Assembly (NCBI GenBank): GCA_019694595.1
Contig: JAIBBQ010000024.1
Coordinates: 1-49,940 of the forward strand
Length of the DNA stretch: 49,940 bases
Direction: 5' to 3'
Origin: Myxococcaceae bacterium
GTDB lineage: Bacteria; Myxococcota; Myxococcia; Myxococcales; Myxococcaceae
The notes beneath the pieces were generated by a model. That model did no database searches, was not told where the DNA came from, and saw only the letters and a program-made list of their open reading frames with translations. Shown here one piece after another: positions 1-49,940 of the stretch; the first letter of the stretch is position 1, and every line of letters begins with the position of its first letter. The position numbers were made by a program, and so were the translations under genes.

Positions 1-1334
1 GCACCTCGGCCAGCGGCGGCGGCACCTCGGCCAGCGGCGGCGGCGCCTCGGCCAGCGGCGGTGGCTCCTCGGCCAGCGGCGGCGGCGCCTCGTCCAGCGG
101 CGGCGGCGCCTCGGCCAGCGGCGGCGGCACAGCCTCTTCCTGCCTCACCTTCGACGCCGGCGTGGGCCTGCCGACCGGCACCACGCGCACGCTGATGCCG
201 GGCACCACGCTCAAGTCGGTGCTCACCGCGTCGGCGGCTGGCGACCGCGTGGTGGTGAAGGGAGGCAGCTACCCGCTCGAGACCATCACTTCGTCGTTCG
301 CCGGCGACGTGTTCGTCGAGGCCGCAACCGGCGAGACCCCCATCTTCCACGGGCTCAAGCTCAACGCCGCCGCGCACCTGGTCTTCAAGGGCATCCACTT
401 CGACGCCACCGTCCAGTCGCAGGGAGCGCACGACATCGTCTTCGACGGCGTCGACCTCGACGTGGGCACCCAGGCGACCTCGGGGCTCGAGCTGTTCAAC
501 AACAACGGCCCCACCCACGACTTCCGCGTCATCCGCTCGCGGATCGCGGGCGGCGAGCGCACCATCTTCATGGGCGGCACCTTCACGGTGGAGAACGGCT
601 GGAACCACCACCTCGAATTCGTGAAGAACGAGTTCATCTGCGGCACCCACAACTGCTTCCAGCTTTCCGGCTGCAGGGACACGGTGATCGAGGACAACGA
701 CTTCCACGATCCCAAGGGCGCGGGCGTGCTCACCGCCGGCGCCACGCGCATCGTCATCGCCCGCAACCGCATGCGCGGCACCAAGTCGGTGAACGTGCCC
801 GCGGTGCAGCTCGCGACGCCAGGCAAGGAATGGGACAACTACGCGGGGGTCGAGCACATGACCTCCACCGACATCACGGTGGCCGACAACCTGATCACCA
901 ACTGGGGCTCCAACGGCATCGAGCTCGACGCGGTGAACCGGGTGTCGATCGTCGGCAACACGGTGGTGAACAGCGTGGGCCTGAACACCTGGCACCGCAT
1001 TCCCCACGACCAGGCCAACAACGTGATCCTCACCGGCAACACCAACGTGAAGCTGTGGAACAACATCCTCCCCAGCATCGCCCTCGACGGCGCCGACCCG
1101 CGGCCGATCTTCGAGTCGAACAACTACGTGGGCACCGGCGGCGCGGGCATGAACCTGGTCACCGGCGCGGCGCAGTATCAGGACATGGTGGAGTACGCGC
1201 CGGTCTCGCCGGGGCCCGCCATCGACAAGGCGCTGGTGAACGCGGAGACCCCGGCGTTCGATCGCCGCGGCCGCCCGCGCGGAGCGAAGCCCGACATCGG
1301 CGCGCTGGAAGTCGAAGCCGCTGCCTGCCCCTGA
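1..1334 (+). CDS. Right-handed parallel beta-helix protein, C-terminal part (5' end outside window)
   Basis: The reading frame is open from the first bases and ends at TGA 1332-1334, so the start and any signal peptide lie upstream of the window. It opens with six copies of a seven-residue Ser-Ala-Ser-Gly-Gly-Gly-type linker. A roughly 390-residue domain follows, rich in short recurring strands such as IVIARNRM, ITVADNLI and VSIVGNTV, which are typical rungs of a right-handed beta-helix. The tail PDIGALEVE is the usual end of surface beta-helix proteins of the choice-of-anchor Q kind. The protein is therefore probably exported, with the Gly-Ser linker acting as a stalk between a lipid anchor and the beta-helix. 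Substrate unknown: beta-helix proteins include polysaccharide lyases, but no catalytic motif could be assigned. Confidence 0.8.
   Translation, partial: TSASGGGTSASGGGASASGGGSSASGGGASSSGGGASASGGGTASSCLTFDAGVGLPTGTTRTLMPGTTLKSVLTASAAGDRVVVKGGSYPLETITSSFAGDVFVEAATGETPIFHGLKLNAAAHLVFKGIHFDATVQSQGAHDIVFDGVDLDVGTQATSGLELFNNNGPTHDFRVIRSRIAGGERTIFMGGTFTVENGWNHHLEFVKNEFICGTHNCFQLSGCRDTVIEDNDFHDPKGAGVLTAGATRIVIARNRMRGTKSVNVPAVQLATPGKEWDNYAGVEHMTSTDITVADNLITNWGSNGIELDAVNRVSIVGNTVVNSVGLNTWHRIPHDQANNVILTGNTNVKLWNNILPSIALDGADPRPIFESNNYVGTGGAGMNLVTGAAQYQDMVEYAPVSPGPAIDKALVNAETPAFDRRGRPRGAKPDIGALEVEAAACP
3..128 (+). repeat. Six tandem 21-bp coding repeats (Ser-Gly linker)
   Basis: Six consecutive 21-bp units begin at 3, 24, 45, 66, 87 and 108, each reading (A/G/T)CCTCG(G/T)CCAGCGGCGG(C/T)GGC with few substitutions. 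The unit length is a multiple of three, so copy number can change without a frameshift. The array continues out of the left edge of the window. Confidence 0.9.
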
Positions 1335-1346
1335 GCGTTCAGGGAC

Positions 1347-2969
1347 TCAGGCTTCCACGGTCTGCACCGAGTCGAAGAGCTTGGCGAACTCCGCCAGCTC
1401 CAGCTCGAAGATGCCGTCGTTGACGCCGTTGCCCTTGGGCTCGCTCTCGCCCCAGGGGTTGCGCAGCGTCACCAGCTTGCGGCCGTTGACCTCGCGGTAG
1501 CCGAGCACCGAGTACGCGTGGTCCGAGTAGATGCCGGTGTCGGCGTAGAGCTTCTCGTGGCTTTCGTCGAAGGTGGTGAGCACCACCGGGCGCCGGTCGT
1601 CGACCGCCTCGGTGAGCGTCTGCCAGGCGAGGTCCACGTGGCCCTTGATGTCCTGCACCACCCCGGGCTTGCCCAGCACCGCGGTGAACACCTCGTCCGA
1701 GCCACCGCCCTGCCCGATGGCGTCGTAGCTGCCGTACCAGGCGGCGTAGGCCTTCTCGGCGAGCGACAGCCACAGCTCCATGGTCTTGGCGCCGGGGTGA
1801 GGCTCGTCGGAGCGGGCGTACAGCGGTGAGCCCGACGGGCGGACGTAGAGGTCGGCGTCGACGTCGATGGTGACCGCGCCGTGATCCTGGAAGGTCACCG
1901 TGTAGGTGCCGTCGTGGTTGTCCTGGAACATGCGCTTGATGGCTTCGGGCTGGCACGCCGCGATGGCCGCCATCGCCGCCGGGAAGTAGCAGTCGTCGAG
2001 CCAGCCCTGCTGCACGTCCTTCGGGCTCACCCCGTCGCGGATCATCGGCCCGGTGAAGCGGTGCAGCGCGAACTTCGGGGTGCCGTCCTTGTTGCGCTCC
2101 TCGCGGAACGGCGCGGGGTCGGCGATCAGATCGACCCGGCGGCCGCTGCCTTCGGGGACCGCGACGCGGGCCTTGAGCTCCTCGCGCAGCCCCACGTTGT
2201 GCACGCCGTCGGTCACCGCGACCGCGAAGGTGTCGCCCTTGCGGCCGCGCAGCGTGACGCCGTCGTCGAAGCTGCCCACGTCGTTCAGCGTCACCTGGGT
2301 CTTCTGTCCGGTGCGCAGGTTGCGGAACTGCAGCACCGCGCCCGGCTCGGAGATCTGCCGGCTGGTGTTGAGGTTGGTGACGCTCACCTTGCCGCGGCCG
2401 GTCGCTTCCAGGGCGATGCGGTCGAGCGCCACCGCGGCCTCGCGGGTGTCGGTGGGCGACAGCCCGTGCACCTTGACGTTGAGCCAGTCGGTCGAGGTGC
2501 CGTCGCGGTGCACCGCGCGCATGCGCACCACGTCGCCTTCCTTCACGCCGTCGAGCTTGGCGTTGCTGAAGAGCCCGTCGGCCTTCGCCTTGCCGATGCG
2601 CGTCGCCTCGTCGGTGAAGATGCGGCCCGCCGGGGCGGTGGTGAGGTTGACCGCCTCGATGGTGTCGCCGGCGCGCGCTCGCCCCTCGAAGCCCGAGCGG
2701 CCCATGGCGGTGACCATCAGCTCGCGGGGCACCTGGGCGGCGGCCTTCGCCAGCACGTCGCGCGCCTTCGGCGACAGGCGCAGGCTCGAGGCGAGCAGCC
2801 GGTCGATGTCCTTGGCCTCGGCCTCGGTGATGCGCCCGCCGTCGCTGAGCTTGTCGAGCAGCGCCTGCGCCTGTTCCACGCCCACCCGCGCCCGGCTCGA
2901 CTTCGCCTGCGCACGGAAGAGCTGGTCCACCGCGGTGCGGAGCGCCGGGTCCTGGAGCTTGAGGGCCAT
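1347..2969 (-). CDS. Calpain family (C2) cysteine protease
   Basis: 540 residues from ATG at 2969. An upstream in-frame start at 3155 would add 62 low-complexity residues that overlap the divergent gene, so it is rejected. The C-terminal third carries the papain-like calpain signature: QQGWLDDCYFP with Cys327, DHAYSVLGY with His484 and RNPWGESE with Asn504, which together make the Cys-His-Asn triad. The Cys block matches the calpain form QGxxxDCxF. The N-terminal 300 residues resemble no family I recognise and contain beta-rich repeats. There is no clear signal peptide, so it may act in the cytoplasm or leave by a non-Sec route. In eukaryotes calpains are calcium-regulated; no EF-hand is visible here. 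It is divergently arranged with a small HExxH protein at 3131. Confidence 0.85.
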   Translation of the reverse strand: MALKLQDPALRTAVDQLFRAQAKSSRARVGVEQAQALLDKLSDGGRITEAEAKDIDRLLASSLRLSPKARDVLAKAAAQVPRELMVTAMGRSGFEGRARAGDTIEAVNLTTAPAGRIFTDEATRIGKAKADGLFSNAKLDGVKEGDVVRMRAVHRDGTSTDWLNVKVHGLSPTDTREAAVALDRIALEATGRGKVSVTNLNTSRQISEPGAVLQFRNLRTGQKTQVTLNDVGSFDDGVTLRGRKGDTFAVAVTDGVHNVGLREELKARVAVPEGSGRRVDLIADPAPFREERNKDGTPKFALHRFTGPMIRDGVSPKDVQQGWLDDCYFPAAMAAIAACQPEAIKRMFQDNHDGTYTVTFQDHGAVTIDVDADLYVRPSGSPLYARSDEPHPGAKTMELWLSLAEKAYAAWYGSYDAIGQGGGSDEVFTAVLGKPGVVQDIKGHVDLAWQTLTEAVDDRRPVVLTTFDESHEKLYADTGIYSDHAYSVLGYREVNGRKLVTLRNPWGESEPKGNGVNDGIFELELAEFAKLFDSVQTVEA

Positions 2970-3130
2970 GTGGAATTGTCGTCGGCGGAACCATGTAGGT
3001 TGCGCGCGCACAGCCACAAAAACGGCATGTCTTTCATGTGCTTGCGCGGCCGCGACCGCCAAATGGTTTGACAGCTCCTGGCTGGACGGACCGCGCCCGT
3101 CCGGACGAAGCTCCTGGCTGAGTCCGAACG
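2970..3130. promoter_or_regulatory. Divergent intergenic region between the two protease-like genes, with repeats
   Basis: These 161 bp must hold the start signals of both divergent genes. A perfect 12-bp direct repeat AGCTCCTGGCTG occurs at 3073-3084 and 3109-3120, so the copies are 36 bp apart. Between them lies an inverted repeat GGACGG (3084-3089) / CCGTCC (3097-3102). A consensus-like TTGACA sits at 3068-3073 on the plus strand, but no -10 element is found at 16-18 bp from it. The arrangement looks like an operator region; the binding protein is unknown. Confidence 0.4.
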
Positions 3131-3742
3131 ATGCGCGCTTCCCGCCCACCGCCACGCTTCACCGAGGTCAACCCGAGGCTGCGCTCGGCCGCCTTCACCC
3201 AGACCATGGGCCAGGCGCTGGCGCTGCTGCAGCGCTGGAACACGCCGGTGGCGCGGCACACCCTGGCGGCGATCGAACGCGGCGAGGTGAAGGTCGACGA
3301 GCTGGCGGACCTCACCTCGAAGGACTTCGCGCGCGTGCGCAAGCAGCTCGCGGGCTGGGGCGCGCCGCTCGACCAGCGCGACTTCCGCTCGCTCCACGAC
3401 CAGAAGAGCAAGGCCTCGCGCACCGTGCGCACGATGATCGACGGCTACGCGTGGGACAACCGCATCTACCTGCACCCCGACCTCACCCCGCGCGAGATGG
3501 CGACCACGCTCGCGCACGAGGTGAACCACGTGCTCAACCGCTCCGAGGAGCACTACCGCACCCCGAAGGCGGTGCTGCGCGAGGAGTACCGCGCGTTCCT
3601 CGCGGCGCGCCTGGCGACCGGCGAGGTGATGACGCCGCGCAAGTGCCGGCTGCTCAAGGAGCAGGTGATCTCGAACTACGAGCTCGACGGCGTCACCGCC
3701 GACGACGTGCCCGATCTGCCGCCGGGCGTCGGGCTGCGCTAG
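3131..3742 (+). CDS. Small HExxH-motif protein, putative zinc metallopeptidase
   Basis: 203 residues from ATG at 3131; ATG 3206 is an alternative start, and neither has a strong ribosome site. The C-terminal half contains LAHEVNHVLN, a HExxH zinc-binding motif, followed about 20 residues later by acidic residues in REEYRAFLAAR that could supply the third ligand, as in gluzincin-like minimal peptidases. There is no signal peptide or membrane segment. The N-terminal half is helical and unrecognised. It lies head to head with the calpain-like gene, so the two may be co-regulated. Peptidase activity is inferred from the motif alone; such domains also occur as toxins or inactive relatives. Confidence 0.7.
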   Translation: MRASRPPPRFTEVNPRLRSAAFTQTMGQALALLQRWNTPVARHTLAAIERGEVKVDELADLTSKDFARVRKQLAGWGAPLDQRDFRSLHDQKSKASRTVRTMIDGYAWDNRIYLHPDLTPREMATTLAHEVNHVLNRSEEHYRTPKAVLREEYRAFLAARLATGEVMTPRKCRLLKEQVISNYELDGVTADDVPDLPPGVGLR

Positions 3743-3754
3743 CGCCCTCTTCCG

Positions 3755-5302
3755 CTACGCCTTGCGGAAGGCCTTGCAGTCGGGGAGCCCGCTGCCGGTG
3801 GTGTCCACGCCCAGCGTGTGGAGGATGCCGGAGAAGATCTCCGGCTCGTTCGAGGTCGTCTTGCCGGTGAGCGGCGCGCCGGTCTCGGTGTCGAAGCCGT
3901 AGGAGAGCCCGGTCGCCTTGTCGACGCCCCCGAGGATGGCGTTGCCCTTGAGCAGCGGCGACATCATCAGGAAGCCGTTGTTCAGGTCGTGGCCGGTGCC
4001 GAACTGGGTCGCGTTGTTCGGGCGCGGCTTGGTGCGGCCGAAGTCGGTCGCCACGTAGATCAGCGAATGGTCCCACATCGACTGGCCGCTGGTGGCGTCG
4101 TACGGCTCGGCCTTGAGCAGGTCGATGAGCTTGTCGCAGACGTTCATGATCTTCGACCACATGAAGGCCTGCCCGGCGCGGTGATCGTTGTGCGAGAAGT
4201 CGAAGGCCAGCGGCGGGTTGCCCAGCTCGGCGCCCGCGATCACCACGTTGAACGACGGGCCGATGGTGACCGACACCGAGACCCGGTTCTTCAGCAGCAG
4301 GAACGCGAGCGCCGCCTGCCCTTCGAAGGGGTCGGTGAAGAAGTTGGGGAACGCCGCGCGCAGCTTGGCGCCGTCGGGCGAGGTGCCCAGGCCGTAGTCG
4401 TTGAGCGGGATCTGCGGCGGCATGTCGGGTAGCACGTTCAGCTTGGTGATGAGATCGAGCGCCTCGAGCTTGCTCTGGGTGCTCCCCCGCGAGGCGTACC
4501 AGCGCTGGAGCCGCGGGCTCCTGGCGAACGTCTTCGCGAACACCGACTCGGGGTCGAGCTGCTCGTTGCGGACCTTCTGCGCCAGCGCGATCAGCTCGCG
4601 GTCCGGGGCGCCCTTGATGCCGCGGCTGGAGTCGAGCCCCAGCGGCCACAGCGCCGGGCTGCCGACCGATTCCGAGTAGCAGTAGGCCGGCAGATCGTCG
4701 TCGGTGCCCCGCTCGAGGTAGCCGCCGACGCCCATGTTCACGTTGGGAATGGCGAAGGCCGCGCCGTATTCCTTGGCCACGCATTCCTGCAGCGTGCGGC
4801 CCTTGAAGGCCGCGTTGCCGGTGAGCGAGCGCTTCTGGGCGATGACGTGGTTGACGCTGGTGCCGATCGACGTGGCGACCAGGATGTCCTGCTTGTGCTT
4901 GGCGACGAAGGCCGACTGATCGGTCTTCACCGCCACGGGGATCGCGCCCAGCGACGGGGCGTTCACCTTCACCGCGCGCAGCGGCGAGCCCGCCACGTCG
5001 AGCACGTCGGCGTCGGGGAAGGTGTTGATGAGGCCCGCGTTGGCGCCCGCCTCGCCGCCGCGAATGGCGAGGAAGCTGTCGATGATCGACGCGCCACCCG
5101 AGGCACCGATGACGATGAGGAACTTGGGCGGCTTGTCGAGCGCCTGCCGATCGGTGCCGAAGCGCTCGCGATCGGCCGGGCTCTGCGCGCCTTCGCGGCA
5201 GCCGGTGAGGAACGCGCCCAGGGTGCTCGAGCCCCCGGCGGCCAGGGTGAGCGCCTGCAGCATCTCGCGCCGCGACAGTCGTCCGTTCTTCTTCAGGCTC
5301 AT
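3755..5302 (-). CDS. DUF1501 family protein with Tat signal
   Basis: 515 residues from ATG 5302, which has GAGGAC about 6 bases upstream. The N-terminus contains SRREMLQALTLAAGG, a twin-arginine export signal, and a following TGC that could be lipidated. The body matches the DUF1501 family, distant relatives of sulfatases and phosphatases: it has FLIVIGASGGASIIDSF near the start and a WDHSLIYVATDFGRTK block toward the C-terminus. DUF1501 proteins are usually encoded beside DUF1592/DUF1585/DUF1588-type cytochromes, and that is the case here. Biochemical role unknown; the protein probably works in the periplasm. It starts 10 bases after the end of the Ser-Gly lipoprotein gene and so is the last gene of a three-gene operon. 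Confidence 0.85.
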   Translation of the reverse strand: MSLKKNGRLSRREMLQALTLAAGGSSTLGAFLTGCREGAQSPADRERFGTDRQALDKPPKFLIVIGASGGASIIDSFLAIRGGEAGANAGLINTFPDADVLDVAGSPLRAVKVNAPSLGAIPVAVKTDQSAFVAKHKQDILVATSIGTSVNHVIAQKRSLTGNAAFKGRTLQECVAKEYGAAFAIPNVNMGVGGYLERGTDDDLPAYCYSESVGSPALWPLGLDSSRGIKGAPDRELIALAQKVRNEQLDPESVFAKTFARSPRLQRWYASRGSTQSKLEALDLITKLNVLPDMPPQIPLNDYGLGTSPDGAKLRAAFPNFFTDPFEGQAALAFLLLKNRVSVSVTIGPSFNVVIAGAELGNPPLAFDFSHNDHRAGQAFMWSKIMNVCDKLIDLLKAEPYDATSGQSMWDHSLIYVATDFGRTKPRPNNATQFGTGHDLNNGFLMMSPLLKGNAILGGVDKATGLSYGFDTETGAPLTGKTTSNEPEIFSGILHTLGVDTTGSGLPDCKAFRKA

Positions 5303-5312
5303 GGCGGCGTCC

Positions 5313-6044
5313 TCAGTAGAAAACCGACTCGACGGAGCTGGCGATGGCGAAGCAGGACAGCGTCATCCAGTCCTGGCCGGGGTTGGGCCGGCCCTTGGCC
5401 TCGATGTCGCGGTAGAGCTGCTGCAGGTGGCCGATCTCCGACGGGGTCGGGTCGCGCAGCAGCAGCCGGTGGTACAGCGCGGTGAGCGCAGCGGTCGAGG
5501 TCGCCGCGGTGGGGTCGAGCTTGCCGCTGCCGTCGGGCACCACGCCCACGAAGACCAGCGCCGACGCCGGCGCGCCCAGGTCGGTGTTGACGCGCTTGAG
5601 GCACGCCGACAGCGCGACGCGATCGACCACGATGGGTGAGGTGACCCCGGTGAAGGGCAGCGGCTCGTAGAGGCCACTGCCGTACGGGTCCACCCCGCCG
5701 AGCGCCAGCGGGTGCACCAGCGTGGTGCACGGGTACTGGCCGAGCTCGTTGCAGACCTGGTCGAACCCCAGGCCGAGCCCCACCACCAGGTCGGTGGTGA
5801 TGCGCACGTTCCGCTTGAAGCGCACCACGCCCTTGGAGCTGATGGCGTAGCCGGCGTCGACCTCTCCGCCGCCGCTGCCGCCGGTCCCACCGCCGCCCGC
5901 GCCACCACCACTGGCGCTCCCGCCGCCGCTCGAGCCGCTGCCGCCGCCCGAGCCGGTCGAGCCCGGGTCCTGAGGGCAAGCGCTGAGCGCGAGCACCAGG
6001 AGCGCCGCGGCGAGCCCCTTCACCAGCGAGTGGTCACGGCGCAC
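5313..6044 (-). CDS. Lipoprotein with Gly-Ser stalk, middle gene of the DUF1501 operon
   Basis: 243 residues starting at GTG 6044. The start is set by a GGAGG six bases upstream and by an 11-bp overlap with the preceding gene, which indicates translational coupling. A signal peptide ends in the lipobox LALSAC (Cys23). Residues 29-60 are a Gly/Ser-rich stalk, followed by a domain of about 180 residues that I do not recognise. Its C-terminus, with LYHRLLLRDPTPSEIGHLQQ, resembles the helical DUF1592/1595-like segments of planctomycete-type cytochromes, so this may be a split-off part of that system. Expected location is the outer or inner membrane, facing the periplasm. Confidence 0.75.
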   Translation of the reverse strand: MRRDHSLVKGLAAALLVLALSACPQDPGSTGSGGGSGSSGGGSASGGGAGGGGTGGSGGGEVDAGYAISSKGVVRFKRNVRITTDLVVGLGLGFDQVCNELGQYPCTTLVHPLALGGVDPYGSGLYEPLPFTGVTSPIVVDRVALSACLKRVNTDLGAPASALVFVGVVPDGSGKLDPTAATSTAALTALYHRLLLRDPTPSEIGHLQQLYRDIEAKGRPNPGQDWMTLSCFAIASSVESVFY

Positions 6045-7431
6045 CGTAGGCCTCCGTGTGGATCAGCTCGTGGAGCATCTTCTGCACGCTGTAGGTGTTC
6101 TCGTTCTTGAGCCGCTTCCACAGCTTCACGAACTCGTCGTTCTGGTCGGGCGTGGGCGGCCCGCCCATGAGCAGCTTCCAGTAGTCCATCACCGTGTTGG
6201 CGGCGAAGGCGTCGCTGTCGGCCGCGACCCGCGCCCAGCCCTTCAGGTCATTGACCGGCTGCCCGAGGATGTACCCCTTCTCGGGGATCTGGCTGATGTT
6301 GGGCGCCAGCCCCGCGAACTGGGTCTCGATGCGGTTCGGCACGTACTGCTCGGGGTTGGGGTTGGTGAGGCCGTTGTAGTTGCGGAACGGGTAGCTCAGC
6401 GGGTCGAGCGTGGCGTGGCACTGCGAGCAGAGCGCGCCTTGCACGCCCTTGGCGTCGTAGTCCTTGGGCTCGTTGGGAATCGGGTAGAGCCCTTCCTGCT
6501 TGGCGATGTCGAGCCCGAGGTACGCGCGGTAGCCCTGCGCGGCGGCGTTGCGCGGCAGCGCGGTGAACATCACGAAGTAGGCGAGCGACCACGCCGACGA
6601 CAGGTTGCCCGCGCGGTGGGCCTGGTCGACGCCCTGCCCGGCCCGGTTCGCCACCTTGGAATAGACGGTCGGGCCGGTGCCGGCGCGGGTGACGAAGAAG
6701 TCGGCGGTGAGCACGTCGCGGGCGTCGTGGTCGTCGATCTGCGACCAGGTGTAGAGCGCGTAGTCGTCGTAGTAGTCGGCGAGCGGCACCAGGCCTTTTT
6801 CCTCGCTGCCCGACTTGAGCGTGCCCACCGGGCGGATCTTCTTGTGGGCCAGCTCCCACACCTGGCCGTTCTTGCCCCGCCAGAAGTCCGACTTGAGGCA
6901 GGTGTCGAGCAGCGCGTCGAGCCTGGCCGTCTGGTCGCTGGACTTCGCGAACGCCTCCAGCGCGTCGTAGGTCGGCGAGAAGCCGCAGAAGTCGAGCTGC
7001 ACCTTGCGGAACAGGTAGCGGTTGTCGACGGTGCACACCGCGTAGCCGGGGTTCTTCGGGCCGTCGCAGGGCCCCAGCGGCGCGGGGAAGCTGCGCGGGT
7101 CACCAGGGAACGTGCCGCGCTGGATCTCGAGCAGGTTGGAGTACCCGTCGCCGTCGCTGTCGGCGCTCTCCGCCGCGCCCAGGGCCGCCGGCAGCGCCAT
7201 GGAGAAGTCGCCGTCGGACAGCGGGCGGGGCGCGGTGGGTACCAGCGCCGTCTCCACCTTCGCGCCGTACGCGTTCCGCGTGGGGGGCGAGGAATGGCAG
7301 TACGTGCAGGCCGGCTGGCCGCCCGTGCACACCGGTGCGGTGGGGTACTTGGTGCAGAAGACCCCGGGAGCCGGGGGCTTGGCGAGCGCGAGGGCAGGCA
7401 GGAGCGCGAGAACCAGCGTTCCGAGGCGCAT
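6034..7431 (-). CDS. Exported dihaem cytochrome c, DUF1588/DUF1592-like
   Basis: 465 residues from ATG 7431, which has AAGGA six bases upstream; a start 30 bases further upstream would put a charged extension before the signal peptide. Residues 1-17 form a Sec signal peptide. Two c-type haem motifs are present: CTYCH (42-46) and CSQCH (335-339). The second lies in a CSQCHATLDPLSYPF block that is characteristic of the DUF1588 domain. Residues 91-100 (DSDGDGYSNL) look like a calcium-binding thrombospondin type-3 repeat. It is the first gene of the operon with the lipoprotein and the DUF1501 protein. Function in electron transfer or oxidation of an unknown substrate is inferred from the haems and family context. 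Confidence 0.82.
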   Translation of the reverse strand: MRLGTLVLALLPALALAKPPAPGVFCTKYPTAPVCTGGQPACTYCHSSPPTRNAYGAKVETALVPTAPRPLSDGDFSMALPAALGAAESADSDGDGYSNLLEIQRGTFPGDPRSFPAPLGPCDGPKNPGYAVCTVDNRYLFRKVQLDFCGFSPTYDALEAFAKSSDQTARLDALLDTCLKSDFWRGKNGQVWELAHKKIRPVGTLKSGSEEKGLVPLADYYDDYALYTWSQIDDHDARDVLTADFFVTRAGTGPTVYSKVANRAGQGVDQAHRAGNLSSAWSLAYFVMFTALPRNAAAQGYRAYLGLDIAKQEGLYPIPNEPKDYDAKGVQGALCSQCHATLDPLSYPFRNYNGLTNPNPEQYVPNRIETQFAGLAPNISQIPEKGYILGQPVNDLKGWARVAADSDAFAANTVMDYWKLLMGGPPTPDQNDEFVKLWKRLKNENTYSVQKMLHELIHTEAYGAP

Positions 7432-7533
7432 GGAGTCCTTCCGGTGAAGCGGCGAGGTCACGAGAGCTTAGACACGGACCTCCCGCGGAAGTGAAAGTCG
7501 GCGTGGGCCTTCAGGTACGACCCGCCCCCACCC

Positions 7534-9342
7534 CTATTGCAGCGTGAAGCCGGACACGCTGACGAAGCCCCAGGGCGCGGTCAGGGCGTCGTCGATCTGC
7601 AGCCGCAGCGTGCGGCCCCGCAGCTGGGACAGCTGCCAGACGACCGTGGTCTCGTTGGCGTTGTCCCGCCGCCCGCGAGAGACGCGCAGCACCTCGTTGC
7701 CCTGGAGCAGCACCACGCGCGCATCGCCACCGTGCACCTTGAAGCGCAGCTCGCTGGTGGAAGCATCGACGGTGAAGTCCTGCCAGAGCCGGCCGACCAC
7801 GGCGTCGTTCTTGGGGCCCACGTAGGTGGTGACGCGCGGCTTGCCGTCGGCGCCGGTGAAGACCGCGAAGGCGTCGCCGCTCGCGGACCAGCCGCTCAGG
7901 CCCGCGCCGAAGTCGGCGTTGACCAGCGCGGCCTTGGGCAGGCCCGCGCCCGGCGTGGGCGGGGTGAAGGTGGCACCGGGCTCGACCAGCACGGTGCGCA
8001 TCAGGTGCACCTGGTACGGGTTCCACGAGGACAGCGCGTAGATGAGCTCGTGCACGCCGTTCTTGGAGGCGCCGAAGAAGCGCGGCAGCAGGTACGGCCC
8101 GTACTCGCCGCCCCACTCCGCGTACCGGCCCGGCTCGGACAGCCCGTCGTCGTGTCCGGTGACCGTCTCGTTGGCGTGGATGAAGTGCTCGTAGCCGTGG
8201 TCGACGTCCTTCGCGGGGTCGAAGATGGTGAGCTGCTTCGACCAGGGCCCGGCGGGGTGACGCGCCCACCGCAGCTGGATGCCCCGCGGCTGATCGCAGT
8301 TGTAGGTCATCAGGAAGAGCCCGTTGCCGGGGTGCTGCCGCACCGACAGCTCGCCCACGCAGGCGACCGGGCTCACCGGCGTGGCGGTGCTCTCCCCGGG
8401 CCCGAAGACCGCCGACGGCCCCGTGCCCGAGCGCAGGTATTCCCACGCCGAGCGGGTGGCGAGCTGCGCGAGGGGCACCCGCGCCAGGTAGACCGGGCTC
8501 GAGCGGTACGGCCCGCTGCCGTAGATCCACGCCGTCGTGCCCTGCGTCACCACGCTCACGTTGAGGAACCGGTCACTCGCCACGGTGTGATCGACCGCGA
8601 GCCCGGGCACGTCGAGCCCCGTCATGTGCGCCAGCACGGAGCTGGTGTGCCGCCCTGTCGCCGCCGAGTACCCGGTGGTGAAGAAGAGGTAGGTGAGCGC
8701 CCCCGAAGGCACGCCTTCCACCGGCACGTTCATGCCCCCGAGGTTCACTCCGGGCAGCGCCGGGTTGGCGAACTGCCCGTCGGAGCGGGTGACCCAGGTC
8801 AGCGCCGGCATCACCACGCCAGGCGAGGTCACCGAGGTGGCCGAGGTGAAGGCGAGCGAGTCCTGATCCTGACGGACGCCACCGGGCGTCCACGAGTCGC
8901 CGAAGACCATCACCAGCTTGCCGTCGCGCTCGAAGGCCGCGCCGAGGTCCGTGCCCACGATGCCGTAGTTGGTCAGCGGATTGACCGCCGTTCCCGTCAG
9001 CTGGCCCAGGTGCTCGGTGAGCGCCTTGGTGAGCACCGGGAGCCCGCCGTCGGCCGGGAAGCCGCCGCCGCCGCTCGAGGCGCTTCCTCCGCCGCTCGCT
9101 CCGCTGCCACCACCGCTCGCGCTGTTGCCACCACCGCTCCCCCCGCCACTCGCGCTGCTGCCGCCGCCGCTCGCACCGCTGCCGCCGCCGCTCGCACCGC
9201 TGCCGTCGCCGCTCCCACCGCCGCTCGCGCTGTTCCCTCCTCCGCTGGCCGCCGCGCCGCCGCCCGAGGCAGCGTTCCCCTCGGGGGTGCAGCCCGCGCA
9301 GAGCAGCGCGGCGAGGAGCAGCATCGGCCCGGTGCGGTCCAT
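7534..9342 (-). CDS. DUF4185-type lipoprotein with Gly-Ser stalk
   Basis: 602 residues from ATG 9342. The signal peptide ends in LLCAGC (Cys18), marking a lipoprotein. Residues 23-100 are an ASGGG stalk. Residues about 105-430 have the pattern of DUF4185, a beta-propeller-like domain related to glycoside-hydrolase folds: VMVFGDSWTP, YLFFTTGY, YGSGPY and GEYGPYLLPRFF. The last 150 residues form a jelly-roll-like module, probably carbohydrate binding, beginning ALVNADFGAGLSGW. Likely surface-exposed and acting on or binding glycans; the activity is inferred. A much longer open frame that continues upstream through the next gene is a GC-rich artefact. Confidence 0.8.
   Translation of the reverse strand: MDRTGPMLLLAALLCAGCTPEGNAASGGGAAASGGGNSASGGGSGDGSGASGGGSGASGGGSSASGGGSGGGNSASGGGSGASGGGSASSGGGGFPADGGLPVLTKALTEHLGQLTGTAVNPLTNYGIVGTDLGAAFERDGKLVMVFGDSWTPGGVRQDQDSLAFTSATSVTSPGVVMPALTWVTRSDGQFANPALPGVNLGGMNVPVEGVPSGALTYLFFTTGYSAATGRHTSSVLAHMTGLDVPGLAVDHTVASDRFLNVSVVTQGTTAWIYGSGPYRSSPVYLARVPLAQLATRSAWEYLRSGTGPSAVFGPGESTATPVSPVACVGELSVRQHPGNGLFLMTYNCDQPRGIQLRWARHPAGPWSKQLTIFDPAKDVDHGYEHFIHANETVTGHDDGLSEPGRYAEWGGEYGPYLLPRFFGASKNGVHELIYALSSWNPYQVHLMRTVLVEPGATFTPPTPGAGLPKAALVNADFGAGLSGWSASGDAFAVFTGADGKPRVTTYVGPKNDAVVGRLWQDFTVDASTSELRFKVHGGDARVVLLQGNEVLRVSRGRRDNANETTVVWQLSQLRGRTLRLQIDDALTAPWGFVSVSGFTLQ
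9064..9275 (-). repeat. Low-complexity ASGGG coding repeats
   Basis: This stretch is built of degenerate Gly-Gly-Gly-Ser-(Ala/Gly)-Ser units of 15-21 bp on the minus strand and forms the stalk of the DUF4185 lipoprotein. The composition is the same as in the left-edge gene and in the 5313-6044 gene. Confidence 0.8.
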
Positions 9343-9449
9343 GCGGCGAGTGTGCTCGAACTGACCTGCAGGGAGGCGCGCCGGCGGAACGAGCGAAACC
9401 TGCGCGCGCCGCCCTCCGGAGTGGGCAACGTGCGCTCGAAGCGCGCCCC

Positions 9450-10976
9450 TCACGGAACCTTGGGGAACCACAGCTCGACGGCGCCCGATTCCTTGAGGTT
9501 GCCGCCCGCCCAGCCCGTCGAGGAGTCGAGCGCAGCGCGCCGCCGCGCCTCGGCCGCCAGCGGGTCGTCGTCTTCCGCGTAGTCGAACGGGGTGAGCTTG
9601 AGGTGGAGGAAGGCGCCTTCCTCGAAGATCTCCACCAGGCGCGGCTGCTGCGGCCAGTCGGCGATGGAGGCCGACTCGCTCTCGAAGAACGCGTGCCCCG
9701 TCGACGGGCGCGCGACGCGCGTGTGGTGCTCGTGCGAATGCCCGGCGAGGTGCAGCACCACGTGTGGAAACTGGCCGAGGAAGTCGCGCCATTGAGTCGT
9801 GGTGAGCGCCCCCGGCTGCGCCATGCCGCCGAAGTTGGAGCCGTCGGTGAGCGCCTGCGGGGAATGGTGCGAGACGAGGATCACGTACACCCCGTCGCGC
9901 TCCGCCTTTTCCAGCATGGGGCGAACGCGGTTCTCGACGTCGTCGCGCAGGAGAATGCCTTCCGCGCTCCCCTCGGCGATCGAGGTGTCGAGCACCACCA
10001 GCCGCACCCGCCCGAGCGCGGTCTCCACCGGGTAGAAGGCCTTGCCGTCCTGGGTGGCACCCGGCGCCTTGAGCCCGTGGCCGTCGCCGCTGCCCGCGAC
10101 CTCGTCCATCAGCGCGGTGCGCACCAGGGCCTCGCGGCGGGGGTCGGCGGTGATGGTGCCGGTGAAGGGCACCGCTTCCCCCTGCGCCCAGCGGCGGGTT
10201 CCGAACTGTGCCTGGTTCCCCACGTAGCTGGCCCGCGCATCGGCGGTGAGCTGGAAGACGCCCTGGTTGAGCACGTCGTGGTTTCCGGTGACCCACTTCC
10301 ACGGCATCGCGAGGCCTTCGGGGACGAAGGGGTCCTTGGGGTCGTTCCCCTGCCCTGGCCGCAGGTCGTCGTCGTCGCCGGAATCGCACTCCACCTGCGG
10401 CGCACCGTCGAGCACGGCGTCGAACCACTGCACCTCGTTGCGCTGGGCGTTGTCGGCGTTGTCTCCGCCCGACACCACGAACTCGATCGGCCGGGTCCGG
10501 TGCAGCGCGTTGATCGAGCGCGCGGCGGCATTGAGCATCTGACACCCCCACGCTTCCTGCGGCCGGAACGCACCCGACAGATCGCCCAGGTTGTCGAAGC
10601 CCACCAGCCGCGACGGCGACTCGTCGTCGGCGAGCTGCATGTCGGACAGGTGAACGAAGCGCGCGAGGAGAACCGGCGTCCCTCCGGAGCTGGAAGGGGC
10701 GCCGCCGTCGACGGTGAAGACCGCAGGGGTGAGCCCCGGCGCCGCCGAGACGCTGCCGTAGCCGGCGTCGAAGAGGTACGCGAGCTGACCGGGGTTCGAC
10801 GGCGGCCGGTCGCGCTCCACCACCAGCGGGTGATCGAGCGCCCAGACCCGCTCGGTCCCCAGCGGGGCTGCCTTCAGCTCGGGGAGCTTCTGGAGCCCGG
10901 CATCGGTGGCGCCCGACGGCTTGCCGCACGCCGCCAGCACGACCACCACGGCCGCCGCGAGCGCGAGCTGCTTCAC
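9450..10976 (-). CDS. Calcineurin-like metallophosphoesterase lipoprotein
   Basis: 508 residues from GTG 10976. The GTG overlaps the TGA of the preceding gene as GTGA, which decides the start. A signal peptide ends in VLAAC (Cys17). The metal-binding motifs occur in family order: HLSDMQ (Asp112; the usual DxH is DMQ here), GGDNADN (Asp172/Asn173), GNHD (Asn232/His233), VSHH (His370) and AGHSHEH (His413, His415). It is therefore probably an extracytoplasmic phosphoesterase with a two-metal site in which the first His is replaced by Gln. Such changes are known in subfamilies and may alter metal preference. Substrate not predictable. It is coupled to a small lipoprotein gene upstream. Confidence 0.88.
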   Translation of the reverse strand: MKQLALAAAVVVVLAACGKPSGATDAGLQKLPELKAAPLGTERVWALDHPLVVERDRPPSNPGQLAYLFDAGYGSVSAAPGLTPAVFTVDGGAPSSSGGTPVLLARFVHLSDMQLADDESPSRLVGFDNLGDLSGAFRPQEAWGCQMLNAAARSINALHRTRPIEFVVSGGDNADNAQRNEVQWFDAVLDGAPQVECDSGDDDDLRPGQGNDPKDPFVPEGLAMPWKWVTGNHDVLNQGVFQLTADARASYVGNQAQFGTRRWAQGEAVPFTGTITADPRREALVRTALMDEVAGSGDGHGLKAPGATQDGKAFYPVETALGRVRLVVLDTSIAEGSAEGILLRDDVENRVRPMLEKAERDGVYVILVSHHSPQALTDGSNFGGMAQPGALTTTQWRDFLGQFPHVVLHLAGHSHEHHTRVARPSTGHAFFESESASIADWPQQPRLVEIFEEGAFLHLKLTPFDYAEDDDPLAAEARRRAALDSSTGWAGGNLKESGAVELWFPKVP

Positions 10977-11530
10977 GGCATGCAAGTGGAGTCGGAGTCC
11001 GGATTGAGGACGCGGGTGAGGAACAGGCACGAGGTCGCCCCGAAGCTGCCGGTCAGCGCGCTGCCGTCGAGCATCTTGAGGTCGAAGCTGCCGCGCGCCC
11101 CGTCGGTGGAGGAGTCGAGCTTGATGGTCCCCGAGGTGGCCGGCACCGGCGAGCCCGCCTTGCACTTGTCGTCGGTCACGTACCAGACGGCGGCGCCAAC
11201 CGGGCCGGTGGTGCTCGAGCTGGTGGTGACCGGGTACGTGCCCGGCGGAGGGACGGTGGCGGTCTCGCCGCGGACGCCGACGGTGAGCATCAGCAGCGCG
11301 GCGTTCGACTTGAACTTGCCCCCGGTCCAGTTCGTACAGGCGCTGGCCTGCTCGCCGATCATCACGATCACCGCGCCCGTCTTGCCCGGGCCGGTTCCGG
11401 TCACCCCGCTCAGGGCGACCGCGTCCAGCGCGTTGAGGCTCTTGCCGCCCACGGACCCGGTGACCTGGGTGTGGGTCCCTCCGCAACCGGCGATCAGGCC
11501 TGCGAGCGACAACAGAAGGGTCAGACGCAT
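10973..11530 (-). CDS. Small lipoprotein of unknown function
   Basis: 185 residues from ATG 11530, with GAAG five bases upstream; GTG 11536 is an alternative start adding two residues. The signal peptide ends in LIAGC. The mature part is beta-rich with a pair of spaced Cys residues and contains SGTIKLDSSTDGARGSFDL, resembling the small beta-sandwich lipoproteins common in myxobacteria. No known domain recognised. Its stop codon overlaps the start of the metallophosphoesterase gene, so the two are co-translated and may form a functional pair at the membrane. Confidence 0.75.
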   Translation of the reverse strand: MRLTLLLSLAGLIAGCGGTHTQVTGSVGGKSLNALDAVALSGVTGTGPGKTGAVIVMIGEQASACTNWTGGKFKSNAALLMLTVGVRGETATVPPPGTYPVTTSSSTTGPVGAAVWYVTDDKCKAGSPVPATSGTIKLDSSTDGARGSFDLKMLDGSALTGSFGATSCLFLTRVLNPDSDSTCMP

Positions 11531-11552
11531 CGGCACTTCATAGCAGCGCCGC

Positions 11553-12179
11553 TCAGGCAGTGCCGACGGTGATCTCCCGGGCCTGGGTCGGGTTCTCGAT
11601 CATCCGCACGATGAAGCGCGCCACGTCGACGCGCGTGCAGCGACTCGGCACCGGCGACCGGGCATCGACCGCGGTGATCCTGTTGTTGGCCGGGCCGCCC
11701 GTCATGCGGGTGGTGCGCACCAGCAGGTACGGCAAGCGGCTCACCCGCAAGATGCCTTCGGCGTGACCCAGGTCCTCGTACATCGGCCGCATGATCCCCG
11801 GCAGCAGCGCCGTGAGCGGTCCCGACACCTGGCGCCCCTGGAGGCCGGAGTCCCCCACTCCCACCCGCGAGACCAGCACCACCTTGCCCACGGTCTTCCG
11901 CGCCGCCTGGAGCACGCCGACGACGTGCCCCACCGTCGCCTTCATCGACGGGCGAAGCCGCTCCGGCGCGATCACCACGGCATCGGCACCGCGACATGCA
12001 GCCTCGAGTCCGGTTCCGGACTCAGGGTCACCGTGAAAAACCGTGAGATTCTCGTTGCTGCGCTGGAGCCGTCTGGGGTCTCGTACGACGGCGCGCACGA
12101 GGTGTCCGCTGGCGAGGCAGGCCTCGATCAGCTCCACGCCCAGCTTTGACCCCGCCCCGATGATGGCTACCGCGAGCAT
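11553..12179 (-). CDS. NAD(P)H-binding atypical short-chain reductase
   Basis: 208 residues from ATG 12179. The N-terminus MLAVAIIGAGSKLGVELIEA has the Gly-rich dinucleotide loop of an NmrA/NAD(P)H-binding (PF13460-like) Rossmann protein. It is followed by VRAVVRDPRRL, where the basic residues at the end of strand 2 suggest NADP(H), and by VVLVSRVGV. The length and architecture fit atypical extended SDRs that act as sugar-nucleotide or quinone reductases or as redox sensors. Cytoplasmic. Substrate not predictable. The gene lies just upstream of the small lipoprotein gene, with a 22-bp gap. Confidence 0.82.
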   Translation of the reverse strand: MLAVAIIGAGSKLGVELIEACLASGHLVRAVVRDPRRLQRSNENLTVFHGDPESGTGLEAACRGADAVVIAPERLRPSMKATVGHVVGVLQAARKTVGKVVLVSRVGVGDSGLQGRQVSGPLTALLPGIMRPMYEDLGHAEGILRVSRLPYLLVRTTRMTGGPANNRITAVDARSPVPSRCTRVDVARFIVRMIENPTQAREITVGTA

Positions 12180-12248
12180 GAGGTGAGTGTGGCCGCACCT
12201 CGGCACCACGTCCACAGGTTGATTCTGTTTGTCACCGCTCGGAATGCC

Positions 12249-12866
12249 GTGGAGCATCGGCGCGTGGGTGCTTCCCTGAGCCTCGTCGCAGTGCTGGCGC
12301 TGCTGTCCTCGGGCTGTCTCCCCCGGGTCGGCGAGGCCGTCGATGCGGGGCAGATGGACGCGGGCGACGGCGGTGGCGTGACGCCAGGGTGCATGGATCG
12401 CGTTCGTTCCGGCGATGAAACGGGCGTGGACTGCGGCGGGAGCTGTGCTCCCTGCGAGAACGGAGCGGCCTGTGGCTCCGCACTCGACTGCCTGAGCGGC
12501 GTGTGCCTCAACCAGACGTGCGCGGCGGCCCCGGGGAACTGCGTCGGGTTCGGCGCCTGCTCCTCGTTCGTCGACCTCACCGCCGACGCGGCCAACCGCA
12601 CCATCACCTTCGGCGGAGGCAGCGAGCGGTACTCGCCAGCGTGCGTCCGCGTTCGCTTCGGGCAGACGGTGACCTGGAGCGGTTCCTTCGGAAACCACCC
12701 ACTCCGCGAAGCCTGCAGCCCGGTGCCTGGCGGGCTCACGGCGACCTCCGGTGCGAGCCACTCCGTCACCTTCGACAAGGCGCTCGGGGTCTTCGGTTTC
12801 TACTGCGACGTCCACGGCTCGAGCAGCGGCGCAGGCATGGCCGGGGCCGTCGAGGTCGTGCGGTGA
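12249..12866 (+). CDS. Cupredoxin (plastocyanin/azurin-like) lipoprotein with Cys-rich segment
   Basis: 205 residues if GTG 12249 is used. That start leaves room for a promoter opposite the 12179 gene and puts a compact signal peptide before the lipobox LSSGC (Cys23). GTG 12183 is in frame too but would almost abut the divergent start. Residues 48-91 form a Cys-rich block of the GVDCGGSC type seen in myxobacterial surface proteins. The C-terminal 75 residues look like a type-1 copper domain: His150 in NHPL, Cys186 and His189 in FYCDVH, and Met197 in GAGM. It should be an exported electron carrier or copper-binding protein. Its stop overlaps the start of the kinase gene (GTGA), indicating coupled translation. 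Confidence 0.78.
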   Translation: MEHRRVGASLSLVAVLALLSSGCLPRVGEAVDAGQMDAGDGGGVTPGCMDRVRSGDETGVDCGGSCAPCENGAACGSALDCLSGVCLNQTCAAAPGNCVGFGACSSFVDLTADAANRTITFGGGSERYSPACVRVRFGQTVTWSGSFGNHPLREACSPVPGGLTATSGASHSVTFDKALGVFGFYCDVHGSSSGAGMAGAVEVVR

Positions 12867-14701
12867 GCATGCTGCTGCGGTGCCCCAGCTGTCAGCGGGA
12901 ACACCCCCCGGGCACGGTGGTCTGCCCGAACGATCTCACCGAGCTCATCCCCGCGGGAGTGGACCCGCTCCTCGACCAGGTGATCGGCCCGTACCGGGTG
13001 GTGCGACGGCTGGGCGTGGGCGCGATGGGCGCGGTCTACGAGGCCGTCGACCAGCTGATCGACCGCCGGGTGGCGCTCAAGCTGCTGCACCTGGCGATGG
13101 CGGAGAACCCCGACCTGACGTCGCTCCTGCGGGAGGCCAAGGCGGTCAACGCGATTCACCACCCGGGCATCGTCGACATCCAGGCGTTCAGCGAGACCCC
13201 GGAAGGGCGCCAGTACCTGGTGATGGAGCTGCTCGAAGGCGAGCTGCTGTCGGCGAGGCTGGCGCGCGGGCCGCTGCACCTCGCGGAGGCCGCGGAGATC
13301 GCCATTCCGCTGCTCGACGCGCTCGAGGCCGCGCACGGGGCGGGCCTGGTCCACCGCGACCTGAAGCCGTCGAACGTGTTCCTGGCGCGCGGGCCCAACC
13401 AGGAACTGCGCCCCAAGCTGCTCGACTTCGGGCTCGTGCTCCCGGTCGCCACCAAAGGCTCCTTCGCCGTCGGCACGCCCGACTACGTCGCCCCCGAGCA
13501 GGCGAAGAACGAGCGCGCGGGGCCCAAGGCCGACCTCTTCTCCTTCGGCGTGATGCTCTTCGAGATGCTCACCGGCAAGCTGCCCTTCGGCGGCGGCACG
13601 GTAAACGAGGTGCTGCAGCGCCGCATGTCGGGCCCCACCAGCCACGTGCGCGACACGCTGCCGAGCCTGCCGCGATCGGTGGACACGCTGATCCACGCGC
13701 TCCTGCAGCCGCAGCCGTCGTCGCGGCCGGTGTCGGCCGCCGCGGTGCGGGACGTGCTGAAGAAGGCCGTCGACCCGGGCGCGCTCGACGTCGCGCCAGC
13801 CCCGCCGTCGCGGCGCGGCGTGACCGCCGTGCTGGCCGCCGCCGCGGTGCTCGCCATCACCGGTGCGGCGGTCTGGTGGCTGCGAGATGACGGGCCGCCG
13901 CCGCCACCGCCCCCCCCGGTGGAAGACCCGGCCGAGCGCACCGCGCGCCGGCTCGACGAGCTGCTCTCCCGGGCGGGCGCCGACGCGGGCATCGCCGAGA
14001 TCGACGCCCTGCTGGCAGCCGAGCGGACGTACCCCAGGTTCGGCGGGTGGTCCGAGCGGCGGAACACCCTCGCCGCACTGCTGCGGCGCGAAGGAGAGCA
14101 TGCGCTCGAGCACGGCGCGCTGGACACCGCGACCCGGGCCATCGCCGGCCTCCAGCGACTCGAGGAGCCCGCGAGCGCCCAGCCCCTCGCGGCCGAGCTC
14201 GCGCGGCTCGAGTTCGGCGCCCGCGAAGGCATGCGCCGCATCGGCCCGGTGCTGATCGACGCGTACGAGTACCCCAACCGTGCGGGGGGCATGCCCACCG
14301 CCAAGGTCGACCACGCGGACGCGGTCGCGCTCTGCACCAAGGCGGGCAAGCACCTGTGCACCGAGCAGGAATGGGAGTTCGCCTGCGCCGGCGCCTCGCA
14401 CCGCACCTTCCCCACCGGCAACGAGCCGCCGCGCGGGCGCTGCCGCACCTCGGGCAAGAAGGCGAAAGGGCCGGTGCCGTCGGGGTCCCTGAGCGGCTGC
14501 GTGACCCCCGAAGGCGTGTTCGACCTCGCCGGGAACCTCGCGGAGTGGACCGACACGCCGTACCGCGAGGGCGCGGCGCAGCGCGTGGTGCGCGGCGGCT
14601 CGTACAAGCAGGCCGACGCGGCGACCGCCTGTCTCGCGCGCGACTACCTGCTGCCTGGGCTGGGCGGCCGCAAGGAACTCGGGTTCCGCTGCTGCCGCTG
14701 A
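12863..14701 (+). CDS. Membrane Ser/Thr protein kinase fused to a SUMF1/FGE-like domain
   Basis: 612 residues from GTG 12863, which has GAGG seven bases upstream; ATG 12869 is an alternative. Domains in order: a short zinc-ribbon-like CPSC...CPND (residues 7-24), then a PknB-type kinase of about 45-300 with loop GVGAMGAVYE, Lys73, Glu91, HRDLKPSN (164-171), DFG (188-190) and APE. All catalytic residues are present, so it should be active. A membrane helix follows at about 319-340, then a Pro-rich linker, a helical spacer and a C-terminal formylglycine-generating-enzyme-like domain (KHLCTEQEWEFAC, GVFDLAGNLAEWTD, VVRGGSY, LGFRCC). The first Cys of the Cx4C copper site of true FGE is missing, so that domain is probably a binding or sensor module outside the cytoplasm. 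Coupled to the cupredoxin gene. Confidence 0.9.
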   Translation: MSMLLRCPSCQREHPPGTVVCPNDLTELIPAGVDPLLDQVIGPYRVVRRLGVGAMGAVYEAVDQLIDRRVALKLLHLAMAENPDLTSLLREAKAVNAIHHPGIVDIQAFSETPEGRQYLVMELLEGELLSARLARGPLHLAEAAEIAIPLLDALEAAHGAGLVHRDLKPSNVFLARGPNQELRPKLLDFGLVLPVATKGSFAVGTPDYVAPEQAKNERAGPKADLFSFGVMLFEMLTGKLPFGGGTVNEVLQRRMSGPTSHVRDTLPSLPRSVDTLIHALLQPQPSSRPVSAAAVRDVLKKAVDPGALDVAPAPPSRRGVTAVLAAAAVLAITGAAVWWLRDDGPPPPPPPPVEDPAERTARRLDELLSRAGADAGIAEIDALLAAERTYPRFGGWSERRNTLAALLRREGEHALEHGALDTATRAIAGLQRLEEPASAQPLAAELARLEFGAREGMRRIGPVLIDAYEYPNRAGGMPTAKVDHADAVALCTKAGKHLCTEQEWEFACAGASHRTFPTGNEPPRGRCRTSGKKAKGPVPSGSLSGCVTPEGVFDLAGNLAEWTDTPYREGAAQRVVRGGSYKQADAATACLARDYLLPGLGGRKELGFRCCR

Positions 14702-14703
14702 TC

Positions 14704-15288
14704 TCAGAACTGGCTCTTGAGGTACCGCTCGATCAGCTCCAGCTCGTGCGCGCTGATGCCCGAGCCGGTCTTGAGCCGCATGCGCTGCACGGTGGTGAGC
14801 GCGATCTCCAGCGAGTCGAGCTTGCGGTACACCCGCCCCAGCGTGTGGCACTTCGAGCAGCGCGCGCGGATCAAGGTCTGCACGCCTTCGTCGACGGCCG
14901 ATTCCAGCTCCGCGCCGGCGGCCACTTCCTTCGGGTCCACCACTCCCGCATCGACCGCCTCGGCGAGCACCGCGGGAATGACCGGCATCGAGACCCCGGC
15001 ATCGGGCTCGCCGGCGGGCTCGGGGCGCGTTCGATCGACACGGCTGGTCGTCGACGGCCCGCGGCGCAGGGTGCCCACCAGGAACCGCGCGAGCCAGGGC
15101 ACGTCGCTCTTGGCGATCAGCACCGGCGCCCGCAGGCGCTCGCGGGCGATCACCCGTTCCCACTGCGACACCGTCAGGTACGGCGCCTCCGCCACCTGGG
15201 CGGAGTGGCAATAGAGGCACTGGCGCTCGTAGCGCACGCGGGCGTTGGGCGGCTGCGCGAGGCTGAGAGCGAGCAGGAGCGCGAGCAT
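14704..15288 (-). CDS. Exported dihaem cytochrome c
   Basis: 194 residues from ATG 15288, two bases after the stop of the porin-like gene, so the two form one operon. The Sec signal peptide is MLALLLALSLAQ. Two haem motifs are present, CLYCH near the N-terminus and CSKCH in the C-terminal third, separated by an Asp/Ala/Pro-rich linker. The second module ends in ISAHELELIERYLKSQF, a common last helix of class I cytochromes c, and Met residues in MRLKTG are candidate axial ligands. It should be a periplasmic or surface electron carrier and is probably a partner of the haem-motif porin. It converges with the kinase gene; only two bases separate the stops. Confidence 0.85.
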   Translation of the reverse strand: MLALLLALSLAQPPNARVRYERQCLYCHSAQVAEAPYLTVSQWERVIARERLRAPVLIAKSDVPWLARFLVGTLRRGPSTTSRVDRTRPEPAGEPDAGVSMPVIPAVLAEAVDAGVVDPKEVAAGAELESAVDEGVQTLIRARCSKCHTLGRVYRKLDSLEIALTTVQRMRLKTGSGISAHELELIERYLKSQF

Positions 15289-15290
15289 GG

Positions 15291-16403
15291 TCAGTACGCG
15301 AGCACCAGGCCGATGCGGCCGACGTGGCGCACGTCGGAAGGGGCGCCGGTGAAGGTCCACAGCTCGTAGCCGAGCTTGAGCCCGGCGTGCTCGTGGGCGC
15401 GGAAGAGCACGCCCACCGTCTGGCGCACCGCCCCCGCGGTCGCGCCGGTGAGCTGGCTACCCGGCAGCGGCGCACCGAAGCGGTAGACGCCGTCGGACCG
15501 CGCGACAATCACCAGCGCATCGAGCGGCTCCCAGTCGACCTCCCCGTACCAGCCCACCTTGAGGAACCAGGGGTCGATGAGCGGCAGGGGGTAGCCGGTC
15601 ACCGAAGGGTCGAGGTCGGTCCTGCGGAAGAGGCCTTCGCCCCGGAAGGTGAACGAGCCCAGCCGGGCGTAGAGCTCGCCACCGCCCATGACGTACCAGC
15701 GGGTATCGCGAGCGTCGTAGGTGCCCGCACTGCCGGAAGCGCCGACCGCCCAGTCGTCGCCGGTGAGCACCAGCCGGCCGCCGAAGGCCGGCAGCCGGTT
15801 GTTGTCGAGGTAGAGGCGCGAGGCCGCGAAGTCGATGTCGTTGCTGCCCGCGAGCCCCTTCGAGCCGTAGACCGAGTAGTCGAGCGAGAGCTGCTCTCCG
15901 AGCTCGAAGCTCCCGAAGACCTCGGCGCCGTTGTCCACGTACGGAGCGGGGACGATGCCCAGGTTGAAGCCCGTGGGGCCGTACTCCAGCATGTCGCCCA
16001 TCGCGTACGGCATGGGCTTCGAAGGGGCCGCGAAGTTCGCCGGATCGTGGCGGGTGTTGAATTCCCCGAAAGGAACGTTGATGCGGCCCGCCCGCACGTT
16101 GAGCGCGGGGTGGAGCCGCAGCTCTCCGTAGGCCTGGTCGACTTCCAGGCCGTGGCAGCCGCCGCAGGCCTTCACGGTGAACGAGGTGCCGTGGCCCAGC
16201 TCCACGACGATCTTCTGGCTGATCTCGAAGGCCAGGCCAGCCAGGCCGAGCGGCGAGGGGTTGGTCGGCGGGTTGGGTCCGGAGATCAGCCGGTAGTCGA
16301 GCGTGGCCGACCCGGCGAAGACCGGCGTCGCCGCGTGGGCCGGCACGGCCGCCACCCACGCGACCAGGAACCACCCCAGGCGCTGAACGTTTCGCCCCGG
16401 CAT
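15291..16403 (-). CDS. Porin-like outer-membrane beta-barrel with a CxxCH haem motif
   Basis: 370 residues from ATG 16403 (GTG 16424 is an alternative). The signal peptide ends in VPAHA. The mature protein alternates amphipathic strands such as LNVRAGRINVP, LSLDYSVYGSKG, FGGRLVLTG and LDALVIVARSDGVYRFG. It ends in a strand closing with LAY, a hydrophobic/aromatic-rich terminus as in outer-membrane barrels of the phosphate-selective porin/OprO kind. Unusually, CGGCH lies between the second and third predicted strands, a canonical c-type haem attachment site. With the dihaem cytochrome encoded two bases downstream, it may let electrons cross or reach the outer membrane. That role is inference; a simple porin is the alternative. 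Confidence 0.78.
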   Translation of the reverse strand: MPGRNVQRLGWFLVAWVAAVPAHAATPVFAGSATLDYRLISGPNPPTNPSPLGLAGLAFEISQKIVVELGHGTSFTVKACGGCHGLEVDQAYGELRLHPALNVRAGRINVPFGEFNTRHDPANFAAPSKPMPYAMGDMLEYGPTGFNLGIVPAPYVDNGAEVFGSFELGEQLSLDYSVYGSKGLAGSNDIDFAASRLYLDNNRLPAFGGRLVLTGDDWAVGASGSAGTYDARDTRWYVMGGGELYARLGSFTFRGEGLFRRTDLDPSVTGYPLPLIDPWFLKVGWYGEVDWEPLDALVIVARSDGVYRFGAPLPGSQLTGATAGAVRQTVGVLFRAHEHAGLKLGYELWTFTGAPSDVRHVGRIGLVLAY

Positions 16404-16639
16404 CGAGGGGGCGCAACCGACCACGGTCCGTGGTCGATGTCACGCCCGCGAACGCCCCCCGGCACCACGTCCGCGAGCGGCGCTTCCCTGTCCCCTCTCG
16501 GAGGACAACCGGGTGGGCGCGACCACTCCAGTTCGGGGCGTCTGGCCCCGCAAGACCGACGCAACCGCATGACTTCACTGGCCTCTCGCCATGCGACCTG
16601 CCTCTCTCTCCTGGCCCCCTGCCTGCAATGGAAGCAAGG
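16404..16639. other. Divergent intergenic region, no gene seen
   Basis: Besides the palindrome at 16418-16436, nothing coding is supported in these 236 bp. Long open frames crossing it are extensions of flanking genes in GC-rich sequence. Promoters for both flanking genes should lie here, but no convincing -10/-35 pair was recognised. Confidence 0.4.
16418..16436. promoter_or_regulatory. Perfect 19-bp palindrome upstream of the porin-cytochrome operon
   Basis: CGACCACGG-T-CCGTGGTCG is a perfect inverted repeat with 9-bp arms around one base. It ends 15 bp before the ATG of the porin-like gene, inside the 236-bp divergent region shared with the gene at 16640. Position and symmetry suggest an operator for a dimeric regulator. 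No regulator gene is adjacent. Confidence 0.55.
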
Positions 16640-17620
16640 ATGACGAGCGCGATCACCCGCCGAGGCGCGGCCCCGCTGGCGGCGACCGCGGCAGGGCCGG
16701 CCCCCCGGCCCACCGAGGCCACGAACACGCCCCCGGCTCCGCCGTCGAGCCGCTTCGAGACCACCAAGCGCGCGCCCGCCGCCGCGAACCCGCGCGACGT
16801 GAGCAGCACCTTCGAGGCGCTGTACCAGTCGGCGAAGGCGGGCACGCTGACGCTCCCGGCCGACGCCGACCAGTACGTCTACCTGATGGTGCCCGGCTTC
16901 GTGGCGCCCAAGTCAGCGCTGAAGCCGAACCAGGAAGCGCTGCTGGCACTGGGCCTCGACGCGCGCATGTCGACCGACCCGGAGCTCGAGCACCCGGTGA
17001 ACGTGAAGGCCTCGGTGGGCGAGAACGCCGAGGCGCTGGCGGCGAGCATCGCCCAGCTCGCCCGCGAGACCGGCAAGCAGGTCATTCCCATCGTGCACAG
17101 CAGCGGCGCCCCCGAGCTGCACCAGGCGCTGATCGACCACCCCGAGCTGCGCGCGCAGGTGCACTGCGCGATCGCGCTCGACGGCACCTACGGCGGCACG
17201 CCGCTGGCCGAGCGCTACGAGAACCTGAAGCCCGTGGTCAAGCACGCGGTCGACGCGCTGGCGGCGAAGGCGGGCATCGACCCCCAGGGCATCACCGACG
17301 TGGTGGAAGGCAACCGCGAGGCCTACCTGCGCGCGCACCCCTTCCCCAGCGACGTGCTGGCCTTCAACGTCGCCGCGTCGTTCAACCACGGCTTCTCGTT
17401 CCTCAAGCCCCTGGTGGCGCTGCTGCGGAAGGACTCACCCGGCGGTGCCTCCGACGGCATGGTGCCGACCGCGAATCAGACCCTGCCCGGCCAGCCGGTC
17501 GCCTACCTCGGCCAGGCCGACCACTCCGATCTCATCACCCACCGCCCGTTCTCCAAGCAGAGCCCCGAGGCCATCACCCTGGCCGCGGTGTCCTTCGCGC
17601 TCACCGAAGCGGCCCGCTGA
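16640..17620 (+). CDS. Alpha/beta-hydrolase-like protein
   Basis: 326 residues from ATG 16640, with GGAAG five bases upstream; ATG 16628 is in frame and only slightly longer. The N-terminal 60 residues are Ala/Pro/Thr-rich. The rest resembles an alpha/beta-hydrolase or PGAP1/lipase-like fold: YLMVPGFVAP, then a nucleophile-elbow-like IPIVHSSGAPE, an Asp in IALDGTYGGTPLAERY, and SDGMVPTANQ plus GQADHSDLI toward the end, where Asp and the final His could complete a triad. The elbow lacks the first Gly of GxSxG, so activity is uncertain. No clear signal peptide. Likely an esterase or lipase-like enzyme, with low certainty on substrate. Confidence 0.65.
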   Translation: MTSAITRRGAAPLAATAAGPAPRPTEATNTPPAPPSSRFETTKRAPAAANPRDVSSTFEALYQSAKAGTLTLPADADQYVYLMVPGFVAPKSALKPNQEALLALGLDARMSTDPELEHPVNVKASVGENAEALAASIAQLARETGKQVIPIVHSSGAPELHQALIDHPELRAQVHCAIALDGTYGGTPLAERYENLKPVVKHAVDALAAKAGIDPQGITDVVEGNREAYLRAHPFPSDVLAFNVAASFNHGFSFLKPLVALLRKDSPGGASDGMVPTANQTLPGQPVAYLGQADHSDLITHRPFSKQSPEAITLAAVSFALTEAAR

Positions 17621-17634
17621 CCAAAGGCGCCTCG

Positions 17635-17680
17635 CGCAGGCGCTGCGCGCCCCCCTCGAGCCACGCAAGCGCTGCGCGCC
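17635..17680. repeat. Imperfect 17-bp direct repeat upstream of hemN
   Basis: CGCAGGCGCTGCGCGCC at 17635-17651 and CGCAAGCGCTGCGCGCC at 17664-17680 differ at one base and are offset by 29 bp, close to three helical turns. They lie in the 119-bp gap before hemN. They could be paired binding sites, but simple GC-rich repetition is possible. Confidence 0.45.
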
Positions 17681-17739
17681 GTCGGCAGGCGGCTGCGGCG
17701 GAGCGCGTGCTGGCCGGGTTCTGGCAAAGCACGCCACGC

Positions 17740-19155
17740 ATGCGCGCCCAGGCGAGCGACCCCCACGCGACCCCTCCCTACGTCCTGCCCCGCGAGATCC
17801 TGAGCCAGTTCGACACCTCGGGCCCCAGGTACACGAGCTACCCGACGGCGCCGGAGTGGACCGCGAACTTTCCCCGCGAGCAGGCGGTCGCGCTGATCGA
17901 AGCGAACCAGCGCGAGCGGGCGAAGGTGCCGCTGTCGCTCTACGTGCACATCCCGTTCTGTCACAAGCTCTGCTGGTACTGCGGCTGCAACATGCAGGTC
18001 ACCCGCAACCCGGAGCTCGTCGAGCGCTACCTCGAGGCGCTGACGAAGGAGATCGGCCGCGTCGCGGCGCACGTCGACCTCAGGCGCGAGGTGGTGCAGA
18101 TCCACTGGGGCGGAGGCACCCCGACCTTCCTCGACCCCGCGCAGCTCGAGCGCCTGTTCCGCGCGCTCACCGCGCCCTTCACCGTCGCCAGGGGCGCGGA
18201 GATCTCGATCGAGGTCCACCCGCCGGTCACCACCTTCGCGCAGCTGGAGACGCTCGCGGCCCTGGGGTTCAACCGGCTGAGCCTGGGCATCCAGGACTTC
18301 GACCCCGAGGTGCAGAAGGCGGTGAACCGTCTGCAGCCGTACGAGCAGACGCGTGACCTCATCACCGAGGCGCGGCGGCTCGGCTTCCGGAGCATCAACG
18401 CCGACCTGATGTACGGGCTGCCGAAGCAGACCCCCGAGCGCTTCGCGCGCACGCTGGACCTGGTCGACACCCTGCGGCCCGAGCGCCTCGCGCTCTTCAA
18501 CTACGCCCACGTCCCGTGGATGAAGCCGCACCAGAAGCTCATCAAGGCCGAGGAGCTGCCGTCGGTGAACGAGAAGGTGTCCCTTCTCGAGCTCGCGGTG
18601 AACACGCTGGTCGCCCGCGGCTACCAGTACGTGGGCTTCGACCACTTCGCGCTGCCCGACAGCGAGCTCGCCGTGGCCCAGCGGGAACGCACGCTCCGGC
18701 GCAACTTCATGGGCTACACCACCTGCGCCGACAGCGACGTCTACGCCTTCGGGGTCTCCAGCATCAGCGACCTCAACGGGGCGTACCTGCAGAACGCGCG
18801 CACCCTGCCCGACTACCTCGAGCGCATGGAACACGACGGGCTGCCGGTGCAGCACGGCATGGCGCTGAGCGCCGACGACCAGCTGCGCCGCGACGTGATC
18901 AACGCCCTCGCCTGCCACGGCCACCTGGACACCGAGGCGCTCGGTCGCGCCCACGGCGTGGTGTTCGACGACTACTTCGCCGACGCCCTGCCGCGCCTGG
19001 AGCCGTTCCTGAAGCACGGCATCGTGGAGCGCACGCCCGGCGCCATCGACGTCACGCCGCGCGGGCGCATGCTGCTGAGGAACGTCTGCATGGTGTTCGA
19101 CGCCTATCTCGGGAAGCCCGCGGGCGCAGCGCGCCGCTATTCTCGGACCCTGTGA
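17740..19155 (+). CDS. hemN: Oxygen-independent coproporphyrinogen III oxidase
   Basis: 471 residues from ATG 17740, close to the usual 450-470. It is a radical SAM enzyme: Cys74, Cys78 and Cys81 in CHKLCWYCGC form the CX3CX2C cluster site with the extra Cys83 typical of HemN. Other family blocks are SGPRYTSYPTAPEW near the start, WGGGTPTFL (SAM binding), SLGIQDFDPEVQKAVNR, NADLMYGLPKQT and a C-terminal HemN domain. It decarboxylates two propionates of coproporphyrinogen III to give protoporphyrinogen IX without oxygen. hemJ, encoding the next step, follows after 10 bp, and the cbb3 oxidase locus lies 2 kb downstream. No FNR-type box was found upstream. Confidence 0.96.
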   Translation: MRAQASDPHATPPYVLPREILSQFDTSGPRYTSYPTAPEWTANFPREQAVALIEANQRERAKVPLSLYVHIPFCHKLCWYCGCNMQVTRNPELVERYLEALTKEIGRVAAHVDLRREVVQIHWGGGTPTFLDPAQLERLFRALTAPFTVARGAEISIEVHPPVTTFAQLETLAALGFNRLSLGIQDFDPEVQKAVNRLQPYEQTRDLITEARRLGFRSINADLMYGLPKQTPERFARTLDLVDTLRPERLALFNYAHVPWMKPHQKLIKAEELPSVNEKVSLLELAVNTLVARGYQYVGFDHFALPDSELAVAQRERTLRRNFMGYTTCADSDVYAFGVSSISDLNGAYLQNARTLPDYLERMEHDGLPVQHGMALSADDQLRRDVINALACHGHLDTEALGRAHGVVFDDYFADALPRLEPFLKHGIVERTPGAIDVTPRGRMLLRNVCMVFDAYLGKPAGAARRYSRTL

Positions 19156-19165
19156 GGGGCTCCCG

Positions 19166-19594
19166 ATGAGCTACCTGTGGGTGAAGGCGGTCCACGTGAT
19201 GGCCGTCATCTCGTGGATGGCGGGCATGCTCTACCTGTTCCGCCTCTACGTGTACCACGCGCAGGAAACGAACCCCGAGGTCATGGCGCGCTTCCAGGTG
19301 ATGGAACGGCGACTGCTGCGCGCCATCACCACCCCGGCGATGATCGTGGCGCTGCTCACCGGCGGCACGATGCTCTGGTGGCAGAGCGAGCTGCTCGCCT
19401 TCACCTTCATGCGCGCCAAGCTGGTGCTGGTGCTGGGCATGGTGGTGATGCACGGGCTGGGCGCCCGCTGGCGCAAGCAGCTCCTCACCGCACCCCACGC
19501 CCGGCCGCACCAGTTCTACCGGGTGATGAACGAGATCCCGACCGTGCTGATGATCGGCATCGTCATCTTCATCATCGTCAGGCCCTTCACGTGA
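19166..19594 (+). CDS. hemJ: Protoporphyrinogen IX oxidase HemJ
   Basis: 142 residues from ATG 19166, preceded by GAGGGG. It is a small membrane protein with four predicted helices: 5-25, 52-75, 83-101 and 121-139. The family-typical histidine in WVKAVHVMAVISWMAGM and the Arg/Lys-rich MRAKLVLVLGM are present. HemJ oxidises protoporphyrinogen IX to protoporphyrin IX in organisms lacking HemG or HemY. It sits 10 bp after hemN, so this operon encodes two consecutive steps of haem synthesis. Confidence 0.93.
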   Translation: MSYLWVKAVHVMAVISWMAGMLYLFRLYVYHAQETNPEVMARFQVMERRLLRAITTPAMIVALLTGGTMLWWQSELLAFTFMRAKLVLVLGMVVMHGLGARWRKQLLTAPHARPHQFYRVMNEIPTVLMIGIVIFIIVRPFT

Positions 19595-19714
19595 CGAGAC
19601 GCCGCACGCGACAAATCTGCGCCCGGGCGCGGCGCGGCTGAAACAACTGCGCCCCGCCACCGCCGCCCCCTGGGGAAAGGCGCTGGCGCAGGGCTTGCTT
19701 CACGGTGGTTCATC

Positions 19715-20980
19715 ATGACCATCGTTTGCGCGACCCGCTTCACCGAAGAGTCCTCCAACGCGGTCAAGGTGGCGGCCGACCTCGCCCGCAAGCACCAGCA
19801 GCCGCTCTGGCTGGTGCACGTGCTGCCGTCCGGTGGCCTCAAGCCCTGGGCCGATCGGCTCGACGCGGCGGCGACCACCACCCTGGAGCACGAGGTGCAA
19901 GACCTCGGGCGGCGCGGGGTGACGGCGCAGTTCGCGATCCTCCACGGCAAGGTCGAGCAGGAGCTCGGCCGCTTCTGCGCCGAGAAGCAGGCGGCGCTGG
20001 TGGTGGTCGGCGACACCTCGAGGAGCCTCGGCCAGCTGCGAACCGGCGTGCTCGACCGCCTGTCGGCCACCGTCGCGGCCCCGTTGCTGGTGGTGCGCGA
20101 CCCGCGGCCCTTGCAGGCCTGGGCCAACGGCGCCGCCCCGCTCAAGGTGATGCTGGCGATGGACCACGGCTCGGGCAGCGCGGTGGCCCGCGACTGGATC
20201 ATCCGCCTCTCGGAGTACGGCCCCATCGACCTGGTCGCGACCCACGTGTGGTGGCCGCGCGAAGAGCTCGACCGGCGCAAACTTCCTGCCTCGACCGACG
20301 CCGAGGCGCTGAGCGCGCTGGGCAAGGTCATCCGCGCGGAGATGGCGGCAGAGCTCAACGGGCTGCCCGCCAAGGTGAAGCACCGGCTCCACGTCGAGCA
20401 CGGCGAAGGGCGCATCGGCGACCAGCTGCTCGCGCTCGCGGGTGAGGAACAGGTCGACGTGCTGGTCCTCGGCACCCACCAGCGCCGCGGGCTCGGCCGG
20501 CTGCTGTCGGTTGCCCACCGCGTGCTGTCGGAGGCGCCGATGTCGGTGGCCTGCATTCCCGGCCGCTCGACGGCGAACGATCTCGCCGCGGTGCCGTCGT
20601 TCCACACCGCGCTAGCGGCGACCGACCTGTCCGACCAGGGCAACCGGGCGATCGCCTGGGCGCTGGGCGTCGTCGGCCACGGCACCGTGCACGTCGCACA
20701 CGTATCGCCCGAGCCGTACTCGCCGGAGCGCGAGCGCACCATCCTCAAGAAGCTCGAGGCGCTGCTGCCGCCGGGCGCCGAGGCCGGCGGGGCCCGGGTG
20801 ATGTTCCACGTCTTCCACGGCGACGTGGTGCCGAGCCTCCTCAAGGCCAACGACTCGCTGGCGGTCGACGTGATCTGCCTGGGCGTCAACCCGACCCAGC
20901 CGCTCAAGAGCCAGGTGGTCACCGAGATGATGATGCGCTCCGGGAGGCCCGTGCTCCTGCCTCCCGCAGTCCGGTCCTAG
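19715..20980 (+). CDS. Universal stress protein with three Usp-like domains
   Basis: 421 residues from ATG 19715. Three Usp-like alpha/beta units can be traced at about 1-130, 142-284 and 297-421. Each starts with a strand such as IVCATRFTEES, VMLAMDHGSGSA or ALAATDLSDQGN and ends with a VVVGD, VLVLGTHQRRGLGR or VICLGV strand. Most Usp proteins have one or two units, so three is less common. The Gly-x2-Gly-x9-Gly-Ser/Thr ATP loop is incomplete in all three; the second is closest. Cytoplasmic. It may be a stress or redox-state protein belonging with the neighbouring haem and cbb3 genes, as Usp genes often accompany low-oxygen respiration. Confidence 0.85.
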   Translation: MTIVCATRFTEESSNAVKVAADLARKHQQPLWLVHVLPSGGLKPWADRLDAAATTTLEHEVQDLGRRGVTAQFAILHGKVEQELGRFCAEKQAALVVVGDTSRSLGQLRTGVLDRLSATVAAPLLVVRDPRPLQAWANGAAPLKVMLAMDHGSGSAVARDWIIRLSEYGPIDLVATHVWWPREELDRRKLPASTDAEALSALGKVIRAEMAAELNGLPAKVKHRLHVEHGEGRIGDQLLALAGEEQVDVLVLGTHQRRGLGRLLSVAHRVLSEAPMSVACIPGRSTANDLAAVPSFHTALAATDLSDQGNRAIAWALGVVGHGTVHVAHVSPEPYSPERERTILKKLEALLPPGAEAGGARVMFHVFHGDVVPSLLKANDSLAVDVICLGVNPTQPLKSQVVTEMMMRSGRPVLLPPAVRS

Positions 20981-21003
20981 CCGGCGACGGCGCGGGACCA
21001 GGG

Positions 21004-21039
21004 CGCGCACTCCGGGCCTTCGGCCTCCCGGAGTGCGCG
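21004..21039. terminator. Hairpin between convergent genes, probable bidirectional terminator
   Basis: CGCGCACTCCGGG (21004-21016) pairs perfectly with CCCGGAGTGCGCG (21027-21039), a 13-bp stem around a 10-base loop. It lies between the convergent stops at 20980 and 21065. A T-rich run (CATCGTTTCTC) follows on the plus strand but is weak. Confidence 0.7.
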
Positions 21040-21064
21040 TCATCGTTTCTCGACGGCACCTGCT

Positions 21065-21736
21065 TCAGCGACAGTCCGGGGGGCCGTCGGCATGCTCGCC
21101 GAACTTGAGCGCGCGGAAGGCCACCACCGCGGCAGCCCCGAGCAGCATCACCCGGCGCCAGCGCTGGGCCCGCGCCCCGAGCATTCCCGCCGCGCCGCCC
21201 CACAGGCCCTGCATCGCCAGGAGCGCCGGCACCGCCCCGAGCGCGAACGCAGCCATCAGCGCCGCGCCCAGCAGCGCGCTGCCCATGCCCGCCGCGGAGA
21301 TGGCGGCGCCGAGCACCAGTCCACAGGGCAGCAAGGGGGTCAGCGCACCGAATGCAGCCGCGCGGGTGGTGGGCGAAAATCTTGCGCTCACCCGGGTCAC
21401 CGAACGGCGCACGGCCGCCAGCCCAGGCAAGTCCGGGAGACGGCGGGGAAACTCCAGCGCGCTCGCCGTGAGGCCGGCCACCACCAGCCAGGGGGCCGCC
21501 TGCAGGAGCTGCGGCGCGACGCCCAGCAGGGCGCTCCCGGCGGCCCCTGCCGCGGCGCCCACGGCCGCGTAGCCGCCCGCCCGCCCGAGCTGCCAGGCCA
21601 CGGCAGCGGACAGGCGGCCCTGGCCCTTCGGCAGGGGAACGCACGCCAGGGGCCCGCACATGCCCGCACAATGCAGACTTCCACCGAGACCGCTGAGCGA
21701 CGCAGCGGACAGCGCCGCGACGGTGAAGGCATCCAT
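21065..21736 (-). CDS. SafE/TauE-type membrane protein of the cbb3 locus (CcoH/cytochrome-maturation-associated family)
   Basis: 223 residues from ATG 21736. The N-terminus has the motif LHCAGMCGPL typical of the 'sulfite exporter TauE/SafE' family members found beside ccoI and cbb3 genes, followed by about six hydrophobic helices and the LTPLLPCGLVLG block with another Cys. Members next to cbb3 genes are thought to help copper delivery or cytochrome biogenesis; the HCxGMCG Cys residues could bind metal. It diverges from ccoI with only 60 bp between the starts, so both may share regulation. Precise function inferred from context. Confidence 0.82.
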   Translation of the reverse strand: MDAFTVAALSAASLSGLGGSLHCAGMCGPLACVPLPKGQGRLSAAVAWQLGRAGGYAAVGAAAGAAGSALLGVAPQLLQAAPWLVVAGLTASALEFPRRLPDLPGLAAVRRSVTRVSARFSPTTRAAAFGALTPLLPCGLVLGAAISAAGMGSALLGAALMAAFALGAVPALLAMQGLWGGAAGMLGARAQRWRRVMLLGAAAVVAFRALKFGEHADGPPDCR

Positions 21737-21766
21737 GACCGGGACTGATTCAACGCCCGTGCCGTG

Positions 21767-21780
21767 GGCACGCCGCTTGC
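21767..21780 (+). promoter_or_regulatory. Possible sigma-54-type -24/-12 element before ccoI
   Basis: GGCACGCCGCTTGC has GG (21767-21768) and GC (21779-21780) exactly 10 bases apart and matches GGCACG-N4-TTGC. A problem is the position: a start point about 12 bases downstream would fall almost at the ATG (21797) and would exclude the GAAAGG ribosome site. An inverted repeat CGTGCC/GGCACG (21758-21772) overlaps it. Confidence 0.25.
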
Positions 21781-21796
21781 GAAAGGCTCCCGTCAC

Positions 21797-24196
21797 ATGG
21801 ATTCCCGCGCAATCGCCGACGCACGTTGTGCGCACTGCGGCAGCCCGATGCCCGCCGAGGTGGCGGACGCCCGGTATTGCTGCACCGGCTGCGCGGCGGT
21901 CGCGGAGCTGCTGCAGACGGAAGGGCTCGACCGCTACTACGAGCTCTCCCGCGGTGCGCGGGCGCCGTCGAGCCCGCCTCCGGAGCGCGGCCACGTGTGG
22001 CTCGAGGCCATGGTGCAAGCGGCGCTCGCGCAGTCGCCCACCCGCCCCTGCGTTCGGCTCGACGTGCAGGGCCTGCAGTGCGCCGCCTGCGTGTGGTTGA
22101 TGGAAGAGCTGTACCGCCGGCACGGCGGCACGGCGGGCCTCGAGGTCAACCCCGCGCTCGGCACCGCCACCCTGCACTTCGACCCCGGCTTCCCGGTCGA
22201 CGCCTGGGTGCGCCACGTGGAGCGCTTCGGCTACCAGTTCGGTCCGTCGCACGGGCGGAAGGCGGCCCGCACCGACGCGCTCGCGATGCGGCTCGGCATC
22301 TGCGCCGCGCTGACGGTCAACGTGATGCTGTTCTCGCTGTCCTTCTACCTGGGCCTGTCGGCGGCCGACGGCGACGTCTTCCCGCTCTTCGTCTGGCTGG
22401 GCCTGGGCCTCTCGACCGCCACCGCGCTCGTCGGCGGCTGGCCGTTCTTCTCCGCGGCGCTCAAGGGTCTGCGCACCGGGGTGCTGCACCTCGACCTGCC
22501 CATCGCCCTGGGCATCGCCCTGGTGTGGGGCGTGTCGGTGGCGCAGACGGTGAGCGGCCGCGGCCACCTCGCCTACCTCGACACGCTCAACGTCTTCATC
22601 ACCCTGATGCTGCTGGGGCGCTGGCTGCAGGCGCGGCTGGTGGAGCGCAACCGCCGCATGCTGCTCGACGACGACGGCGCCGACGGGCTCTGGGTGCGCC
22701 GGCTCGAAGGCACCGGACTGCGGAGCGTGTGCGCGCCGCGCATCGGCACGGGCGACCAGCTGCTCATCGCGCCGGGCGACGTGGTTCCCGTCGACGGACT
22801 CAACCGGTCGCCCCGGGCGCGCGTGTCCACCGAATGGATCAGCGGCGAGATCGCCTCCACCTTCGTCGGCCACCTCGCGCCGGTCCGCGCGGGCAGCGTC
22901 AACGCCGGGACCGAGGCCTTCGTGCTCGAAGCCACCCAGGACTTCGCCCGCTCGCCGCTGGTGTCTCTGCTGCGCCAGCCGGTGCCGGGCGCCGGCAAGG
23001 GCGCGCACGCCACCTTCTGGGACGCGCTCGCCCGCCGCTGGGTGGCCACGGTGCTCGGCGTCTCGTCGGTCGGCTTCCTGCTGTGGCTGCCCTTCGGCCT
23101 CGGCCGCGCCGTCGACGTGGCCGCGGGCCTCCTGGTGGTCACCTGCCCGTGCGCCATCGGGCTCGCCATTCCGCTGGCCTTCGAGCTCACCCAGCAGCGG
23201 CTGCGCCTGGGCGGCTTCTTCGCGCGGCGCGAAGATCTGCTCGACCGCTTGCTGCGGGTCCGCACCCTGCTCTTCGACAAGACGGGCACGCTGACCTTGG
23301 GCCAGCTCGAGCTGTCGAACCCCGACGCGGTGTGGCTGCTGGAACCCAAGGTGCGCGACGTCGCCTTCAACCTGGTCGCGCGCAGCAACCACCCGGTGAG
23401 CCGCTGTCTCTTCGACGCGCTCGAGCGCAGCGGCGCGTGCTTCGACGCCACGTTCGGCGCCACCGAGCACCCGGGAGCCGGGCTGGAATGGAAGCAGAGC
23501 GACGGCCCGACGTGGCGGCTCGGCCGGCCTGGCTGGGCCCTGGCCACGCACTCGCGCGGCGACTCGCGCGCCACGGTGCTCAGCCGCGACGGCCAGGCGG
23601 TGGCGTCGTTCGAGGTCCGGGAGCTGCTGCGCCGGGGCGCGACCGAGGAGCTGGCCGCCCTCTCCCGCCAGGGCCTCACCGCCTGGCTCATCTCCGGCGA
23701 TCGCCAGGAGCGCGTCAGCGCCCTCGCCGACCGGCTGGGACTCCCCCCCATCCACGCGCTGGGTGGCCTGAGCCCCGAGCGCAAGGCCGAGGTGGTGGCG
23801 CAGATCGACCAGCGCGACACGCTCTACCTGGGCGACGGGGTCAACGATGCGCTGGCCTTCGGCGCCGCCTACTGCGCCGGCACTCCCGCGGTCGACCGGC
23901 CGGTGCTCCCGGCCCGCAGCGACTTCTTCCTCCTCGGCGAAGGGCTGGGCGGCCTGCGGGTGGCCTTCGAAGGCGCCCGGAAGCTCCGCGCCACCGTGCA
24001 GCAGCTCCTGGGCATCGCGCTCGCCTACAACGTGGTGGCGGTCAGCGTGGGCCTGGCGGGCGGGCTGACCCCGCTCCGCGCCGCGGTGGCGATGCCGCTG
24101 AGCACCTTGTCCTTGCTCGCGTTCACGCTCTGGCGCCTGGGCGCCCAGCGCCGCGAGCGCATGCCGCGGCTCGCCCTGGCGGGAGCCCGGCCATGA
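21797..24196 (+). CDS. ccoI: Copper-translocating P1B-type ATPase CcoI
   Basis: 799 residues from ATG 21797 with GAAAGG upstream. Order: an N-terminal Cys-rich metal-binding segment CAHC...YCCTGC (11-32), a heavy-metal-associated domain with CAAC (95-98), membrane helices, an actuator domain, TCPCAIG (ion-binding CPC in a helix), DKTGTLT with the phosphorylated Asp, NHPVS (the HP motif of P1B pumps) and GDGVNDALAF. The N-terminal zinc-finger-like segment plus its place before ccoS and ccoNO identify it as CcoI/FixI, which exports copper for assembly of the cbb3 active site. Its stop overlaps ccoS (ATGA). Confidence 0.95.
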   Translation: MDSRAIADARCAHCGSPMPAEVADARYCCTGCAAVAELLQTEGLDRYYELSRGARAPSSPPPERGHVWLEAMVQAALAQSPTRPCVRLDVQGLQCAACVWLMEELYRRHGGTAGLEVNPALGTATLHFDPGFPVDAWVRHVERFGYQFGPSHGRKAARTDALAMRLGICAALTVNVMLFSLSFYLGLSAADGDVFPLFVWLGLGLSTATALVGGWPFFSAALKGLRTGVLHLDLPIALGIALVWGVSVAQTVSGRGHLAYLDTLNVFITLMLLGRWLQARLVERNRRMLLDDDGADGLWVRRLEGTGLRSVCAPRIGTGDQLLIAPGDVVPVDGLNRSPRARVSTEWISGEIASTFVGHLAPVRAGSVNAGTEAFVLEATQDFARSPLVSLLRQPVPGAGKGAHATFWDALARRWVATVLGVSSVGFLLWLPFGLGRAVDVAAGLLVVTCPCAIGLAIPLAFELTQQRLRLGGFFARREDLLDRLLRVRTLLFDKTGTLTLGQLELSNPDAVWLLEPKVRDVAFNLVARSNHPVSRCLFDALERSGACFDATFGATEHPGAGLEWKQSDGPTWRLGRPGWALATHSRGDSRATVLSRDGQAVASFEVRELLRRGATEELAALSRQGLTAWLISGDRQERVSALADRLGLPPIHALGGLSPERKAEVVAQIDQRDTLYLGDGVNDALAFGAAYCAGTPAVDRPVLPARSDFFLLGEGLGGLRVAFEGARKLRATVQQLLGIALAYNVVAVSVGLAGGLTPLRAAVAMPLSTLSLLAFTLWRLGAQRRERMPRLALAGARP

Positions 24197-24366
24197 GCGT
24201 GCTCCTGCTCCAGGTGTTCGTGAGCCTCATGCTGGTGGCGATCTCGGTGGCGTTCTTCGTCTGGAGCGTCCGCCGCCGGGAACCCGACCACGCCGACCGT
24301 CTCAGTCTCGCCCCCCTGGAAGACGAGCGCACCACGCTCGCCCCCTCAAACCGGAGAACGCCGTGA
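24193..24366 (+). CDS. ccoS: cbb3 oxidase assembly protein CcoS
   Basis: 57 residues, ATG at 24193 overlapping the ccoI stop (ATGA). One N-terminal membrane helix (LQVFVSLMLVAISVAFFVWSV) is followed by RRREPDHADRLSLAPLEDE, the charged tail typical of CcoS. CcoS is needed for cofactor insertion into CcoN. Its stop overlaps the GTG start of ccoNO (GTGA). Confidence 0.92.
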   Translation: MSVLLLQVFVSLMLVAISVAFFVWSVRRREPDHADRLSLAPLEDERTTLAPSNRRTP

Positions 24367-26822
24367 TCTCGCCGACACCACAGCCCGCCAACGCACCGAG
24401 TCCCAACACCATCCGCGTCGAGTACGACGACACCACGGTCCGCCGCTTCATGTTCGCGTCCGTGCTGTTCGGCGTGGTGGGCATGCTGGTCGGCCTGCTC
24501 GCGGCGACCCAGCTCGCCTGGTGGCAGGCGAACTTCAACCTGCCGTACCTGACCTTCTCGCGCATCCGGCCGCTGCACACCAACGCGGTCATCTTCGCGT
24601 TCGTCGGCAACATGATGTTCGCCGGCGTCTACTACTCGACGCAGCGCCTGCTGAAGACCCGCATGGCGAGCGACGCGCTCTCCAGCATCCACTTCTGGGG
24701 CTGGCAGCTGATCATCGTCGCTGCCGCCGTCTCCCTGCCGCTCGGGTTCAGCACCGGCAAGGAATACGCCGAGCTCGAGTGGCCGATCGACATCGCCATC
24801 GCGCTCATCTGGGTGGTCTTCGCCATCAACTTCTTCTGGACCCTGGCGAAGCGGAACGAGCAGCAGCTCTACGTGGCCATCTGGTTCTACATCGCCACCA
24901 TCATCACCGTGGCGGTGCTGCACATCGTCAACAGCCTCGCGCTGCCGCTGTCGCCGCTGAAGAGCTACTCCGCCTTCTCCGGCGTGCAGGATGCGCTGGT
25001 GCAGTGGTGGTACGGGCACAACGCGGTCGCCTTCTTCCTGACCACGCCGATCCTGGGGATCATGTACTACTTCCTCCCCAAGGCCGTCGGGCGACCGGTC
25101 TACTCGTACCGCCTCTCGGTGGTGCACTTCTGGTCGCTGGTCTTCATGTACATCTGGGCGGGCCCGCACCACCTGCTCTACACGTCGCTCCCCGACTGGG
25201 CGCAGTCCCTGGGCATGCTCTTCAGCCTGATGCTCTGGGCGCCGTCGTGGGGCGGCATGCTCAACGGCCTGCTCACGCTGCGCGGCGCGTGGAACAAGGT
25301 GCGCGAGGAGCCGGTGCTCAAGTTCTTCGCGGCCGGCGTGACCTTCTACGGCATGGCCACCTTCGAAGGGCCGCTGCTGTCGATCAAGTCGGTGTCGGCG
25401 CTGGCGCACTACACCGACTGGATCGTCGGCCACGCCCACGGCGGCGCGCTGGGGTGGAACGGGCTCATGGCGGCCGGCATGTTCTACTGGCTCACGCCGC
25501 GGCTCTTCGGCACCAAGCTGCACAGCAAGTCGGCGGCTGACGCCCACTTCTGGGTCGCCACCATCGGCATCATTCTCTACCTGGTCTCGATGTGGATCGC
25601 GGGCATCAACCAGGGCCTGATGCTGAAGGCGCTCAACCCCGACGGCAGCCTCCAGTACCCGAGCTTCGTCGAGACGCTGCTGGCGATCCGCCCGATGTAC
25701 ATCCTCCGCGCGGTGGGCGGGCTCCTCTACCTGGGCGGCTTCCTGCTCATGGCGTGGAACCTGATCATGACCGCCAGGAGCGGCAAGGCGGTCAACGGCG
25801 TGGCCGACGTGCTGCGCCGCGCCGACGCCGAGCCGAGCGCCACCGCCTTCGACGTGGTCAAGGGCCGGCCGATCTGGTTCTCGGTGCTCACCATCGCGGC
25901 GATGGTGGCCTTCGGCATGGCGTCGTCCACCGTGATGGCGGTGGTCATGATCGCGGTGCTGGCGGTCATCGGCGAAGGGGCCTACTTGCTCTCGCGCCGC
26001 GACAAGGCGGCGGGCAAGCCGTCGTGGTTCACCCTGGTGGAAGGCCGCCCGCTCGCCTTCGCGGTGCTGACGCTCCTCGCGGTGCTCGCGGGTGGCGTGG
26101 CCGAGCTGTTGCCCACCATCCTGGTGAAGCAGGCGGTGCCGGAGACCGGCGCGGCGCAGAAGCCGTACACCGCGCTCGAGCTCCAGGGCCGCGACATCTA
26201 CGTGCGCGAGGGTTGCTACACCTGCCACTCGCAGATGGTGCGCCCGCTGATCGGCGACACCCAGCGCTACGGCGAGGTCTCCCGCGCCGAGGAGTTCATC
26301 TACGACCACCCGTTCCAGTGGGGCTCCAAGCGCACCGGGCCGGACCTGCACCGCGCCGGCGGCCGGTACCCGAACCTCTGGCACTACAGCCACATGGTCG
26401 ACCCGCGCGCGGTGAGCCCGGGCTCGAACATGCCGTCGTTCGAGTACCTGGCGAGCATGCGGCTCGACACCGCCATCGCGCCCCGCAAGCTGGCGGCGAT
26501 GCAGAAGCTCGGCGTGCCGTACACCAACGCCGACCTCGAGCACGCGCTGGAGACGCAGAAGGCCCAGGCCGAGGTGCTGACCGCGGACCTCAAGACCCAG
26601 GGCATCGAGCTGGCGTGGGACACCGATCTCACGGCCATCATCGCGTACCTCCAGCGGCTGGGCCGCGACACCGGCGTGCCGCTGACCGCGCCGCCGCCGC
26701 CGACCGCGGTGGTTCCGCCGCCTGCGCCCGCGCCCGATCCGGCGGCCCCGGTGGCTCCCGCCGTGCCGGCCGACCCAGCAGCGCCTCCCGCGCCGGCGCA
26801 GCCGGTGGGAGGTGCGCCGTGA
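24363..26822 (+). CDS. ccoNO: cbb3 cytochrome c oxidase, fused subunits I and II (CcoN-CcoO)
   Basis: 819 residues from GTG 24363. Residues about 1-480 are CcoN: LHTNAVIFAF (low-spin haem His), WWYGHNAVAFF (CuB His and nearby Tyr), GPHHLLYTSLPDW (two CuB His) and VGHAHGGALGWNG (haem ligands). From about 590 on it is CcoO with one haem c site CYTCH (618-622) and SNMPSFEYL supplying the axial Met. Between them lie extra membrane helices that include two similar segments around GRP at 501-503 and 561-563. The C-terminus is Pro/Ala-rich. In most bacteria CcoN and CcoO are separate; here they are covalently joined. The enzyme reduces oxygen to water with high affinity in the inner membrane. Confidence 0.96.
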   Translation: MISPTPQPANAPSPNTIRVEYDDTTVRRFMFASVLFGVVGMLVGLLAATQLAWWQANFNLPYLTFSRIRPLHTNAVIFAFVGNMMFAGVYYSTQRLLKTRMASDALSSIHFWGWQLIIVAAAVSLPLGFSTGKEYAELEWPIDIAIALIWVVFAINFFWTLAKRNEQQLYVAIWFYIATIITVAVLHIVNSLALPLSPLKSYSAFSGVQDALVQWWYGHNAVAFFLTTPILGIMYYFLPKAVGRPVYSYRLSVVHFWSLVFMYIWAGPHHLLYTSLPDWAQSLGMLFSLMLWAPSWGGMLNGLLTLRGAWNKVREEPVLKFFAAGVTFYGMATFEGPLLSIKSVSALAHYTDWIVGHAHGGALGWNGLMAAGMFYWLTPRLFGTKLHSKSAADAHFWVATIGIILYLVSMWIAGINQGLMLKALNPDGSLQYPSFVETLLAIRPMYILRAVGGLLYLGGFLLMAWNLIMTARSGKAVNGVADVLRRADAEPSATAFDVVKGRPIWFSVLTIAAMVAFGMASSTVMAVVMIAVLAVIGEGAYLLSRRDKAAGKPSWFTLVEGRPLAFAVLTLLAVLAGGVAELLPTILVKQAVPETGAAQKPYTALELQGRDIYVREGCYTCHSQMVRPLIGDTQRYGEVSRAEEFIYDHPFQWGSKRTGPDLHRAGGRYPNLWHYSHMVDPRAVSPGSNMPSFEYLASMRLDTAIAPRKLAAMQKLGVPYTNADLEHALETQKAQAEVLTADLKTQGIELAWDTDLTAIIAYLQRLGRDTGVPLTAPPPPTAVVPPPAPAPDPAAPVAPAVPADPAAPPAPAQPVGGAP

Positions 26823-26998
26823 AGCAGGAGTTCTATCTGGGCATGCCGTACGTGGACCTGGCGCTGGTGGCGTTCGCCATCTTCGTCGGCGTCTTCCTGG
26901 CGGCGCTGCTGTGGCTCTTCAGCCGCCGCCGCGCCGAGCTCGACACCCTCGCCTCACTGCCTTTCGAAGACCACTCACCTCGGGAGACCACACCATGA
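26819..26998 (+). CDS. ccoQ: CcoQ-like small cbb3 subunit
   Basis: 59 residues starting at GTG 26819, overlapping the ccoNO stop (GTGA). There is one membrane helix, DLALVAFAIFVGVFLAALLWLF, followed by SRRRAELDTLASLPFEDH. Size, topology and position between ccoNO and ccoP fit CcoQ (FixQ), which stabilises the oxidase. Its stop overlaps ccoP (ATGA). Confidence 0.88.
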   Translation: MKQEFYLGMPYVDLALVAFAIFVGVFLAALLWLFSRRRAELDTLASLPFEDHSPRETTP

Positions 26999-27540
26999 AG
27001 AGCGACCGCCCTGGAGTCCTGCACGTCTTCGACGACATCGAAGAAGCGGACAACCACCTGCCGCTGTGGTGGCTCGCCACCCTGTTCGGCGCCATCGTCT
27101 TCTCGGCCGGCTACTGGTTGATGTTCCACACCATGCACCAGGCGAAGAGCCCGATGGAGGAGTACCGGGAAGAGGCCGAGGCGCACCGGGCGCAGCTCAA
27201 GCAGTCGGGCCCGTCGAGTGACGGCGTGCTGCTCGCGCTGTCCAAGGACCCGCAGGTGCTGAGCGAGGGCGAGAAGGTCTTCAAGACCAGCTGCGTCGCC
27301 TGTCACGGGCAGAACGGCGAAGGCGTGGTGGGCCCGAACCTCACCGACCGCTTCTGGATTCACGGCGGCGGGCCGCTCGCGGTGCACGCCTCGATCTCCC
27401 ACGGCTACCCGGACAAGGGCATGGCCGCGTGGGGGCCGGTGCTCGGCCAGGAGAAGGTGACCAACGTGTCCGCCTGGGTGCTCGCGCAGCGCAACAAGAA
27501 CCTCCCCGGCAAGGCCCCCCAGGGCACCGAGGAACCGTGA
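26995..27540 (+). CDS. ccoP: cbb3 oxidase subunit CcoP, single-haem form
   Basis: 181 residues from ATG 26995. The N-terminal part VFDDIEEADNHLPLWW plus one helix (LATLFGAIVFSAGYWLMF) is typical of CcoP (FixP_N). Only one haem site is present, CVACH (100-104), with a probable Met ligand in DKGMAAWG. Classical CcoP is near 300 residues with two haems, so one cytochrome domain is missing. The chain is otherwise complete, with a short tail. It passes electrons from donors to CcoO. The stop overlaps the ccoG start (GTGA). Confidence 0.93.
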   Translation: MKSDRPGVLHVFDDIEEADNHLPLWWLATLFGAIVFSAGYWLMFHTMHQAKSPMEEYREEAEAHRAQLKQSGPSSDGVLLALSKDPQVLSEGEKVFKTSCVACHGQNGEGVVGPNLTDRFWIHGGGPLAVHASISHGYPDKGMAAWGPVLGQEKVTNVSAWVLAQRNKNLPGKAPQGTEEP

Positions 27541-28982
27541 GTGCCCCGGCGCCGCAGCCGGTGGGGGGGAAGTACGAGCTGTCGCTCGACGAGTTGATCA
27601 CCCCGCCCGACGCGCAGCTGGCATCGATCAAGGCCGACGGCAGCCGGGTCCGCATCTTCCCTTCCGACGTGCGCGGCCGCTTCATCCGCGCGCGGCGGGT
27701 GGTCTTCGGCGTGCTGATGCTCATCTACGTGCTCGCGCCGGTGATTCACCTCGGCAAGCACGCCGCGGTGCACCTCGACGTCGAGCATCGGGCCTTCTAC
27801 CTCCTGGGCAACAGCTTCAACGCCCAGGACTTGTGGATGCTGGTGCTCTTCGCGGTGTCGGGCGTCTTCTCGCTCCTGCTCATCACCACCTGGCGCGGCC
27901 GGGTGTGGTGCGGCTGGGCGTGCCCGCAGACGGTGTTCCTCGAAGGGCTGTACCGGCCCATCGAGCGGCTCATCGACGGCCCGCGCGAGCGGCGGCTCAA
28001 GGCGGTCGGCGCGAAGATGACCGCGGGCTCGGTGGCGCGCCGGGTGGCGAAGCACGCGCTCTACCTGCTGGTGTCGGCGGGCCTCTCGCACGTCGCGCTG
28101 GCGCTGTTCCTGTCCCGCGAGGAGCTGTGGGGCATGATGCTCGAAGGCCCCGCGGCCCACCCCACCGCGTTCACCTGGTCGGTGGTGGTGACGGGCCTCG
28201 CGTACTTCAACTTCGCCTGGTTCCGGGAGCAGTTCTGCGTGGTGCTCTGCCCGTACGGCCGGCTGCAGTCGGTGATGCACGACCGCGACTCGATCATCAT
28301 CGGGTACGACGCGCGCCGCGGAGAGCCCCGCGGGCCGCTGCAGAAGAAGGCCACCGACGCCCCGCGCGGCGACTGCGTGGACTGCAAGCGCTGCGTCACC
28401 GCCTGCCCCACGGCCATCGACATTCGCCACGGGCTGCAGATGGAGTGCCTCGCCTGCGCCCAGTGCATCGACGCCTGCGACGAGGTGATGGACCGCATCG
28501 GCAAGCCCAAGGGGCTCATCCGCTACGCGAGCCTGGCCGAGCTCGACCACCAGCCGCGCCGGGTGGTGCGCCCGCGCCTGGTCCTCTACGGCGTGCTCAC
28601 CACGGCGGCCACCATCGCGCTGGTGATCGGGCTGTGGGGCCGCACGCCGTTCGAGGCGAATCTCTTGCGACTGCCAGGCCTGCCGTACGTGCTGGAGAAC
28701 GGCCAGGTGCGCAACGGCTTCGAGGTGCACCTGGTGAACAAGTCGCCCAGCACCGCCGACTACGAGGTCTCCGTGCATGCGCCCGACGGCGCGCAGGTCG
28801 AGCTCGCGCAGAACCACTTCCAGGTGGAGTCGATGCACAACCAGCGCATTCCTCTGCTGGTGCGGCTCGACCGCGCGCGCTTCATGCCGGGACTGGCCGT
28901 GACCGTCGAGGTCCGGGAAGTGGGCGGCGACCGGCAGCTCGAGCGGAGCGCGAAGATGCTGGGGCCGACCGCAGCGCAGTGA
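27537..28982 (+). CDS. ccoG: cbb3 oxidase accessory protein CcoG (RdxA/FixG-like)
   Basis: 481 residues from GTG 27537, overlapping the ccoP stop. It has several membrane helices, CGWACPQTVFLEGLYRPIE and CVVLCPYGRLQSVM in the membrane part, then a ferredoxin-type region with CVDCKRCVTACP and CLACAQCIDACD that can hold two 4Fe-4S clusters. A C-terminal Ig-like domain includes GFEVHLVNKSPSTADYEV. CcoG is a cupric reductase that supplies Cu(I) for cbb3 assembly in characterised bacteria. It is the last gene of the locus; no clear terminator follows. Confidence 0.94.
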   Translation: MSAPAPQPVGGKYELSLDELITPPDAQLASIKADGSRVRIFPSDVRGRFIRARRVVFGVLMLIYVLAPVIHLGKHAAVHLDVEHRAFYLLGNSFNAQDLWMLVLFAVSGVFSLLLITTWRGRVWCGWACPQTVFLEGLYRPIERLIDGPRERRLKAVGAKMTAGSVARRVAKHALYLLVSAGLSHVALALFLSREELWGMMLEGPAAHPTAFTWSVVVTGLAYFNFAWFREQFCVVLCPYGRLQSVMHDRDSIIIGYDARRGEPRGPLQKKATDAPRGDCVDCKRCVTACPTAIDIRHGLQMECLACAQCIDACDEVMDRIGKPKGLIRYASLAELDHQPRRVVRPRLVLYGVLTTAATIALVIGLWGRTPFEANLLRLPGLPYVLENGQVRNGFEVHLVNKSPSTADYEVSVHAPDGAQVELAQNHFQVESMHNQRIPLLVRLDRARFMPGLAVTVEVREVGGDRQLERSAKMLGPTAAQ

Positions 28983-29122
28983 GCGGGGGGCGATGACTGC
29001 GCGGAGAGCACGCTCTCAGATCGTACCGAGCGCAAGGCACCCGACGATCAAGAGCGAACCTCTACGCTTCCCTGACTGCCGGTTCGGCCAATTCAGGAGC
29101 AAATTGTCAGTCCCCGCTTTCA
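28983..29122. other. Non-coding, lower-GC stretch after ccoG
   Basis: No convincing gene is seen. A short hairpin GAGAGC-AC-GCTCTC lies near 29004-29018 without a T run. Base composition is visibly less GC-rich here and up to about 29400 than in neighbouring genes. Confidence 0.4.
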
Positions 29123-29374
29123 CTACAACGGCCCGGACACGCTGACACTGGAACCCCATCGGACGAGGCGCCGCCCTGCACAGACAACAAGGGAGCCTCC
29201 CGCGATCTCGACGAATACGGACCACCAAAACCAGCCCGGTGTTCCGCTTCTGAACCGGTACGTAAGGTAGCCCGTCAGCTCCAGCACTCCGAACAGCAGC
29301 GGCATGCTGCCGATGACCAGCACTGCCACACCACCGGCCTGCGCTGCCCTCTTCCGGACTGGAAGGAGCTCCAC
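29123..29374 (-). CDS. Possible small membrane protein
   Basis: 83 residues from GTG 29374, with GAGGAG about six bases upstream. Two hydrophobic helices are evident (about 14-36 and 47-66), separated by a [11 protein letters not shown] turn and ending with RRLVRW. The pattern is that of a real two-helix membrane protein, but I recognise no family. It lies in the lower-GC patch next to tRNA-Pro, so it may be horizontally acquired. Confidence 0.45.
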
Positions 29375-29421
29375 GAGGACTCCTCAACCGGTCAGGAGCC
29401 GGCCCAGTCCCATCGTCCCCC

Positions 29422-29473
29422 GGAAAAACAACGGCCCTGACTCCCGCTCGGTTTCCCGAGAAAAGTCAGGGCC
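29422..29473 (-). terminator. Intrinsic terminator downstream of tRNA-Pro
   Basis: The arms GGCCCTGACT (29433-29442) and AGTCAGGGCC (29464-29473) form a perfect 10-bp stem, with an inner CTCGG/CCGAG hairpin. On the minus strand it is followed by TTGTTTTTCC, a T-rich tail. It stops transcription of the tRNA gene. Confidence 0.85.
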
Positions 29474-29480
29474 ATCGAAA

Positions 29481-29558
<78 letters not shown>

Positions 29559-29583
29559 GAGCTACTGGGTTTTCGACGCGCCG

Positions 29584-29612
29584 CTTATGCCCGGCTGACA
29601 CTCAAGCGTCAA
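29584..29612 (-). promoter_or_regulatory. Promoter of tRNA-Pro overlapping the ihfA stop codon
   Basis: On the minus strand TTGACG (29607-29612) and CATAAG (29584-29589) are separated by 17 bp, close to the sigma-70 consensus. The expected start point, about 29577, is about 20 bases before the mature tRNA. The -35 box shares bases with the TGA of ihfA (29609-29611). Confidence 0.6.
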
Positions 29613-29938
29613 GGCGAGTCGTTACCGTCGCCCTCGGCCGATTCCTCACCGTCGTCGGCGTCGCCGCCGTTGAGCGCGGCCTTGAGGACCTGGCTGGGCA
29701 CGAACTTCACCACGCGGCGCGCGGTGATCTCGATCGGCTGACCGCTCTGCGGGTTGCGGCCCGGCCGAGCGCGCTTGTCGCGCGGCTGAAAGTTGCCGAA
29801 TCCCGAGATCTTGACCTTGTCGCCACGCTCCAGCGTCTCTTTGAGCGTGTCGAAGACCAGCTCCACGATCTCGGCCGACTCCTTCTTGGAGAAGCCGACG
29901 CGGTCGTAGACCCCCTCGATGATGTCCGCCTTGGTCAT
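29609..29938 (-). CDS. ihfA: Integration host factor subunit alpha
   Basis: 109 residues from ATG 29938. HU/IHF fold: [20 protein letters not shown] at the start, the [13 protein letters not shown] core, [14 protein letters not shown] (the DNA-minor-groove beta arm with Pro) and [13 protein letters not shown]. The arm and the position after pheT identify IHF-alpha rather than HU. It bends DNA and assists recombination, sigma-54 promoters and replication. The acidic tail [15 protein letters not shown] is longer than in enterobacterial IhfA. A TTGACA at 29968-29973 upstream may provide an extra promoter, although its -10 is poor. Confidence 0.94.
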
Positions 29939-30074
29939 GCCGCAATCGTCCCTTGCGGCAGAAGTGATGTCAACCTTCTGACTTCACTCGGCTTTTAGCC
30001 AACCCCCGGTAGTCGTTCGCAAAGGAGCCCCCGAACCCCAGCGCTCGGTGGGTTTCCTCAATGAAATCAAAGCT

Positions 30075-32483
30075 TCAGCTCCGCAGGCTGCCGCCCAGCC
30101 GGGAGTTCACCTGGGCCACGATCTTGGCGTGCGCGGCACCGACCTCCTCGTCGGTCAGCGTCCGCTCCGGCGAGCGGTAGCGCAGCGCGTACGCCACGTT
30201 CTTCTGCCCTTCCGGGATCGGAGCCCCCTGGTACACGTCGAAGACGCTCGCATCGACGACCAGCGGAGCCCCCACCTCGAGGATCACCGCGCGAATCGCC
30301 TCGTTCGCCAGCGACTGCGGCACCACCACCGCGAGGTCGCGGAACACCGTGGGGAACTTGCCCAGCGGCGCCGCCTTCGGCTCGAGCCGCGCCACCGAGA
30401 CCACCTGCTCCACCTCGAGCTGGAAGAGGAACACCCCTGCCGGGGCCTCCAGCCGCCGCGCCGCCTTGGGGTGCAGCTCGCCCAGGGTGCCGAGCTTCGT
30501 GCTCCCCGAGTACACCGTCGCCGCCGCGCGCGGGTGGTACCAGGGCGACTCCAGCGCCTCGAAGCGCACCCCGGGCACCTGCACCGCCGCCAGCGCCGCC
30601 TCCACCGCCGCCTTGGCGTCGTAGAAGTCGCAGGCCGCGTCCTTCGCCGTCCAGGTGCGCTCGCCATCTCTCGCGCCCCAGAGCACACCCGCCAGCTCCA
30701 GCGTCTCCTGCGCCGCCGGGCGCCGCTCCAGGCCGCCCTTGGGGTCGGGCCGGTAGCTGCGCGCGAGCTCGTAGAAGCGCACCGCCTGCCCCTGGTGCCG
30801 CGCGTTGTGCACCACGTTCAGCACCAGGCTCGGCAGGAGCGTGGTGCGCATCACCGACTGCTCCGCGCTCAGCGGGTTGCCGATGGCGATCGCCCCCGCG
30901 TCCGCGGAGAACGCCTTCAGGTGCGCGGGCGCCACGAACGAGTAGTTCACCACCTCGCTCAGCCCCGCCCCGGCGAGCGCCTGGCGCAGCCGCTGTTCCA
31001 CCCGCGTCGCCGCCGGCAGCGGCTCGAGCTTGCCCAGCCCCTGCGGCAGCGCGAGCGGCACGGTGTCGAAGCCGCGCGTGCGCGCGATCTCCTCCACCAG
31101 ATCCTCTTCGATCGACACGTCGACCCGCGGGCCCGGCACCTGGTACCGGTCGGCGCCGCTGGCCTCGCCGAGGTGCACGAAGCCCAGGGCCTCGAGCCGC
31201 TGGCGCGACTCCGCCCGCGGCACCTCCACGCCCAGGAGCTCCCCCACCCGGCCCGGCCGCAAGACGACCTCGCGCCGCTGCGACGGCTTGGGCCACGCGT
31301 CGACCACGCCCTGCAGCACCACGCCGCCCGACAGCTCGGCGATCAGCGCCGCCGCCCGCTCCAGCACCGCGGGGATGCCGTGCACGTCGGTGCCGCGCTC
31401 GAAGCGGTGCGAGCTCTCGGAATGCAGCGCGTGCCGCTTGGCCGCCCGCCGCACCGTCGCCGGCTGGAAGCTCGCGCACTCGAGCAACAGCCGCGTCGTC
31501 TTGTCCGTCACCTCGCTCGACTGCCCGCCCATCACGCCCGCCAGCACCAGCGGCTTCTGCGCGTCGCAGATGAGCAGCTCGTCGGCCGTGAGCTCGCGCT
31601 TCTTCCCGTCGAGCGTCACCAGCGCCTCGCCCGCCTTGGCGGTGCGCACCACGATCTGCCCCTGGGCGATCTGATCGAGGTCGAAGGCGTGCAGCGGCTG
31701 CCCGGTCTCCAGCATCACGTAGTTGGTCACGTCGACCACCGCGTTGATGGCGCGCACCCCGCACGCTTCCAGCCGGCGCACCAGCCACTGCGGCGACGGG
31801 CCGACCTTCACGCCTTCCACGACGCGCGCCGCGTACCGGGGACACCGCTCCGCGTCCTCGATGCGGATCGCGATCTTCGACGACGCCGCGGTGCTGCTCT
31901 CGGCGAGCTTCGCCGAAGGCACCGTCACCTTGGTGCCGGTGAGCGCCGCCACGTCGCGCGCCACGCCGAGGTGGCAGAGTGCGTCGGCGCGGTTGGGCGT
32001 CACGTTCACCTCGAACACCACGTCGTCGAGCCCCAGCGCCTGGGCGATGGGCAGGCCAAGCGTGGTGTCCTTGGGAAGGATCAGGAGCCCCGAGGCTTCC
32101 GCCGACAGCCCCAGCTCCTTCGACGAGCAGAGCATGCCGAAGCTGTCCACCCCGCGCAGCTGCGCCGCCTTGATGGTCAGGCCCCCGGGGAGCGTGGTGC
32201 CCACCGTGGCCAGCGGCACCACGTCGCCCACTTGGTAGTTCTTCGCCCCGCAGACCACCTGCAGCGGCGTGCCGCTGCCCACGTCGATGCTGGTCACCGA
32301 CAGCTTGTCGGCGTTGGGGTGCGGCTTCGAATCGGCGATGCGCGCCGTCACCACGCCCTTGAGCGCGGCGCCGGGCTGTTCGATGGCCTCCACCTCGAGG
32401 CCGCCCATGGTCAGGCGCCGGGCGAGTTCTTCCGGCGCGGGGATCGCGACGTACGTCTTCAGCCAGTCGAGCGAGATGCGCAT
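30075..32483 (-). CDS. pheT: Phenylalanine-tRNA ligase beta subunit
   Basis: 802 residues from ATG 32483, the normal length. It contains the N-terminal tRNA-binding OB domain (VVTARIADSKPHPNADKL and QVVCGAKNYQVGD), the B3/B4 editing domain, B5, the catalytic-like core and a C-terminal ferredoxin-fold anticodon-binding domain (FPTVFRDLAVVVP, TLTDEEV, LGGSLRS). With PheS it forms an alpha2-beta2 enzyme that charges tRNA-Phe. It starts 12 bp after pheS. Confidence 0.97.
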   Translation of the reverse strand: MRISLDWLKTYVAIPAPEELARRLTMGGLEVEAIEQPGAALKGVVTARIADSKPHPNADKLSVTSIDVGSGTPLQVVCGAKNYQVGDVVPLATVGTTLPGGLTIKAAQLRGVDSFGMLCSSKELGLSAEASGLLILPKDTTLGLPIAQALGLDDVVFEVNVTPNRADALCHLGVARDVAALTGTKVTVPSAKLAESSTAASSKIAIRIEDAERCPRYAARVVEGVKVGPSPQWLVRRLEACGVRAINAVVDVTNYVMLETGQPLHAFDLDQIAQGQIVVRTAKAGEALVTLDGKKRELTADELLICDAQKPLVLAGVMGGQSSEVTDKTTRLLLECASFQPATVRRAAKRHALHSESSHRFERGTDVHGIPAVLERAAALIAELSGGVVLQGVVDAWPKPSQRREVVLRPGRVGELLGVEVPRAESRQRLEALGFVHLGEASGADRYQVPGPRVDVSIEEDLVEEIARTRGFDTVPLALPQGLGKLEPLPAATRVEQRLRQALAGAGLSEVVNYSFVAPAHLKAFSADAGAIAIGNPLSAEQSVMRTTLLPSLVLNVVHNARHQGQAVRFYELARSYRPDPKGGLERRPAAQETLELAGVLWGARDGERTWTAKDAACDFYDAKAAVEAALAAVQVPGVRFEALESPWYHPRAAATVYSGSTKLGTLGELHPKAARRLEAPAGVFLFQLEVEQVVSVARLEPKAAPLGKFPTVFRDLAVVVPQSLANEAIRAVILEVGAPLVVDASVFDVYQGAPIPEGQKNVAYALRYRSPERTLTDEEVGAAHAKIVAQVNSRLGGSLRS

Positions 32484-32495
32484 GGTGTCTCCTCG

Positions 32496-33545
<1,050 letters not shown>

Positions 33546-33554
33546 GCCCTTTGT

Positions 33555-33596
33555 CTGAAAATGAAAAGGGGCCGCCTCGAGCTTCGAGGCGACCCC
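33555..33596 (-). terminator. Strong intrinsic terminator between rplT and pheS (possible attenuator)
   Basis: On the minus strand a 13-bp stem (arms at 33596-33584 and 33580-33568, with one G-U pair in RNA and a three-base loop) is followed directly by UUUUCAUUUU (33567-33558). This has all the features of a Rho-independent terminator, yet it lies inside the infC-rpmI-rplT-pheST order, 26 bases after the rplT stop and 22 bases before pheS. No Phe-rich leader peptide fits in the gap. Confidence 0.85.
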
Positions 33597-33621
33597 AGAA
33601 CGTCGATGCTGCCGTCGAGCG

Positions 33622-33969
33622 CTAGGCCGCCTTGGCGATGTTCGCCACGGCGCCGAAGCCGGCGGGGTCCGCCAGCGCGAGGTCGGCGAGCACCTTGCGG
33701 TCGATCGCCACCTTCGCCTTCGCCAGACCGGCGATCAGCTTGGAGTACGACAGGCCGAGCGAGCGGGCCGCCGCGTTGATGCGGACGATCCACAGGCTGC
33801 GGAAGTCGCGCTTGCGGCGCGCGCGGTCACGGCTCGCGTAGTCGAGCGCGCGCTCGACCGCCTGGTTGGCCCGCTTGTAGCAATTCTTCCGGCGGCCGCG
33901 GAAACCCTTGGCCAGCTTCAGAATGCGGTTGCGGCGACGGCGCGCCTTGAAACCCTTCTTCACTCGCAT
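33622..33969 (-). CDS. rplT: 50S ribosomal protein L20
   Basis: 115 residues from ATG 33969. Starts [20 protein letters not shown] and contains [21 protein letters not shown] and [21 protein letters not shown], all diagnostic of L20. L20 assembles early on 23S rRNA and in other bacteria autoregulates the rpmI-rplT mRNA. It starts 39 bp after rpmI. Confidence 0.97.
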
Positions 33970-34008
33970 GGTGCTCTCTCGCTTCCTTCGCGTGTTCCGG
34001 GGCGGTGC

Positions 34009-34218
34009 CTAGTTGGCGCCGTACGGGAACAGCTCCTTGATGACCTTCTTCGCGTCCATGTCACGCAGGTGACCGGTGCCGCGGTTGCCGCGCTTCTGGT
34101 CCTGGCTCTTGGAGAACGACATCAGGTGCTTGGCGTACGCCTTGCCATGCTTCACCTTGCCGCCCTTCTTCACCTGGAACCGCTTCTTCGCGCCGCTCTT
34201 CGTCTTCAACTTCGGCAT
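34009..34218 (-). CDS. rpmI: 50S ribosomal protein L35
   Basis: 69 residues from ATG 34218 with AGGAG upstream. MPKLKTKSGAKKRFQVKKGG and KVKHGKAYAKHLM are diagnostic of L35. A longer open frame extending upstream is not supported because the ribosome site belongs to this ATG. Confidence 0.97.
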   Translation of the reverse strand: MPKLKTKSGAKKRFQVKKGGKVKHGKAYAKHLMSFSKSQDQKRGNRGTGHLRDMDAKKVIKELFPYGAN

Positions 34219-34253
34219 GACGGAAAACTCCTGAAAATGCTGAAAGGGCGGCG

Positions 34254-34283
34254 CTCGTACCGTGGGGGCGCCGATCATGTCAA
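34254..34283 (-). promoter_or_regulatory. Putative promoter for rpmI-rplT
   Basis: On the minus strand TTGACA (34278-34283) and TACGAG (34254-34259) are 18 bp apart in the 88-bp infC-rpmI gap. The predicted start near 34247 leaves a leader of about 29 bases containing AGGAG. Confidence 0.45.
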
Positions 34284-34306
34284 CTGCGGTGCTGCAAACG
34301 GCCTGA

Positions 34307-35029
34307 TTACTGCCCACCGCCCGTGGGGGCCGCGGGCGCCGGAGCCTTGGGGGCCGCCGGGACCTGCGCCGGGGCAGCCGACGCCGGAGCCCCACCCTGC
34401 TGCGCGGGCGCCCCGTCTTCCCCGTCTTCCTTGCGGTTGTGCCGCTGTTCCTTCTCGCGCTCCTGCTCGGCGAGCGCCTGGCGGTGCGCCTCGCGGGCCT
34501 TCTGGGCCACCTTGGCCAGCGGCGCGAGGATCATGAACATCTGCCGGCCTTCCATGCGGGGCGGCGACTCGATCTGCGCGATGTCCTTGGTGTCGCCCAC
34601 CACGTCGTCGAGCAGCGCCTGCCCGAGCTCGCGGTGCGTGATCTCACGGCCGCGGAACATGATGGTGATCTTCGCCTTGTTGCCTTCCTCGATGAAGGTG
34701 CGGACGTTCCGCATCTTGAAGTCGTAGTCGTGCTCCTCGGTCTTCGGGCGGAGCTTGACTTCCTTCACCTTGACCACGACCTGCTTCTTCTTGGCGTCGT
34801 TGGTCTTCTTCTTCTCTTCGTACTTGAAGCGCCCGTAGTCCATCACCTTGCAGACCGGGGGCTTGGACATCGGGTTGATCTCGACGAGGTCGAGACCTTC
34901 CGCCTGCGCGCGCTCCAGCGCCTGCTCGATGCTCAGGACTCCGAGCTGCTCACCTTGCGACCCCACCACGCGAACCTCGCGAGCGCGGATTCGCTTGTTG
35001 GTCCTCAGATCACGGACAGGGGGTGCGAT
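34307..35029 (-). CDS. infC: Translation initiation factor IF-3 with AUC start codon
   Basis: 240 residues if read from ATC 35029. No ATG or GTG occurs in frame upstream of GTG 34969, yet starting at 34969 would delete the conserved N-terminal RTNKRIRAREVRVV. A GGAGG lies exactly seven bases before the ATC. Rare start codons (AUU, AUC) are a known hallmark of infC and make IF-3 limit its own synthesis. The rest has the IF-3 domains: GEQLGVLSIEQALERAQAEGLDLVEI, KVMDYGRFKYEEKKK, LRPKTEEHDYDFKMRN and GREITHRE. The C-terminal 50 residues are an Ala/Pro/Gly-rich extension beyond the usual length. Confidence 0.93.
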   Translation of the reverse strand: MAPPVRDLRTNKRIRAREVRVVGSQGEQLGVLSIEQALERAQAEGLDLVEINPMSKPPVCKVMDYGRFKYEEKKKTNDAKKKQVVVKVKEVKLRPKTEEHDYDFKMRNVRTFIEEGNKAKITIMFRGREITHRELGQALLDDVVGDTKDIAQIESPPRMEGRQMFMILAPLAKVAQKAREAHRQALAEQEREKEQRHNRKEDGEDGAPAQQGGAPASAAPAQVPAAPKAPAPAAPTGGGQ

Positions 35030-35064
35030 GGGTGAGCCTCCAGCAAGGGTTTGACGAGCCCGGG

Positions 35065-35093
35065 CGTGTCGCAGACTGCCGACCCCGAGTCAA
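35065..35093 (-). promoter_or_regulatory. Possible infC promoter
   Basis: TTGACT (35088-35093, minus strand) lies 17 bp before GACACG (35065-35070). The -35 is good and the -10 poor. A start near 35058 would give a leader of about 30 bases with the GGAGG site. Confidence 0.3.
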
Positions 35094-35181
35094 CACCGTC
35101 GGTCTTGCGCTCCGCCCCCCGACGTTGCTTTGGTGCGGCCAGAGCGGCCCGGGCGGTTCCGGGTGTGCTCGGGGGGCAGTG

Positions 35182-35496
35182 ATGGACATCACCGACGTGA
35201 AGGTTTTCCCGGTCGCCGAGGACAAGCTGCGCGCGTACGTCACCATCACCCTCGATGGTTGCTTCGTGGTGCGCGACCTCAAGGTCATCCACGGCACGTC
35301 CGGGCTCTTCGTCGCCATGCCCGCCAAGAAGCGGAAAGACGGCACCTACAAGGACATCGCCCACCCGCTGAACGCCGAGATGCGCGAGAAGATGGAACGC
35401 ATCGTGCTCGCCGAGTACGAGAAGTGCGCCCGCGCCAACCCCGCGCCCGCCCCCCGGCGCGCCGGTGAGGTCGAGACCTACCCCGACCCCGATTGA
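35182..35496 (+). CDS. spoVG: SpoVG family RNA/DNA-binding regulator
   Basis: 104 residues from ATG 35182 with GGGGGG about four bases upstream. MDITDVKVFPVAEDKLRAYV, IHGTSGLFVAMPAKKRKDGTY and DIAHPLN are diagnostic of SpoVG. SpoVG binds nucleic acids and acts as a regulator in Firmicutes; homologues occur in myxobacteria and other groups. The C-terminus is a short Pro/Ala-rich tail. It is divergent from infC and is followed by prs, resembling the Bacillus spoVG-glmU-prs order but without glmU. Confidence 0.95.
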   Translation: MDITDVKVFPVAEDKLRAYVTITLDGCFVVRDLKVIHGTSGLFVAMPAKKRKDGTYKDIAHPLNAEMREKMERIVLAEYEKCARANPAPAPRRAGEVETYPDPD

Positions 35497-35503
35497 AGTT
35501 CGT

Positions 35504-35532
35504 TTGACCCGCGCGGTGCGAGTCCGTAGATC
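35504..35532 (+). promoter_or_regulatory. Promoter of prs, predicting a leaderless mRNA
   Basis: TTGACC (35504-35509), 17 bp, TAGATC (35527-35532). The expected start point, 6-7 bases further on, falls at the prs ATG (35539). No ribosome-binding sequence is visible before that ATG. Confidence 0.55.
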
Positions 35533-35538
35533 GCGTGC

Positions 35539-36489
35539 ATGCCGGTCAGCCACGACTTCAAGGTGTTCGCAGGCAGCAGCAACCCGGCGCTCGCCAAGGC
35601 CATCTGCGAGTACCTGAAGCGGCCGCTGTCCAAGGCCGACGTCAACCGGTTCTCCGACGGCGAAATCCAGATCGAGATCGGCGAGAACGTCCGCGGGCTC
35701 GACGTGTTCATCGTGCAGTCGACCTGCCCGCCGGTGAACGACCACCTGCTCGAGCTGCTCATCATGGTCGACGCCTGCAAGCGCGCGTCGGCGGCGTCGA
35801 TCAACGCGGTGATCCCGTACTACGGCTACGGCCGGCAGGACCGGAAGGTCGCGCCCCGCACGCCCATCACCGCCAAGCTCATCGCCGACCTCCTGGTCGC
35901 CGCGGGCGTCAGCCGCGTGGTGTCGATGGACATGCACGCCGGCCAGATCCAGGGGTTCTTCAACATCCCCACCGATCACCTCTACGCCTCGCCGGTGTTC
36001 CTGGAAGACATCCGCAAGCGCTTCCCGGTCGAGGACCTGGTCTTCGTCTCGCCCGACGCCGGCGGCGTGGAACGCGCCCGCGCCTACTCCAAGCGGCTCA
36101 ACGTGCCGCTGGCGATCATCGACAAGCGCCGCCCGCGCCCCAACGCCTCCGAGGTGATGAACCTCATCGGCGACGTGAAGGGGAAAGACGCGATCATCGT
36201 CGACGACATCGTGGACACCGCGGGCACGCTCACCCAGGGCGCCTTCGCGCTCAAGGAGAAGGGCGCGCGGCGCGTGTTCGCGTACGCCGTGCACCCCATT
36301 CTTTCCGGGCCGGCGCTCACCCGCATCAGCGAGTCGGTGCTCGAGGAAGTCGTCTTCACCGACACCGTGCCGCTGACCAAGGCGGCCCTCGCCACCAGCA
36401 AGATCCGCTGCGTCACCACCGAGCGGCTCTTCGGCGAGGCGATCAACCGCATTCACCGCGCGGAGTCGCTTTCCAGCCTCTTCGTCTGA
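35539..36489 (+). CDS. prs: Ribose-phosphate pyrophosphokinase
   Basis: 316 residues from ATG 35539, the standard length. It has FKVFAGSSNPALAKAI and RFSDGEIQIEIGENVRG near the start, PYYGYGRQDRK (ATP loop), SMDMHAGQIQGFF, SPDAGGVERAR and the PRPP-binding DDIVDTAGTL. It makes PRPP from ribose 5-phosphate and ATP for nucleotide, His and Trp synthesis. The stop overlaps the next start (TGATG). Confidence 0.97.
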   Translation: MPVSHDFKVFAGSSNPALAKAICEYLKRPLSKADVNRFSDGEIQIEIGENVRGLDVFIVQSTCPPVNDHLLELLIMVDACKRASAASINAVIPYYGYGRQDRKVAPRTPITAKLIADLLVAAGVSRVVSMDMHAGQIQGFFNIPTDHLYASPVFLEDIRKRFPVEDLVFVSPDAGGVERARAYSKRLNVPLAIIDKRRPRPNASEVMNLIGDVKGKDAIIVDDIVDTAGTLTQGAFALKEKGARRVFAYAVHPILSGPALTRISESVLEEVVFTDTVPLTKAALATSKIRCVTTERLFGEAINRIHRAESLSSLFV

Positions 36490-38006
36490 TGCGCCGCCTC
36501 GCCCCGCTCGCGCTGGCGCTCGCCGCCTGCAGCGGCGCGGCACCGGTGAAGCCTCCGTTCCCCGCTGGCTTCGCCTGGGGCGCGGCGATCGCCGGCTTCC
36601 AGGTCGACATGGGCTGCCCGTCGGGGCCGTGCGACGACCCCAGGAGCGACTGGTACGACTTCGTCACCCGGCGCGGCGAGCTGAAGGACCTGCAGGACGC
36701 GATCTCCACCGACCTGCCGTCGGCCGGCCCGGGCTACTTCGAGCTCTACGCGCAGGACCACCGCCGCGCGAAGGAAGAGCTCGGCCTCAACGCGTTGCGC
36801 GTCTCGCTCGAGTGGAGCCGGCTGTTCCCGAACGCCACCGACGGCATCGTGGGGCAGGACGCGCTCCGCGCCGCCGCCGACCCCGAGGCGCTCGCCGCCT
36901 ACCACGCGATGTTCGCGTCGCTGAAGGCGCAGGGCCTGAGGCCCATGGTCACGCTCAACCACTACACCCTGCCCCTGTGGCTGCACGACGGCGTGGCCTG
37001 CCACCTCGACTTCGACCACTGCACCCGGCGGGGCTGGCTCGACCGCGAGCGCATCGAGGCCGAGCTCGCCAGGTACGCCGGCTTCTGCGGCGCGGAGTTC
37101 GGCGGAGAAGTCGACTGGTGGGTCACCGAGAACGAGCCCATCAACGTCATCTTCCCCGCCTACCTGCTGCCGGGCGCCGAGCGGCTCAACCCGCCGGCGG
37201 TCACCTTCAAGTACGCCGCCGCCCGGTCCGTTCTCCTCACCATGGTCGAGGCGCACGCCCGCATGGTCGACGCCCTGCGCACGAGCGACACCGCCGACGC
37301 CGACGGCGACGGGAAGCCCACCTTCATCGGCCTGGTGTTCGCCACCGTGCCGGTGAAGGGCAAGACCTCGAGCGCGCTCGATGCCCGCGCCGCGAAGGAC
37401 GTCGACGCGCTCTACAACACCGCCTTCCTCGACGCGGTGATCCTGGGCGACGTCGACGCCGACCTCGACGGGGTGCCCGAGGTGAAGGGCCGCAGCGACC
37501 TCGCCGGCCGCATGGATTTCCTGGGCCTCAACATCTACACGCGCATCACCGTCGAAGGCACCGACGCCCCGGTGCTCCCCGACCTGTCTCCGCGCACCCG
37601 CTTCAACCCCATCACGCTCCAGGCCTTCGAGGACTACCCCAGGGGCCTCTACGAGATGGCGATGCTCGCCAAGGACCGCTACCACCTGCCGTCGATCGTC
37701 ACCGAGACCGGCGCCCAGGTGCAGACCGACGGCGCCGCCGGCGCGAGCTGGCTGGTCCGCTACGCCCAGTGGGCCAGGCGGGCGATCCGCGACGGGGCCG
37801 ACCTGCGCGGCTTCTTCTACTGGTCGCTCATGGACAACTACGAGTGGAACCACGGCATGGACTACCGCTTCGGCCTCTACGCGGTGGACAAGGCGGACCC
37901 CCGGAAGGCCCGCACCGCCCGGCCCGCCGTCGACGTCTACCGGCAGATCACCCGGGCCAACGACGTGCCTTCTTCGCTGGCACAGCAATACCCGGCCCCG
38001 GAATGA
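36489..38006 (+). CDS. Glycoside hydrolase family 1 lipoprotein (beta-glucosidase-like)
   Basis: 505 residues from ATG 36489, overlapping the prs stop. The signal peptide ends in the lipobox LALAAC. A GH1 barrel follows: FAWGAAIAGFQVD, LGLNALRVSLEWSRLFP, MVTLNHYTLPLWL, VTENEPINV with acid/base Glu216, VTETGAQ with nucleophile Glu406 (TETG replaces the usual TENG) and SLMDNYEWNHGMDYRFGLY. Export as a lipoprotein is unusual for GH1, which is normally cytoplasmic. Probably cleaves beta-glycosides at the cell surface. Context with prs looks accidental metabolically, but the overlap implies coupled translation. Confidence 0.92.
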   Translation: MRRLAPLALALAACSGAAPVKPPFPAGFAWGAAIAGFQVDMGCPSGPCDDPRSDWYDFVTRRGELKDLQDAISTDLPSAGPGYFELYAQDHRRAKEELGLNALRVSLEWSRLFPNATDGIVGQDALRAAADPEALAAYHAMFASLKAQGLRPMVTLNHYTLPLWLHDGVACHLDFDHCTRRGWLDRERIEAELARYAGFCGAEFGGEVDWWVTENEPINVIFPAYLLPGAERLNPPAVTFKYAAARSVLLTMVEAHARMVDALRTSDTADADGDGKPTFIGLVFATVPVKGKTSSALDARAAKDVDALYNTAFLDAVILGDVDADLDGVPEVKGRSDLAGRMDFLGLNIYTRITVEGTDAPVLPDLSPRTRFNPITLQAFEDYPRGLYEMAMLAKDRYHLPSIVTETGAQVQTDGAAGASWLVRYAQWARRAIRDGADLRGFFYWSLMDNYEWNHGMDYRFGLYAVDKADPRKARTARPAVDVYRQITRANDVPSSLAQQYPAPE

Positions 38007-38022
38007 GGTATCAGGGCTCGCC

Positions 38023-39039
38023 ATGACGATCCTGCTCTCGCTGATGCTGGCCGCGGGCGCGCCCCCGCAGATCTACAAGTCGCTCGTGGTGCCGGCCCCC
38101 GCCCCCGAGGTGTGGAAGGCCTTCACCAGCAAGGAAGGGGTGCAGACCTTCTTCGCGCCCGACGCCAAGATCGAGCTGAAGAAGAACGGCGCCTACGAGC
38201 TGTACTTCGTGCCCGAGGCGCCCGCGGGCTCCAGGGGCAGCGAAGGCTGCCAGGTGCTCCAGTTCGAGGCGCCGCGGAAGTTCCAGTTCAGCTGGAACTT
38301 TCCGCCCACCATTCCCGCGGCGCGCGCCCGCGGCGACAAGACCAAGGTCACCCTCACCCTGATCCCCGAAGGCGAAGGCACCCGCCTGTCGCTGACGCAC
38401 GACGGCTGGCAGGCCTCGCCGGAGCACGAGCAGGGCCGCGCCTACTTCGACAAGGCGTGGACCCTGGTGCTCATGCGGCTCAAGAAGCGCTTCGTGCACG
38501 GCCCGATGGACTGGAAGAAGCCGTGGGTGCTGCCGTCGCCCGACTCCCTGGCGTGGCTGGTGGGCACCTGGAACGCCGAGGGCGGCGCGCCGCAGAGCGA
38601 GAACTGGGTGCTCACCGGTGACGCGCTCGTCGGCACCTCGCGCGACGCCGTGCGCAAGCCGGCCTCGCACGCACTGTCGGTGATCGAGCTCGAAGGCGAC
38701 GAGCTCGCCCTGCGGGTGCGCAACCTGCCGGGCTGGGCCGCCGCGCCCGAGCCCAAGCGCCTGGTGCTGGTCGAGCAGAAGGAAGGCTTCGCGAAGTTCG
38801 CCGAGGCCCAGGGGTCGATCATCACCTACGCGCTCGCCAACCCCACCACGCTCTCGATCACCGTCGACAAGCCGGGGGCCGTCGAGACCTTCAACTTCGT
38901 GAAGGCCGGCAGCGCCGCGCCCGCCGAGGCCCCCAAGCCCCCCGAGGTCCCCAAGCCCCCCGAGGTCCCCAAGGCGCCCGAAGCCCCCAAGCCCGCCAAG
39001 GGCGGCGCGAAGCCCGCGGCGAAGGACGCCGGCGCCTAG
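38023..39039 (+). CDS. Exported START/AHSA1-like protein with second beta domain
   Basis: 338 residues from ATG 38023. [13 protein letters not shown] looks like a short signal peptide. Residues about 18-155 match the SRPBCC/AHSA1 (activator of Hsp90 ATPase-like) fold: [45 protein letters not shown]. Residues 170-295 form a second beta-rich domain beginning [13 protein letters not shown], resembling DUF6265. The tail has repeated [11 protein letters not shown] units, a Pro-rich linker. Function unknown; a hydrophobic ligand-binding role is typical of the first fold. The stop shares CTAG with the convergent trmD stop. Confidence 0.8.
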
Positions 39040-39767
39040 GCCGGTTCCGGTCCGTCGAGCAGCTTGAGATCGTCCTTGCCGAGCGTGAGCTTGGCGAAGA
39101 GGTCCGGCCGCCGCTCCCGCGTCAGCCGCAGCGCGTGCCAGCGGCGCCAGCGGGCGATCTTCGCGTGGTCGCCGTTCTGCAAGATGGCCGGCACCACCGC
39201 GCCGCGGAACTCCGGCGGCCGCGTGTAGTGCGGGTGCTCGAGCAAGCCCGCCTCGAAGCTCTCCTGCCCCGCCGAGTCCGCGTTGCCCAGCACCCCGGGC
39301 ACCAGCCGCGCCACCGCGTCGATGACCGTCAGCGCCGCCAGCTCGCCCCCGGTGAGCACGAAGTCGCCCACCGACAGCTCCTCGTCGACGTAGGCGAGCG
39401 CGCGCTCGTCGATGCCCTCGTAGCGGCCACAGACCAGCACCAGCCCCGGCGCCTGCACCAGCTCCTGGGCCACCGCCTGGCGGAACACCCGGCCGCGGGG
39501 GCTCATGGCGATCACCTTGGCGCCCGCGAGCCGCGCGCGCGCCGCCTCGATGGCGCCCACCAGCGGCTCGACCTTCATCACCATGCCCGCGCCGCCGCCG
39601 TACGGGGTGTCGTCGGTCACGTGGTGCTTGCCCGCCGCGAAGTCGCGCACGTCGGTCACCTGCACCGACAGGAGCCCCTTCTGCTGCGCCTTGCCGAGGA
39701 TGCTCTCGGCCAGGTACCCGCTCACCATCGCGGGGAAGAGCGTCAGCACCTCGCAGCGCAGCGTCAC
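39036..39767 (-). CDS. trmD: tRNA (guanine-N1)-methyltransferase
   Basis: 243 residues from GTG 39767, which overlaps the rimM stop (GTGA). TrmD-family SPOUT knot: [62 protein letters not shown] and [13 protein letters not shown]. It methylates G37 of tRNAs such as tRNA-Pro(GGG), the tRNA encoded in this window, preventing +1 frameshifts. It ends the rpsP-khpA-rimM-trmD operon; rplS, which often follows, is absent. Confidence 0.96.
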
Positions 39768-40285
39768 TCGAGCATCTCGGGCGCGATCACCGTGACCCGG
39801 CGCGCCTCCAGGTCGACCTTGGGCACGAATTCCTCGGCGAACGGCACCAGGATCTCCTTCTCGCCGTCGCGGATCACCAGGTTCGGCACCGGGCCGGTGT
39901 TCCACACCTGGAAGATCTCGCCCAGCCGCTCGCCGCTCGGGCTCACCGCGGTCAGCCCCACCAGGTCGCCCTGGAAGAACTCGCCTTCGGCCGGCTCCTC
40001 GAGATCTTCGCGGAAGACGCTCAACGTCGAGCCCACCAGCGCCTGCGCCTGAGCGCGGCCGTTGACGCCCACGAACTTCACCCGCAGGTCGCCGCCGGGG
40101 GCCATCGCCACGTCTTCGATGTCGATGACCCGTTCCTCGCCGTCGCGGGTCTTCGCGTGCACGCGCTCCACGTGGTCGAGCACGTCGCTCGCCGGGTCGT
40201 GGGTGCGGATCACCACCTCGCCTTCGAGGCCGTGAGCCCGCGAGACGTAACCGAACTCGAGGGTCGCGTTGGCCTCGCGCTTCAT
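39764..40285 (-). CDS. rimM: Ribosome maturation factor RimM
   Basis: 173 residues from ATG 40285. [22 protein letters not shown] begins the RimM N domain, and the PRC-barrel C domain contains [22 protein letters not shown] and [22 protein letters not shown]. It assists 30S head assembly by binding S19. It overlaps khpA by ATGA and trmD by GTGA. Confidence 0.95.
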
Positions 40286-40569
40286 TGCGCGGGCGGGACC
40301 GCGGCGGCCTGCGCCTGCGCCAGCTGGGCGCGCCGGCGATCGTCGAAGATCTCCAGGCGCACCTTCTCGCCGGTCTTCTGGACCGCGGCGGCGAGCACCG
40401 TGCGCAGGGCGTTCACGGTGCGGCCGTCACGGCCGATCACCTTGCCCACGTCTTCGGGGGCCACCTTGAGCTCGTAGAGCGCGCCGTCTTCCGACGGCGT
40501 GATCACCAGCTCGACCGCTTCCGGGCGATCGACGAGCGCCCGGGCGATGTACTCGACCAACCCCTTCAC
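40282..40569 (-). CDS. khpA: KH-domain RNA-binding protein KhpA
   Basis: 95 residues from GTG 40569. A single KH domain has the GxxG loop in [19 protein letters not shown] and the start [21 protein letters not shown], as in KhpA (YlqC). The C-terminal 20 residues are Ala/Gln-rich and longer than usual. It lies between rpsP and rimM, as in many bacteria, and starts 6 bp after the rpsP stop. Confidence 0.94.
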
Positions 40570-40575
40570 GAAGAC

Positions 40576-40830
40576 TTACGCCTTCGCGACGGGCTTGCTG
40601 CTCTTCTTCTTCAGGCCAGCGACGGTCTCCGACGGCTGCGCGCCGACCTTCACCCAGTGCGCCCACCGCTCCTCGTTCACCTCGAACTTCGGGGGCTCGA
40701 GGTTGGGGTCGTACGCGCCGATCGCCTCGATGAACTTGCCGTCGCGCGGGCTGCGCGAGTCGGCGGCGACGATGTGGAAGTACGGCATCTTCTTGGCGCC
40801 GGCGCGGGCGAGGCGGAGAACGACGGACAT
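40576..40830 (-). CDS. rpsP: 30S ribosomal protein S16
   Basis: 84 residues from ATG 40830, with GGAGC four bases upstream; a start four codons earlier is disfavoured. MSVVLRLARAGAKKMPYFHIVAAD, RDGKFIEAIGAYDP and WVKVGAQPSETVAGL are diagnostic of S16. It is the first gene of its operon, with a promoter in the end of rlmN. Confidence 0.96.
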   Translation of the reverse strand: MSVVLRLARAGAKKMPYFHIVAADSRSPRDGKFIEAIGAYDPNLEPPKFEVNEERWAHWVKVGAQPSETVAGLKKKSSKPVAKA

Positions 40831-40867
40831 GGGCAGCTCCAATGCGAAAGCGTGAGTGAGGTCGCGG

Positions 40868-40897
40868 CGCTTAGTGCCGATGGCACAACAATGTCAA
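40868..40897 (-). promoter_or_regulatory. Promoter of the rpsP operon with an inverted repeat in the spacer
   Basis: On the minus strand TTGACA (40892-40897), 18 bp, TAAGCG (40868-40873). The -35 overlaps the rlmN stop codon. The spacer contains the inverted repeat GTGCC-ATC-GGCAC (40874-40886). The predicted start near 40861 gives a leader of about 30 bases. Confidence 0.6.
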
Positions 40898-42000
40898 TGG
40901 GTTGGGCCTTTTTGACCCCGGGTGGGAGTCAAGACCTGCCCTGCTTCCGCGATGTTGGCGAGCTGACCGCAGGCGGCGGCGATGTCCCGACCCCGGTTCT
41001 GGCGAATCAGCGCCAGCACGCCCGCCCGTTCCAGCCCCGCCTGGAAGCGCTGGGCCCGGGTGTCCTGCGTCGAGTGGAAGCCCAGGCCCGGGTTGTCGTT
41101 GTACTGGATCAGGTTCACCTTGGCGGGCACGCCCTGGAGCAGCGCCGCCAGCCGCGCCACGTCGGCGTCGGTGTCGTTGACCCCTTCCATCAGCACGTAC
41201 TCGAAGGTGACCCGGCGCCCCTGTCGCGCGGGGAAGCGCTTCACCGCGTCCATCAGGTCGGCGATCTTCCACCGGCGGTTCACCGGCATGATCCGGTCGC
41301 GCGTCTCGTCGTCGCTGGCGTTGAGCGAGATGGCGAGCTTCACCTCGGCCTCCTGCGCGAACTTCTCGATCACCGGCACCAGCCCCACCGTCGAGACGGT
41401 GATGTGGCGGTGCGAGAAGTTGGGGCCGTCTTCGCTCTGCAGCAAGGCCAGCGCGGCCTTGAGGTTCTCGTAGTTGTGGAGCGGCTCGCCCATGCCCATG
41501 AACACCAGGTTGGTGATGGGCCGCAGCGTCTCGAGCCCGAAGCGCTCGCGCACGTCGCGGTTGGCCGCGTGGACCTGGCCGACGATCTCCGCGGGCGTCA
41601 GGTGCCGCTTGAGCCCCAGCGTCGCGGTGGCGCAGAACGAGCACGCCATCGCACAGCCCACCTGCGTCGACACGCAGAGCGTCTTGCGGTCGGCCGACGG
41701 CATGTAGACCGACTCGATCTTGAGCCCGTCGTGGGTGCGCCAGCGGTACTTGATGGTGCCGTCGGTGGAGACCTGCTCGAGGTCCTTGGTGACGCCCACC
41801 AGCCGGGCCTGGGCGGTCAGGCGCGCGCGCAGGTCCTTGGAGAGATCGGTCATCTCCTCGAACGAGCGCACGCCGCGCTGGTGAATCCACTTGAAGATCT
41901 GCCTCGTGCGGAACGGCTTCTCGCGAAGCCGCTCCACCACGAACGCCCCCAGGGCCTCGAGCGACAGCGACGCGAGGTCGACCTGGGGGGTGCTGTCCAC
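40894..42000 (-). CDS. rlmN: 23S rRNA (A2503-C2) / tRNA (A37-C2) methyltransferase
   Basis: 368 residues from GTG 42000. Radical SAM CX3CX2C at Cys116, Cys120 and Cys123 (CAMACSFC), with the N-terminal accessory domain (RLREKPFRTRQIFKWIHQRG), TNLVFMGMGEPLHNYEN, ISLNASDDETRDRIMPVN and the late Cys in DIAAACGQLA that forms the methyl-carrying intermediate pair. It methylates 23S rRNA and tRNA adenines. It lies 41 bp after ndk. Confidence 0.96.
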   Translation of the reverse strand: MDSTPQVDLASLSLEALGAFVVERLREKPFRTRQIFKWIHQRGVRSFEEMTDLSKDLRARLTAQARLVGVTKDLEQVSTDGTIKYRWRTHDGLKIESVYMPSADRKTLCVSTQVGCAMACSFCATATLGLKRHLTPAEIVGQVHAANRDVRERFGLETLRPITNLVFMGMGEPLHNYENLKAALALLQSEDGPNFSHRHITVSTVGLVPVIEKFAQEAEVKLAISLNASDDETRDRIMPVNRRWKIADLMDAVKRFPARQGRRVTFEYVLMEGVNDTDADVARLAALLQGVPAKVNLIQYNDNPGLGFHSTQDTRAQRFQAGLERAGVLALIRQNRGRDIAAACGQLANIAEAGQVLTPTRGQKGPTH

Positions 42001-42041
42001 GACGAGAGCCTAACGCGCGGAGCGCGCCGGAGCGCAGTGGC

Positions 42042-42479
42042 TCAGCGCTTCCACTCGTAGCCGTGCTGCTCGGTGGAACGGAAGAAGTACGCCACCTCGA
42101 CCTTGGCGTTGTCCACGCTGTCCGAGCCGTGCACGGTGTTGCGCTCGATGCTCTGGGCGAACAGCTTGCGAATGGTGCCCGGCGCCGCGTTGGCGGGGTT
42201 GGTGGCGCCCATGATCTCGCGGTTCTTGGCGACCGCGTTGTCGCCTTCGAGCACCTGCACCACCACCGGGCCCGACGTCATGAACTTCACCAGGTCCTTG
42301 AAGAAGGGGCGCTCGCGGTGCACCGCGTAGAAGCCTTCGGCCTCGGCCTGGGACAGGTGGGTCAGCCGCATCGCGACCGGCTTGAGCCCCTTCTCCTCGA
42401 ACACCGCGAGGACCTTGCCGATGAGACCGCGCTCGACGCAGTCGGGCTTGAGAATGGAAAGGGTGCGCTCGGTGGCCAT
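42042..42479 (-). CDS. ndk: Nucleoside diphosphate kinase
   Basis: 145 residues from ATG 42479, with AAGGAG upstream. [20 protein letters not shown], the active-site His117 in RNTVHGSDS and [16 protein letters not shown] are diagnostic. It balances NTP pools and sits directly after sucCD, which makes sense because succinyl-CoA synthetase produces ATP or GTP. Confidence 0.97.
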
Positions 42480-42516
42480 GGTGCTGCTCCTTGAAGAATG
42501 TGGGTTGAGGGTGTGG

Positions 42517-42544
42517 CGCGCGCCCTTACGCGAAAGGGCGCGCG
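42517..42544 (-). terminator. Hairpin between sucD and ndk, incomplete terminator
   Basis: CGCGCGCCCTT/AAGGGCGCGCG arms at 42517-42527 and 42534-42544 form an 11-bp stem with a six-base loop. No T run follows on the minus strand, so it may be an RNA-stability or pause hairpin rather than a terminator. Confidence 0.5.
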
Positions 42545-42558
42545 GTTGAAAACGTCTT

Positions 42559-43452
42559 TCAGCGCTTGGGGGCGCCGCGCTTGACCGCTTCCTGCAGCGT
42601 GGTGCCGAGTTCCGCCGGGGACGCCGCCATCACCACGCCGGCCGCCTGCATCGCCTTCACCTTCTCGGCCGCGGTGCCCTTGCCGCCGGAGATGATCGCG
42701 CCGGCGTGACCCATGCGCTTGCCCGGAGGCGCCGAGCTGCCGGCGATGAAGCCCGCCACGGGCTTCTTGAACTCCTTGGCGATGTACGCCGCCGCCTCTT
42801 CTTCCGCGCTCCCGCCGATCTCGCCGATCATGATGACCGCGTCGGTCTCGGCGTCGGCGTTGAACATCTTGAGCACGTCGAGGAAGTTGGTGCCGTTCAC
42901 CGGGTCGCCGCCGATGCCCACCGCGGTCGACTGGCCCAGGCCCAGCTGGGTGAGCTGGAACACCGCCTCGTAGGTCAGCGTGCCGGAGCGCGAGACGACG
43001 CCGATGCGGCCGGGCTTGTGAATGTGCCCGGGCATGATGCCGATCTTGCACTTGCCGCCCGGGGTGATGACGCCGGGGCAGTTGGGGCCGATGAGCCGCG
43101 TGGTGCGCCCCTGCAGGAAGCGCTTGGCGCGGATCATGTCGTTCACCGGAATGCCTTCGGTGATGGTGATCGCCAGCGGCAGGTTGGCGTCGGCCGCTTC
43201 CATGATCGCGTCGGCCGCGAACGGCGGCGGCACGAAGATGACCGAGGCGTTGGCGCCGGTCGCCTTCACCGCCTGCTCCACGGTGTCGAAGAGCGGGACC
43301 TTGCCTTCGAACGTCTGGCCGCCCTTGCCCGGCGTGACGCCGGCCACCACCGCGGTGCCGTATTCCAGCATCTGCTTGGCGTGGAAGGAGCCGGCGGAGC
43401 CGGTGATGCCCTGAACGAGGACCTTGGTGTCTTTTCCGACGAGGATGCTCAC
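42559..43452 (-). CDS. sucD: Succinyl-CoA synthetase alpha subunit
   Basis: 297 residues from ATG 43452. CoA-binding Rossmann domain ([25 protein letters not shown]), [12 protein letters not shown] and the phosphorylated His249 in [10 protein letters not shown]. With SucC it interconverts succinyl-CoA and succinate with nucleotide phosphorylation. Starts 10 bp after sucC. Confidence 0.97.
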
Positions 43453-43462
43453 GGGGTGGGCC

Positions 43463-44623
43463 TCACTTGATCGCCGCGACGGCCTTCTCGGCCGCCTGGC
43501 GAAGGTTGTCTGCAGGGGTGATCGCCAGGCCGCTGTTCTTGAGCAGCGCCTTGCCCTGCTCCACGTTGGTGCCTTCGAGCCGCACCACGAGGGGGATCTT
43601 GAGCTGCACTTCCTTGGCCGCCGCGATGATGCCTTCGGCGATCACGTCGCACTTCATGATGCCGCCGAAGATGTTCACCAGCACCGCCTTCACCGCCGGG
43701 TCGGCGAGGATCAGCTTGAAGGCCGCGGTGACCTTCTCCTTGGTCGCGCCGCCGCCCACGTCGAGGAAGTTGGCCGGCGCTCCGCCCACCAGCTTGATGG
43801 TGTCCATGGTGGCCATCGCCAGGCCGGCGCCGTTCACCATGCAGCCGATGTTGCCTTCGAGCGCGATGTACGCGAGGTCGAATTCCTTGGCCTTCGCCTC
43901 GCGCGGGTCTTCTTCGTTGATGTCCCGCATCGCCGCGAAGTCCGGGTGCCGGTAGAGCGCGTTCTCGTCGAAGCTCACCTTGGCGTCGAGCGCGATGACC
44001 CCGCCGTCCTTCAGCACCACCAGCGGGTTGATCTCCACCAGCGAGGCGTCGGCGTCCATGAACACCGCGTAGAGCGCCTTGCAGAACTTCACGAACTTGC
44101 CGACGGTGTCGCCCGAGAGGCCCAGGGCGAACGCCATCTGCCGGCCCTGGAAGTCGGAGAACCCGACCGCCGGGTCGACCGCCACGCGCAAGATCTTCTC
44201 AGGGGTGTGGGCGGCCACTTCCTCGATGTCCATGCCGCCTTCGGCGCTCGCCATGAAGGTGGCGCGCGAGGTGGCGCGGTCGAGCGTCAGGCCCAGGTAG
44301 AGCTCGCGGCCGATGTCGAGCCCTTCCTCGATGTACAGCGTGCGGACCTTGGTGCCCTCGGGCCCGGTCTGCGCCGTCTTGAGCATCATGCCCAGCATCT
44401 TGGAAGCCAGCTCCTTCGCCTCCGCCGGGCTCTTGGCGAGCTTCACGCCGCCGCCCTTGCCGCGGCCGCCGGCGTGGATCTGCGCCTTGACCACCGTGAC
44501 CTTGGTGCCGAGCGTCTTCGCGGCAGCCTCGGCTTCCTCCGGAGTGCGCGCCACGATGCCCTTCGGCACCGGCACGCCGTACTTCCGGAAGATCTCCTTG
44601 CCCTGGTACTCGTGAATCTTCAT
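43463..44623 (-). CDS. sucC: Succinyl-CoA synthetase beta subunit
   Basis: 386 residues from ATG 44623. [20 protein letters not shown], the ATP-grasp segment [38 protein letters not shown] and [16 protein letters not shown] are diagnostic. First gene of sucC-sucD-ndk and divergent from sdhC. Confidence 0.97.
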
Positions 44624-44814
44624 GCGCCGCTCGATACCTGAAATCGGGCCGCTTGGACGGGGAAATCGGAACCACCCCGCCCATCAGCCCCGCTCACGCC
44701 TGGGTTCGCTTTCCCTGTCGAGGCCCCCAAACAAGTCGTGGAGCACTTTCGATCGCATGGGTATACGGCCTTGAACGAGCAGCGCCGCACTTCGCCTCGA
44801 GGAGAGCACACCGA
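44624..44814. other. Divergent sucC / sdhC intergenic region
   Basis: No gene is seen. A TATACG at 44762-44767 could be a -10 for sdhC, but no matching -35 was found. GGAGAG at 44800-44805 is the sdhC ribosome site. Shared control of the two TCA-cycle operons is likely. Confidence 0.4.
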
Positions 44815-45536
44815 ATGTCTCAAGCGACTGACGCGCCCGCCCCCACCGGCGAGCCCCTGATCGGCAGCCTGCTGAGGTTCTTCAGCAGCTCCATCGGCTC
44901 CAAGGTGGTGATGGCCCTGACCGGTGCGGTGCTGTGGGGCTTCCTGCTCGCGCACCTGGGCGGCAACCTGATGGTCTACTTCGGGCCCGAGACCTACAAC
45001 CACTACGCGCAGGCGCTGAAGGGCAACGCCGCGCTCCTGTGGGCGGTGCGCGGCGCGCTGATCGCCGCCATTCCCCTGCACTTCTGGGCCGCCGTGCAGA
45101 GCTCGGCGAAGAACTCCGCCGCGCGCCCGGTCGCCTACGCCTACGCCAACCGCTCGCCGGCGCGCACCGCCGCCAAGTCGATGCTGGTGACGGGCTTGGT
45201 GATCGCCGCCTTCTTCGTCTACCACCTGGCCCACTTCACCTGGCACGTCGCCCACCCCGAGCAGGTGAAGCTGCTGCCGTCGGGCGAGGTCGACGTCTAC
45301 TCGATGCTGGTGAACGGCTTCAGCGTCTGGTGGATCTCCGCCATCTACGTGGTCGCCCAGCTGCTGCTCGCGCAGCACCTCTCGCACGGCATCTACAGCC
45401 TCTTCCAGCACCTCGGGCTCTACGGCGCCTCGTGGACTCCCTTCCTCAAGCGCGCCTCGCTGGCCATCGGCTACGGCCTCTGCGCGGCGTTCATCTCGAT
45501 TCCGGTCGCCGTGCTCCTCGGCGTGGTGAAGCTCCC

Positions 45537-45540
<4 letters not shown>
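44815..45540 (+). CDS. sdhC: Succinate dehydrogenase cytochrome b subunit
   Basis: 241 residues from ATG 44815, preceded by GGAGAG; upstream in-frame codons are disfavoured. Five membrane helices with spaced His ([52 protein letters not shown]), as in single-anchor, two-haem-b type B complexes (Bacillus and epsilonproteobacterial type). It anchors SdhA-SdhB and reduces quinone. Confidence 0.94.
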
Positions 45541-47446
<1,906 letters not shown>

Positions 47447-47450
<4 letters not shown>

Positions 47451-48208
47451 GCGACAAGCCGATGAACCTGAAGCTCCACGTCTGGCGCCAGTCGGGCCCG
47501 AACGATGCCGGCGCGATGAAGGAATACGTCGCCAAGAACGTGAACCCGCACATGTCGTTCCTCGAGATGCTCGACGTGGTGAACGAGGAACTACAGAGCA
47601 AGGGCGAGGAAGCGATCGCCTTCGATCACGACTGCCGCGAAGGCATCTGCGGCATGTGCTCGATGGTGATCAACGGCCTGCCCCACGGCGGGCACCGCGG
47701 CGTCACCACCTGCCAGCTCCACATGCGGCACTTCAACGACGGCGACGAGATCTGGATCGAGCCGTGGCGGGCCAAGGCCTTCCCGGTGATCAAGGACCTG
47801 GTCGTCGATCGCTCCGCCTTCGACCGCATCATCCAGAAGGGCGGCTTCGTCTCGGTCAACACCGGCGGCGCCCCCGACGCCAACGCGCTGCCCATTCCCA
47901 AGAAGGAAGCCGACCAGGCCTTCGAGGCGGCGGCGTGCATCGGCTGCGGCGCCTGCGTGGCGGCCTGCAAGAACGGCTCGGCGATGCTCTTCGTCGGCGC
48001 CAAGGCCTCGCACCTCGGCCACACGCCGCAGGGCGACGTGGAGCGGTTCGATCGCGCCCGCGCGATGACCATGCAGATGGACGCGGAAGGCTTCGGCACC
48101 TGCTCCAACCTCTCGCAGTGCGAGGCGGTGTGCCCGAAGACCATCTCGGTGAAGGTGATCGCCGAGCTCAACCGCGACCTGCTCAAGGCCCAGTTCAAGG
48201 GCAAGTGA
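47447..48208 (+). CDS. sdhB: Succinate dehydrogenase iron-sulfur subunit
   Basis: 253 residues from GTG 47447, overlapping sdhA (GTGA); ATG 47462 is an alternative. Cluster motifs: CREGICGMC with a following Cys (2Fe-2S), [11 protein letters not shown] and [12 protein letters not shown] (4Fe-4S and 3Fe-4S). It passes electrons to SdhC. The stop overlaps the next start (TGATG). Confidence 0.95.
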
Positions 48209-49356
48209 TGCGGCCGACGATCGCAGGCCTGCTGGCTGCGATCGTGAGCGCCTGCAGCACCCCGGGCGCGTCGATGGACGCGGGTGCCCCGTGCACGGCC
48301 GGCACGACCACCGTGCTGGCCAGCGACGCCGGGCGGCTGACCGTCGACGGAGACCTGGGCTCGAGCGAGGGCATCTTCGACCCCGCGCTCGTCTTCGCGC
48401 TCGACGCCGGCGTGCTCGCGTATTCCTCGGTGAAGAGCCTGGGCGACATTCACACCCGGGTCGCGGTGTCGGCCGACCACGGGCGCACCTGGGCGCTCGC
48501 CGCCGACGTGAACCGTACGCAGGCCGCCACCCTCGCCTCGACCGACGCCAAGGAATGCCCCGGCGGCTCGTGCAGCGGCACGGTGATCCACGAGGTCAGC
48601 AGCGTGGTGTTCGACGGGGACGAGCCGGACGCCCAGCGACGGTGGAAGCTGGTGAGCCACCGCTACCTGGTGAAGGCCGACGGCACCCTGCTCTACCAGT
48701 ACGGGAACCTCGCCCTGGCCACCGCGCCGGCGCCGCAGGGCCCCTGGAGCGAGGCGACCACGCTCATCGGGTGGCCTTCGCCCACCGCCTTCTCGTCGGC
48801 CGACGCGGGCACGCTCAGCACCAGCCTGGCCGGCCTCGAGGACTGTCTGGTGCTGACCGAGCCGGACCTGCTCTGGCGCCCCGACGCGGGCCTCGACCTC
48901 GCCGCGGGCTGCGTCACCAGCGGCGGTGGGGGCCCCCACATTCGCATCGAGCTGCTGCACTCCGACGATCACGCCGCGACCTTCCGCCGGGTGGGCACGC
49001 TGGTCCGCCCCGAGGACGTGGCGTGCTTCTTCGCGCCGGGCACGGCGGTGAACGTGAACGCGCCCGATCTCTTCGTCTGGGGCGGCGCCACCTACGTGAG
49101 CGCCACGCCCGACGTGGTGGGCCGGGGCTACCGCGGGTGCGTCGTCTTCCAGCTCGCCGGACCGGGGACCGCGGCGCTCCGACAGGACGGGGGGCAGGCC
49201 GCTCGGCTGCACCAGCTCACGGTCGACGACGGGCGCTTCTCGGGGGCCTGCACCGCGAGCGAGGGGCTCGGCGCCCTGGGAATCCTGCTCCCGCACGCCA
49301 CCTTCGACACCGGCCGTCACTTCGCCATCGGCGTGACGCAGCGGCTTCCGCCGTAG
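48208..49356 (+). CDS. Asp-box (BNR/sialidase-like) lipoprotein
   Basis: 382 residues from ATG 48208, overlapping the sdhB stop. The signal peptide ends in IVSAC (Cys16). An Asp-box SADHGRTWAL and a second Asp-box-like SDDHAATFRRVG point to a beta-propeller related to exo-sialidases, although the catalytic Arg triad was not identified. The chain is Cys-containing and probably surface-exposed. No metabolic link with succinate dehydrogenase is evident, and the overlap suggests simple co-translation. Confidence 0.8.
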   Translation: MRPTIAGLLAAIVSACSTPGASMDAGAPCTAGTTTVLASDAGRLTVDGDLGSSEGIFDPALVFALDAGVLAYSSVKSLGDIHTRVAVSADHGRTWALAADVNRTQAATLASTDAKECPGGSCSGTVIHEVSSVVFDGDEPDAQRRWKLVSHRYLVKADGTLLYQYGNLALATAPAPQGPWSEATTLIGWPSPTAFSSADAGTLSTSLAGLEDCLVLTEPDLLWRPDAGLDLAAGCVTSGGGGPHIRIELLHSDDHAATFRRVGTLVRPEDVACFFAPGTAVNVNAPDLFVWGGATYVSATPDVVGRGYRGCVVFQLAGPGTAALRQDGGQAARLHQLTVDDGRFSGACTASEGLGALGILLPHATFDTGRHFAIGVTQRLPP

Positions 49357-49369
49357 ATCTCGCCGGCGG

Positions 49370-49940
49370 TCAGGTCTCGTCGGCCAGTGCCGAGAGCCTG
49401 AACTGCGCTGCCTGCGCGACGGCCTCGGTGCTCCGCGGGAGGTCGGGGAAGTGGCCCAGGAGCGCGCGCGGGCCGCTCTTTCGCTGCGCGACGGCGTTGC
49501 GGTAGCAGCGCAGCGCCGCGGCCTTGTCGCCCAGCTGCTCCTCGGCCTGGCCCAGCAGGTAGTGCCCCAGCGCCAGCGTGGGCTCGAGGAAGAGCGCCCG
49601 CTTGAGCTCGGCGCGCGCTTCCTGGGCCGCGCCTTCCTGCAAGGCGGCCACCCCCAGGTACAGCCGGGCCTCGACGCACAGGGGCTCGCGGGCGAGCGCG
49701 GCGGTGAAGCTCTCGCGCGCGGCCTCCGGGCTCCCCATCAGCGCGTGGATGTTGCCCAGCGTGAGGAGCCCGCCGAGATCGTCCGGGTGATCGTGCACCA
49801 GCCGCTGCGCGGCCAGGAGCGCGTGGGGGAAGTCGCCCGCCTCCACCAGGGCGATCACCGCTTCCAGGCGCTCGACGGGGGGGCGGTGCACCTCCGGTAC
49901 CGACGGCGCCGGAGGTGGCGGCGGCGGTAGCGGCGCGGAA
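49370..49940 (-). CDS. TPR-repeat protein, C-terminal part (5' end outside window)
   Basis: The frame is open to the right edge, and the most 5' residues seen form a Pro-rich linker (PPPPPPAPSVPE), so this is the C-terminal portion of a longer protein. About 160 residues form at least three tetratricopeptide helices pairs, for example ALLAAQRLVHDHPDDLGGLL, ARLYLGVAALQEGAAQEARAE and ALGHYLLGQAEEQLGDKAAAL. The last two repeats resemble the TPR tail of myxobacterial CheR-type methyltransferases, but without the N-terminus that is only a guess. It converges with the Asp-box gene; stops are 13 bp apart. Confidence 0.75.
   Translation of the reverse strand, partial: SAPLPPPPPPAPSVPEVHRPPVERLEAVIALVEAGDFPHALLAAQRLVHDHPDDLGGLLTLGNIHALMGSPEAARESFTAALAREPLCVEARLYLGVAALQEGAAQEARAELKRALFLEPTLALGHYLLGQAEEQLGDKAAALRCYRNAVAQRKSGPRALLGHFPDLPRSTEAVAQAAQFRLSALADET

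Follow-up and report, generated by a model that had tools for sequence, protein, structure and literature searches.

A predicted outer-membrane barrel with a haem-attachment motif in its own chain, paired with a small cytochrome: a probable minimal electron relay in Myxococcota

The window analysed here, a stretch of 49,940 nucleotides of contig JAIBBQ010000024.1 from a Myxococcaceae bacterium (assembly GCA_019694595.1), encodes a predicted outer-membrane beta-barrel protein with a c-type haem-attachment motif in its own chain and, next to it, a small dihaem cytochrome. With a probability of roughly 65%, we consider that the two proteins form a trans-outer-membrane electron relay based on a monohaem barrel and functionally akin to Cyc2. 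What the analysis shows is the gene pair, the conservation of the motif, the predicted fold, a correlated loop insertion, and the genomic neighbours. The barrel gene and its motif are located as follows:

15291..16403, minus strand: haem-barrel gene, 370 amino acids, with a signal peptide and a 16-stranded OprP/OprO-type beta-barrel (AlphaFold, structure comparison)
16152..16166, minus strand: CGGCH, residues 80-84 of the haem-barrel, predicted in the beta3-beta4 hairpin; C-x-x-C-H-G is invariant in 39 of 39 aligned sequences

The 370-residue protein, as read from the DNA, has a signal-peptide-like N-terminus and an aromatic C-terminal residue. A preliminary description of this DNA had reported a signal-peptide-bearing barrel here; its coordinates, strand and N-terminus were exact, and structure prediction, one of the checks it had proposed, returned a real barrel, not a barrel-less fold, in which CGGCH could be located. 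The window protein contains just two cysteines, both within CGGCH. When this sequence was shuffled 200,000 times, any CxxCH arose in only 26 cases; since the motif is also invariant in all 39 aligned sequences, a chance origin was rejected. Searches of Pfam and NCBIfam with the window protein gave no match at E <= 1.

The AlphaFold model, calculated from the family alignment and without haem, has 16 strands, a mean pLDDT of 88.8, and a pTM of 0.84. Its nearest solved structures are OprP (Z 27.9) and OprO (Z 27.7), with about 14% sequence identity. Around the haem motif, at residues 81-90, the mean pLDDT falls to 75. CGGCH is flanked by predicted strands 73-82 and 85-98 and is therefore assigned to the beta3-beta4 hairpin; its presence in the barrel chain had been described correctly, while the position given for it, between strands 2 and 3, had not. 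In the model, all turns from even to odd strands are 2-5 residues long, and most loops from odd to even strands exceed this length, as would be expected of extracellular loops. The motif hairpin belongs to the second group, so that the model places CGGCH tentatively on the outward-facing side. At a rise of ~2.5 Å per residue, C80 is estimated to lie some 20 Å above the periplasmic rim. As a point against the relay, one barrel haem in a membrane roughly 25 Å thick would leave electrons a long hop unless that haem reaches well into the lumen and the partner binds nearby.

Profile searches detected the haem-barrel family at >200 bits in 28 of 193 Myxococcota genomes, Anaeromyxobacter among them; these whole-genome searches were not restricted to the motif, but the profile was built from motif-bearing members. 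Below the family there is a gap in bit scores, with the next relatives at about 100 bits or less. Homologues also turned up in relatives of the window. A motif-seeded scan of contigs, one part of the gene search, gave 35 named genome loci with homologues, nearly all from Myxococcota and many from MAGs. Named hosts are Anaeromyxobacter sp. PSR-1, A. oryzae, A. oryzisoli, A. soli, and A. terrae. Phyla beyond Myxococcota were covered by the motif-seeded scan only, which divergent members can escape. One contig (L084; G149 contig 117) carries two haem-barrel genes, at 6095-7267 and 18505-19932, in opposite orientation and ~11 kb apart. We found no description of this family in the open-access papers searched.

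Haem-barrel homologues are 33-64% identical to the window protein. The sequence K/R-x-C-x-x-C-H-G, with K or R at residue 78, occurs in all 39 aligned members, and C80, C83, H84, G85, R118, D120, P130, M135, and G136 are invariant; residue 138 is Met in 37 of 39. CxxCH keeps its position in every member that spans the region, preceded by 57-96 residues (signal peptide counted), and in 36 of the 39 the two motif cysteines are the sole cysteines of the mature protein. Conservation of the motif in homologues, a further check proposed in the preliminary description, thus extends through the whole family, close homologues included. Weak matches to Porin_O_P (PF07396) were obtained for 15 of the 39 members (best 4.6e-6), the window protein not being among them; one relative, L082, matches Porin_O_P above the cut-off.

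The second conserved region of the barrel is its long third loop:

15939..16076, minus strand: loop 3, residues 110-155, with invariant R118, D120, P130, M135, and G136
15963..16004, minus strand: 14-residue loop-3 insertion AMGDMLEYGPTGFN, residues 134-147, missing from relatives without CxxCH
15999-16001, minus strand: Met135, candidate distal haem ligand, Met in 39 of 39

Loop 3 ranks among the most conserved segments in the 39-sequence alignment. The insertion is missing in all 20 CxxCH-less relatives that were aligned with the family, and an equivalent of Met135 is missing in 19 of these, the exception being L107 with an aligned Met-Gly. The Met insertion thus accompanies the haem motif, and this co-occurrence provides the best sequence evidence both for haem binding and for Met135 as the likely distal ligand. 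The genome of the window organism also encodes a paralogous porin (L108; G000:C173:17500-22500, frame 1829-3265), in which CASCRG, a CxxC without His, is aligned with the haem-motif hairpin. It is followed by a small CGGCH-containing, lipoprotein-like cytochrome of the partner type (frame to 3561; 22 bits). CASCRG may be a degenerate or an unusual haem site.

The partner of the window barrel comprises the following elements:

14704..15288, minus strand: dihaem c-type cytochrome, 194 amino acids, 2 bases past the barrel stop, with two copies of the small partner domain
15205..15219, minus strand: first haem motif, CLYCH; in this domain, Glu replaces the presumed axial Met that relatives have
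14845..14859, minus strand: second haem motif, CSKCH, with a conserved R-M downstream (presumed Met ligand)

The distance of two bases between the barrel stop and the cytochrome, already noted in the preliminary description, was exact (ATG at 15288, read from the DNA). The window and L024-L058 make up 36 loci, three of which run into a contig end and were left out. In each of the other 33, which have room for it, a small-cytochrome profile detected a partner-type cytochrome next to the barrel. The joint conservation of CxxCH and cytochrome, which had also been suggested as a check, is therefore complete in this set. In 32 of the 33 loci the partner lies within 200 bp of the barrel; in L044 it is 2.6 kb away on the same strand. 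It is located upstream of the barrel in one well-supported clade and downstream elsewhere. Conversely, a partner-type cytochrome was not found in the examined flanks of 18 of the 20 CxxCH-less relatives.

This fixed partner carries one or two CxxCH motifs. The small-cytochrome profile matches the window protein twice, which identifies the latter as a duplicated partner domain; elsewhere there is one copy, sometimes as a lipoprotein. C54, C57, H58, and M80 of the domain are invariant. It is similar to monohaem cytochromes, for example SorB and those of the Chlorobi c-551 type, with matches to the solved structures 3a9f, 7uea_C, and 2blf_B at E values of 3.5e-6 to 1.7e-3. CxxCH, the downstream Met and this likeness to solved monohaem cytochromes characterize the partner as a class I-like c-type cytochrome. 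An AlphaFold model of the dihaem protein, made from 7 sequences, had a pLDDT of 55.5 and was set aside. In L039, the partner (+122 to +1205 after the barrel) has a long C-terminal extension that reads like a transglutaminase-type domain; the partner in the downstream gene of L051 is likewise extended.

On the other side of the cytochrome, two genes of the opposite strand follow the pair:

12869..14701, plus strand: Ser/Thr kinase with FGE-sulfatase domain, a convergent neighbour (Pfam, window copy only)
12291..12866, plus strand: cupredoxin lipoprotein, Copper-bind match just below the curated cut-off, with invariant His136, Cys172, His175, and Met183

This order, the pair and then kinase and cupredoxin on the opposite strand, occurs in the window clade. 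A kinase-like gene occupies the same place in L024, L026, L027, and L029, and the cupredoxin is syntenic in five genomes of the clade; it is a possible soluble electron carrier. Upstream of the barrel, also on the opposite strand, the window region 17740-28982 contains genes that by sequence reading are HemN-like, HemJ-like, and for a universal stress protein and a metal P-type ATPase, as well as a cytochrome-oxidase-like cluster.

A further point against the relay is that no multihaem cytochrome was found beside the pair in the window clade; MtrC/F-like cytochromes are present elsewhere in the window's own genome. In several Anaeromyxobacter species, MtrC/MtrF-like decahaem cytochromes adjoin the pair, and a 12-haem cytochrome occurs near it in L035. 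Among 40 relatives, MtrC/F-like cytochromes above the cut-off were detected in 9 of 9 barrel-bearing versus 17 of 31 other genomes (Fisher p = 0.016, uncorrected for phylogeny). The most telling neighbourhood is that of L082/L109, a relative whose barrel is without CxxCH: here, one gene run encodes a pentahaem cytochrome, a molybdopterin protein, Fe-S and NrfD subunits, a tetrahaem cytochrome, and the barrel, followed by a PSCyt1 lipoprotein, an MtrC-like decahaem cytochrome, and a partner-type small cytochrome. From its molybdopterin/Fe-S/NrfD quinone module onward, the segment L109:4897-17155 (G043 contig 27) looks like a complete extracellular electron-transfer operon.

Further genes recur around the pair. 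A lipoprotein of ~145 amino acids is encoded directly upstream of many haem-barrels (L034:6457-6897, L038:6406-6912, L040, L041, and others); it resembles the PSCyt1 protein of L109, yet often has CX4CH instead of CxxCH. In several loci it is preceded by a protein with an EB_dh domain (ethylbenzene dehydrogenase haem domain). Behind the pair, Anaeromyxobacter loci carry a SpoIIE phosphatase/HATPase/STAS-like trio (L034:8385-11177, L035, L038, L040, L041, and L110; Pfam on L034), a partner-switching-type set of regulators that may control the module.

The preliminary description had held that barrel and cytochrome are separate chains in the known conduits. This is not supported and overlooks Cyc2, a fused monohaem cytochrome-porin with a 16-stranded OprO/OprP-like barrel (PMC8406198); in addition, Geobacter sp. 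M18 has GM18_3465, predicted to be a porin-like outer-membrane cytochrome, with ten haem motifs and 21 strands (PMC4245776). The haem of Cyc2 resides in an N-terminal domain ahead of the barrel, predicted to form a periplasmic plug, with the motifs PxFAR[QK][TY] and PxL (PMC8406198). Hosts of Cyc2 include Acidithiobacillus, Mariprofundus, and Gallionellaceae. The haem-barrel shares with Cyc2 (PMC8406198, PMC10654088) the single CxxCH in the chain of an outer-membrane barrel, the 16 strands with OprO/OprP as the closest fold, and a putative periplasmic partner cytochrome, with a cupredoxin nearby in the window clade. Unlike in Cyc2, the motif is located inside the barrel, in the beta3-beta4 hairpin, loop 3 carries the Met insertion, and neither PxFAR[QK][TY] just ahead of CxxCH nor PxL four residues past it occurs in any of the 39 haem-barrels. 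With both sequence motifs and the N-terminal cytochrome domain missing, an identification as Cyc2 was rejected; the family is distinct from Cyc2, though it may function in a similar way. A DNA pattern for the Cyc2 signature gave no match in 195 Myxococcota genomes, a search run with no positive control, so that it is only suggestive of the absence of Cyc2.

With GM18_3465, the haem-barrel has in common a haem motif in a loop of the barrel chain itself; it differs from this single Geobacter case in having one motif, 16 strands, a phylum-wide distribution, and a fixed partner. As in MtrAB/MtoAB/PioAB and Pcc (OmbB-OmaB-OmcB), the barrel gene adjoins a gene for a c-type cytochrome, and in Anaeromyxobacter an MtrC-like decahaem cytochrome is nearby. 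The MtrAB barrel is haem-free, has 26 strands, and holds an inserted multihaem cytochrome (PMC8406198). The haem-barrel, by contrast, is small, with 16 strands instead of about 26, carries the motif itself, unlike the haem-free Mtr/Pcc barrels, and has a fixed partner with one or two CxxCH motifs in place of an inserted decahaem protein. Fold, strand number and the long loop 3 are those of the Porin_O_P (PF07396) proteins OprP and OprO, for which we know of neither a CxxCH nor a cytochrome partner.

One alternative, inward electron uptake as in Cyc2, is a direction-specific version of the relay: a dissolved reductant, e.g. Fe(II), would enter the barrel and reduce the haem, and electrons would pass via the dihaem cytochrome and cupredoxin to an oxidase. 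The single haem motif, the OprO/OprP-like fold, as reported for Cyc2 (PMC8406198), the cupredoxin syntenic in five window-clade genomes, reminiscent of Cyc2 with rusticyanin, and the parallel to the cyc2-cyc1-rus gene set (PMC10654088) speak for it. We nevertheless regard it as unlikely: the Cyc2 signature is absent from all 39 sequences, the haem motif is at the opposite, extracellular-type end, and the MtrC-like decahaem neighbours in Anaeromyxobacter and L109, together with the NrfD quinone-module genes of L109, fit outward flow better. To our knowledge, no iron-oxidation phenotype is known for organisms with a haem-barrel.

The protein might instead be a Porin_O_P-type solute channel, in which haem and loop 3 form a gate or sensor, its state set by the small cytochrome, and not a through-wire. 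The Porin_O_P-like fold with its weak Pfam matches, conserved Arg and Lys in the barrel, and regulators near several loci (the kinase; the SpoIIE/HATPase/STAS genes) are compatible with such a redox-gated porin, which the consistent pairing with a cytochrome and the decahaem and quinone-module neighbours make quite improbable. Highly improbable, in our view, is that the protein is an ordinary porin whose CxxCH binds a metal or forms a disulfide, with the adjacent cytochrome acting elsewhere. Haem attachment is deduced from sequence, and the L108 paralogue has CASCRG at the aligned hairpin; against this stand the invariance of His and the joint presence of motif, Met insertion and partner cytochrome, and CxxCH is the standard haem-attachment site of the Ccm/Ccs systems.

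For the preferred relay, we infer haem attachment, ligand, topology, docking, and electron flow with its direction as follows. The barrel would be exported by Sec and receive one c-type haem onto C80/C83 in the periplasm, with H84 as proximal ligand. The chain would fold to the 16-stranded OprP-type barrel, with the haem by the short hairpin of strands 3 and 4, either in the lumen or in the outer vestibule. The loop-3 insertion would close over the haem and provide its distal ligand, for which Met135 is the likeliest candidate. Docked on the periplasmic side, the small cytochrome would connect the barrel haem electronically to the periplasmic chain, whose link in the window clade is perhaps the cupredoxin. 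Outside, the redox partner of the barrel haem would be a multihaem cytochrome on the cell surface (Anaeromyxobacter) or a small soluble donor or acceptor. In Anaeromyxobacter and L109, the gene neighbours point to electrons flowing outward, towards surface cytochromes; the window-clade cupredoxin would fit electron uptake as well. The chances appear about even that this is a cytochrome-porin fusion arisen in Myxococcota independently of Cyc2, with the haem covalently held in an extracellular-side hairpin of a 16-stranded porin, capped by the constriction loop, and forming with one small cytochrome a two- or three-haem conduit far smaller than Mtr/Pcc.

If this reading is correct, a minimal trans-outer-membrane electron device would be widespread in Myxococcota, including the metal-reducing genus Anaeromyxobacter, and would represent a second route to a haem in a porin besides Cyc2. 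It would also offer a small two-gene system for study and engineering of extracellular electron transfer, and the KxCxxCHG hairpin together with the loop-3 MGxM would serve as a marker of electron exchange in soil and sediment myxobacteria.
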